Shown: piece after piece, positions 1 to 64,000 of the stretch | How the letters are laid out: each line of letters opens with the position of its first letter | Position numbering within the stretch: position 1 is the first letter of the stretch | NCBI RefSeq assembly: GCF_032854445.1 | Contig: NC_088301.1 | Coordinates: 18,717,808-18,781,807, forward strand | DNA from: Liolophura sinensis | Lineage: Eukaryota; Mollusca; Polyplacophora; Chitonida; Chitonidae | Reading direction: 5' to 3' | DNA: 64,000 bases | Program-made: the position numbers and the translations under genes | Notes under the pieces: model-generated | What the model saw: only the letters and a program-made list of their open reading frames with translations | What the model was told of the DNA's origin: nothing | Database searches by the model: none

Positions 1-183
1 AAAAGGAGTCAAATAAATTTTTTCATTAATTTTCAAGTCCGACTGCTCATCAATGCCATGCTCACGATTTATCAACTTACTGTGTATACCATGACAGTCA
101 TGTATGATGCACACACATTGGTCTTCAACAAACCTTAGACTGTGCAAATCATCAGATGAGTGTTGTCAACCTTGTATTGTCAT

Positions 184-450
184 GGGGCCTCCGGGGCTCA
201 GTTTGTTAACGCACTAGCGCAGCGTAATGACCCAGGAGCCTCTCACCAATGCGGTCACTGTGAGTTCAAGTCCCAGCTTATGCTGGCTTCCTCTTCGGCC
301 GTACATGGGAAGGTCTGGCAGCAACCTGCGGATGGTCATGGTTTCCTGCGGGCTCTGCCTGGTTTTCCTCCCACAATAATACTAGCTGCGGTCATATAAG
401 TAAAATATTCTTGAGTACGCATAAAACACCCATCAAATAAATTAATAAAT
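184..450 (+). mobile_element. tRNA-derived SINE (family 1), near full length
   Basis: GGGGCCTCCGGGGCTCAGTT head with A-box-like and B-box-like (GAGTTCAAGTCC) sequence, the body CAGCAACCTGCGGATGGTCA, and the tail TATAAGTAAAATATTCTTGA..AACACCCATCAAATAA. Family 1 is the commonest element of the window. Confidence 0.93.
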
Positions 451-583
451 CCTATTGACACCAAGTCAGAGCTGTGGCATGTAAAAATGCCATCTTCATG
501 GCTGAGATTAAACCCCTTGTGTCTGATTACCATTGAAAGACCAGTTCCTCAAATGACAGTCAAACTAAAAGAGTCATTCATAC

Positions 584-3500
584 CTTGTTTTCTTAAAATG
601 TGTCCTCTTTCGCCAGAAAATTTCATCAGAGTGATATGAGGCTTAAACGGCTTAGGGTCGGCCTTTGGTACATTGTCATCAGCCAAGCAACTTTCTACAC
701 TTTCTGCGTAAATACAACAGGCAGGACATCAGTGAAAAATTCTATCCTCTACAACAAACAATACTGTTACATCTCAAGATATGCCAAAACAATGAAGAAA
801 AGAAGTTTGGTTTTCAAAGCATATACCTGTAATATACCTCTTAATAACCCCTCTATTTTAACGTCCTATTTTATGGAAATTTGCTTAAATGATGTTAATG
901 ACAACATTACTGGTACTGCCACAACAGATTGTGCTGCTATTCGCCTCAAACCCTCAGCTACACAGATCTGTCGTGACAGCTATCACCAGTGAAGTGATGA
1001 CTGCTGGCTGCTTAATTTCTGGCCTGACCAATGGGGGAATCAGAGAAACTAGTTAATAGCAATTTTCACACCCAAGACGAAAGCTGAGAAGCTTTTCTAC
1101 ACTACATTCGTCTGTTAGCATACATCCTAAACTGCATATCAAAAAATGAAAACCAAATATGTTGTGTATCCTTTACAAAGAAGGAGACAACACTTGACTA
1201 AATGTATCTATGCATCAATTACGTATTCCTGGACCACTTGAAGTCATACATTTTTACTTTTCTCATGTTGCATAAAAGAGATTTTGCAGTTCAAAATAAG
1301 CATGATCGAAGGTGCGCCAATTTCAACTAATCAGATGCAATTTAATCGTGTAATTTCAGAAGGTACCCAAATGACCAAAAATTTCCCCCACAAAAGTGCA
1401 TTTTTAGAGACAAATGAATGTCACAAAATATTAGTTTCGCTGCTGAAACTTACAATTTCTAGTAGAATATCATCCCATGTTCTACGTAAACCTCAAAACA
1501 GCTTCAAAAATCAACAGTCTAAGAAGTCTCAGAATCAGAAAAAAAGGGCAGGTAATTCATGGACCAAATTTATGGTCATTTAGGGTAGCTGTTTGTGTTG
1601 ACATCCACCCCAAGCATGTTTTGCCTCACATGGCCTCTTTAGAATTCCAGAATTATGTTATGCAGCAAAGCAGAATGGCAATGGCCATTTTGTTGTTTCC
1701 ATTCTGCATTGTCTGCATTCTGGTACTTGCCTGAAGCAAGAAACCATTACATGCACACAAAAATGTAGAACAAACATTATAACATTACTGTACCGGCTAT
1801 TTTCTGGAGCTCTTCTAACTGGGGTCCAGGGCTGACTTTAGCAAACAGAACGGTGTGGTGAAAGTGACCAAGTCCGCAGACTTCCAGTCCAAGCTGCTCT
1901 GATCCCTGCGAGTAGTTTGACCAGTTGTCTTGCACACACTTGTCTAGTGCATTGCCTGCCCTGGCAACAAAAGCACACACAACTTGGATGCAGGACAAAA
2001 AATACGACAAATGCTGATCATTTCTGAAATTCTGCAGCCACTTTCATAAATTTCGTAAATCGATTTTTCGTAACTTCACTCATAAATGACACTGCCTAAT
2101 GACACTATAACCCAGACATCTTTTATGAAAAATATTATGAGAAATGTGACTTGCGAACTTTTGTGAAAGTGGCCCCAGCTGTGTTTGAAAAATTTACTAA
2201 ACCATTTATATGCCACTCATCTCCATATACATGACAACCATCAACACTTGTTTTTTTTTCTAATTTCTAATTTACTGCATTTAAAAGCAACAAAACAATT
2301 AGAATATTTTGGGAAATACTGAAGTATTTCCCGATAGTGCAAAGCTTCCATTTTTGTAACAGCAGTACACATGTGGGAGGAGGATATCGGCATATCTGAT
2401 ACAGTATGTGAAAATTTCATTTTCTTATCTCCCTACCCACTATTATTCAGTTCAAACAAATCGTGTCAAACTAAGTTTGAATTCAAAAAATGGTCTGTTT
2501 TTTGCAGCTATCAGTTTTCAGTGTTAGAAATTGTTAAAAATAAGATTGAACCTTTTGACATCCTCATCTGTATCCAGTCTCATCACCATCAAGGTTAAAT
2601 GGGCCGTTGCCGTGGAAAACCATGGCTACCTCCATCTTCTTCTCCACTGCTAATATTTGACTTTTGAACCTCAGCCATGCCAGAGTGAATCTGGAGAAAA
2701 TGATCGTTCTGACATTATAGTTCCGTAACAAAAGTTTGGTGTCGTTTTCTTCTTGAAATAAAGAAGTGAAAAATTCATCTTTATCTCACACATGTCCTCT
2801 CCGGCCGTACATTGGAAGGTCTGCCAGCAACCTGCGGATGGTCATGGGCTCTGCCCGGTTTACACCCAACATAATGCTGGCCGCCGTCGAATAAGTGAAA
2901 TATTCTTGAGTACGGCGTAAAACACCAATCAAATAAACAAATAAATAAATATCTCACACATGAATGTATTGGTACATGCAGGATTTTAGGAACCTTAGTG
3001 TAAAACTGGCTCTGGAAGGTTTTGTGGTGCCTGTGATTTGATCTCTTTCGAAGCTTTAAGTAACGGTTTCCTTTACCAACAAATGGAACAGTGTCCTTCT
3101 GTTTCTGGAACTGCTAATCTCATGGGCCTCAGTTTTTTTTTTTACTTTTGCCTTGCTCTGTATTTTTTTTTGTTCAATTTCCAGACTAAACTTATACAAA
3201 CTCAATGTGTTATTACGCTCTGATAATAAATGTGTGTGAATGATTAAACTGTACAGTAATACTGTACATGTAAGTGCTTCAATTTGATCAATTTGGTTTC
3301 CTTTTCAGAGATTAAATCTGTACCTGTATTTGACAAAGTGATTAAACTCCATCATGTAATACAGCTGCCTGGTTATGGATAGAGGAATTCTGGCACCTTC
3401 TGGGGGAAATCCCCGGTAAACTCCCAATATTTATGTAACTCCTGCTAGTGGTCCAGGGGATTCAAACACAAGGCTTTACTGGTCTATGACTTGCAATCTG

Positions 3501-6500
3501 TATGGTTGTATTGTAACATGCACAGCCGGCGATGTACACTTTCTACATGTTATGAACATGCACATCACAGTCTTCACTCTGTCATGTCTTCACTCTGTAA
3601 AGTGGGAAGTTGAAATAATGTGGAACATGCACACAGAAGCGACAGTTCACTCCTTACAGTTTACGCCACAATGCCGACAGGTGATCGCCTGATGTCTAAC
3701 GCATCACTGGGCCGGTATCCTAGCACACTGGGCTATACAAGCGGGCCCGATCCGTGATAACAGCACTAGCTGTTGGGCCATGACTGAGCTTTGGCGCTCC
3801 TGCACTGACTCGAGAATAAGCCCGACTTATTGAGGTTTAACTTATGTGGCATGAGAGCAGTTCATTCCTAGGTAAGCGAACTGGAATTAAGGCTGTTTGG
3901 GCAGTGGATATCTCACCTTGATAGGGCGGGCTGGAAAATGGTTATGCCGAGAAACTCAGGAAAGGGTCATACACAGGGAATAATATTGGCTCTTTATTTG
4001 TATATTATTCAATAAAGCTGATGTATTATATTATAATAATCTTTTGTCTGTTATATCTGTCTCCACTTACATTCCTCACCTAGGATATAAAGGTTAATGT
4101 GTATGCTGAGACACCTGTCCCATATCTGGAGATGGACTCCGCACGTGACAGTATCTACAGTCAATGAGCATGTTTGACTCACAGACTAGTTTCATGGATG
4201 CTTATTTCGTTGTATGGACTCGCTTGTCAGACAGGACTGACCTGTTTTGTTGCATGGATTCACCTATTAAGCTGGACTCACCTGTGGGTCATTGATCTGT
4301 ATGCAGATGAAGTGAGTGGGTACAGCTCTGTGTGGCTTACTCGACTCAGTAATTTTCTTCTTAATTTTCTTCCTACCTGAATAATGAAACACATGCACAC
4401 AGTATTCTACCAAAATGCAAAACCTTGGATAACAGCTAAGGAGTAAAGCTAGATTAAAACCTCAATCATTGTCCCATTCAGCTCTGAGTATATCCCACTC
4501 AGGCCTTTGTCTGATGAACAAAGATACATTTTGCAATAAAATGAATGCATGAAAGCTTGGGGTTTATAGAGTCGTACTTAACAATGTTTCAGTCATATGA
4601 CGACGAGGAGTGTGTACATATACTGTGTCTCCTTGTGGCAGGGCCAATCCATGCAACCAAAATGCTGCTGCCACCCCACCCAGCCACATTATACTGACAC
4701 CAGACAACCAGTCCTGTTTCCTTGCTTTAAACCCTCAGTGCTGAGCATCAAACAAGGCAGCAGCAAGTACCATTTTTAAAGTCTTTGGTATGACCTGACT
4801 CGAGTTTTGATCCATGGTCTCCCGACTTTGAGACGGACACTCTAATCATTAGGCCACCAGTGGTCCGTTTTGCAATAACCAACCAGAAAAACTATTGTAT
4901 TGTAACTTACTGCTAGAAGTGAAGGTTTTGTGCAAATGAAAGTAAACAGAATTTTGTGAAATCAATATTACCCTGATTCTTCAACCTTTTTGCAAATGAA
5001 AGAGCCACCTTCAGTGGAAATTATGCACATTTTTCATACCTTCAGAATATGCCAGAATAAACACCTTGCAAATCAGTGTTCCATACAGGAATTTTAAAAT
5101 TTTGATTTTGGTATTTACAAATATGAGTGTATAAACTGCACTTCAGTCAAACAATGCTTTTCTCTATTTAAAAAAAAAATAAGCTGACAGAGCTATGCCA
5201 CACATATAATACAGGTGTTACGTGTGTGTTGTGGGTATGACCACTCCCTTGACAAATTTATATCAGATGTCATTAACATTTAATTCGATTGTAAATGGTC
5301 CACAGAAGGCCTGATGGTTATCAGTACCACACGCCACTATAAGAAAAACATGGCACACTTAATATGTATAGCATTATGGAAAGAAAGCCAACCTGTGTGA
5401 AACTTAGCAATGTGTTCAACAGGTAACTGGTCATCCCCTTCAGCCTCCTGGACAACAGATGATGCTGCATCGACATGGCTACTCAATGACTGTGATGATG
5501 AACTAACCTTTACCTAACAAAACAACAAACACAATTTGCAGATACGGGATAACTTATCAGGCTTCCAGGTAAACTCAAAAGAACAGGGACACATTTAAAA
5601 AAAAAAAACACCTTTGTATTACAAAATCGATTCACATAAGTGACGTTTGTTAACTGAGAAAGCAGTCCAGCTATAAAAAGTGATGTGTACTAACAAAATA
5701 TTAACGTAAGAAATATTTTTCTTTATATACGTTGGTTTTTAAGCTTTTGTAGAAATACATGTATATGAAGCTTTGTAGAAACTTTTGGGATAAATCCTCC
5801 TGATGATTTTAAGATTTATTTTATCTGATCACAAAGGGTGCACGATAAAGTCTGATCTTTGACAAAGGATTTATAAATTCCATTTATAGGTGTCAATAAG
5901 TGATCGACAGCATTTGTGTTGCTGTACTCACATTCTTGTGTTCACTAGGACCATTTGTCTTCCACTAACATGGCCTGCAAATCTATGCACCACATGTGGG
6001 GAAAGTTCATCAGTAATTTACCGCAGGTCAATGGTTTTATATTCCAATTTGTTTTCTCCATAAAACTGATCGCCATTGGTATACATGTAAGTGAAAAAGA
6101 CCCTGTACAACAATCAATCAATCTTCAAACTATCTTAGGCATGCAGATATGCTATATTGCTTTTAACTTGCTGTTCATTAAGTTCTGAACCTACATCTAT
6201 CTGCTTTGTACACAAAAATACAAACCTTCAGCAGGAACATTAAATTCTGTTGTTTCATCACCTTTGTTATTATCCTTTTTATTTTCTCTCAATTTCTTAG
6301 TTTTCTTTTTTGAAGGGACCACAGCTTTTCCATCAGTTGTACCTCCTCCATCTGTGCTGACTTCACCATGTTTGACCAAATTGGTGACTTGAGCCAGTAA
6401 GGGACTCTGGCAAAAACTGTGCACTTTTCACCCGTCAGCCCTGAAGCAACTTGAGGCAAGTCTGTTTCCAGAAATCCAGAATCTTCTTGACCCACAATTG

Positions 6501-6648
6501 ATGACTCGGAAAGTGAGTCGAGGACTAGATTCTTTGAATCGAGACCTTGAACTTGCGAGTCTACATCCATTTGACTCAGGTCGTCACGAGTATGACTTGG
6601 TAAATCCTTACTGACCACAACACCTGAGTCCTCAAGATTGTCTGCCAT
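584..6648 (-). CDS. 2H-phosphoesterase domain protein, AKAP7-like (partial gene model)
   Basis: Four minus-strand exons were found. Exon 1 is 6648-6343 (start ATG at 6648, context AATATGGCAG; 102 codons, acidic, Ser/Asp-rich, ends GAG before GTACAA). Exon 2 is 5513-5393 (40 codons plus one base). One or more exons are missing here. The next is 1960-1794, containing GLGHFHHTVLFAKV and LEELQKIA, then 703-584, containing KPFKPHITLMKFSGERGH. The last two join in phase (G+AA gives Glu). These segments resemble the C-terminal half of the AKAP7/LENG9 2H domain, where a beta-hairpin 'GIGxFxxxVxFxK' is followed by 'FKPHxTxxK'; H-I-T is one of the two catalytic HxT motifs expected in the fold. The exon with the first HxT motif was not located between 5393 and 1960, and the C-terminus lies left of the window. 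Known for the family: 2H proteins act on cyclic phosphodiester or nucleotide substrates, or bind AMP. The substrate here is unknown. Linking exons 1-2 to the domain exons is inference from strand, order and phase. Confidence 0.6.
1361..1588 (+). repeat. Dispersed repeat of unknown type, copy 1
   Basis: Clearly related to 48185-48422 and 56878-57100: AAAAGTGCATTTTTAGAGAC / AAAAGTGCATATTTAGAAGC, GTCACAAAATA, ATATCATCC, AAACCTCAAAA, CTCAGAATCAGAAAAA, and TTTATGGTCATTTAG. Diverged, without recognisable ends. Confidence 0.8.
2034..2182. mobile_element. MITE-like inverted-repeat element
   Basis: Left end GCAGCCACTTTCATAAATTT pairs with right end ACTTTTGTGAAAGTGGCCCC; about 150 bp, AT-rich, no ORF. 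The end motif resembles that of the element at 46631. Confidence 0.6.
2183..4552. other. Intronic/intergenic sequence, no exon recognised
   Basis: Apart from the SINE at 2793-2949 nothing firm is visible. A minus-strand open stretch near 2580-2760 and a GC-richer, tRNA-like-looking segment at 3690-4000 were examined without recognising a product. The missing exon of the 2H-phosphoesterase gene should lie between 1960 and 5393. Confidence 0.4.
2793..2949 (+). mobile_element. SINE family 1, 5'-truncated
   Basis: Begins in the body (TCCGGCCGTACATTGGAAGG) and ends in an AATAAATAAAT tail. Confidence 0.9.
4553..4868 (-). mobile_element. SINE family 2 (tRNA-like head at the right end)
   Basis: On the minus strand it starts with a tRNA-like head (GGTGGCCTAATGATTAGAGT, then GGATCAAAACTCG as B box) and ends GTTAAGTACGAC..CCCCAAGC. 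Shares the TTCAGTCATATGACGACGAG block with 27230 and 29506. Confidence 0.75.
4925..5035 (+). repeat. Short dispersed repeat shared with 22990-23098
   Basis: Both copies contain CTGATTCTTCAACCTTTTTG / CTAATTCTTCAACCCTTTTG, then AATGAAA..GC and AATTATGCACATTTTT. Not recognised. Confidence 0.6.
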
Positions 6649-6649
6649 A

Positions 6650-8598
6650 TTATACTTGACACAAATTGGTGTTGAAAATGGACTTGTTTCTTGTGTTTCT
6701 AACTGCACATCCACAACTGTCTTCTGACCAGCAAAACCCAGTAGCTGGACTGAGCAACGGTAATTTTCCACAACTCTGCTGTAACTTTGTAGCAGCAGAA
6801 CTGACCAACAGCTCACGAAGCTTTGATGCTTTACACGTCAGATATGATCAAAGTAATGATTTTTTTGTCAGGCTTAGGTCAATGGAATACCCCCAAGTAG
6901 ATGCTTGGGTTAGGCACACAAGTCGCTTGGCTGATTGGGCAATCCACAGGCACGGAAAGGAAAAGATAGACTAAGGAGTGATAGTCTTATATATGTCTCT
7001 CCAACGAAGTTCATTGAAACAGCACTTTCTTTATGTCTATCATGTAAAATCTGGTTCCCGCTACACTTTTAAACTTGGTAAGTAAACCTAATACAATATA
7101 AATCGTACAAGACAATTGGTTGGTTGATCAGGTGGTATCTCGTCTACATAGTCCAAGCTCTCTTACTAAACTGGTTTTGGTGCTCAGCGCTGTAGCCGTC
7201 CATTCAGAAGTGCTTTATACAATGTACGTTGTTATACTTCCACTTGGTAACAGCGCTGCAAAGAAAACACAGGGAAATACATCTTACACTGCTGCATCAC
7301 AGCCACATATAGAACCAACTGATGTTGTACGCTCTCTACATGCAAAGGAGATACGTTGTCGAGGAGTGTCGATAATTTCACGTGGCATCATAGTCATACG
7401 TAGGCTTGGAGAGAACCATACAGAGGAAAAATCCGATCCAAAGTGAAAGTGAAAACGAACTATAAAATCGATCGCGTGGTGTGGAAGAGTTAGGCAGCCA
7501 CATTAGTTATCCACTTTGATACGAAACACATTTAAAAATTTAATGTCGAAAATAAAATGAGTTTGACAAAACAACAACATGCTTTCTGTACAACACTGAA
7601 ACTTTCTATGTTGTGACGAAAATTGGACCTGCAACAATTCTAGGTGGTCCTCCGCAAGGAAATGATATACGATACCGTACATGTAAGAGTATCAAGTGAC
7701 AAAATGCATCTCCTGGTAGAAGCTCTATACTTTTCTGAAACACACCGCCTCTAATTACACGTGATCTTCTTGTATTCGATTTTTTCCTCGGGTCACCGAC
7801 CGTCTTCGTCCATGTTACGGGATTACTCCGTCAACAGCTGTTCAAGGGGCATAACTCCTATACATCCCTCTTTTTGATATCATGTCAAGGTTGTTTCCCT
7901 TTAACCCCTCTATACACGTTTTCCACTTAACGGCACTTCCATGTACCGGTATCATATTCAATAGTGTTGGTTGATCTTGCTGGTGGTTGAACTTCCCCTT
8001 CAGCATTAGTTTGGTCACATCATGACATCACGTTTTCTTGTAGCAGACATGCCTCCATGTCCACTTCAGTATAATAAGGCATCACCAAGATGAATTGCTA
8101 AGACACCACTTGCAGATACCCACGTCCGATCATAGTTTGCCGCAACAACCTTCACTGTCTTCTGCCAGCGATTGGCAAAAATCTTATGTCTCTGTCAATG
8201 AAGTCCTGAACTCACAACCACTGACACAAACCCTACACTGCTGACACCCATACCCCAGGGTGTTCATATGAAACTGTTGCTAAATAACAGAACTATAAAG
8301 AGTTTCAAGCACAGGCATACCAGGTGGAGAGTTCAGTCCTGGGCTTCGGTAGAAAAATTTAGATTTCCTCTCGTGGGGCCTTTTGACAGTATATTTAAGC
8401 CCACAACAGCACTTGTGGGGGTCCTTCGTGCAATATTCTGTAGCCGTCAATAAAATAAGGGCCAGCAAATCCTTGCTTCACACAAGACTGGGAGTTTGTA
8501 AATTGGTGTTAAAGTAACTTGTTATTCAAGATTGGTGATTTATCCAAGGATTTCTGCACCCCAAGGAATGATCAGGACTAGGACATCTTTGTACATTT
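6650..8598. other. Intergenic region between the 2H-phosphoesterase and band 4.1-like genes
   Basis: Upstream sequence of the gene starting at 6648, open in several short frames; no exon or repeat was recognised with confidence. Probable promoter of the minus-strand 2H gene lies here. Confidence 0.4.
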
Positions 8599-8823
8599 AC
8601 TTGATTGGTGTTTATGCCATACTAAATATTTCATTTTTACGACGATGGCCAGCATTATGATGGGAGGAAACCAAGCAGAGCCCCTGGGAAACCCATGACC
8701 ATCCGCAGGTTGCTGTAAGACCTTCCCACATACGGCTGGAGAGGAATCAAGCATGAGCTGGACTTGAACTCACAGCGACTGCCTTCGTGAGAGGCTCCTG
8801 GGTCATTGTGATGCTTTGAGGCA
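8599..8823 (-). mobile_element. SINE family 1, head-truncated
   Basis: Reverse orientation: TTGATTGGTGTTTATGCCAT tail through GAGGCTCCTGGGTCATTGTG; the tRNA-like head is lost. Lies just 3' of the band 4.1-like poly(A) signal. Confidence 0.9.
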
Positions 8824-8944
8824 ACAATTTTATAAAACGCTGTCCTTCAATTATGCATCCCACTGATGGGACCCTAATCTGTAGGGCTTAATCTGATAAC
8901 GGTACACAAAGACAATCAGCAACAGTCTGGTGCAATTGTTGAAA

Positions 8945-8950
8945 TTTATT
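8945..8950 (-). terminator. Candidate polyadenylation signal for the band 4.1-like gene
   Basis: AATAAA on the minus strand (TTTATT as given), about 460 bases after the TGA at 9410. It would close a simple 3' UTR. Other A/T-rich hexamers occur nearby, so the choice is not certain. Confidence 0.35.
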
Positions 8951-9409
8951 TCCAAGAATACTTCCTATGATACAAATTATTCATGTATATTTCACAGAAA
9001 AAAATTAGCTTGTTTTCATTCAGCATGGCAAACTAGAAAAAGAAAATTTTCACTGAGAAGTGCACTATCGCATAAGGCAATTTCTTTCATTGAAAGTTAA
9101 CTGAACTATCTTATCCTTTCCAACAGTTTTAATGGCCCTATATTAATTTCTGACAGCTCAGATACAATCACACAGAAGTTCCCACCTATCTAATATGCCA
9201 TAGTAGGATAAAGAAAATACATGTATACACCTTCAAAACATACAAAAGGTTTGATATTACAGTGTTTTAGAACAGTGGAGTGAAATTCAATTCACAAAGT
9301 CCCTGAAATCTGTTCTAAAACTTTTCAATTGTGTATATGTAAAATAAAGGTGGAAATAAACCCTATCAATGACCAAAATGAAAAGATCAGAATGTCTGTT
9401 CACCACATC

Positions 9410-9489
9410 TCACATTTCATTCACTTTCAATGTTTCATCCTCATTCTGCTCAATGTCAACCAACGCTAATGAACTCAACTCCCATTTGC
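9410..9489 (-). CDS. Probable last coding exon of the band 4.1-like gene
   Basis: On the minus strand an acceptor (TACAG) at 9490 opens a 25-codon frame, starting KWELSSLALVDIEQ and ending ETLKVNEM before TGA at 9412-9410. The acidic C-terminus, the acceptor and the stop, followed by about 460 bp of non-coding sequence and an AATAAA hexamer, fit a terminal exon on the same strand as the FERM exons. The peptide itself is not recognised as a 4.1 C-terminal domain, and the exon(s) joining it to 12957 are not settled. A second acceptor three bases or so upstream (ATAG) would change the entry phase. Confidence 0.45.
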
Positions 9490-9499
9490 CTGTACTATG

Positions 9500-11500
9500 A
9501 TATATCGAAGGCCACGTATGATCCACAATACCCAGAACCCATCGCTAGGATACTCTGCGCTCTGGGCTGCCGCTAACTCTACACAACACTGCACACATAC
9601 AACCTGCGGTTTTCAAGTTTATACATGGATAAGGCCTGAACACCAAAGTGATACTGTATTATTACGTCAGTGGACATCTTTTGATGGAAAACTAGTACCT
9701 TTATACTGCATTTGATCCTTTTCTTTGTAAACAACTAACAACTTTACACTCCTTTCTATGACAGAAATCCGTAATGTTAACTTCTCCAATTTTTCGCGTA
9801 GATTAGATTTTTTCTCTTCAGAGTAATTATATATGCTTTGCAAATACATCTATATTTATTTATAGGATAAAGAAAATACATGTATATAGCTGACAAAAAA
9901 TACAAATTGGGAATGTATATGGACAGAAATACGGTAAATTTATGAAATGATATGTAAGACATAACAAAACAAATTAGGAATTCTTTCAACATATATAATT
10001 CTACATCCTGCCAATGGAAAATGTAGTATTAACAAAAAAGATGAATTAAAAAAGAAAATAAACAAAGAAAAAAAAACAACTATGTTAAAATTAGATACAT
10101 ATATATACACATAGAATGTTTTTCATTTTATACAACTTCACCTATATGTATTTATAAGCTATCACAATATACAATGATGCACTTAAATGTATATATACAA
10201 ATTTGGGAATGTTTACACTTTGAATTTCATAATTAGCATATCGAACTTCACAGTATATATACCAGTGATATGTATGGTTTCTAAAAACAAAGAGGTAACA
10301 CATAGCATCACTGATGCTTTTTAATGAAGATATTCTTTACTTTTGTCATTGTAGGTTGAAACTATTGTAAGAAACATAAAACTAAATGTACATAAACATC
10401 ACCATAAAGTCAAACACCAAAGAGCGAAATGCATTAAAATGCTCAAATGAGAAATGAACAGAAATGAAGAAAAGTATGGCATGATGTGTGATGTGAGATA
10501 CTATTGTTCTGTAAGAGTTGTTCAAATCCATAACTTCTTCAGTTTTGAGTCTCTAGCCAGCCTACTTTAATGTGTCTGTGTTTTGTGTGGGATGCAATAT
10601 TTTGTTGCGGATGGGAACATCTCAAGTATGGTGGTGGTCGAAGGTGGGGGGGGGGGGGGGGGACATTATTGCAGATGTGCAAATGAGTTTCACAAGGATA
10701 GCATTTTAAGATGTCTAGAGCCATGAAAATGCTTGTACCATGCCCTATTACAACCTTGAGAACATGGTGGCTATGCTCTCTGCAAAGAAAATGTGTCAGA
10801 AAGTGTACATGTCAGCAGCTAAAATATTAAATATTAACAAAAGAGAAAGCTTTCAAACATCCTTTTATGCATCTTGACATATCATACACAGGTCTTACCA
10901 CATAAACTAGTAGTTTTGTTTGGAAATGGTTAAGTCACTGCAAATGGTGAAAGGACCAAACACCTCTCTCTCATTATAACGCTGATGTTGGGAGGGGGGG
11001 GGGGACAAATCTTTCTACTGTGTTATGTGAAGCGCGTTATAGGAAGCTTGTCAGCTACTGATATTGCGCAACATATTAAACATAACAAAAGTTTATAACA
11101 TGATGTAAATTGCAAGCCAGATCAACATAATATGGTTTTCCTTGAATATTTACATGATAACCAAACTTCTGAGTGCAACCAACTTACAGTCTGAAGGTTT
11201 TGTTCACTTTCAAAGTATTACAGCTATGTGAAGTAACCACAATGTAAAAAATTTGGGGGACACATTTGTGACTGTGCTACACTGAAGCGCATATTGTAGT
11301 GAAGCGTGTTATAACGAGGAAGAGAGGTAGTTCGAAGCTTTGAATGCAGGCCAATAACTAAGTAACACTGAATTTGTCCCCAACATATCTACAGAAGCTA
11401 AAATGAATGTAGCCTTGTAGAGAAACCTGTCAGATATGGTTCTGAGAAGCCACATGTTCCATGCACTGATGAAAAAATATATCTGACACGTTACACATAC
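9500..11500. other. Intronic sequence, AT-rich
   Basis: AT-rich sequence with G-runs at 10643-10663 and near 10990. No protein domain is seen on either strand. Confidence 0.4.
10643..10663 (+). repeat. Poly-G tract
   Basis: A run of about 18 G, with a shorter G-run near 10990-11004 and another near 30357-30370. On the minus strand (the sense strand of the band 4.1-like gene) these are poly-C. Confidence 0.9.
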
Positions 11501-11623
11501 ATGTATATGCCCCTTCTTTCTGCGGAAAACACATCTGGACGGTAATGAATTCGATTCTGTGGAAAGAAAGGCGATAGGGCGTCGGTATCTTTGATGAAAG
11601 GACAACAGTTTCCATATAATCTC
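11501..11623 (-). CDS. Candidate internal exon of the band 4.1-like gene
   Basis: A minus-strand segment between CACAG and a GTATGT donor has 1+120+2 bases. It takes the AG left over from the 13121-12957 exon to make Arg and then reads 40 open codons, including NRIHYRPDVFSAERRGIY. Phase fit and good splice signals are the only support. There is no recognised domain, and chance agreement is quite possible. Confidence 0.25.
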
Positions 11624-12099
11624 CTGTGATATCACACGGGAATGATTTCCAAGTAGAAAAGCACCAATACTGCTACATGCCACAATGTGCCATTATTTCT
11701 GCTTGAATCTGGCAGTTATAGACATCAGGTTAATCCAGTGTTAACCAGTCCTATCCAGTTTACACCAGCATGAATCAGCTTTTGTGATGCATTCAATTCG
11801 GGACCCAAAATCTGATATCAGCCAAAAAATTTCTCAATGCTGACCACTCTCCAGAACTACTGGTATACTGTTTTCAGATTTTCACCTACAACACTTCTCC
11901 ATGAGCAGGATAACAGTTGACACATTTGTAAGTATCCACGGAAAGATCTGTGAAAGATGCTTAGGAACAATACATGAAAATGTGATGTTGCTGAAATGGA
12001 AACAGAAATGGAGTTTTTAAAAAACTGTAGCAATCAAAGTGGTTATAATTGCATGGTCGCAAGCAACTATAAGAAACAAACGGTGACTTCAGATTTATT

Positions 12100-12277
12100 G
12101 TATTTATTTATTTGATTGGTGTTTCACAACATACTCAATAATATTTCACTTATACAATGATGGCCAGCATTATGGTGGGAGAAAAACAGGCAGAGCCCGC
12201 AGAAAACCCACGATCATCCGCAGGTTGCTGATAGACCTTCCCACGTACGCCCGGAAAGGAAGCCAGCATGAGCTGAA
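12100..12277 (-). mobile_element. SINE family 1, truncated
   Basis: ATTTATTTATTTGATTGGTG tail through GGAAGCCAGCATGAGCTGAA; the head half is missing. Confidence 0.9.
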
Positions 12278-12411
12278 GTGATTTTAGACAGAGTGCTTAA
12301 TACACTTGTATATGTATATGTGAATGTATAGACCTCTACAATTCACCACAGTATTTTTAATTACTGCTGATGTACATGTTAACTGTATCAAACTCTCTCA
12401 TAGATAAGTTA

Positions 12412-12578
12412 GGGGCCTCCGTGGCTCAGTGGGTTAGCTCGCTGGACCCAGGAGCCTCTCACCGATGCGATTGCTGGGAGTTTGGTTTCCTTCCACCATA
12501 ATACTGGCTGCCTTCATGTAAGTGAAATATTCTTGAGCATGGTGTAAAACACCAATCACATAAAAAAATAAATAAATC
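12412..12578 (+). mobile_element. SINE family 1 with internal deletion
   Basis: Head GGGGCCTCCGTGGCTCAGTG is joined from GGGAGTTTGG directly to TTTCCTTCCACCATAATACT, so about 90 bp of the body is absent. Confidence 0.9.
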
Positions 12579-12956
12579 ATAGAAAAGTTTAATAAAGCAT
12601 TAAGTTTGTAATTTTGTGAAACTGAATTCTGACATAGAAGACTATTGTCTGTACAGTATACAGACTCCATTAGAATTCTAACAGCGTGAAATATAGATGC
12701 TGTCTACATACCTGCTTTCTCTCAATCCTATATGGACAAGGAAATAAGACTGCTCTACGCAGTATATTACTGCAGTTATATAAGCACAGGCAATTTTATT
12801 AGTGGCTTAAAGAGAGAGGCTAGGGACGTGCTGTCCTTACATGTGCCTAACCTATGTCTTAGTGGGGACGGGTGAGATAAATACCTTGTACAGAGATGAA
12901 AAGGCTATGATTGAAGTTGCCATGGTTACATAATGCGCTGGCTCTGACTGTGTAAC

Positions 12957-15900
12957 CTGCCGCTCTGTGAGAAATTGGACTTTGACCCTAAGGACAACAT
13001 AGAAGCACTTCTGGGGACATTTCGATGACTGGCTTGATGCTGTGTTCGTCCGGAGTACCGGAATTTGGATCCGAATGAGATGAGCGAGTTTGATCTTGGC
13101 AGAATGTCTGGATCCTTGAGCCTGTTGAAGAACAATCATGCACAGGATTAATCATGCACAATCATGCATAATTGTGCACATTTAGTTCTCTGTTGTTCCA
13201 CACCTACCCACTCTCACCTGGCCACCATGCCCTTCTCATGACAACAAGACTTTTTATCCATTCTGAGTGAAAGCAATTGTGACCATGACGTCACAGAAAG
13301 ATTGAACATACCTTATCAATGTGACCTGTTACTTGGTACTTGATTGCAACTTATGACAAGTCTATTTTATAACTTCTAAAACATTGTGTATCTGTCTAAC
13401 GATGGGTGCAAGAACTGGGACCAGAGTGATACAATGCCAATTAACATTCTCAGAAAACGGCCGAGATCGAACTATTGGATAGAGTTGATGAGATGCTGCA
13501 GAATTCAGCTGGTGAGAGATTTTATCTGCATGCAATTCTATATTTTCACTCGAAATCTTTGGCAAAACTGCACAGGGCTCAAGCACTAATTATCCACTTC
13601 ACAACTTCATGATACACTTAAACATTCAACCCTTCATCACACAAGGGTCTTACTAAGGGAGACAGCTCTGCTCTTACCTGAAGAATGTGTGATGTGCTGA
13701 GCAAATCCACCAGATGTGCTTAGCAATATGGCTGTTTTCCATGTTAAATCCAATCACGTTCTGGTAGGGCTGGAACTAAAGTGTGAAGAGGAGATAAATA
13801 ATGAATAGATTATGGATACATCAGTCATGGTTACAATATTATGTTTACAATTGTATGTTTACAAAACTTACTAGGATTTTTCTGATGTGAAGAAATCACA
13901 GAATAAAAAACAAAAAGCAAATATTTCACCCCAGATTTACTACATGTACATGCACCTCCCCAGTTCGAACTGATTTTGGAGTCTTGGTCCAGACTGCACT
14001 GCTGAATGGTCTATAATGAATTTTGCTGAAAACCACTGTAACTTCACCCTCACAAGGGGAAGTTATCCACTAACTTGCCACAGGTCGGTGGTTTACTCCT
14101 GGCACTCCTGTTTATGCAACCAATGAAACTTGCCACAGTCGTATAAGTAAAATATTCTGGAGTATACAATCAGATAAATAACATTTTGCTACTTACCTCC
14201 ACAGGTCTGAGTGTTATGTAGAAAATTCTGCTGCTGTAGGACATTTTAAGAATTTGAGGCCAGGCAAAGCGGTTCAACTGTCTGCGATCTTTGTAGATCA
14301 GCAATCCCCGAGCGCTCACACCAAGGCGAATCAGAACATTCGGCTGCTCTGAATCCTGAAATAACAGAATTAAGACAGTAGCAGATGAGAACATTCGACA
14401 TGAAGCAAATTTGCAACGGAAAAAGATCTTATATCTTTTATGAGGACATCATGGTAAAAAATCAAATAACTGAAAATGTATTCAAGGAAGTACTGGTTCA
14501 CATGTACATCTGTAAAAATGGGTTATCCCAGCATATTGCTTAAGCCACTAAAAGACCACAACAACTCTTTAAATTGTCACCAGTGGTATAATTTATAGGA
14601 AACAAATTAAATAAACAATAAACTTAACTAAAACACATTTGTTAGTAAACAAATGTACAATGAAATATTAACATGCTATAGCCGTATGTCGGAAGCAACC
14701 TGCGGATGGTCTTGGGTTTCCCCCAGGCACTACCCAGTTTCCTCCTACTATAATGCTGGCCGCCGTTGTATAAGTGAAATATCCTTGAGTACCACGTAAA
14801 ACACCAATCAAATACAATAAATAAATAAATCTAACATGCTACAAAGAAATCTCAAAAAAAGCGAAATTTTTTTTAAAGAACACCACTTCACAAAATATTA
14901 CTTTTTCACTTACCCTTGAGTTGAAGAATTCCACGCCATAGAACTCCAATTTTCGGGCATTTTCAAGGAAATGGTATTCTGCTTGCTCTGGTGTTAATCC
15001 TCTGTTCAGGGACAGAAAGAGGTACAAATAATCAATTATTCAATTTGCTGTTGTATTTTTGTATCCATTTAAAACATTTAGCAAGATGAACACATTTTTG
15101 AACGACTTTGGCATGTGACAAGCAGGATCTTAGACTGGGCTTTGTTTTTCTATGAATTAAAGAAATACCAACAATCCCAGCCCCACAAGACTCTCGCCCT
15201 TGGTGATTCTCCTGTTGTGCAAATTGCTAACTTTCAAATCCTAGCATGTTCTGACTTAGAATAACCAATTGGATATGTTTGTGTTTCTGAAGAGAACAAG
15301 CAACATTTACATCTCTTTGAAAAAAAACCCCAGAAAGATCTACAAGAATTCTCTGGGTCACAATTAAATGAGGAGATTTGGAACTACATTCTTCCTGGGG
15401 AGGTGAACAGCTCAACCTCCTATAATTTACCTGTGTGTTTTGTGGAGTTCTGCTATCTTTTCTAGGAGCGCCGTCGACTGTTCAGGTGCAAATCTGAGCA
15501 CCTCCAAGTAACTGTAGCCAGCCCCATGTTCCTCTACATCATAATCGCCTAGCTCAGACTGGGCCGTGTAAGAGCCCAACAAAGCTTGTGTCAGAAACGT
15601 GCACGGTAACCTGCATGTAACAAAAAGAAAAATTAATATCACAATTAAATCAAAGTTAAATTCACTAGATTTTCAGTATTAATGCTAACGAACAACACCA
15701 AGTCTAAATAGCTTGATTTACACATGATCCTGAATGGAGACAAATTGTACACTCCATCTGATGACCTTTTCTTTTATCTGTATATTTTATGAATCTTTTC
15801 AAGCTATATATTTGAGAATTTTTTTTAGTCATATTAATACTATCAAGCACCTGTTAAAAATCTTCAAAATGGGTAGCCAATGACTTTACTTGATCTAAGT

Positions 15901-18900
15901 ATGAATTTCCCATTACAGAATAGCTAAAGTAAACAATGAATAGAGCCAGTCCAGTGTTCAAGTGAGGACATGAAAATAACAAGCGTTTTCATCACTATCA
16001 ATCAATGTGTATAAATATGGAACCTCATCTGTTGATAAAATGTCAAATGCAATGGTCCCAATGAAACCTCAGAATGCCATGTGCTTGTATATGAAGGGAT
16101 TCTATAGATAACTTGCATATCTTATTAATGAGTGAGATAGGAAACTTACGCTTCTGTAGCAATGTCATTGCGGACCTGAAGGCAAATCTGGTACCTGGTA
16201 AACAGATCAATCAGAGCATTAATAATAAAAGCACACCAGTCTGGTCATTTGTTCATTTAGTACAATATCAAAGAACACAACAACAATAGGTCAGCTTCCA
16301 GTTCAAACTCTTTTATCGAAGAAGGTAGAAAAAGTCCAACTGTATTATGTGACCTGTCAAAAATGTTAGGCAACTATTTTTGATCACATTCACTATAACA
16401 TGAGCATCTGAAAAAAGTGTCATAAGAAGTCATTTAGAATAGACGAATGATGGAGAAAATTGAGAAACTGAACGTTTGTGAACTTGAAAAGTTTCTACAG
16501 GAAAATAGTGTCATTTGTGCTTCTCAAAAAGGATAAGACAGGTGATCAGTAAAATTAATGTCAAGGTTGCCTAACATTTTTCTCAAGTCACATGACACAG
16601 TAGGTTTTAACCTTTGCTGACAAAAGAGTTTCAACTCGAAACTCCCCTATTATAGGCAAATACATGTGTAACTTGCACTCTGAATCTGACAAGAAATTAG
16701 CTTAAACATTCGCTCCGAACTCACCTGTCTGCATGCAATCCATAGCCGGTAACAGCTGTTGTTCGCGATGCCAATTGAAGTGCGTAACAACTCACAGACA
16801 GGACCCAGTATCAAAATAGTCACACCCAAGATTGCTCAGTTAACAAGAAATTAATGGTATGCCTACCTGGCCATATCTTCTCGCAACTGTGTTGGGTAAG
16901 GTGGATAAAACTTGACCCCAAATATAAAATTTAATCCACCCTCTGAAAAGCGGTAAGAAAAACAAATTTACGAATTTGTTAGGGTGTAGAGGTACAGCAA
17001 GAATACAGATGCCTCATGAACAGATTACACATAAAAGGTATGCCTCTAGCACATCACAGCTTCACATCCAAAATGAAAAATGTAAAGTTATAAAAATCCT
17101 ATCCAAACCTCTGTGAACCTTCTGCTATATTCAGGGATATTCAGAAAATCAACTTTGAATGAACAAACTACAGCAAAAGACTTAAAATGTTGCCCAGACA
17201 GGCGTGTTTTTAGAGGTTAATAAATGTCATATTTATTACTTTTGGTGCTGAAACTTATGTACTTCCCAACATGACAGGTATATTTCTTTACCTTTCACAC
17301 AACCCTGAATACATTTTATGTTTCAAGCACATTCGAACGTTCAGTAAAACACAGTATGTGTGGAGCAATACACATGTAACGCAGGTAAGACTTACTCATG
17401 AGCCTGATCTGTTTGTGTAGTTTTGCCTCTGGCTCCAGCCATGTCTGCAAAATAGCAACAAACGTCATATTTATTTTTACATTTATGAGGGAATGAGTAA
17501 TCTGCTGGCCACATTGATGCATTCTACCTGCCTTGAAATAAAGAGCACATGTAAAAAAGGAGTGGTACATCACTTTTCTGGAGTGTATGCAGACAATAAG
17601 ACATTACCTGCATGTGTAAGCTGTTTTAAGTTTATTTCCTGGAGTGCATGGAGACAATAAGACATTGCATGTACATGTAAGCTGTTTTAAGTTTAATTTC
17701 TGGAGTGTATGGAGACAATAAGATATTACATGTACGTGTAAGCTGTTCTATGTTTAATTTCTGGAGTGTATGGAGACAATAAGACATCACATGTACGTGT
17801 AAGCTGTTCTAAGTTTAATTTCTGGAGTGTATGGAGACAATAAGACATTACATGTAAGTGTAAGCTGTTATAAGTTTAATAGAGTATACACAGATCGTTC
17901 TGCAACATAGGGCTAACATTGAACAAAACCATTCTGCAACACATTTCAAATTTTTGTTTTCACTTGTACTGTCTTGAATATGTGTACTTGGAGCAAAAAC
18001 ATGCAGACATTTTAACCACTATTAAGTTTCAAAGGTACAATTTTTCTTAGAAAAATTGTTTAACGGCATTATCCGTGTAATCTGCTGATAATTTAAAACA
18101 CTACAAAACTAAGAATTTCTCACATCTGAACATCTATGTTGAATGAGCATTGCTAATTTACTCGTTATCACAAACAGGTAAGACTGTACATCCCTGTGAC
18201 AGGTAAGTCTGTACATCCCTGTGACAGGTAAGACTGTACATCCCTGTGACAGGTAAGACTGTACATTCCTGTGACAGGTAAGACTTTACATCCCTGTGAC
18301 AGGTAAGTCTGTACATCCCTGTGACAGGTAAGTCTGTACATCTCTGTACATCCCTGTGACAGGTAAGACTGTACATCCCTGTGACAGGTAAGTCTTACAA
18401 CCTGAACCAGTGACATGTTGACGATGAGCTAGTCACTAAGCTGGAATGTCTGACCTACATCCCAGCGTCACTGCCAATGTTGCTCAGCTAATAATCAGGT
18501 GTATTTGGGGGTACACGGATGACCTGCTTAACACCAGCATATCTTATCCACGACATAAACACACCCCCACACTCAGCCCATCAGAGTCAGGATTTATGAA
18601 ACAGATTGAGACAGCATTAGAAAGAAGTACCTGGTATACTGATCTTTTATGTACCATTCAAATAAAGTTGTGTTAGTTTTTTGGTTTTACTTATCTATTT
18701 ATCAGCACTATTATAACAGCAAATTATACCCTGATTATGTCCTGTAGTAATTAACAATCCATCCCTCGTATCACAATCACTGTGATACTTTCAGAAGTGT
18801 GGCTAAATTCACTTTCAATGGAAATCCAATTCTCTTCAGAACTTCCTTACACCAAAACTACAGAAATCTGCTGGGATTCCTGTGAAAAAGTCACATTCAA

Positions 18901-21900
18901 AGTCAAATCTGTTCCTTAAAGGCTTAAGGAGGTTTATATATTTCCCTCGGGATTAGCTAAGTATCTAAATTAAATCCTTATAAAACCACCCAGTGTTTTG
19001 CATGTTCATGTATGTGTGTCTGATTTATTCTGCCCGGCTACAAAAACTTGCATGTGAATAAAATCTAAATATAAAATACTTTATATGAGCCTCTGAAAAA
19101 AAGTCAGTTTTCTCCTTTTGCTTTGTCAGCAGTTTACAATGTGGTACTATAGTATTGGACACTTGACCTCTAAGTGATTCACAGTCCTACCCAGGGAGTT
19201 ACATGCACATGTACACTGTAGTTAGGAGCTTTGGGGTCAGCTTAATGCTCCACAGTAGTGTCTATGAATAGCCTATGGGCCATGCACCCATACCTGTATG
19301 TACTGTCTATGCATGTCATTTTGCACATCAACATAGGTATTCACAATCCACTCACATCCCTCCCACAATCAAGACGACCAAGACAATCAAAACATACAGG
19401 CATTGCTTTTTTCCCCACAAATGACACAATGGACATCTGTATACTTAACAGATTACCAACCGTCACTCAGAGCTGACAAGTGACGAGACAATCTTGTGGG
19501 CAGCAAATTGGATGACCTATGTAATTACTGGGCACTGACACGCAGATATGTAATGCTTTTAAAAATTACCTGTATAAGCACAGGCACGTGTTCGTCGATA
19601 TGTCCCGGGAAACTTTCTAATCGAGAGATCCAATGTACAATTTATAGTCGTAATGTCTTGTTTCCATAGTCATTTCATCTTCACAACCCATATACATGTG
19701 TATGCAGAGATGGGTGCATTTAAACTGGTTGCAATTGGTTGAAGGGGCCTCCGCGGCTCAGTTGGTTAGCGCACTAGCGCAACGTAATTAACCATGAGTC
19801 TCTCACCAATGCGGTCGCTGTGAGTTTAAGCCCAGCTCATGCTGGCTTCCTCTCCAGCCAGGTCCGTGGGAAGGTCCGCCAACAACCTGCAGATGGTCGT
19901 GGGTTTCCACCCACCATAATGCTGGCTGCTGTTGTATAAGTGAAATATTCTTGAGCATGGCATAAAACACCAATCAAATAAAATACATAAATAAATAATA
20001 GGTTGAATCACGTAATTATTTCAATGAAGCCTTACACCATGAGTGTAGGCATCTCAGGTACTTTTCACTGAAGCCTTACACCATGAGTGTAGGCATAGCA
20101 GGTACATTTCACTGAAGCCTTACACCATGAGTGTAGGCATAGCAGGTACTTTTCACTGAAGCCTTACACCATGAGTGTAGGCATAGCAGGTACTTTTCAC
20201 TGAAGCCTTACACCATGAGTGTAGGCATAGCAGGTACTTTTCACTGAAGCCTTACACCATGAGTGTAGGCATAGCAGGTACATTTCACTGAAGCCTTACA
20301 CCATGAGTGTAGGCATAGCAGGTACTTTTCACTTAAGCCTTACACCATGAGTGTAGGCATCGCAGGTACTTTTCACTGAAGCCTTACACCATGAGTGTAG
20401 GCATAGCAGGTACATTTCACTGAAGCCTTACACCATGAGTGTAGGCATAGCAGGTACTTTTAACTGAAGCCTTACACCATGAGTGTAGGCATAGCAGGTA
20501 CTTTTCACTGAAGCCTTACACCATGAGTGTAGGCATAGCAGGTACTTTTCACTGAAGCCTTACACCATGAGTGTAGGCATAGCAGGTACTTTTCACTGAA
20601 GCCTTACACCATGAGTGTAAGCATGGCAGATACTTTTCACTGAAGCCTTACACCATGAGTGTAGGCATAGCAGGTACTTTTCACTGAAGCCTTACACCAT
20701 GAGTGTAGGCATAGCAGGTACTTTTCACTGAAGCCTTACACCATGAGTGCAGGCATAGCAGGTATTTTTCACTGAAGCCTTACACCATGAGTGTAGGCAT
20801 AGCAGGTACATTTCACTGAAGCCTTACACCATGAGTGTAGACATAGCAGGTACAATTCACTGAAGCCTTACACCATAAGTGTAGGCATAGCAGGTACTTT
20901 TCACTTAAGCCTCACACCATGAGTGTAGGCCTTGCATGTACATTTCACTGAAGCCTTACACCATGAGTGTAGGCATAGCAGGTACTTTTCACTTAAGCCT
21001 CACACCATGAGTGTAGGCATAGCAGGTACATTTCACTGAAGCCTTACACCATGAGTGTAGGCCTAGCATGTAGATTTCACTGAAGCCTTACACCATGAGT
21101 ATAGGCATAGCATGTACTTTTCACTGAAGCCTTACACCATGAGTGTAGGCATAGCAGGTACTTTTCACTGAAGCCTTACACCATGAGTGTAAGCATGGCA
21201 GATACTTTTCACTGAAGCCTTACACCATGAGTGTAGGCATAGCAGGTACTTTTCACTAAAGCCTTACACCATGAGTGTAGGCATAGCAGGTACTTTTCAC
21301 TGAAGCCTTAGACCATGAGTGTAAGCATGGCAGATACTTTTCACTGAAGCCTTACACCATGAGTGTAGGCATAGCAGGTACTTTTCACTGAAGCCTTACA
21401 CCATGAGTGCAGGCATAGCAGGTATTTTTCACTGAAGCCTTACACCATGAGTGTAGGCATAGCATGTACATTTCACTGAAGCCTTACACCATGACTGTAG
21501 ACACAGCAGGTACAATTCACTGAAGCCTTACACCATAAGTGTAGGCATAGCAGGTACTTTTCACTTAAGCCTTACACCATGAGTGTAGGCCTTGCATGTA
21601 CATTTCACTGAAGCCTTACACCATGAGTGTAGGCATAGCAGGTACTTTTCACTTAAGCCTCACACCATGAGTGTAGGCATAGCAGGTACGTTTCACTGAA
21701 GCCTTACACCATGAGTGTAGGCCTAGCAGGTACATTTCACTGAAGCCTTACACCATGAGTATAGGCATAGCATGTACATTTCACTGAAGCCTTACACGAT
21801 GAGTGTAGGCCTAGCATGTACATTTCACTGAAGCCTTACACCATGAGTGTAAGCACAGCAGGTACATTTAAAACAAAAACCATGAACCAAACTGAACATA

Positions 21901-23874
21901 CACATGCTTGCTCTGAATTTAGCAATCTGAAAATTTTAAGTTTTCAACATTGTTTTGCCCACATCATAAAAGTGTCCACCTAATAACTAGTACAAGACTA
22001 AACTTAGTTCTGCTTACCTTTACATTCTGATAATCATAATAATACAGCCCAAAGTAATCCTTCTCCAACAGGTTGATGTGGTCACAGACTTTCTCAAACA
22101 AAAACAGCCCATAAGCTCGTTTCTGAAAATTATACCAATATGAATTAATATTTAATGCATTAGCCTACATGTATATAGCTAACTGGGTCATTTTCCATGT
22201 CTCCATGTACCAGGAAGAAACCATTCCACTTCACCATGCACAACGAGGATACTGTTTCCCTTCACCATGCACCAGGAGGATACCATTTCCCTTCACCATG
22301 CACCAGGAGGATACCATTTCACTTCACCATGCACCAGGAGGATACCATTTCACTTCACCATCAACCAGGAGGATACCATTTCACTTCACCATCCACCAGG
22401 AGGATACCATTTCACTTCACCATCCACCAGGAGGATACCATTTCACTTCACCATCCACCAGGAGGATACCATTTCACTTCAACATGCACCAGGAGGATAC
22501 CATTTCACTTCACCATCCACCAGGAGGATACCATTTGACTTCAACATGCACCAGGAGGATACCATTTCACTTTAACAAGCACCAGGAGGATATTGTTCCA
22601 CTTCACCATTCCAATTTGCCATGCAGAAAGAGGATACTGTTCATTTCACCATATGGCAGGATAATCTGCCATATCAATTTGTCAGGCACCAATCCACTTC
22701 ACTATTCACAGATTGACAGAGGCATTACTTATGGATAACTTCACTATTCACCAGGGGGATACTGTTTCACTTCACCATGCATCAGGAGAATATTGTTCCA
22801 CTCCAACATTTCAATCAGCCATGCAGAAGGAAACCAATCCACTTCACCACGTACCAGGCAGTACAAATACCAGGAAGAAGCCAGCCCACTCCACCAAGCA
22901 ATGGAGGAAACCATTCCATTTCACCATGTACCAGGAGGAGACATTTCTCATCACAATTTATCAGCAGTCAATTTAAAAGCACTGGTACGTACAGAATAAC
23001 ATTTACAGTAAATTATGGAAACTACACTCCCCTAATTCTTCAACCCTTTTGCTTATGAAAAAGCTTCTTTCAGTGCAATTTATGCACATTTTTAATATGA
23101 TTGTTTTGGAGAAAAAACTGCATCATTCGGATCGGCCTGTTATGCTTGCTAACATGTGATGAGTTACAGTAATAGATCAATAACAGGCTTTCCACAACCA
23201 CTGGAGCACTGACTTACCTCTATCTCCAAGTCCAGATTCGTGCCATCAAGTAGCAGAACTCGAGAACGCACAAAATTGCTGCCCTGGACAGCAGGGGGAA
23301 CTGGTGACTTGGTGTTTGCCTTTTTCTGCTGCTCAAGTTCTTTTTTGGATTCCTTCTGTTTCCTCAGTTCTTCTTTCCGCCTTTGTTTCTCTTCCTCTTT
23401 CAAGCGCTTGGACTCTCGTTTTTGTAAATCTCTGTCAATGTCATTACCATTTGCTTGCACATTCTCTTTCATGCTTAAATCATCGTCTGTAACACTATGA
23501 TTCATACTGTTGTCCTGTCTCGGACTTTTGGCTTCTTGTTTTTTCCTCTGCTGCTCCTCTTTCTTTCGTTGTTGCTCCTCTTTCTTTCTCTCTTGTTCTG
23601 CTCTTTTTCGTTCCTTCTCTTCTCGTTTTCTCTCCTCCTCCAGACGTTTCTTCTCTTCCTTGTCCTTGTTCGGTGTTCCTTTCTTTTTGTCCTTGGTCTT
23701 TTTCTTGCTTTTCTCCTCCAGCGCGAATATGCCAGCCTCCTTGTTGTTGATGTGGTTGCTGTTATCAGCGGGAATGTCGTCCAGACTGTACTCTTGGTCA
23801 CCCAACTCGTCCTCCTCTTCGTCAGGGTCAGCCCGACCTCTGGGCCTCACCACGTGGGTCTCCTCTGCCATCAT
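12957..23874 (-). CDS. Band 4.1-like FERM-domain protein (EPB41/coracle family), coding exons 1-10
   Basis: Ten minus-strand exons with consistent phases: 23874-23218, 22122-22018, 17444-17396, 16942-16867, 16194-16150, 15610-15431, 15001-14914, 14355-14197, 13775-13678 and 13121-12957. Exon 1 encodes a 219-residue start: an acidic stretch, then a Lys/Glu/Arg-rich predicted coiled coil (about residues 70-200), then the first FERM strand ([14 protein letters not shown]). A TAA in frame 12 bases upstream supports this ATG. Later exons carry family hallmarks: [101 protein letters not shown], and then [13 protein letters not shown] of the FERM-adjacent segment. Known role: links membrane proteins to spectrin-actin and septate or lateral junctions. 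The FERM match is strong. Whether it is the direct EPB41/coracle orthologue is less sure, because several conserved positions are altered ([17 protein letters not shown]). The donor of exon 10 (GTTACA) is weak; read-through would end the protein at a TAA at 12928-12926. Confidence 0.88.
14681..14830 (+). mobile_element. SINE family 1, 5'-truncated
   Basis: GCCGTATGTCGGAAGCAACC to an AATAAATAAAT tail, in the intron between band 4.1-like exons 8 and 7. A much decayed relative (TCGTATAAGTAAAATATTCT) lies at 14125-14180. Confidence 0.9.
17574..17880 (+). repeat. ~61-bp tandem repeat, 5 units
   Basis: Units of TTTCTGGAGTGTATGGAGAC followed by AATAAGACATTACATGTACGTGTAAGCTGTTCTAAGTTTAA, in the intron just upstream (5' on the minus strand) of band 4.1-like exon 3. 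Confidence 0.9.
18172..18395 (+). repeat. 25-bp minisatellite, about 9 units
   Basis: Units of ACAGGTAAG(A/T)CTGTACATCCCTGTG. Each contains CAGGTAAG, a perfect 5' splice-site consensus, but on the strand opposite to the surrounding gene. One unit is partial (TCTGTACATCTCTGTACATC near 18333-18352). Confidence 0.93.
19744..19999 (+). mobile_element. SINE family 1, full length
   Basis: Complete head (GGGGCCTCCGCGGCTCAGTT), body and A-rich tail; inserted directly beside the 44-bp array. Confidence 0.94.
20025..21875 (+). repeat. 44-bp satellite-like array with 660-bp higher-order period
   Basis: About 42 head-to-tail copies of a 44-bp unit containing CCTTACACCATGAGTGTAGG, a near-palindrome able to fold into a seven-pair stem. 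Shared variants recur 660 bp (15 units) apart, for example GTGCAGGCATAGCAGGTATT near 20748 and 21408 and the TACAATTCACTG unit near 20851 and 21511. The array lies in the long intron between band 4.1-like exons 2 and 3. Confidence 0.95.
22205..22600 (+). repeat. 31-bp minisatellite, about 12-13 units, with degenerate tail to ~22960
   Basis: Unit CACCAGGAGGATACCATTTC plus ACTTCACCATC, in intron 1 of the band 4.1-like gene. Decayed relatives (CACCAGGGGGATACTGTTTC, TACCAGGAGGAGACATTTCT) continue to about 22960. Because 31 is not divisible by three, three plus-strand frames read as similar repetitive peptides; none is a gene. Confidence 0.9.
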
Positions 23875-25978
23875 CGTACTGCGTTAATTCACACCTGTCG
23901 CAACAACAGAAAAACAGAGACACTCACTGACTGGTCATTTGCACCATACATGCACTTATATAAAGACACCTGCAGGTAAGACACAACAGAAAACAAATGT
24001 CACTAAGTGTATCATCAACGGGTTTTAGGAAAGCACAAAAATCTCGTTTGAGAACTAAAGTACCAAAAGGAAAAGCATAGAATTAGACAAATATTTAGGG
24101 AAAGGAGAATAGTGCTTGAGTTCATCAAATACTGCTCCTGTTGCAGTCTCATGGTCTGAAGGAAAGTTGAACACTGTGAAGGGTGACAAACAATTCATAG
24201 CTTTGAGCATCTGGATTGCTTGTAAAATGTTGGAGCCCTCAATCTGTACACGGATTGTGGATATATGTAACAGAGAGCAAAACAAGCAGTGGTTTTTCTC
24301 TCTGTAATCAGATGACAAGGTTAGTTTATGGGTTTGGGGTTCCAATACATCTTTCTAGAGGGCGACATCTGCCAGATAACATGGAAGGAAGTTGAAAACC
24401 GTAGATGATGTACTACCAGCCGCAGGGGGATGATTGTCATATTGGTAGGAGTGTGTGAACATAGTCAAATCAGAACTCGCAGACAGAACCAATACTCCAA
24501 TAAACCAAGCACTCCACATCTTTCACCAGAAATGTCTTTATATGAATTGAGTTTTATTGATATACATTCAGTTTTCCTCCTGCTTATAGCATACTAGAGT
24601 TTTGTGAACTCCACATTCAGTATTTTGAATCTCTTAAACTGTAGTCATGACTGATGTCTATGAACCCCTGAACAATAAATGGTCATACATAAAAGAACTT
24701 GAACATAACCTACAAGAATGCAAGCATCCTAGGTGAATTCTAAGTACCTGGCAACATGGGAAGGAGTATAAACCAAAGCTTAAATAGACAGGTGATTCCC
24801 CTTCCTGGCTTATATAAAAGTGTACATGCAATCTGATACTGAGCAAGGGGATTCCCCTGATTATGTCCAGCCAGCCAATCAGGTGTGAGCCAAGCCCAAT
24901 AATCACATGAATTCACTGCCAGAAATAGACAATTTGGAAAAACAAAACATTTTGTCTCATTTCATCTTCTGATCCTATCTAGTGAATGAGGAAAGTCAAC
25001 TTACAAACACTTTGAAATAAAAAGAAGTCAGTGTCCTACTTACATTGTACATACAAAATAAACCAGTACATGTATATATTGTAAACTAAAAAGTGATGGA
25101 AAATATAATTAAAATGATGGGGAATACAACACATGTACTAACTATATGAACAACCAGGGTACCTGTCTAATACCTTTATTTAAACCTTTGAATACCCTTA
25201 ATGGACAAATTTCTTGGAAGCTGGCAAAACCCAGGAAGCATTTAATACTATAACCCTACAAATCGTCATCCCCTGACAGCAAATACATTTCTGAAGAACT
25301 CTGTAATTACACAAATTTGTCATCAGTTGGAAAATGATACACATGTATGTTGCCCAAATACATGTAAATATATTCTGACAGCATGCTTTGAACAGTACTG
25401 AATCTGAGCTGCCCTAATTACCATAGTAAAACTTACCTGTTTGGGTGGGTTGGGTAGACTTTTACATGGACACATACATACAGTGACAATGAAATCCTAT
25501 CTACCAAACTGGATCAAGGCTGTAGCCTACCTTACCTTATATATGCCTGCAGTGGTTGGTAACTAGATTTTATAAGGTTTTGTCTCACAGCCCAGCAGGG
25601 GTGTACATGTACCTAGGTATACCAGACTATCGCCCCATGGGGCACCCAAGCCCATTCTAATTAATTTGGGTGATCCAGCTGTGTTGTAGTCTGGATCATC
25701 ATGTTTATACAGCAACTAATCAAAGCCCACATGAAGTTCCTGTTGTTTGAATAATGTGTCAGGAAATCTGACAGCATATGTATCATCACAGTGCCATCAT
25801 CATACCTGTAGTTTACAGGTGATAACAGAGGCGTACATGCATGTACAGAGGTAATCTATTAAAGTAACTAGGGCACCTGCCACCTAAATGTATGTCTATA
25901 TACAATGTGTATGTACATGCACTTATTTAAAGAGATACTGAATATAAATACACGATTTACATGTTTGGACTTTACTTG

Positions 25979-26055
25979 TCACCCCACCATAATGTTGGTC
26001 TCAGTTGTATAAGTGAAATTTTCTTGAGTATAGCATAAAACACCAATGAAAGAAA
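25979..26055 (+). mobile_element. SINE family 1, 3' fragment
   Basis: TCACCCCACCATAATGTTGG and GTATAAGTGAAATTTTCTTG with a short A-rich tail. Confidence 0.75.
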
Positions 26056-27229
26056 CAGACTTGTAACTTCCATGCATAAAAATACGAATACCTTAAAAAT
26101 ATTTCAGATAATAGTGAAACAACGATTAGGGTATTTCTGCTTTTTACAAACCATGAAAATCTTGTTCCCAATCTTCAAAAGTGAAAATCTGTTCAGGTAC
26201 ATGTGTATACATATGTAATAGGTCTGTGGGTCGTCTAGCTATAAGCTAATGTCATTATCCCCAAACAATCGCAGTATACAACTGTTCCTACATGTACATG
26301 TATGAGCCAGAAACTACACATACATGAATGTCATTTATTTCTGTGGTGATCAATGCCTTTATCATAAATGCAGACCAGGAAACAGATCAATGTTTATTGT
26401 ACTTTCTCTCAAGTAGAGAATGGATATCAGAGATACAGGTAATTAAACTGCGTATGCCACACAGAACACAGTCCGCACACGTATGTGTCTGGAGACGACA
26501 CCATTAGCTGTGGTAGCTAGGTTGTATTTGTTAGCACACACTGTCTACATTTGTATATCTGTTATTCCCATACATACTTGATGAAAATTGATATGCACAA
26601 TATTTACCACAGATATTACTGTAGTTCAGCAGTTATCATACACGTAGATGAGCACTGTGTATACAAGTTCTCATTTAAGTAAATTAGCAGTTAACACCTT
26701 AGTATTTTGTGAACAAGTCTTTCTGGTTGCACCACAACCCTATAAATACACCAGCAGTGACCAACATAAATCACTACAGTATAGGGGCATATACACATGT
26801 ATATTGTGCTGTCACTTCCTAAGTCAGGCTATATACTGTCATACAGCGACACCTGCAGCCTATAAATGAACAGATGGACTATTCTCCAGGCTACTAAGCA
26901 GTACCCTAAGGTCAACGGTCAACCATACATTTAGGTATCCTTGATCTGCCTCAAAGGTGTCAAGTTTCACAGGTTTACAGGTGACCGGTGACACACCTGA
27001 ATAAATTTTACCGCTGCAGCCAATCCTCTGATCTACATGAATAAGTTGCTAGATGAATGAACCAGGTAACAGCCAGTTTGACTCTACAAGGAGTCTACAT
27101 GTACTTGTATTAGACCAGATAGTTTGAGGAGCTGTGGAGCATATCTGCACAAACAAATTTTAGACGTTTAACAAAAACCAGTCATTGCTAATTAGTGCCA
27201 CAGACACAAAAAAATGCATACAGTATGCT

Positions 27230-27575
27230 TTGGGTTTTATGTCATATTTAACAATTTTTCAGTCATACAATGACAAGGAGTTATTAGCTGACCCTGTGTG
27301 TGCCTAGTCACTGTGTCCTTTTGTAGCAAGCCTGGTCAGTCCATGCCAACAAGGTGCTTCCACAACTGGAGTGTCATAACAAAGACACCATACATCCACC
27401 CAGTCACATTTACTAACACCAGCTGACTCGGCCACCCAGTCCTGTTTAATTCCTTGCCCTAACCTGTCTGTGCTGAGCCCCAAGCAATATTGAGACAGCA
27501 GTGCCATTTTTACAGTCTTTGGTATCACTTGACCCAGGTTTGATCCTAACCATTGGGTCACCAACGCGATCCTGA
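27230..27575 (-). mobile_element. SINE family 2, diverged copy
   Basis: TTTAACAATTTTTCAGTCAT at the left end; CCCAGGTTTGATCC and CATTGGGTCACC at the right end are the tRNA-like part in reverse. Confidence 0.7.
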
Positions 27576-27669
27576 CACAAAAAAAAAACTTTGGCTAATT
27601 ACTACCAGAATCATTGACTCATATATGTATTACATCAAATTCACAATAAGGTACTTATAAATGTTATAG

Positions 27670-28760
27670 AGTTACTCAACCAGAACTATCTGACAAGGTA
27701 TCTTGATGAGCTCCAGAACATAGCTACATACATGTACAGTAGTTCCCCTATTATAAAAACTGTTAACCTATGACAGGTCAATCGGCCATGACCACACAAA
27801 ATACCCAAATCTGTCAGAGGTACACCTTTATGCAATCCTTCTAGATGTAGGAGAAAAACAGGCAGGTACAACCGGAGCTACAGTACTTGAACTATCTCAC
27901 CAGGTAGATTGATCAGCTCTTGAATCTAACTCAGTACAGTTCCTGAAGGTGTTTAGGTACCAAAGGTCAACAGGTCATGGAGACAAAAATAATCCACTGA
28001 GGTGTACATGTATATGGAACTATTCTACATGTGGTAGTAAAAGAGATCCACATTTAGAGACATGTAGATATTAAACTAGGGCTGCGGTATGCCACTAAAA
28101 CTACATGTATCTGAACAGATATTTTGGAGAGCTCAAAAACATACCTGTAGTGTACTGTCGATCCCTTAAGGCGTTTAGCTACAGCAGTTCAACAAGCCAT
28201 GGACACATAAAATTAACCCCACTCAAGTATACATGGAATCATTCTACATGTGGCAGTAAAACAGATCCAGACTGACATGCATCCAAGGCTACAAATGCCC
28301 CTTGAACTTCCTGAGAAAGTATCTTGATGAGCTGGAGAACATACCTATAGTGTACAGTTTCTAAAGGTGTTTAGCTACCACTGGTTAACGAGCCATAGAT
28401 ACGCAAAAAATAACCCACCAAAGGCATGTGGAATCATTCTTCATGTGGTATTAGAAAACATCCATATCCCAAGATACATGTGGGTACAATATACATCCAG
28501 AGTTTCTCAATAAAACTACCTGATCTTGACGAACCTGAACATACCTGGTTAATTCCCAGTGGTCTTCATGCCTGAGGTAGTGTCGCTCACTAAATGTACA
28601 TAGAGGCTGACCCAGATACAGGAATGTCCCACACAGCATACAGAGTGTAGTCTTTGTCAACACAAACATACCCACTTAATATATGTGGAACAAATCCACA
28701 AACAGCAGAAACATGCATGTATATATAGAAATACACCTGTTCACAAGCTTGCAGACAAAC
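27670..28760 (+). repeat. Diverged ~205-bp tandem repeat, about 5 units
   Basis: Related segments start near 27686, 27890, 28112, 28305 and 28515. Each has a version of TATCTTGATGAGCTCCAGAA, then CATACCTGTAGTGTAC, then TTTAGCTACC..GGTCAACAGGCCATG and ATTCTACATGTGGTAGTAAA. Divergence is high, so this is an old array. Confidence 0.7.
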
Positions 28761-29477
28761 CCTGTTGCTTTCCATTCATACTGGCAGTCTTTGTTTACAC
28801 AGTAAGACCTTAATTGACAACTGATGTGAACATATATTCAACAGACACTCTCCAGATGATATTTACCTGTGCATAGCTCGTTGTTTACAACCCATTGTTT
28901 TGTTTTCTTTTGCATTTTCAAATGAAAACAAACAAGGACATAAAATGTCTAAACTATTTGTAATTTTTAAATTACCATTGAAGAAATTTGTATTGGATAT
29001 AAGGAAAAATTTATTACAGGTAATATACACTTCGTATTAAACTCACAACGTCATTCTTACAATTTGAACAGGTTTATATTTTTCTCCAATAGTTCAGTCA
29101 ACAACATGCAGAAAAAACTCAAAGATACACTACATGTTAAGTAAAAGAAACTTTGTCATGAATTTATTACAGGGCCTCAGGTATGAAAACGTCTTACAGA
29201 CCTGAACAATTTTGTACTTCTGTACACGTATAATACCCCTCACCCCTCCTCTCCAAAAAAAAATTAAGAAAGTTTATCATAACCAATGTTATTGTACATT
29301 TACTGTTGAAACCTTGATTCTGGGAAATGGACTTAAATTGTTGGCCGTCACATCCATCCTGTGGGTCCATAATCAGACAAATTTCATTACATACACTGTA
29401 CCTGAATGGTGCATCACATGGGTAGGCTTTAATCCTCCAATGATAACTCAAGGCCTACGAAAATACTGGCTTTGGAG

Positions 29478-29825
29478 ATACGCGTGAGTGAGCGAGTGAG
29501 TGAGTGAGTGCTTGGTGTTTAACATCGTACTTAACAATTTTTCAGTCATATGACGACGAAGGAATTCTTACAGTGCATGTAATGTTCCTCCTCGTTGCAG
29601 GACAGATTTCCACCACTCTTTTATCTAGTTCTGCTTCACTGAGACAACATATTGAAGGCAAGTAAGCTGCCCCACCCAAGCCATCGTTTCATGCTAAACG
29701 CCAAGCGAGGAAGTTACAACTTCCTCTTTTAAGGTCTTAGGTGTGAGTCGACCCAGGATTGATCCTGGATCTACCGCTACGATTGAAGACACGAGATGCG
29801 ACATTACAAGAGGCCACTGCTCTAT
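29478..29825 (-). mobile_element. SINE family 2 with (GAGT)n tail
   Basis: GTGAGCGAGTGAGTGAGTGA at the left is the element's simple-repeat 3' tail on the minus strand, then TTTTTCAGTCATATGACGAC, and a tRNA-like end with GATTGATCCTGGATCTACCG and GAGGCCACTGC. Confidence 0.75.
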
Positions 29826-30923
29826 AAATGACTGAGCTTCTACAGCTGTGTAAGATTACACACATGTATATCTGTAAATGTTCTAAATCAAAATAGACCA
29901 AAGCATTGATCTTTAACCCACCTACATGAACATGTAATCTGCTTTATTAGTAACAAATCATGTACTGTAGCGAAAAGGGACAGGTAATAAAACCCATAAT
30001 GAATCTGGGCTTTGTATTAAATGAGGAAGTGTATATACAGTACAAGTAGTGTGCGATTTAATACAATGAAATGTACAAACTTTCTCATGTTAATTCTGTG
30101 GTGATACCTATTGTACACGTACAATGTAGTCTGTACAGGTACTGTACCAGTAATACCTGGCCGGAAGTTCCTGAAGAATGGAACAATGTGTGACACTAAG
30201 CTCAATACACCATTTTTATGACTGAGGATTTAACATATGTGTACCATGTGGTTTTCCCATGACAAACACCATTAATAGTGTTGCACATCTCAGGTGTTGA
30301 GCGTATAGTACAATATAACCTGGTTAGCATTAATAGTGGATGGGGTAAATGGAAAGTGGGGGGGGGGGGGTATAATCTTGACAGGTGACTCAGCCCACAG
30401 GTATTTGAGTACTCCAGCAAACTGGACCTCCACCATTATAGTATACTCCCAAGATTGTATGGTTAAGGATAGGTTTATTTTTATCTGGGTAATTTACCTG
30501 TCTTTAGGACACGACATCTAAGAAATAGTCATAGGATACGTGTTTAAAGATAATCTAACAATTACAGGACTACGTACGTTGTATATTGTACAACACACTG
30601 TCAAGAGGGGTATACCTATTCCATTCAGTCTGTACTTTAATAATGCAACAGTTCAGCTATGAAGAGCATATGTTAGGCCAGGCTATAGCATTAATCTCAA
30701 GCCCTGTTTCACCTGTAGGATTAGAGAGGAATAATTGTGTATAAGGTCAAACCCCCGGCCAGTATTTCAGTTCTTTACAATGATACTAAGTTGTACAGCC
30801 ATTGAATAGCCCAGTTGTGATGTATAAGAAAGCTTATTTCAGCATTGTATGACAGACAGTCAGGGCTTAAGATTACTATATAATTACCTGTGAGGCCACA
30901 CAAAACGTAATTGTTGCTTTATC

Positions 30924-31162
30924 TGTTTATTTGATTGGTGTTTTGCGCTGTACTCAAGAATATTTCACTTATACGATGGCGGCTAGCATTATGGTAGGAG
31001 GAAACAAGACAGAAAATCCAAGACCATTCACAGGTTGTTACCACACTTTCCCTCGTAAAGGTGGAAGCCAGCATGAACTCACAGAAATCCTATTGAGGGG
31101 AGAGGCTCCTAGGTCATTGTGTGGCGCTGGCACACTAACCATCTCAACCACAGAGGTCCCCA
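30924..31162 (-). mobile_element. SINE family 1, near full length
   Basis: Tail TTTGATTGGTGTTTTGCGCT through head CTCAACCACAGAGGTCCCC. Confidence 0.92.
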
Positions 31163-33011
31163 GTCGTTGCTTTAAGTGCAGAATAAATTTTTCTTCAATG
31201 TCAGACGTGAGGAAAAAACTATATACTTGAAAATCATCTAATTTGTGAAACATGTGGATTATACTGGCAATTTTTTTTCTGTTTAAGATATATTCACATG
31301 CTTGGAGATCTTAGATAAACAATAAAACCATAAAAACTTGGGAGATCAGACAAAATGCAAGATGGATTTGCACTTCTATCTTTATTTCATATTTGGACTT
31401 TGTAGAGTCGGCTCATCCATAAATATCCGAATAAAACTGTGGTCATCTAAAAGCAATGTGGACATATATACCTGTATTCTAGTTTTCTGATTATTTGGGA
31501 TGAAATGAACATTTTTGTTTTCACACAGAATTCAGTGAAAAATGTCAGGTTCTTTGACTGGCTTATTTTGGGTTTCCAGCAAAAATCCATCAGGCCTCTC
31601 GACCATTAATAGCGGTTTTGGAATTTGATCTGGAATGGGCATCTAAACCAGCACATGTACATGTACATAGATTCAACACCAAACGAATACAGGATTCAGA
31701 TTCAGTTGTACATGTATGGAAATAGCAGGGTCTCACGATCTACGATCAGTCTGGGGACCCTTATGAGCTTAATTAATACTTGTCTGCTTCACCATTTTTG
31801 TATGAAAATACCAAAAAAAAAAACATAAAAGGTGTCAATTATGGGATCCTCAACTCCTGGCAGCCAAACCCTTCCGATGGGTTGAAAATTTGCCTGCATC
31901 AATCTCTAGGAAATATGTAAAGAATACTATTAATAACTTATACATACATGGCTACATGTACAAATGGATTATGAAATTTTCATTGGAAAACATTTGTTGG
32001 TTTTCATTAATTCATAGTCACCAATTTATGACATTCTGTATTATAGTGCCCTTCTGTATTATAATTAAAAACTCTATGCTTGCATGGAATCTAGTCTCTC
32101 GCCTACCTGCATGTGCACATGTACATGGTGTCTGGTCATGTACATGTAGATGCGCCATTATACTGCACAGAAAAGACAAAGGAAAAAACAGCAATACTCC
32201 ACAAACTAGCAGATCATGAAACTGTCATTACAATTACCTTTCTATTTTCAGTTCCTCTGGACCGAATAGGCAGACTCATACCGATTACTGTCTCGTACGG
32301 CTGTCCAGAATTGAAGCAGTCTAGAAAGACACCCAATGTCTAAAGAACAGATTGCTGAGGCACTTCACAAATCACTGGCATCACCTTGAAATTCTTCCTG
32401 TCATAATGTCAAAGCTTTCAGGGGTGAAGTCCCCAGATTGCCTCCATGAAGATGCAATGAGCAATTACATATGGATGTTCTATGTAAAGTGTGTTAATTA
32501 CGTGCCACTTTGTCCTTCATATATCACATAACTTCTCAAAGCTAGACTTTTAGAGTTCACTCACAAAAAGGCCAAATTTAACCATATTTTTACTGTCATG
32601 AGCAGGGTGCGAGTTGAAAGATAACCGGGAAGTGTTTGGACCATTTTTGAAACCCAGGAAACAACTGGTATGCCAACCAAATTCAAGTTCAAACAAATCA
32701 TTTAACACTTCTTGTCTTCCATATATTTATTTCACTAATATTTCACCCATAGGACAGCTAGTGTCTGCCTGCCATATATACACTGTATACTTAGTAAGGA
32801 ATTCTGTCCTTACTCTTAGAGATTGTTTTTGTTATTTTTAAATCACAACACAAAAGCTTACCTGTACTGTGATGTGTAGGCCTACACTGTCTGAAAATTG
32901 GAAATGACTGTATGGTATGACAAACGCACAGTGCCAAAGCAATCAATTCTGACTTGTGCTTTCACAGAGATTTCATCAGGTGTGTTTTAAGTTGTAACTC
33001 AAAAACAAAAT

Positions 33012-33527
33012 TCAAAACCAAGACAGGCTAAACACTGACCAACAAAAATAATTGTCAAAAACAGTGTGCTCCCAAAAAATCTCTGGATAGATCTCTAGAA
33101 AGAAGGGATTTTCTTGATTAATCTTGAAAGAGGAACAAATTCTTCTGAAAGAATTGACTATAATTGGAATTCCCTCAAAACCAACAGTCAAAACAGCTAC
33201 TAAACGATTCTTTTCCTGTACATTCTTGTCCACATTCAAAAGACTTTGTGACCCAAATTCCAGCGCTACCAAGTCAAAATATGGAGTACAAACATCAAGA
33301 TCAACATATATTTGATTCACCTCACCTAGAAAGTTTTTACTAGAGAAGTTATGAACAAGATCTACATGTAAACAGTTAACACGCACACTACCCGTTGAAA
33401 AAAACAAACTGATGAAACCCTGTTTAGACAAATCCTGAGACCTGAAGAGTGCATTATACAGCAATTTATCTGAAAGTACACGCACATGTAACACTGCCAA
33501 GACAGATAGTACTGAAGACATTACCAT
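33012..33527 (-). other. Unrecognised 171-codon open frame
   Basis: The longest non-repetitive ORF of the 24-39 kb region, on the minus strand. The translation is hydrophobic and has blocks such as VNQIYVDLDVCTPYFDLVAL and RLVAVLTVGFEGIPIIVNSF that look more protein-like than random sequence. No family is recognised. It may be a decayed transposon ORF, an exon or chance. Confidence 0.2.
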
Positions 33528-34397
33528 GCCATGGTTAATTTATGTCAGCATCTTATACATACAGTATTTGAGTTTTCTCAAGAGCAGTACTTGCTTTAAT
33601 ACGCGTATATACACTATCTACAAAACCAGGCATTCAGGTTATGTCAACCGTGACTCTAGGGTCGTACTTAAATGGATTTATATCGTACATCATAATTCTG
33701 TGCAATAGAATATTATGTGAGGTCAATGACCGCACTACTTTCTCTCATACAAAACTGCCTTGGGCAAGAATAGCGATACTTCAACAATGAGATGAAAAAA
33801 ACACATGCCTTGCCCAGGAAAATAATATAAACCACAGTGTACAGTCAGGGTATAAAAATAAGTATGTACCCGTTCCATAACCCTCCCCTCCCAAAAAAAA
33901 ACATTGCACAAGCAGCCAGATATACATGTACATGCCTGTTGAAGACAACAAACTAACCCCAATGTCTCTACAATCAGGTAAATTACTGCACAGTTTGCTT
34001 TTACAATTCACTTCAATTTTACTTCATAGTACAAGTGCCTTTGTTTGACGTTTTTAATGTAAATGAGTTCATAAGAGAGTTTATAGTGATGCTTACAGTG
34101 AGTGCTTGTGACCCAAAATTTTGGCCTGAAATGTTTACTTTTAAACACTTTTTCTAGATGAATATGTCCAACCTTAAAATAAAACACCTTTTTAAGATCA
34201 ATAGAAGACTCTGGCAAAATATGTAATATATTCATCCATGGGTGAAATCTTTAGTCAACAACTGTACTACTTATATACCTGTGTCTTTTGATCACAAAAG
34301 ATGTCTTGAACTTGACCCAGTCAACACACTTGATGAGTCAACATTATGTGCATGTACTTCAATAATATACAGTAACTTGTACACAAACTTTTAAAGT

Positions 34398-34398
<1 letters not shown>

Positions 34399-34451
<53 letters not shown>
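34399..34451 (+). repeat. (TA)n microsatellite
   Basis: About 25 uninterrupted TA dinucleotides. Confidence 0.98.
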
Positions 34452-34453
<2 letters not shown>

Positions 34454-35159
34454 TACAATTGATTCTGTTGTGGTAGCTTTGATCAAATGTTCATTTGATA
34501 TCAATCTATGCAATCACCATGTTTTTGTGCAAATTGTACCTCTGGCAAACCATGAAATAAGCTCCTTTCAAGAAGAGCCTCTGTTTGTATGTAAAACAAA
34601 AAGCAGAACAAATTTAGCTAGGATGAATGACGATATGGAAACAAACTCACTAGCTAGTCCATAAATAATACCTGGAAATACGTTAGGTCATATATCAATA
34701 GGATGGGAGTATCCCACTTCATGCCATCAGCTTTTAAGACGTACGTGTAAATCAGGTGAAGTCACAAGTCATCAATTAATATAGCAAGCTCACATGTGGT
34801 TATAGATAATGAAATGGAAGATTAACCTATCAGGCTATATCGCACACTTGTTTACACACTTGTTGATTTTGCTCCATGTAAAATATAAATAGTTCAAGCT
34901 TAAAATAGATGCATGGACTATATATGTTGACAGGTCATGATTAAAGTTGTGTATTTATTGTCACACCTGTAATACAATAACAAATGTTTCCTGTTCCTTG
35001 ATCAATTAAACAGCTCTCTAATGAGATTATGAGTCTCAGTCTATTGAAAACATGTATCCTGATCATGAACAGTAGATATGATTATACAGAGATATTGTGT
35101 GTATCACAGTTTACAGATTCACTCCACCATTTTACACAGTTGAGTCATATTTTAGATCA

Positions 35160-35366
35160 TAAATATTATTTCACTTGTGTTTTACGCTGTAATCAAGAAT
35201 ATTTCAATTATACGACGACAGTCAGCATGATGGTGGGAGGAAACGGGACAGATCATGGGGGAGCCCATGACCATCCACATGTTGCTGACAGACCTTACCA
35301 TGTACAGCAGGAGAGGAATCCAATATAAGCTGGACTTGAACTCACAAAGACTGCATTGGTTATCCT
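35160..35366 (-). mobile_element. SINE family 1, head-truncated
   Basis: TTCACTTGTGTTTTACGCTG tail through ACTGCATTGGTTATCCTAGC; diverged. Confidence 0.85.
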
Positions 35367-36064
35367 AGCAGGAGAAAGACACCTGTATACCATTTAAGCA
35401 ACAAGCTCAATGCCAACAGTAATTGTGCCACTCATTTCTGGCTATTATACTTGTGATGAGATATATACAGCTATAGAGGACTTGAAAAAAAAAAGGAAGA
35501 AAAAGTAAAATATAGCAAGTCAGTATTTTCTAGCCTTCACTAAAATAGCATCCATTAAAACTATATTTAGAACGCATGGCCATACGCTAAAACAAAAACA
35601 CCAGCCGATACTAAACTTCCTCCACTATTTATCTAGGAACTAGATCGAATGTCATTTCTTGCTCAAGAACTTGGTTTTTTATTTCATCATTTTGCTAGCA
35701 AACACTTCCCAAAATAAGGGGACATATTTGTACAGCCAAGGGTGGTACACAGTAACTTCAGTGTCATTACACCACACCTATAAGGCACAATGTACAGGTG
35801 CATGTAGCTGAATGCAGTATATCAACACTTAACTCCCTTTAGTGATGTATTGTGCAAACATGAACACAGACGAACATGAATGTACACCCCTTCAGCTATG
35901 CTCTATGGCTCAGAGGTGTAAGGTGTTGCTCTCTCGGCAGATAACAAAACCCTGAGGAATCGTGATGCATGTCAGGCATTATATTCCAGAATCAGAATGC
36001 AAGCATTTTTCAGGTATATGACTGAGTGCAGAAAGAGATCAGCTTCACTCATAAATCTAATCAT

Positions 36065-36110
36065 TAAGTGAAATATTCTAGAATACAGCATAAAATACCA
36101 ACGAAATATA
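36065..36110 (+). mobile_element. SINE family 1, tail fragment
   Basis: TTAAGTGAAATATTCTAGAA and CATAAAATACCAACGAAATA only. Confidence 0.6.
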
Positions 36111-36967
36111 TTCTTGTGAAAACAGTACTATTCACTGATGTCACAAAGAGGTTGAACTTTTGTAATATATATCATACACAGGACATCTTTTGATACGTGT
36201 ACATTTTTCATGAGCTACATGTACATGTAAATCTATGAACTTAGATAATTTTTTTACAAAATGGTTGAAACAAAATGATAAAAGTCATTTAGTGGTAAAT
36301 AACACTATCGCAGGAGGCTGGATACTAAAAGTGTCAGACAATATAATGAACACAACCTGCCACAGAGTGGGAATAAAGCAGCAGGGTATGGACAGGAGAG
36401 GGGAATCTTGCCCACAAGTAAATCCCATGGTCATTTCTTCTTCAACAGCCTTCTATGTTAATAACTTGTTTCAACTGGAGTAGCAGGTACTCAGAGATTT
36501 ACTCCCCATGGAGTAGCCCAAAGTGTCAGAACTGCTGTACATACCAAAAGGAAGTCTGCAAGCTCTTATGATAAACATACAAGACATCTACATGATTCAG
36601 TCAGTGTCTGATTCACATAACATTTCGTCCTGCATTTGAAGAATACCCAAGGTAAAATAAAATGAGGCTGCTTAAACTCTGACCATGTAACACACACTGC
36701 AGTCGTTTCCTTGTAGCAGAAGAGTTCCAATGTGTGGAAACAATCCCTCTGGGCCTACATGTACTTGGATTCAGCATGGTGTTTTCTGTTTCTAACATCA
36801 CTCAATCTCATTGACATATATTACCTCTTCAGTTTGTCGAATGCTGTAGGAGTACAAAGGGAGAAGGAATTCTCTTGCTTTTTTTTAACAATATGCATGA
36901 CTGATTATGATAGATTTAGCAGGTGTACAACAATTTTTGTAGGCCTATATTAACAATACTTCAATAT

Positions 36968-37110
36968 ATTTATTTGTTTGATTGGTGTTTATAGGTCGTA
37001 CTTAAGAATATTTCACTTATACTACGGTGACCAGCATTATGGTGGGAGGAAACCGAGCAGAGCCCAGGGGAAACCCACGACCACTCACAGGTTATTGCCA
37101 GATATTTCAA
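36968..37110 (-). mobile_element. SINE family 1, truncated
   Basis: TTTATTTGTTTGATTGGTGT through CGACCACTCACAGGTTATTG. Confidence 0.88.
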
Positions 37111-38993
37111 TATAGGCCTAGGCCTACACTGATCAAGTTCATTTAAATGAACTACGTACTTATTGCAGCTATTAAATTGAGATCCCTAACTTCGAACAAA
37201 AGGGGCATGGTGGCATTTTTCCGAGGCACGTTTTACCGCGAATAATAGCTCTGAAGGGCACTATTTTCTGCTTGCGTCTTTAATAATGAATACAATAAAT
37301 AAATATTCTAAAGATATTTAGCAGTAAAAATAGCTTACCAAGAATCAACTATGCATTTGTATGCTGTAATCCATCCATTTTTCAGGACATATTAATTGGA
37401 AGTGATTAAACAAAATTGCAATTCTCAGTTTTAAACATTTATATGTTGTTCACTGGACCTACTAACCAAATAAATATTTAACTCTGTTAAAGCATTTCCT
37501 GCTTTAGGTGATTATCCTAAATGGACAAACAATTAAAACAGGGGCCTTGTTTAAAGCCTTGAAAAAATAACTGATCAAAATAAGTTTAGGCCTACTTCTG
37601 ATTTTAAATTACAGATATTTGTTACAGATGCTAGTTGTACTATTTGACTTAATAAGATATCTTTTGCTTGAAATTGTCAATAAATTATTACACATACTTG
37701 TTATGCGTCCTTGTCTGTGCATACTCCATACAAACTTGACAATATAAAAATGTGCAACTGTGGAAGATATTTACTAAAATATATTAAAACTCATATTCTT
37801 GACTTATTACTATTTAATAAAAACACTATGTAAAGTGAATAAAAATCATGAAAATGTTGAGTAAGGGCATGCCTGGTTTCTCATCCATTCAAATCCATAA
37901 TGGAATGCCCGCCTGGTGTGAAAACAGAAATCAGATAGAGGAAATAGAAAATATGATCCATTGAAGTAAAATTTTCTGTTTCACAATACTGGGTATTCAA
38001 GTATTATATTTGTACCATGTCTCTGACTTGAAAACAACAATAATTTACAAGTGTGAGTGTTTTCGCAACAGTGAATCAAAAACTGGCACTTGTCCCAACA
38101 ATGCGAAGTACGTCGGTGTTGATCTTTCAGTTGTAAAACAGCCGAACATAAACAATTCAACAAATCAAAAATACTCTGATTTGCCTAATCTTAATCGTTT
38201 GTGGTAATCTGCAATCTGTTCTAGTTTTAAACAAACAATGAGCGCACAAACATTTTATGATCTAACTTCAGACCAATTTCATGGACTCGACTCTGAGACC
38301 GCGTGGAGAAATGAAAGCAATGAAAACGAGACTTTGATGGACACCTTTCTAGTGGGTTTACCGATTGGTCCAATCTAGACAATTGTCCAATGAGCATCAC
38401 GTGTCTAATTATATCTCTCAAACAAATACAGTGGATACTTTTGACACCAAACCGCCAAGAGTGAACTGATTTGATAATAAATTTATGGTGGCCAGAAGAC
38501 AGAAAGCCTTGATGGCTTAAGGTAGATATTAGTAAACTACATCCCTCAATGAGCTTAGAACACACCTGCATTCAGTAAACTGAACAGGTGTTTGATTACA
38601 AACAATTACAGTGGATTAACTGTTTTCCTGTGTCACAGGCAGATAGGATTACTACATACTGGGCGGGTGCATTTTGAAAGCGGCAGGGCACTGTACCTCT
38701 CTGCCTGGCACAAGCTAGGGGTCTGAAATTAACAAGCATTCGTTTTCTCTAAAACTTTATATTGACAAGTGCGAACTGTTATTAATCTAATTATTAGGAT
38801 AAAAGTTTACCTCAGAGGCTAACGAACCACAGGCTGTATTGATCAATGAGAAAAATCTATCAAATTGCACAAAATATAATTTGGATTGTCCATAACCAGA
38901 GTGATCTATAAGCAAATGTACATAGTATGGTAGCCCTGAAAGACTCCCTTTCTCATACTGGCCTAGCCTCATTGGAGTCTCAACGTTTATTAT

Positions 38994-39412
38994 GTTAATT
39001 CATACTCAACGAAGGTCCAGGCCGATTGTTTTTGTTATCAAACAAGTCTCACTCACTCAAATAAGAGACACCAACCTAAACACCAGCTTTTCGCACACCG
39101 CACCGCCACCATGTGTCCAGTCTCGATCATGTTGATTTAGAACGGATTTGTTATAGCCATGAAGGCTTCCGTGTTATATGCTCCTTGGCGAAGGCCGCCA
39201 TCTTCCATGTCTTCCCACTACTCCACAATGAAGCAGGACATGCGCGTAGCTGCTCAACATACTCCGAGGAGCATATATCGTGGAAGCCTTGATGGCGGTG
39301 GCGATACGGTGGGTGCGGAGAGCAGGTCTTTGGGTTGGTGTCTTTAATATGCGCAAGGCTTGTTCGATAACAAAAACAATTGGCCTGGACCTTTGTTGAA
39401 TGCGAAAATAAC
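38994..39412. repeat. Long imperfect inverted repeat (~420 bp)
   Basis: Left arm about 38994-39185 pairs with right arm about 39267-39412. Matching blocks in order include AAGGTCCAGGCC(G/A)ATTGTT, TTTGTTATC(A/G)AACAAG, AGACACCAACC, CCGCACCGCCACC / CGTATCGCCACCGCC and GAAGGCTTCC..ATATGCTC. The left arm has about 45 extra bases (near 39112-39160). The loop is about 80 bp and contains GCCGCCATCTT. Confidence 0.88.
39194..39204 (-). promoter_or_regulatory. YY1-type motif in the loop of the inverted repeat
   Basis: AAGATGGCGGC on the minus strand is the extended YY1 consensus often found just downstream of metazoan transcription starts. A function here is inference. Confidence 0.35.
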
Positions 39413-39667
39413 ATTGCAAGCGTCAAGATTCCAAAGACTCTAAGCCAGTATAAGAAAAGGAGTTGGAATCTTTCAGGGCCAGTAGTATGGATATAATATA
39501 CAGGCCTACTGGAATACATAACTAATCAAGACTGCTGCTTCACATCAGTGAAGCGACTAAATCACACATCATGTTCATCATAACATCTAAGCCAACCGCA
39601 GACATCAGGTATGCGAAAATAATATATTGTGCAGTACGATAACCTGGACAATATAAAAGAGACATAC

Positions 39668-39820
39668 CTGTAGCTGTCGTGGTTAGGAATATAGTACTTG
39701 CATGTAGCAAAGATCCACTTTTCTGACAACCACAGAAGACAGAAGCTGAACTTAGTCACGCTTCGGCTATCTTCCAGTTCCATACGACATAGCCTACTTA
39801 TCGCAGGTTACCTTTTATAC
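39668..39820 (-). promoter_or_regulatory. Candidate minus-strand promoter and first exon
   Basis: GTATAAAAGG at 39820-39811 is a good TATA box. About 30 bases downstream begins a segment with an ATG at 39783 and an open frame of 38 codons plus two bases, ending at a CAG/GTATGT donor (39668). It could be a first exon of the band 4.1-like gene, whose coding ATG exon is the next clear minus-strand exon, or of an unrelated transcript. Confidence 0.3.
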
Positions 39821-39956
39821 GGCGTCACTCAAGAGAGTTCACCGAGTTCTAAATCGAGCTAACACATGCAACGATATGGGCCAAAAGAGGCATATTGGCA
39901 ACAGCATTAAAGATAAATACACAGAGACGAGGAATGTTAATAAATACTTACAGTGT

Positions 39957-40120
39957 CCAAACAAATGCCGTGCAATTCTAGTAAATTCGTCCGACAGGTA
40001 ACACTTCCTTCTATCTCGCGACTCTGCATGTACCTGCAGTAATGGAGGTCAGCACTCTCCACGCCAAGCTACTGTGACAAGGCAGATTGCTGCCTTTTCA
40101 TGTGTTGACAGCTCTGTGCA
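39957..40120 (-). promoter_or_regulatory. Candidate 5' non-coding exon (minus strand)
   Basis: GGACACT/GTAAGTATT is a near-perfect 5' splice site on the minus strand, preceded by about 150 bp that is richer in GC and CpG than its surroundings. It suits an alternative first exon of the band 4.1-like gene. The 5' boundary is not defined by sequence. Confidence 0.28.
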
Positions 40121-40469
40121 GAGATCACACGGGTCATCAAATCACTCCGCCGATGATAAACAATTTACAAAGTATGTGATTTCGACAGATATCGCTATCT
40201 TATATGCTATTTCAATCAATCTTCGCTTGTTCAAGAATACAATGTGTTGAAAAAGCTAATTGGTATACTATTTGATTGCAAACTGCACACAGGTGAGTTT
40301 AGGACTATTTTATACCGCGGATGGTTAGGAATCATAAATGTAAAAATGATTACAGTTGACCTGCATTCTCTGCATTCTATTCTTGGGTGAACTGCATGAA
40401 TATTATCTTCTTGACCTACAGGAAGCCAAAATCTGATACACAACAATCGGGAGTGGATATATCTCAGCG

Positions 40470-40500
40470 CTGTTTTTTTTTTTTTCTTTTTTTTTTTTTT
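40470..40500 (+). repeat. Poly-T tract
   Basis: Two T-runs split by one C. It may be the tail of a decayed retroposon on the minus strand, but no body is recognisable. Confidence 0.8.
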
Positions 40501-40773
40501 ATGTAGGTTGGCATGTATTAGGCCTACCCTGATTCAATAATGTTGAAGACACCGCATATAAAATTCAGGTGTTAATCACCATAGAGTTATTCACCATTAA
40601 AAATAATTATGATCAGTGCTAACAGAGATGCTGTCAGTTAAGGGTCTCATGAGCGTGGGGAATTAGGCTTAGGCGTACATATATTAGTGTGACACCCTCA
40701 CAGACAACTGAAGCAGATGATAAGTGACAGTTATAAGAGTTATATATACATGTATATACAGCTGGGTGGGATA

Positions 40774-41044
40774 GATTTATTTATTTATTTGATTGGTGTT
40801 TTACGCCGTACTCAAGAATATTTCACTTATACGACGGCGGCCAGCATTATGGTGGGTGGAAACCGGGCACAGCCCGACCATCGCACAGCACGACCATTCG
40901 CAGGTTGCTGTCAGACCTTCCCACTTACGGCCGGAGAGGAAGCCAGCATGAGCTGGACTTGAACTCAAAGCGACCGCATTGGTGAGAGGCTCCTGGGTCA
41001 TTACGCTGCGCTAGCGCGCTAACCGACTGAGCCACGGAGGCCCC
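40774..41044 (-). mobile_element. SINE family 1, full length and well preserved
   Basis: ATTTATTTATTTGATTGGTG through GAGCCACGGAGGCCCCC, with an intact tRNA-like head; the best copy in the window and probably recent. Confidence 0.96.
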
Positions 41045-41105
41045 CGTGTGGGATAGAAGTGCTATATATACCTCCAGGGCTGGAGAGGTGTTTCCCTTTA
41101 GTCCT

Positions 41106-41425
41106 TTTATTTATTTATTTCATTTATTTGGCTGTACTCAAGAATATTGCACTTATACGACTGTGGCCGGGGGGAAACCCACACCATCGGAAGATTAATT
41201 GTAGTCACCACTTATTGACTTGTAAACAGAGATAGTGAATGTAAAAGTTGTACTGTGTTCTTGTCTGGGAGTGATCCTTGAAAATAATTCAACTATTCAA
41301 CTGAGTAGGGCCTAGGGGGAAATTACCCAGGACCATCCGCAGGTTGCTGGAAGATCTACCCACGTATGGCCAGAGAGGAAAATAGCATGAGCTTGCAGAA
41401 CTGGCAGCGACCGCATTGGTGATGC
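41106..41425 (-). mobile_element. SINE family 1 split by ~118 bp of unrelated sequence
   Basis: Tail part 41106-41191 and body part 41309-41425 are in order and orientation; the middle 41192-41308 has no SINE similarity. The right part reappears at 50611-50655 after the N gap. Confidence 0.75.
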
Positions 41426-41684
41426 TGCATGCTTTTCTGGCCATGAGTGCAATCCAGCATTCATTGAAAACCATTTGTCTTCAACCATTGGTGTGTATAT
41501 CTGCATGTATACCTCGCATGTGCCAACTTGCCAACTGTCAGTCGTTTATGCCAAACACTCCTGTTGCTTCAGCTATAAAATTGATGGTCATCATTTAAGT
41601 GGCATTACACAATAATCAGATGGGTAAATAAATACTGTAGGCCTGCATGTGCACATTATGTACAGGTGCCTTATACATGATGCA

Positions 41685-41894
41685 TTTATTTATTTATTTG
41701 ATTGGTGTTTTACGCCATACTCAAGAATGTTTCACTTATACAACGGCGACCAGCATTATGGTGGGAGGAAACCAGGCACAACCCGGGGGAAACCCACGAC
41801 CATCCACAGGTTACTGGCAGACCTTCCCACTTACAACCGGAGAGGAAGCCAACAAGAGCTGGAATTTAATTCACAATGGCCGCATCGGTAAGAG
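41685..41894 (-). mobile_element. SINE family 1, head-truncated (copy A)
   Basis: TTATTTATTTGATTGGTGTT through AATGGCCGCATCGGTAAGAG; counterpart of 50921-51141. Confidence 0.92.
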
Positions 41895-42727
41895 TGAACA
41901 CGATGTACTATAGGCCTACATATTCAATAGAGGGGATGCATGACCCACTTCTAGCAGCCATGTTGGAGTACTGTGGCTATACCAGCCCATGTTAAAAGGG
42001 CTCCAGTATGGCTGATTGGCTACTGTTCTGCCACAGTGATGATGTCACATGCAACCACTTTATACCGACAGAAACATTGAACCAGGTAGTAAAAAATATA
42101 CTCTTTGCTAACATATAAAAAATGCTGATAAGCACTGGCATTGTGTGTGGAAAACATGGAGTGAAGAAAAGTGCAAAATAGAAAGTCAGTAGTTTAGAAG
42201 ATAGGTTAAAGGTAAACGTTGTTTGGTGGCATTAGAATAAGACCCATAACAACTCACAGAAAATACTGAATAGGGCTTACATAAAAAAAAGTAAAGTATA
42301 TCAAAATACATAATTTCACTCCATAGAAGGAAGAAAATGACACCACTAAATTACACGTAAATAAATAATATCACACATAATGCTAAAAAATTTATTTCAA
42401 TGGAGAAAATTTAAATTAATTTAAGATGATTTTATGAGCCAAATACCTAGATGTGGCGCGTATCTTAACCGGACTTATTATCTCCCTTTAACAGGAAGGC
42501 CCACCCGGTATTTTGAAAACAGTTCCAGACTTTAGGAAGTTCAGTTTTGTAACATTTTGACATTCAAAATGGTACTTATGATTCTGTTTTGTGAACGCTT
42601 TAATCAATAGCCTTTTTAAGTATTTTTCTTATTATTCTATTCATTTTACTGATAGCGGAAGTTGTGATCGCGCCACAACAGTTAATGGCGTATTGAGAAA
42701 GTTGGTTGACGGTTGTGTTCATAGACT

Positions 42728-45700
42728 ATGGCAGGGAGCGAAGACGGCACGTATTACATCGAACTTAGCCCCAATCCGATACGATTTGATCCTGTCAGCA
42801 AGCTTACCAACGTATTTTTCGATGATGCGAATAAACAAGTAATGTATCCCTGATTTTTTTTTGTAACGCTACTTCAGTGCATGTCTCATTTACTGTGTGA
42901 CCAGGCGACGTATACATGTAGCTCCCTGCTTGGCTTTAGCTTTGTTTTTGTTTAGAGACAGAATTCAGAGGGGTTGTCGTGAAGACAAAGTTATTGCAGT
43001 TGTTGTTTGCTGACCGGCTTGTCAGATTTTCATATGTGAAAATAGATTTTTCAACAAATTGACGTCAGTATATCACGTGACAATAACCTTAACTTTACAA
43101 ATCCCATTTCATGTGGGAAGGGGCTAATTGTGTAGGACGGATCGGAAGCTAGAGACCATGTGATCTCCTTAGTAACAAGTGGGTGAAGAAAACAGTTATC
43201 CCAACATTATTGCTTAGAAAATGCCTATTTTTGAATCACAGTCAGCAATCTTTTTTCCATTGGATTTTTATAATTTGCAGCTTTCTAAATAGTATGAGTA
43301 TTTCTGCAGAGCTAACGTGCTATTTTGTACAACCAAGCCTTACTGGTCGCTAGCGAAGTGGTAAAAAGTGACCTTTTCCATAATGCTTTAACATTGGGTG
43401 GCCATTTTGTTATGGACACAAAAGGATAGTGACATGACCTCCAACTTCCGACTTGTCTTACAGAATAAAACACCACATGACAAATAAAAGATACCTTGAT
43501 GATCTGCCCTAATATTTATCATTTGCTCTTGCTGGGCAAACGCTTCACATTGCGAGATTGTTACCTGACCAATGAACTCCAAATCTGGTAATGGATGAAA
43601 CTGTGTATATCACATGACGAAGATTCACTCAGATTGGAAATAATACCAGTGATGTCAGAGTAGGATTTGTCTTACTCAGAATCTTTCAGGATGAACAACC
43701 TTATGAGGTGGCAGCCTACAGAATTTGTTGTGTAAGAGAGCGCTGAGACGCCATTGATGCTGACAAACTATATCATTCCTGGTATTAAAACTCAGACTGT
43801 GCCTGGGAAAAACCACACAGAACATAATAAACACTTCCCAATGTACACGAGACAAATAGACTTGCCCATCATATTGATTGGTGGCATTGGGACAATTAAG
43901 TGGTCTTCAAACAACCGAAGATTGAGCAAATTCCCATCAATTGGTTCTTTTTTATGTAGCCACTCTCTTGGTGCCTTGGTGGACTATAAATGGTCAGCAA
44001 CACTCATGATAACTGCTTGTTTTTGAGTAATTTGACACGCCAGTTAGTCTGTGTCACATGTGGGAATGTTTTGTCAAAATTTAAAAAATGATTATTAAAA
44101 ATAAGTGCCAACAGTATTATTCCAAACATTTTATGTTGTTCTTTTTGTCTCACGTCCCCAGGTGTTTGCAGTGCGATCAGGTGGAGCTACAGGTGTTGTC
44201 GTTAAAGGTCCAGATGAGAAATCGACAATCACTTTTAGGTTGGTATTGGCATACAGAACGTGTATGTTAAATTTTATAATTCTAGAACTATGACTTTTTT
44301 ATAACTCTTGTGGTTGGTCATCTTATTGAATGAATGCAGTGAGGAAGTGGACAAACATAGCATGTGTAGTTTACAGCAGAATATCGGTATTTGATTTGCA
44401 CAAGCATCAAAGTTTGTTAGCCTCCACCAATTCTTGTCAACTCTCATTTTTTTGACAAGAGTCTCACTTTGCTCTTTATTTTCCCCCCTTTCTTGGTCCT
44501 ATTTGGGGGCCTCTGTGGCGGAGATGGTTGGCGTACCAGTTTGACGCATTGATGCTGGAGCCTCTTTTCAGTGCAATTGCTGTGAGATCAAGTTTGCCTC
44601 ATGCTGGCTTCTTCTCTCCCTGTTTGTGAGAAGGTCTGGCAGCAACCTCAGATGGTTGTGGGTTTCCTCACACAATACTGCTGGCCGCTGTCATACAAGT
44701 GAAATATTCTTAAGTATGGCATAAAACACCAATCAAATAAATAAATAAATAAATCTTTAGTCCTGTTTGGGTTTTATACCACATACTTTCAAATGTGAGA
44801 ACATATCAAGCTCTTTAGCATCATACATATTACTGACTCGGGTGAAGGTGATATGGAGATTGCAATTCGATTTATAAAAGATTACTTTCATTCAACCTGG
44901 AAATGGTGATAATGCATAAGTTTCACAGTGACTTTTCAGAGTATTTTGTTTCTTGCAAATTTTTGGCTAATTTTCCTTTTTTTTTGTAGAATGGAAGACC
45001 GGGGTGAGTTGAGCTCTATAAAGTTCTCCTATGACATGAAGATATTGGCCATACAAAGATCACCAAAATCTGTGGTGAGCATTCTACCATAAATCATTTG
45101 AATTTTATGCCCCTACTGGAGAAGGTACATTACTGAACATGAATGTGGAAAAATGGATGTTCCAAGTTAAGATTGTTTTATATTTTCATCAGTAACAGTA
45201 AGCTAATATGGAACTACTGTATCAGTAACTTAACGGTGAAAATACGCTCATTAGAGACCACTAACATGTGATCAGTATGGTGCTTGAGTTCAGCTCTCTT
45301 GGCTTTCCTACAGACTTACATTGGTAACTAAATTTGGTTCCAACAGAGACGGTTTTAGTTTACATTTGCTCCATCAGATTTTCTTAATTCAATTAACTAA
45401 ATGACGTCTTTTAACTAAAAATTCTATAGTACAGCACAAAAAACACAAGTGATCTGATTAATAACTAATCTTTTCTCTGGTCAGGAGTTCATAAATTTCG
45501 CAGAAGATTCTACCCCGGACTTGAGAGAATACTCACAGACTTGTAAGGTGAGCGTGACATTGATGTTTCCATTGGCACGGTAATGGTGGTATTTATATTT
45601 TATAAAATTGTCAAAACTAAATGGTCAGTGTAATTCCTCCACTAAAATTTTGAAATGTTACAGTGTTTATATTGGCACATTTTCAGGATTCCCATTTTTA

Positions 45701-48700
45701 GCTCCCCTTTTGAAGTAAGGAGAGGTATTGTGAGTGGGGGTTCAAATGGTGTCAGTGGTGATGTCGGTGTCTAGCTTTTGACCAATTGCAGTGCAGTGGC
45801 CACCCATAGTACATAGATAGCCAATCATCGGTAGTGATATTCGTATCAAAGACCAAGGAAGTCTTTTGCCTCATAGCTCAACATTTTGCTTAGCTATTCA
45901 CAGGGCTGCAATTGCCTCCCATAGTATGTGACTTGCCAAGTGCAGTTCATGATTTACATATCAAATATTTACCCCTGTGGTAAATTTGAGCGCTAATTCC
46001 CCGCAGTGTCTTTTACCACCACAATGATTTACAACTCCATAACGTATGAAGTCAATGCTCTGCAACCCTCATGCATACAATAAACAGTCATAGTTGTGAC
46101 AATATAATAATTTTGGTGTTTCTTGTTGATTTAATGGCAGGATCTTAGCACTATACAATCAAAGGGTAATATCTGTGTATGACAATATCAGTCATTCTAA
46201 TTTTTGATGGTTTAGAGGTCAAACACATGCAATAAAATCAAGGTGTTTTCGGTGTTCATGTTGTATCTTATCATTTGTGTTAGATAAAAAACAGTAGCAA
46301 TTTATGACAATGTATTTTATTTTATTCAGGGAAAGTCAACTTCAATTATTGGATTCAACTGGACAAACATCAATGAGATTGTCTTCATAACGAATCAGGG
46401 TCTTGAATTTTACCAGGTCAGGTGACACAACATCCTCAACTATTACCTGTAATTTGTTAAACTTAAAAAAGGTGTCAAGTGTCTGAGGGCCAGTTGTTCA
46501 AAAGTGTATTAAATGTTAAGCCAGACTTGAATCTTAATACGAATCTTGTTCTGATGCAAAAAGTAATATGAATTAAGTCCAGACTGAAGTTAATACTGGA
46601 ATTAAGTGCTAATACACTTTTGAACAACTGGGGCCAGTTTCACAAAGGGGCATATGATATATTTTTATCCTACATTTGCCGTATGATATTTTATAGACCA
46701 CTATTACCATGCCATTGTGTTTTATATGTGATTCTCATACATGTATGAAATCTTTGTGAAACTGGGCCCAGGTCCTATGTTTTTATTATCTGTATTTTAA
46801 CTGCTGACAGCCTAATTGTTTTCAAAGATATGTATATGTCTACATACATGCATAAATCTTATGTTATAGTTTGCTGTATTTTTTTATTTTCTGTTCAAAT
46901 TTATTCCCTCCACCTATAAACCTGTTCTTAATATTACTGAAATGTGAAAGAACAGTCAAATGATGTTGTTGATTGCAGTTTTAATTTGTTTAAAACTCCC
47001 CTAAAGAACTTTCCCTTTGTACAGTGGTGAGTAGTTTTACAGTTGTAGCCTAAGTTGACTGTAATTATCATAGAAACGTATGTTTTTGACATGTGTGGCC
47101 TAGGTAGTTAAGGTCAACTTAGCCTACAATAGCTTGTGCTAGAGGCCTCTGGAGCTTAATATTGCTCACCTTTGCCAAGTTACTGGCACACTTTCCATAG
47201 TTTGAAAAACAAGCAGTCCTCAGTGAGTTACTGGCACACTTTCCATAGTGTGAAAAGCCAGCAGTCCGCATTGAGTTACTGGCACGCTTTCCATAGTGTG
47301 AAAAGCGAGCAGTCCGCAGTGAGTTACTGGCACACTTTCCATAGTGTGAAAAGCCAGCAGTCCGCAGTGAGTTACTGGCATACTTTCCATAGTGTGAAAA
47401 GCGAGCAGTCTGCAGTGAGTTACTGGCACACTTTCCATAGTGTGAAAAGCGAGCGGTCCGCAGTGAGTTACTGGCACGCTTTCCATAGTGTGAAAAGCGA
47501 GCAGTCCGCAGTGAGTTACTGGCACGCTTTCCATAGTGTGAAAAGCGAGCAGTCCGCAGTGAGTTACTGGCACACTTTCCATAGTGTGAAAAGCCAGCAG
47601 TCCGCAGTGAGTTACTGGCATACTTTCCATAGTGTGAAAAGCGAGCAGTCTGCAGTGAGTTACTGGCACACTTTCCATAGTGTGAAAAGCGAGCGGTCCG
47701 CAGTGAGTTACTGGCACACTTTCCATAGTGTGAAAAGCGAGCAGTCCGCAGTGAGTTACTGGCACGCTTTCCATAATGTGAAAAGCGAGCAGTCCGCTTT
47801 GAGGTACTGGCACACTTTCCATAGTGTGAAAAGCGAGCAGTCTGCAGTGAGTTACTGGCACACTTTCCGTAGTGTGAAAAGCGAGCAGTCCGTAGTGAGG
47901 TACTGGCACACTTTTCATAGTGTGAAAAGCAAGCTGTCCGCTTTGAGGTACTGGCACACTTTCCATCGTGTGAAAAGTGAGCAGTCCGCAGTGAGTTACT
48001 GGCACACTTTCCATAGTGTGAAAAGTGAGCAGTCCGCAGTGAGTTACTGGCACAGTTTCCGTAATGTGAAAAGCAAGTATTCCACAGTGAACTGCATGTA
48101 ATACCACACACTAGAGAGTCATCTCATGGCATCAAGGTATTGAGGACAGTGAAAACTGAACACAGGGGAATCTTCAAAACTTCCTTGTTTAAGAATATCA
48201 AATACCTAAAATTTCATCCAAAAAAGTGCATATTTAGAAGCAAATAAAGGTCACAAAATATTTTTTTTTTGGTGCTGTTACTAAATTCACTATTTTCCAG
48301 TTGGATATCATCCGATATTCGAAGCAAACCTCAAAATACTTTTCTGAAATCAATAGAACTCTCAGAATCAGGAAAAATTGGCAAGTCAGTCATGGACGAA
48401 ATTTGTGGTCATTTAGTAGGATAAGTTATTTGACTGGTTTCATTGTTTCAGTCTATCTCTGAAAACTCTCTTGCTATAGGCAACTCATATTTGTTGGTCA
48501 CCATGAAATGATCACGTCCCTTCTAACTTTAATATGAAGTGTTTTATTTATTTATATTTTTATGCTTGTATGTTTGCAGGTGTATCCAGAAAAGAAGTCT
48601 CTGAAATGCCTGAAGACATTTGGCACAAGTGTAAACTGGTTTGATTGGCTGGTGAGTTTTCATTGCATCCAGCCTGTCCAATCAGCAATAAGCTTAGAAT

Positions 48701-50080
48701 ATTGTGACAATGCCTAAGTTATAGATGTTGGTTCAAGTCTATTCAAGTCTGAAACATTCATAAAAAGACACACGTTTTATTAGCCTTGCAAGGGTCTTCC
48801 TTACTCTTGACAGACATTCAAACCAAACTGTGTGGTTTCATGATGAGCACTATCATGACAGGGTATATTATAGAGATATAAAGTGCACTTAACTACGGGT
48901 TACTTAACACATATGTACACTTCATGAAACAGGCCCCAGGAGGTTTTTCCAGGAGGGTAGTAACAGGAGAAAATTCACAAATCACATGTTAGCTTGGCTG
49001 TCAGCATAAGGTAAAAACCCAAGCACCATGTCAGGGATTCAGTATATTTTAGGGTGAGATGTCATGTTTGGTGTCTTTGACATTGCAATTTAGTGAGGCA
49101 GCATTTGGAGTAGTCTGCTACAAGATGACACTATTGTGATGTGACTGAAATAATGCTGGAATTGATGTTTAACCTGAAGGTAAACAAAAAAAGAAACAAA
49201 GACAAGAAAATACCCCACCCCCCACCCCATGTCTTATTGTTAGGTAATTTGTTTTCCAGTGAGATGTCCACTAACTTATTTCATTTTACCTTGTCAGCCT
49301 CAGAGTGCAGTTCTCCTGCTCTCCACGGGATCTCTTGGAAATGTCCTCCAGCCTTTCCACTTCAGGGTAAGGGATTTTAATATTGTGTCATAACTACACG
49401 TCCTATGCGTGCTGTGTCTGTAAACATGCAAATGTGGTCCAAGGACATATTTTACGTAACAGGGGTAATTTGACCCTGGCATAACGTTCATGGCAAGGTA
49501 TAGTAAAGACACATGTTACCATGGAAAATGAAATGATCGAACATTTCAACTGCTTAATCAACTGACACCCTGTATATTTCCAGGGGAACAAGTTACAGCG
49601 TACATGTACCAACCTGTACATCTTTTGATAGAGCCAGGTGCAGCTAATGTACTGCATCCTGTATTTTGTGTGACACCTATTAAGCTATTTTTCACCTGTT
49701 TTTCTTCATCTTTTGAAAAAGATAGGTGCAGCTAATGTACTGCATTCTGTATTTCTTGTGAACCCTATTAAGTTATGTTTCACCTGTATCTTTTGAAATA
49801 GCCAGGTGCTGCTAATGTACTGCATTCTGTATTTCATGTGACACCTGTTAAGTTATGTTTCACCTGTTTTTTTCATCCTTTGATACAGCCTGGTGCAGCT
49901 AATGTACTGCATCTTGTATTTCGTGTGACACCTGTTAAGTTATGTTTCACCGTTTTTTCTTCATCTTTTGATACAGCCAGGCACAGTGCTGAAGCTGCCC
50001 AAATTTGAGGTGGATCTACCTGTGGTTCCCAAACCTGCCAAACTGTGTCTGCTTGAGAGAGATGTCAGCATGGCCAACAT
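42728..50080 (+). CDS. RMC1: RMC1 exons 1-8, first (upstream) copy, ends at assembly gap
   Basis: Exons: 42728-42838, 44162-44238, 44990-45074, 45485-45547, 46330-46416, 48580-48651, 49298-49366 and 49977-50080, all with GT-AG boundaries and matching phases. Together they encode the first 222 codons plus two bases of an RMC1 protein: start MAGSEDGTYYIELSPNP, then VFFDDANKQ, VFAVRSGGATGVVVKGPD, ILAIQRSPKSV, EIVFITNQGLEFYQ, SVNWFDWL, GNVLQPFHFR and LPKFEVDLP. The blocks match the vertebrate protein (C18orf8/Mic1) I know. RMC1 (Bulli in Drosophila) is the third subunit of the MON1-CCZ1 Rab7 exchange factor on late endosomes; the N-terminal half is a beta-propeller. This copy stops after exon 8, where a 200-N gap begins, so by itself it cannot encode a full protein. 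It is nearly identical to the downstream copy and is either the other haplotype or a partial tandem duplicate. Confidence 0.9.
43073..43081 (+). promoter_or_regulatory. CACGTG E-box resembling a CLEAR element, RMC1 intron 1 (copy A)
   Basis: TCACGTGAC, about 345 bp after the ATG, has eight of the ten bases of the TFEB/TFE3 CLEAR palindrome GTCACGTGAC. It is conserved in copy B at 52320-52328. Confidence 0.3.
44505..44754 (+). mobile_element. SINE family 1, full length (RMC1 intron 2, copy A)
   Basis: GGGGGCCTCTGTGGCGGAGA head, B-box-like GAGATCAAGTTT, and AAATAAATAAATAAAT tail. Confidence 0.93.
46487..46635. mobile_element. MITE-like element with GGGCCAGTTGTTCAAAAGTG inverted ends (copy A)
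   Basis: The left end GGGCCAGTTGTTCAAAAGTG pairs with the right end ACACTTTTGAACAACTGGGG; about 149 bp, the inside is also partly palindromic. No coding capacity. RMC1 intron 5. Confidence 0.8.
46631..46771. mobile_element. Second MITE-like element with GGCCAGTTTCACAAAG ends (copy A)
   Basis: Left end GGGGCCAGTTTCACAAAGGG pairs with right end CTTTGTGAAACTGGGCCC; it abuts and slightly overlaps the previous element. Confidence 0.75.
47179..48090 (+). repeat. 48-bp minisatellite, 19 units (RMC1 intron 5, copy A)
   Basis: Unit begins GTTACTGGCACACTTTCCAT and ends CAGTGA; the length of 48 is a multiple of three, which keeps several frames open in both strands and produces spurious ORFs of about 300 residues. 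A five-unit block (240 bp) is repeated: 47281-47520 and 47521-47760 are nearly identical. Confidence 0.95.
48185..48422 (+). repeat. Dispersed repeat of unknown type, copy 2 (RMC1 intron 5)
   Basis: Same element as at 1361-1588 in the same orientation; its duplicate in block B is at 56878-57110. Confidence 0.8.
49622..49976 (+). repeat. ~87-bp tandem repeats of the exon 8 acceptor region (copy A)
   Basis: Four units starting near 49622, 49709, 49789 and 49876 precede the real exon 8 acceptor region at 49963. Each has the pattern TTTTGATA, then (C)AGCC(A/T)GGTGCAG, matching the true CTTTTGATACAG/CCAGGCACAG. Unit 4 keeps a pyrimidine tract and a full ACAG acceptor 88 bases upstream of the true site. 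Confidence 0.85.
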
Positions 50081-50124
50081 GTGAGACACTATTTACAAGT
50101 ACATGAGGAGTTCAACGGAGAATG

Positions 50125-50265
50125 GGTGTGTCAGCCACCTGTGGAAGGTCATGGGTTAACCTAGGGCCCAGTTTCTTCCCACCTTAACACTACATTGCCG
50201 TGGTATAAGTGAAATATTCAAGAGTACAGCGTAAAATGCCAGTCATATAAATAAATAACTCAATG
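50125..50265 (+). mobile_element. SINE family 1, degenerate 3' part (RMC1 intron 8, copy A)
   Basis: CCACCTGTGGAAGGTCATGG, CAGTTTCTTCCCACCTTAAC and GGTATAAGTGAAATATTCAA; counterpart at 58645-58787. Confidence 0.75.
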
Positions 50266-50364
50266 GGAAAAGCAAGTACAGAATTTGCCAATGTGCTGCA
50301 TGTGCTCCTAGACAGCATTTTCTTTGTCGTTTGTCAAAAATGTATATGTGAAACTTGCATTCAT

Positions 50365-50655
50365 TTATTTATTTGATTAGAGTCTTGTGCCATACTCAAG
50401 ACTATGTCACNNNNNNNNNNNNNNNNNNNNNNNNNNNNNNNNNNNNNNNNNNNNNNNNNNNNNNNNNNNNNNNNNNNNNNNNNNNNNNNNNNNNNNNNNN
50501 NNNNNNNNNNNNNNNNNNNNNNNNNNNNNNNNNNNNNNNNNNNNNNNNNNNNNNNNNNNNNNNNNNNNNNNNNNNNNNNNNNNNNNNNNNNNNNNNNNNN
50601 NNNNNNNNNNACCAGCATGAGCTTGCAGAACTGGCAGCGACCACATTGGTGATGC
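50365..50655 (-). mobile_element. SINE family 1 spanning the N gap
   Basis: TTTATTTATTTGATTAGAGT before the gap and AGCATGAGCTTGCAGAACTG after it. The two sides correspond to different SINE copies (58890 and 41385), so this is a chimeric join, not one element. Confidence 0.8.
50411..50610. other. Assembly gap of 200 N
   Basis: Exactly 200 undetermined bases lie inside a minus-oriented SINE. The sequence just left of the gap equals the SINE at 58890-58936. The sequence just right of it equals the SINE remnant at about 41390. The gap therefore joins two ends that each break in the same repeat pair, and the round length marks a scaffold join rather than a measured gap. Confidence 0.97.
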
Positions 50656-50920
50656 TGCATGCTCGTCTGGCCATTAGTGCAATCCAGCATTCACTGAAAA
50701 CCACTTGTCTTCAAACCATTGGTGTGTATCACATATCTGCATGTATACCTCGCATGTGCCAACTTGCCAACTGTCAGTGGTTTATGCCAAACACTCCTGT
50801 TGCTTCAGCTATAAAATTGATGGTCGTCATATAAGTGGCATTACATAATAATCAGATGGGTAAATAAATACTGTAGGCCTGCATGTGCACATTATGTACA
50901 GGTGCCTTAAACACGATGGA

Positions 50921-51141
50921 TTTATTTATTATTTATTTGATTGGTGTTTAACGCCATACTCAAGAATATTTCACTTATACGACGGCGACCGTCGTTATAC
51001 GACGATTATGGTGGGAGGAAACCAGGCACAACTCGGGGAAACCCACAACCATCTGCAGGTTGCTGGCAGACCTTCCCACTTACAACCGGAGAGAAGTCAA
51101 CATGAGCTGGACTTGAATTCACACCGACCGCATTGGTAAGA
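50921..51141 (-). mobile_element. SINE family 1, head-truncated (copy B)
   Basis: As 41685-41894 but with a short local duplication (ATACGACGGCGACCGTCGTTATACGACGA region near 50978-51005) absent from copy A. Confidence 0.9.
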
Positions 51142-51970
51142 GTAAACACGATGTACTATAGGCCTACATATTCAATAGAGGGGATGCATGACCCACTTCT
51201 AGCAGCCATGTTGGAGTACTGTGGCTATACCAGCCCATGTTAAAAGGGCTCCAGTATGGCTGATTGGCTACTGTTCTGCCAGAGTGATGATGTCACATTC
51301 AACCACTTTATACCGCCAGAAACATTGAACCAAGTCAGAAATATACTCTTTGCTAACATATAAAGAATGCTGATAAGCACTGGCATTGTGTGTGCAAAAC
51401 ATGGAGTGAAGAAAAGTGCAAAATAGAAAGTCAATAGTTTAGAAGGTAGGTTAAAGGTAAACGTTGTTTGATGGCATTAGAATAAGCTCCATGACAACTC
51501 AAAGAAAAATACCGTACTGAATAGGGCTTACATAAAAAAAAAAGTAAAATATATCAAAATACATAATTTCACTCCATAGAAGGAAGAAAATGACACCACT
51601 AAATAAATAATATCACACATAATGCTAAAAAATTTATTTCAATGAGAAAAATTTAAATTAATTTAAGATGATTTTATGAGCCAAATACCTAGATGTGGCG
51701 CGTATCGTAACCGGACTTATTATCTCCCTTTAAAAGGAAGGCCCACCCGGTTATTTTGAAAACAGTTCCAGACTTTAAGAAGTTCAATTTTGTAACATTT
51801 TGACATTCAAAATGGTACTTATGATTCTGTTTTGTGAACGCTTTAATCAATAGCCTTTTTAAGTATTTTTCTCATTATTATATTCATTTTACTGATAGCG
51901 GAAGTTGTGATCGCGCCACAACAGTTAATGGCGTATTGAGAAAGTTGATTGACGGTTGTGTTCATAAACT

Positions 51971-54900
51971 ATGGCAGGGAGCGAAGACGGCACGTACTAC
52001 ATCGAGCTTAGCCCCAATCCGATACGATTTGACCCTGTCAGCAAGCTTACCAACGTATTTTTCGATGATGCGAATAAACAAGTAATGTATTGCTGAGTTT
52101 TTTTGTAACGCTACTTCAGTTCATGCCTCGTTTACTTGTGACCAGGCGACGTAGGCCTATACATGTAGCTCCCCGCTTGGCTGTTAGCTTTGTTTTTCTT
52201 TAGAGACAGAATTCAGGGGGTTGTCGTGAAGACAAGTTATTTTGCAGCTGTTGTTTGCTGACCCGCTTGTCAGATTTTCATATGTGAAAGTAGATTTTTC
52301 ACAAATTGAAGTCAGTATATCACGTGACAATAACCTCAACTTTACAAATCCCATTTCATGTGGAAAGGGGCTAATTGTGTAGGACGGATCGGAAGCAAGA
52401 GACCATGTGATCTCCTTAGTAACAAGTGGGTGAAGAAAACAGTTATCCCAACATTATTGCTTAGAAAATGCCTATTTTTGAATCACAGTCAGCAATCTTT
52501 TTTCCATTGGATTTGTATAATTTGCAGCTTTCTAAATAGTATGAATATTTCTGCAGAGCTGACGTGCTATTTTGTACAACCAAGCCTTACTGGTCGCTAG
52601 CGAAGTGGTAAAAAGTGACCTTTTCCATAATGCTTTAACATTGGGTGGCCATTTTGTTATTGACACAAAAGGATGGTGACATGACCTCCAACTTCCGACT
52701 TGTCTTACAGAATAAAACACCACATGACAAATACAGATACCTTGATGATCTGCCCTAATATTTATCATTGCTCTTGCTGGCAAACTCTTCACATTGCGAG
52801 ATTGTTACCTGACCAATGAACTCCAAATCTGGTAATGGATGAATCTGTGTTGGCCTGTGTCATGTGTTGACATGACGAAGATTCACTCAGATTGGAAATA
52901 ATACCAGTGATGTCAGAGTAGGATATGTCTTACTCTGAATCGTTCAGGATGAACAACCTTATGAGGTGGCAGCCTACAGAATTTGTTGTGTAAGAGAGCA
53001 CTGAGACGCCATTGATGCTGACAAACTATATCATTCCTGGTATTAAAACTCAAACTGCGCCTGGGAAAAACCACACAGAACTTGATAAACACTTCCCAAT
53101 GTACATGAGACAAATAGACTTGCCCATCATATTGATTGGTGGCATTGGGACAATTAAGTGGTCTTCAACCAACCAAAGATTGAGCAAATTTCCATCAATT
53201 GGTTCTTTTTTATGTAGCCACTCTCTATCTGCTCTTGGTGCCTTGGTGGACTATAAATGGTCAGCAACACTCATGATAACTGCTTGTTTTTGAGTAATTT
53301 GACATGCCAGTTAGCCTGTGTCACATGTGGGAATGTTTTGTCAAAATTTAAAAAATGATTATTAAAAATAAGTGCCAACAGTATTATTCCAAACATTTTA
53401 TGTTGTTCTTTTTGTCGCGCGTCCCCAGGTGTTTGCAGTGCGATCAGGTGGAGCTACAGGTGTTGTCGTTAAAGGTCCAGATGAGAAATCGACAATCACT
53501 TTTAGGTTGGTATCGGCATACAGAACGTATATGTTAAATTTTATTATTCTAGAACTATGACTTTTTTATAACTCTTGTGGTTGGTCATCTTATTGAATGA
53601 ATGCAGTGAGGAAGTGGACAAACATAGCATGTGTAGTTTACAGCAGAATATCGGTATTTGATTTGCACAAGCATCAAAGTTTGTTAGCCTCCACCAATTC
53701 TTGTCAACTCTCATTTTTTTGACAAGAGTCTCACTGGGCTCTTTATTTTCCCCCCTTTCTTGGTCCTATTTGGGGGCCTCTGTGGCCGAGATGGTTGGCG
53801 TACCAGTTTGACGCATTGATGCTGGAGCCTCTTTTTCAGTGCAGTTGCTGTGAGTTCAAGTTTGCCTCATGCTGGCTTCTTCTCTCCCTGTTTGTGGGAA
53901 GGTCTGGCAGCAACCTCAGATGGTTGTGGGTTTCCTCGCACAATGCTGCTGGCTGCTGTCATACAAGTGAAATATTCTTGAGTATGGCATAAAACACCAA
54001 TCAAATAAATAAATAAATAAATCTTTAGTCCTGTTTGGGTTTTATACCATATACTTTCAAATGTGAGAACATATCAAGCTCTTTAGCATCATACATATTA
54101 CTGACTCGGGTGAAGGTGATATGGAGATTGCAATTCGATTTATAAAAGATTACTTTCATTCAACCTGGAAATGGTGATAATGCATAAGTTTCACAGTGAC
54201 TTTTCAGAGTATTTTGTTTCTTGCAAATTTTCGGCTAATTTTCCTTTTTTTGTAGAATGGAAGACCGGGGTGAGTTGAGCTCTATAAAGTTCTCCTATGA
54301 CATGAAGATATTGGCCATACAAAGATCACCAAAATCTGTGGTGAGCATTCTACTATAAATCTTTTAAATTTTATGCCCCTACTGGAGAACATTACTGAAC
54401 ATGAATGTGGAAAAATGGATGTTCCAAGTTAAGATTGTTTTATATTTTCATCAGCAACAGTAAGCTAATATGGAACTACTGTATCAGTAACTTAACCGTG
54501 AAAATACGCTCATTAGAGACCACTAACATGTGATCAGTATGGTGCTTGAGTTCAGCTCTCTTGGCTTTCCTACAGACTTACATTGGTAACTAAATTTGGT
54601 TCCTACAGAGACGGTTTTAGTTTACATTTGCTCCATCAGATTTTCTTAATTCAATTAACTAAATGATGTCTTTTAACTAAAAATTCTATAGTACAGCACA
54701 AAAAACACAAGTGATCTGATTAATAACTAATCTTTTCTCTGGTCAGGAGTTCATAAATTTCGCAGAAGATTCTACCCCGGACTTGAGAGAATACTCACAG
54801 ACTTGTAAGGTGAGTGTGACATTGATGTTTCCATTGGCACGGTAATGGTGGTATTTATATTTTATAAAATTGTCAAAACTAAATGGTCAGTGTAATTCCT

Positions 54901-57900
54901 CCACTAAAATTTTGAAATGTTACAGTGTTTATATTGGCACATTTTCAGGATTCCCATTTTTAGCTCCCCTTTTGAGGAGAGGTATTGTGAGTGGGGGATC
55001 AAATGGTGTCAGTGGTGATGTCGGTGTCTACCTTTTGACCAATTGCAGTGCAGTGGCCACCCATAGTACATAGATAGCCAATCATCGGTAGTGATATTCG
55101 TATCAAAGACCAAGGAAGTCTTTTGCCTCATAGCTCAACATTTTGCTTTGCTATTCACAGGGCTTCAGTTGCCTCCCATAGTATGTGACTTGCCAAGTGC
55201 AGTTCATGATTTACATATCAAATATTTACCTCTGTGGTAAATTTGAGCGCTAATTCCCCGCAGTGTCTTTTACCACCACAATGATTTACAACTCCATAAC
55301 ATATGAAGTCAATGCTCTGCAATCCTCATGCATACAATAAACAGTCATAGTTGTGGCAATATAATAATTTTGGTGTTTCTTGTTGATTTAATGGCAAGAT
55401 CTTAGCACAATACAATTAGAGGGTAATATCTGTGTATGACAATATCAGTCATTCTACTTTTTGGGGGTTTAGAGGTCAAACAAACACATGCAATAAAATC
55501 AAGATGCTTTCAGTGTTGTATCTTGTATCTTATCATTTGTGTTAGATAAAAAACAGTAGCAATTTTTGACAATGTATTTTATTTTATTCAGGGAAAGTCA
55601 ACTTCAATTATTGGATTCAACTGGACAAACATCAATGAGATTGTCTTCATAACGAATCAGGGTCTTGAATTTTACCAGGTCAGGTGACCCAACATCCTCA
55701 ACTATTACCTGTAATTTGTTAAACTTAAAAAAGGTGTCAAGTGTCTGAGGGCCAGTTGTTCAAAAGTGTATTAAATGTTAAGCCAGACTTGAATCTTAAT
55801 ACTAATCTTGTTCTGATGCAAAAGTAATATGAATTAAGTCCAGAATGAAGTTAATACTGGGATTAAGTGCTAATACACTTTTGAACAACTGGGGCCAGTT
55901 TCACAAAGGGGCATATGATATATTTTTATCCTACATTTGCCTACATTTTTATTATCTGTATTTTAACTACTGACAGCCTAATTGTTTTCAAAGATATGTA
56001 TATGTCTACATACATGCATAAATCTTATGTTATAGTTTGCTGTATTTTTTTTATTTTCTGTTCAAACTTGTTCCCTCCACCTATAAACCTGTTCTTAATA
56101 TTACTGAAATGTGAAAGAACAGTCAAATGATGTTGTTGATTGCAGTTTTAATTTGTTTAAAACTCCCCTTAAGAACTTTCCCTTTGTACAGTGGTGAGTA
56201 GTTTTACAGTTGTAGCCTAAGTTGACTGTAATTATCATAGAAACGTATGTTTTTGACATGTGTGGCCTAGGTAGTTAAGGTCAACTTAGCCTACAATAGC
56301 TTGTGCTAGAGGCCTCTGGAGCTTAATATTGCTCACCTTTGCCAAGTTACTGGCACACTTTCCATAGTTTGAAAAACAAGCAGTCCTCAGTGAGTTACTG
56401 GCACACTTTCCATAGTGTGAAAAGCCAGCAGTCCGCAGTGAGTTACTGGCACACTTTCCATAGTGTGAAAAGCCAGCAGTCCGCAGTGAGTTACTGGCAC
56501 ACTTTCCATAGTGTGAAAAGCCAGCAGTCCGCAGTGAGTTACTGGCACGCTTTCCGTAGTGTGAAAAGCGAGCAGTCCGCAGTGAGGTACTGGTACACTT
56601 TTCATAGTGTGAAAAGCAAGCTGTCCGCTTTGAGGTACTGGCACACTTTCCATAGTGTGAAAAGTGAGCAGTCCGCAGTGAGTTACTGGCACACTTTCCA
56701 TAGTGTGAAAAGCGAGCAGTCCGCAGTGAGTTATTGGCACAGTTTCCGTAATGTGAAAAGCAAGTTTTCCGCAGTGAACAGCATGTAATACCACACACTA
56801 GAGTCATCTCATGGCATCAAGGTATTGAGGACAGTGAAAACTGAACACGGGAATCTTCAAAACTTCCTTGTTTAAGAATATCAAATACCTAAAATTTCAT
56901 CCAAAAAAGTGCATATTTAGAAGCAAATAAAGGTCACAAAATATTTTTTTTTTGGTGCTGTTACTAAATTCACTATTTTCCAGTTGAATATCATCCGATA
57001 TTCGAAGCAAACCTCAAAATACTTTTCTGAAATCAATAGAACTCTCAGAATCAGGAAAAATTGGCAAGTCAGTCATGGACGAAATTTGTGGTCATTTAGT
57101 AGGATAAGTTATTTGACTGGTTTTATTGTTTCAGTCTATCTCTGAAAACTCTCTTGCTATAGGCAACTCATATTTGTTGGTCACAATGAAGTGATCACAT
57201 CCCTTCTAACTTTAATATGAAGTGTATTATTTATTTATATTTTTATGCTTGTATGTTTGCAGGTGTATCCAGAAAAGAAGTCGCTGAAATGCCTGAAGAC
57301 GTTTGGCACAAGTGTAAACTGGTTTGATTGGCTGGTGAGTTTTCATTGCATCCAGCCTGTCCAATCAGCAATAAGCTTAGAATATTGTGACAATGCCTAA
57401 GTTATAGACATTGGTTCAAGTCTATTCAAGTCTGAAGCATTCATAAAAAGACATGTTTTATTAGCCTTGCAAGGGTCTTCCTTACTCTTGACAGACATTC
57501 AAACCAAACTGTGTGGTTTCATGATGAGCACTATCATGACAGGATATATTATAGAGATATAAAGTGCACTTAACTACGGGTTACTTAACACATATGTACA
57601 CTTCATCATTTGTATGTACACTTCAGCATTTGGAGTAGTCTGCTACAAGATGACACTATTGTGATGTGACTGAAATAATGCTGGAATTGATGTTTAACCT
57701 GAAGGTAAACAAAAAAAGAAACAAAGACAAGAAAATACCCCACCCCCCACCCCATGTCTTATTGTTAGGTAATTTGTTGCCCAGTGAGATGTCCACTGAC
57801 TTATTTCATTTTACCTTGTCAGCCTCAGAGTGCAGTTCTCCTGCTCTCCACGGGATCTCTTGGAAATGTCCTCCAGCCTTTCCACTTCAGGGTAAGGGAT

Positions 57901-60900
57901 TTTAATATTGTGTCATAACTACATGTCCTATGCGTGCTGTGTCTGTAAACATGCAAATGTGGTCGAAGGACATATTTTACGTAACAGGGGTAATTTGACC
58001 CTGGCATAACGTTCATGGCAAGGTATAGTAAAGACACACGTTACCATGGAAAATGAAATGATCGAACATTTCAACTGCTTAATCAACTGACACCCTGTAT
58101 ATTTGCAGGGGAACAAGTTACAGCGTACATTTACCAACCTGTACATCTTTTGATAGAGCCAGGTGCAGCTAATGTACTGCATCCTGTATTTTGTGTGACA
58201 CCTATTAAGCTATTTTTCACCTGTTTTTCTTCATCTTTTGAAAAAGATAGGTGCAGCTAATGTACTGCATTCTGTATTTCTTGTGAACCCTATTAAGTTA
58301 TGTTTCACCTGTATCTTTTGAAATAGCCAGGTGCGGCTAATGTACTGCATTCTGTATTTCATGTGACACCTGTTAAGTTATGTTTCACCTGTTTTTTTTT
58401 CATCCTTTGATACAGCCTAATGCAGCTAATGTACTGCATCTTGTATTTCGTGTGACACCTGTTAAGTTATGTTTCACCGTTTTTTCTTCATCTTTTGATA
58501 CAGCCAGGCACAGTGCTGAAGCTGCCCAAATTTGAGGTGGATCTACCTGTGGTTCCCAAACCTGCCAAACTGTGTCTGCTTGAAAGAGATGTCAGCATGG
58601 CCAACATGTGAGACACTATTTACATGTATATGAGGAGTTCAACGGAGAATGGGTGTGTCAGCCACCTGTGGAAGGTCATGGGTTTACCTAGGGCCCAGTT
58701 TCTTCCCACCTTAACACTACATTGCCGTGGTATAAGTGAAATATTCAAGAGTACGGCGTAAAATGCCAGTCATATAAATAAATAACTCAATGGGAAAAGC
58801 AAGTACAGAATTTGCCAATGTGCTGCATGTGCTCCTAGACAGCATTTTCTTTGTCGTTTGTCAAAAATGTATATGTGAAACTTGCATTCATTTATTTATT
58901 TGATTAGAGTCTTGTGCCATACTCAAGACTATGTCACTTATACGATTGCGGCCCGTGGAAACCCACGACATTCCTCAGGTTTTTGGCAGGTAATATGTGT
59001 ACAGTATGGGAATACTACAGACAGCCATATCTCAGCTGATGTTGTATTTTTATACAGTGCATCTGTATGGCTTTGACATTTGCAGACATTCAGTATGAGT
59101 ATGTTTAAATTTCTTAAAAGTGATATGCGTATATTTTGGTTGGAAGTATCATTTGTTGCACAGAGTAAATGCAATGTGTCATAGGCAATGAAAACTAGCA
59201 AGCTGTTTGGATCTGTGGAGTTATGGCCCTTTGTTTCCTGACATAATATCAAACAGTTTTAATGGACGACTACATTTATCTCACCTCTTGATATCATCCA
59301 TATTTCCTGACTCTGTGCTACTGGGGACGATATAATTGCTTGTATTCACTATTTTTGTTCTTTGTTCTCTTTTTAGTTATGGCCACTTATACATCATTGT
59401 TCTCCGTCATCAACCAAAAGGGGGCAGCACTGGTGCAGAAATTGTGCTGTATCAGCTTCAGAAGTAAGGCTCTTCTTGTACCACAGTTTTACCGAATTGA
59501 TCATTCATAAGACTTCTCATTGTGTTAGCTCTCTGGAAACCTGTGATCAACCTTATTGCCCCAGGAGAGCTCGCCCAAATGCAATGGCAGAGTGATTAGA
59601 GGTTTCCTGTCATAAGCAGGATACCCAGGTTCAATCCCAGACATGCCAAGTCATGCCTAAGACATAAAATAGACAATAATTGTATTTTCTCATTTACTAT
59701 CCATGTGGGAATGCACCAAGTGTTGGACACCTAGGTTGCACTGTTTTGTGGCTTGGTAGTGTGTCATGCCTGATGTTCAGTGATAAAAAATTAAAACACT
59801 AAAAGTTTGATTATAAATGTATTGAAATTTAAAGTGGAAAAGGAAGTATTTTTATTTGATAAATTTAATTTAATTTTGAATTGCGCAGGGAAAGTCCAGC
59901 AAGGAAGACTGACATCCTGCGGTTGGGAATGAGTGGCCGGTTTGCCACAAATGTGGTGGATAACCTGGTTGTGGTTCATCATCAAGCATCTAAGGTGAGA
60001 AACATTGGGAACATAAGGGGTGCATCATCAAACATCTAAGGTGAGAAACATTGAGAATATAAGGGGTGCATCATCAATCAGCAAAGGTGAGAAACTGAGA
60101 ACATATGGGGTGCATCATCAAGCATCTGAGGTGAGAAACTTTGGGAACATAAGGGGTGCAACATCAAGCATCTAAGGTGAGAAACATTGGGAACATAAGG
60201 GGTACATCATCAAACATCTAAGGTGAGAAACATTGAGAACATAAGGGGTGCATCATCAGTCAGCTAAGGTGAGAAACTGAGAACATATGGGGTGCATCAT
60301 CAAGCATCTGAGGTGAGAAACATTGAGAACATAAGGGGTTCATCATCAAGCATCTAAGGTGAGAAACATTGACAACATAAGGGGTGCATCGCCAAGCATC
60401 TAAGGTGAGAAACATTGAGAACATAAAGGGTTCATCATCAAGCATCTAAGGTGAGAAGCATTGAGAACATAAGGGGTTCATCATCAAGCATTTAAGATGA
60501 GAAACATTGAGAACATAAGGGGTGCATTGCCAAGCATCTAAGGTGAGAAACAATGAGAACATATGGGGTGCATCATCAAGCATCTAAGGTGAGAAACATT
60601 GAGAACATAAAGTGTGCATCATCAAGCATCTAAGGTGAGAAACATTGAGAACATAAAGGGTGCATCATCAAGCATATAAGGTGAGAAATATTGAGAACAT
60701 AAGGGGTTCATCATCAAGCATCTAAGGTGAGAAACATTGAGAACATAAAGGGTGCATCATCAAGCATCTAAGGTGAGAAACATTGAGAACATAAAGGGTG
60801 CATCATCAAGCATCTAAGATGAGAAATATTAAGAACATAAGGGGTGCATCATCAAGCATATAAGGTGAGAAATATTGAGAACATAAAACACCAATCAAAT

Positions 60901-63457
60901 ATTGTAAATGCCTTTTTATTTGCGTTTTACTAATATTCGCATATTTTGCAGCAAACACATTTTCGCAAAAATAAGTGCCATTGAATATAAAACGCAAGTA
61001 AGTAATTTATTAATGTAGCATGCATTACAATTATAAATTTGTTAATAAACACCACAGTTCTAAACATTTCAAACATGTTAATTAGAAATACCTAATTAGA
61101 ATGTATTCCGTCTAAGTATCACCAAATTACGATGTTGTTGTTGTTGACTTATTCCCGCGGTTAGAGACATACAAATCGAAAATTTGTACTGGGCATGTGT
61201 AGAGAGGCTGTTTTTTTATCGACTGTACCTGCCTTCCAGTCAGATCACCTTTCCAACCCACCCGATACGTCACATGGGGGTTTCCGCACTTCAAACTTCC
61301 TTTTCATAATGACGATTTCTGAGAAATTTGCTCAAATCTGTCACAGTTCACTCAGAGTTTCACACACACTGCTGATGCATGAGAATTAAACAGTGGGATT
61401 TATTTATCTCACATTTAATCCTTCGTCGTCTCCTGGAGGGAGTGACATGAATATTTGCTCACACAGCAGGTGTTGACGTTTCTGTATTGAAGTTTGATTT
61501 TCGTTTATCAGTTGTCCAAAAATTCTCCTAAGATCTGCAAAAGCAAATGTGTCCTCTTACCGAATCCGCGAAAGTTTATACCTGTGAATAAAAAGGCATT
61601 TACAGTTGATAAATAAATAAATCAGATTGATATGTATTTATGCTGGACCCTTGTTCAGATCAGTAGTAGCTCACACAGATTAGAATGATTTGATATTTGA
61701 TAATAATGAAGTTGAGGCATTACCACGTGAATGTTAAAGGTTTCGCAAGCTTATGATCCACATGCCGAGATCATTATATTAAACAATATTCATTATCCGT
61801 TTCAGACATCTATGGTATTTGATATCAAGCTGGAAGGAGAGAATGATGGCTATATCACCCATCACCACCCAGTGTTGTCTCCCTTGCCCATCAAACCTTG
61901 CAAATTACTGCTTCCTGGTAAGAACTGTCAAATAGGTGACGGGGTTCCTCTGTGGCCAAGGTGGATAGCACGCCAGCGTGGCACAATGATAGTCGTGGAT
62001 TTCTGCCGCATCCTGCCCGGTTTCCTCCCACCATAATGCTGGCTGCCGTCGTATACGTGAGATATTCTTGAGTATGGTGTAAAACATCAGTCAAATAAAT
62101 AAATAAATTTGTTGTATGAACTCAGTTCAATTTTCATTTTAATGATCATTCACAAGCGTGTGTTTGTAAGAGTACCTGTAAAATAATGCGATGATTTCAA
62201 GGATATATATATTTGCACGCAGTGTGTCATGTTCTTATTTTATTCTCTCTGTTTTAGGATTAAACATCCCCTCAGGGCCCGAGAAGACAGAATATACCTG
62301 TGAACTGTGTATCCTTTTGATCTTAAATTTTATCGCATGACATGCACACTGTTTAACATGCACTTGCTAAAGCATGATGACTCTACACTTTGTGTGGTCT
62401 ACAATATGGCAGTGGCTTAAAATTTAGCATTATACCCCTTTTATCAAATTTAAGCTAAGGTCAAGTTGATGAAATTCTTTATCATTTTGCACATAAGATA
62501 CATTAGAAGCTTAATTATAGACAAATCTGGTAAATCTTGACTTTGTGGCAGGTAAATTTGAAACAGTGGTAATATGATGACTATTATTATGCTGTATATG
62601 TACATGCTTTTATTATTATTTACTAATAATAATAATTTACATGTACATGCTTTTATTATTATTTACTACTACTAATAATTTACATTTACATGTAATTTTC
62701 CTTGGTCTCAGATGTATGTTACGTAACTTTCAATTCTTAACCCTCTGTCAGATTCTCCAAATTGGATTGTCTTCCAGCCGAACATAGTGATTGATGCCAA
62801 ATTAGGTGATTTGTTCACAGATTTATTCAGATGACCAGAATTAATTCCAGTGCAGCAATTTGTCAGTAGTTTTGTGTGCGCTTGTCTCCTTTTAGAATTT
62901 TCACTCACATGTTCATAATTTCTGTTCTTGCTTTGAGAGTAGCTGTTATTAAAGAGAATCCTACATAGGTATGGATGTGGTTATTCTTTTCAGTATTTAT
63001 TCTTGATTATTGTACTGAAATTCTATATCTGTTTAAGTGTATCTCACCCAATTCATTTAAGTCTTTTTGAACTTACATTCAGTGGAACATTTTATGGATC
63101 ATTCTGTCATTTATGGTCTCGTTATTAGCACGCCCACTGCAGCAAAATAACCCAAGAGCATCTCATCGATGCTTTTGCTGTGAGTTCAAGTCCAGCTCAC
63201 ACTGGCTAACTGACCGGGTTGTGCCAGGGAAAATCTGTCCAGCAAACCAGCAAATGGTCATGGGTTTCCTCCAGACTCTGCCCGGTTTCCTCCCATCATA
63301 ATGCTGGCTGCGATCGTATAAGTGAAATATCCTTGAGTATGGTGTAAAACTCCAATATGAAGTAAATAAATAAATAATGGTCCCAAATACTCCAACAGGT
63401 TGTCTGTGGTATGTACAGCTGAAACTGAACCCTCTGGTGATCATGATTCCTGACAAG
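51971..63457 (+). CDS. RMC1: RMC1, regulator of MON1-CCZ1, exons 1-14 (3' end beyond window)
   Basis: Exons: 51971-52081, 53429-53505, 54256-54340, 54747-54809, 55592-55678, 57263-57334, 57823-57891, 58504-58607, 59377-59463, 59889-59994, 61806-61917, 62258-62308, 62752-62805 and 63399-63457. All are phase-consistent and encode about 379 residues; the vertebrate protein is about 650, so the C-terminal alpha-solenoid lies beyond the right edge. Beyond exon 8 the match continues with YGHLYIIVLRHQPKGGSTGAE, NVVDNLVVVHHQ, FDIKLEGENDG, HHPVL, SPNWIVFQPNI and LWYVQLKLNPLVIMIPDK. The protein forms a trimer with MON1 and CCZ1 that activates Rab7 for late-endosome and autophagosome maturation. The initiator ATG (context CTATGG) gives an N-terminus of the expected length. 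Introns 5, 7 and 10 hold minisatellites; those in 7 and 10 repeat splice-site sequence. This is the intact copy and should be used as the gene model. Confidence 0.93.
52320..52328 (+). promoter_or_regulatory. CACGTG E-box resembling a CLEAR element, RMC1 intron 1 (copy B)
   Basis: Identical TCACGTGAC to copy A; same distance from the exon 1 ATG. Confidence 0.3.
53774..54022 (+). mobile_element. SINE family 1, full length (RMC1 intron 2, copy B)
   Basis: Same insertion as 44505-44754 at the same intronic site. Confidence 0.93.
55749..55945. mobile_element. First MITE plus remnant of the second (copy B)
   Basis: The first element (55749-55896) is intact. Of the second only the left third remains (to about 55942, CCTACATTTGCC), then sequence resumes with CTACATTTTTATTATCTG, so the right part is deleted relative to copy A. 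Confidence 0.8.
56346..56777 (+). repeat. 48-bp minisatellite, 9 units (RMC1 intron 5, copy B)
   Basis: Same unit and same flanks as the array at 47179-48090 but ten units shorter. First and last units correspond between the copies, so the difference is internal expansion or contraction. Confidence 0.95.
58146..58503 (+). repeat. ~87-bp tandem repeats of the exon 8 acceptor region (copy B)
   Basis: Same four units as in copy A, with a few substitutions (for example CAGCCTAATGCAG in unit 4). Confidence 0.85.
58645..58787 (+). mobile_element. SINE family 1, degenerate 3' part (RMC1 intron 8, copy B)
   Basis: Counterpart of 50125-50265. Confidence 0.75.
58888..58992 (-). mobile_element. SINE family 1, truncated (RMC1 intron 8)
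   Basis: TTTATTTATTTGATTAGAGT through CCTCAGGTTTTTGGCAGG. This is the intact version of the SINE that is cut by the gap in copy A. Confidence 0.88.
59578..59650 (+). mobile_element. tRNA-like sequence, probably a third SINE head
   Basis: TGGCAGAGTGATTAGAGG resembles a pol III A box; GGTTCAATCCC (59628-59638) fits the B box exactly; TCCTG/CAGGA can form an anticodon stem. The loop lacks U33 and there is no clean acceptor stem, so this is not a functional tRNA gene. In RMC1 intron 9. Confidence 0.5.
59975..60890 (+). repeat. ~46-bp minisatellite built from the exon 10 end and its 5' splice site
   Basis: About 20 units of TCATCAAGCATCTAAGGTGAG plus AAACATTGAGAACATAAGGGGTGCA. The first unit is the last 20 bases of RMC1 exon 10 (ends 59994) with its GTGAG donor; all later units repeat AAG/GTGAGAAAC in intron 10. 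A variant pair near 60066 and 60247 (AATCAGC / AGTCAGC forms) suggests a longer period of about four units. Confidence 0.92.
61941..62109 (+). mobile_element. SINE family 1 with internal deletion (RMC1 intron 11)
   Basis: Head GGGGTTCCTCTGTGGCCAAG is joined near 61988 to GTGGATTTCTGCCGCATCCT; tail of AAATAAATAAAT. It begins only 24 bases after exon 11. Confidence 0.9.
63113..63378 (+). mobile_element. SINE family 1, full length (RMC1 intron 13)
   Basis: ATGGTCTCGTTATTAGCACG head (diverged), GTGAGTTCAAGTCCAGCTCA, and AAATAAATAAATAAT tail ending 20 bases before the exon 14 acceptor. Confidence 0.9.
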
Positions 63458-64000
63458 GTAAGAAATGAAAATGACAATGTGCAGGTACCCGTTAATAAAT
63501 TTAGTAACACAAAAACTAGCAGATGGCAGTCAATATGTATATAGTTACCTTCAGAACAGGTGATATTGATATTGTTCGTGGGACATATTGCATATGCCCT
63601 GGAATATCCCTGATTTTCCTTTCAAAAGCCTAACAGTTGTGGCTCATGTCTTTCTGCCCAACTTTACTGGTTTTATTGTGTTTCGCCAAGTTAGATTTTG
63701 ATTTTGACTCAAAAAGGGACAATAAGTTGTGATGCACATATTGCAATGTGTTACCCTGCCCCTCTGGTGAACAGTGTACATTAAGCTGTATATATGTGAC
63801 AATTGTAGTGGTTCATTTTACTCTGTAAACATCTCTGTAATGTGCTGAATAATTGGTCAAGACAGTTCCACCTTGTGGCACATTAACTCCTTGGACTCTC
63901 AGTGTGTGTCCTGCATTCCACTCCAGGACTGTGGTAGTGGTCCACATTACACAGTGTATCTCTCTGTTAGTGTACAAAAGTTATACACTGTCTCTAGGTT

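Follow-up and report, generated by a model that had tools for sequence, protein, structure and literature searches.

The front half of RMC1 is present on both sides of an assembly gap

RMC1 regulates the MON1-CCZ1 complex, an activator of Rab7. In the chiton Liolophura sinensis, a 64-kb window of one scaffold (the window being the whole stretch of DNA analysed here) contains the front half of RMC1 twice. This raises the question of whether the animal carries a truncated second copy of the gene, or whether the assembly has set two alleles of a single gene side by side. Our analysis leaves us almost certain of the latter, that is, that the repeat is a false heterotype duplication and not a feature of the genome.

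Positions are given in window numbering unless they carry the prefix C7, which denotes the contig containing the window. Self-BLAST of the window revealed direct repeats at 41384-50410 and 50614-58937, and a scan for ambiguous bases found a sole N run of exactly 200 N between them (50411-50610), interpreted as a scaffolding spacer. This confirms the first-pass annotation, which had described direct copies of ~8.3-9 kb around exactly 200 N. The first repeat, copy A (41384-50410, forward strand, 9,027 bp), forms the right-hand end of the left contig and reaches the final base 5' of the gap. The second, copy B (50611-58937, forward strand, 8,327 bp when measured from the gap edge), is the left end of the middle contig. 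Its similarity to copy A starts at the fourth base 3' of the gap, the first three bases being an overhang with no counterpart in the compared segment. Each copy contains the RMC1 upstream region and exons 1-8, and copy B runs on into the remainder of the gene. The sequence immediately left of 41384 has no partner among window self-matches longer than 400 bp. Chance or low-complexity similarity is ruled out as the origin of the repeat, as several kb of intron sequence align between the two copies. The region where copy A would join copy B is the gap itself, so there is no joined sequence there to read. The gap had also been placed inside a SINE, which is clear only for the A side, where the last ~52 bases lie within a dispersed repeat, the B side having only a weak ~40-bp repeat match.

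Searches recover one complete RMC1

The RMC1 gene model was built by eye from DNA only, using open reading frames and splice motifs and guided by the human protein. All exons in the window lie on the forward strand. Exons 1-8 are located at 42728-42838, 44162-44238, 44990-45074, 45485-45547, 46330-46416, 48580-48651, 49298-49366, and 49977-50080 in copy A, and at 51971-52081, 53429-53505, 54256-54340, 54747-54809, 55592-55678, 57263-57334, 57823-57891, and 58504-58607 in copy B. To the right of copy B, exons 9-13 follow at 59377-59463, 59889-59994, 61806-61917, 62752-62805, and 63399-63457. The gene is predicted to have 21 exons, with exons 14-21 past the window on the same scaffold. The earlier claim that copy B continues into exons 9-14 is thus correct as far as exon 13, but exon 14 starts at 64493 (window numbering), beyond the window.

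Together, the copy B exons and the 13 downstream exons encode a complete RMC1 protein of 642 amino acids, and the copy A exons encode identical residues. Residues 5-636 of the predicted protein align to the Regulator of MON1-CCZ1 complex in PDB entry 9l0d_C (E 5.7e-247), and the protein also aligns to 8c7g_A (E 5.2e-135). Both Pfam domains, RMC1_N and RMC1_C, are present and the alignment is full-length, which places the protein in the RMC1/Mic1 family (PF21029, PF07035). The chiton gene resembles known members of this family in being aligned nearly end to end over its 642 amino acids, and differs in that copy A by itself would encode the first 222 residues only, which we interpret as an allele cut by the end of a contig.

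We searched the whole genome assembly (609,464,459 bases in 632 contigs) for further copies. Family searches returned four RMC1_N matches, two per copy, and 27 RMC1_C matches, all within one stretch downstream of copy B. Two nucleotide probes were also used. The first, taken from the right end of the repeated segment, gave 60 matches (from the best 40 of 1,922 candidates scored) and the second, from exon 1 and intron 1, gave 41 (from the best 40 of 607 candidates scored). Among these matches, only copies A and B were full-length for either probe, and the rest were short repeat matches. We reject a further RMC1 copy, whether dispersed or a processed pseudogene, as the two probes (among their best candidates) and the two family searches recover nothing beyond A, B, and a single downstream set. 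Phage records queried with the right-hand end of copy A gave no match, as expected.

Copies A and B are diverged but encode the same residues

A MAFFT alignment of the two copies has 8,044 matching and 211 mismatching columns, corresponding to 2.56% substitutions. It has 40 gap runs, one of which is the 3-base overhang, leaving 39 internal indel runs. Per 500-column block, substitutions range from 0 to 5.3%, with the peak in the first block and values of at most 1.4% in the last three. The largest length difference, 480 bp, corresponds to precisely ten repeats of a 48-bp VNTR in intron 5 (forward strand), which has 19.0 units in copy A (47178-48090) and 9.0 units in copy B (56345-56777).

Over the 668 coding nucleotides of exons 1-8, the copies differ at six positions, all synonymous, and the 222 encoded residues are identical. 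Our recount of both copies agrees with the first-pass annotation in the number and kind of these differences and in their placement (three in exon 1, two in exon 6, and one in exon 8). Internal splice dinucleotides are AG/GT throughout, in both copies alike. The six changes fall in 150.3 synonymous sites (about 4%), with none in 515.7 non-synonymous sites; by simple arithmetic, an unconstrained copy at such synonymous divergence would be expected to have accumulated ~10 amino acid changes. The lack of amino acid change would be explained if both copies were working alleles. We rejected the idea that copy A is a decaying fragment, given that it has no amino acid change and has lost no splice site. 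The two copies thus combine divergence compatible with allelic differences and coding constraint in both, as in heterotype duplications, although the published mean heterozygosity is lower, at 1.24%. We infer that copies A and B are alleles of one locus.

The next gap downstream has the same pattern

The window and 133.8 kb adjoining it to the left and right form 197,792 contiguous bases, in which there are two N runs, each of 200. The second gap (C7:18811273-18811472) lies 43 kb downstream of the first and is also bordered by a repeat: C7:18798319-18811272 recurs as C7:18811473-18824525, a segment of ~13 kb that directly abuts the gap on either side. Across 12,628 aligned bases, the two segments differ by 207 mismatches (1.64%), and their alignment has 47 indel runs. 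From its sequence, C7:18798319-18824525 is apparently a second false duplication. Contig ends overlap their neighbour at both of the two gaps, with the caveat that these cases are not fully independent, as both gaps border the same 42.9-kb middle contig. Such an overlap at the second gap is expected if haplotype overlaps were incompletely removed, whereas it would be an unrelated coincidence if RMC1 had truly been duplicated in tandem, which favours an assembly artefact.

The assembly and known false duplications

The assembly was published under the name Liolophura japonica, and the scaffold containing the window is its scaffold_3 (PMC11068029); a published correction has changed the species name to L. 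sinensis. As published, the 632 scaffolds total 609,495,693 bp and were assembled from 8.77 Gb of HiFi reads (mean read 8,347 bp, 14x) with hifiasm, followed by purge_dups, which uses read depth, and then YaHS (PMC11068029). The assembly has 1,110 gaps, and heterozygosity was estimated by GenomeScope at 1.24% (PMC11068029). By arithmetic, the published gap count and N content correspond to 200 N per gap. Leftover haplotype overlaps are to be expected from this recipe at this heterozygosity.

Four hallmarks of false duplications have been described: low read depth, a gap that separates the copies, linked reads that are discordant or spanned, and one-copy k-mers (PMC9516828). A gap between copies on one scaffold was absent from the true duplications that the paper reports examining, and false duplications arose in relatively more divergent haplotype stretches (PMC9516828). 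In the chiton, the 200 N at 50411-50610 split the copies on one scaffold, and a second case occurs at the next gap. The locus shares with the heterotype false duplications of the Vertebrate Genomes Project its diverged copies on one scaffold, the gap between them, and part of a gene repeated beside itself, comparable to ZBTB11 in that paper (PMC9516828). It differs in that the chiton was assembled from 14x HiFi reads, and the likeness here rests, of the four hallmarks, on the gap. A search of a literature library found no publication dealing with both Liolophura and false duplication.

False duplication versus real duplication of RMC1

The false duplication is supported by the geometry of the copies, by copy number as determined by search, by the completeness of one gene, by the exclusively synonymous coding differences, and by the pattern at the neighbouring gap. 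The suggestion that two allelic contigs were scaffolded end to end, made when the locus was first annotated, gains support from the overlap at the second gap, from the assembly recipe and heterozygosity, and from the finding of one complete gene with no third copy among the scored hits. Two observations stand against an artefact: the divergence between the copies (2.56%) is about twice the genome-wide heterozygosity (1.24%), and purge_dups had already been applied to the assembly (PMC11068029).

Under the allelic reading, the sequenced chiton would be heterozygous across this stretch. The left contig would end in one haplotype (copy A) and the next contig would start in the other (copy B), with ends overlapping by 8-9 kb. 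This overlap would have escaped purging, and Hi-C scaffolding would then have set both contigs adjacent to each other with a 200-N spacer. The animal would have a single 21-exon RMC1, and copy A would be its other allele, cut at the contig end.

The first alternative is that the 5' half of RMC1 was truly, and recently, duplicated in tandem and that the gap conceals the junction; the upstream copy would then be a fragment that bears a promoter and encodes ~222 residues. The copies are indeed adjacent and in direct orientation, gaps can occur in true repeats, and a junction inside the gap would yield an identical local geometry. We nevertheless consider this very improbable: an unrelated segment overlaps in the same way at the neighbouring gap, the supposed fragment has neither an amino acid change nor a lost splice site despite about 4% synonymous divergence, and the true duplications examined in PMC9516828 are described there as lacking such gaps. 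Still less credible, to the point of being negligible, is a duplication that is real on one haplotype only (a structural polymorphism at which the assembly broke), which is compatible with the sequence alone and supported by none of our results, would leave the matching pattern at the next gap to be explained separately, and has no junction sequence in the window.

As biology, the duplicated half gene is then nothing new. As an entry in a reference genome it matters more, since a truncated extra RMC1 could be mistaken for a gene gain or a paralogue. With overlaps of 8-13 kb at both gaps and 1,110 gaps in the assembly, the number of false partial duplications may be much higher, by extrapolation from two cases that are not independent, and duplication claims resting on this assembly deserve a depth check. 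A partial genome duplication has been reported in L. japonica, with its parts on separate pseudochromosomes (PMC12005716), and the present assembly has 13 pseudomolecules versus 2n = 24 (PMC11068029). If the reported duplication is based on this assembly, retained haplotypes are worth considering.

Minisatellites repeat RMC1 splice junctions

Beyond the window, RMC1 exon 18 forms an array of 40 head-to-tail copies with an exact period of 88 bp (C7:18786827-18790327). Each unit consists of the 69-nt exon (23 codons) and a 19-nt spacer that carries both donor and acceptor. The donor GT is present in 40/40 copies, the acceptor AG in 39/40, and the reading frame is open in 39/40. Deviation from the consensus is 0.54% of positions in the spacer and 3.3% in the exon part. 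The distinct changes comprise 11 synonymous and 13 non-synonymous, where 7.1 synonymous would be expected (P 0.048), a borderline value from copies that are not independent. As copy 1 is preceded by an ordinary intron and has an acceptor rich in pyrimidines, it would, on the simplest interpretation, be used and the others spliced out. A bolder alternative, in which the copies are not spliced out as inert intron but stay usable as serial or alternative exons and yield many versions of RMC1 in chitons, seems quite unlikely to us, judging from the DNA.

A second array (59973-60886, 46 bp x 20) repeats the donor of exon 10, its unit consisting of the last ~20 nt of the exon, the 5' splice site, and the beginning of the intron; 16 matches to the donor motif were counted in it. 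Repetition is less exact at the acceptor of exon 8, where an array of 88 bp x 4.2 lies at 49619-49981 in copy A and 58144-58508 in copy B, and in the pyrimidine tract before the last exon, exon 21 (27 bp x 8.3, C7:18792589-18792812). Both kinds of array contain or adjoin 3' splice sites of RMC1.

Minisatellites lying across exon-intron boundaries have been described in amphioxus as "mirages" (PMC3087553, PMC3902484). In both the exon 18 and the exon 10 donor arrays, the repeat unit likewise includes the host exon-intron boundary. The RMC1 arrays resemble the amphioxus mirages, as described in those papers, in repeating splice junctions (the donor of exon 10, and the whole of exon 18 with its donor and acceptor). 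They differ in having a mollusc host, and in that the exon 18 array repeats an entire exon, in 40 copies and in exact 88-bp register. A literature search with titles-level coverage found no junction-spanning minisatellites in molluscs, which is weak evidence of absence.

We compiled 35 arrays from 124 TRF rows across the 197,792 bp, keeping periods of 15-200 with 2.5 or more copies and discarding overlaps; arrays in both haplotype copies count twice. The motif AGGTRAG occurs in 3/35 array units, compared with a mean of 0.96 for length-matched random segments (151/2000 draws reach 3), which is not significant; in shuffled units of the same 35 arrays the mean is 0.47. We do not claim a general enrichment of splice-junction minisatellites in the genome. 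Further minisatellites are located in the window at 20019-21869, 17575-18399, and 22203-22609; one array among them is 44 bp x 42, and another, with a 25-bp unit, carries ACAGGTAAG, a donor-like motif.

Other observations on the assembly

Of six pieces of unplaced contigs, three (C40, C250, and C450) were searched against the assembly, and each has multiple tandem matches on several further unplaced contigs (5 to 15 candidates scored). These matches are satellite-like, and the three contigs are uninformative on haplotype retention. Elsewhere in the genome, eight mollusc-type haemocyanin domain matches lie in tandem within 11.4 kb.
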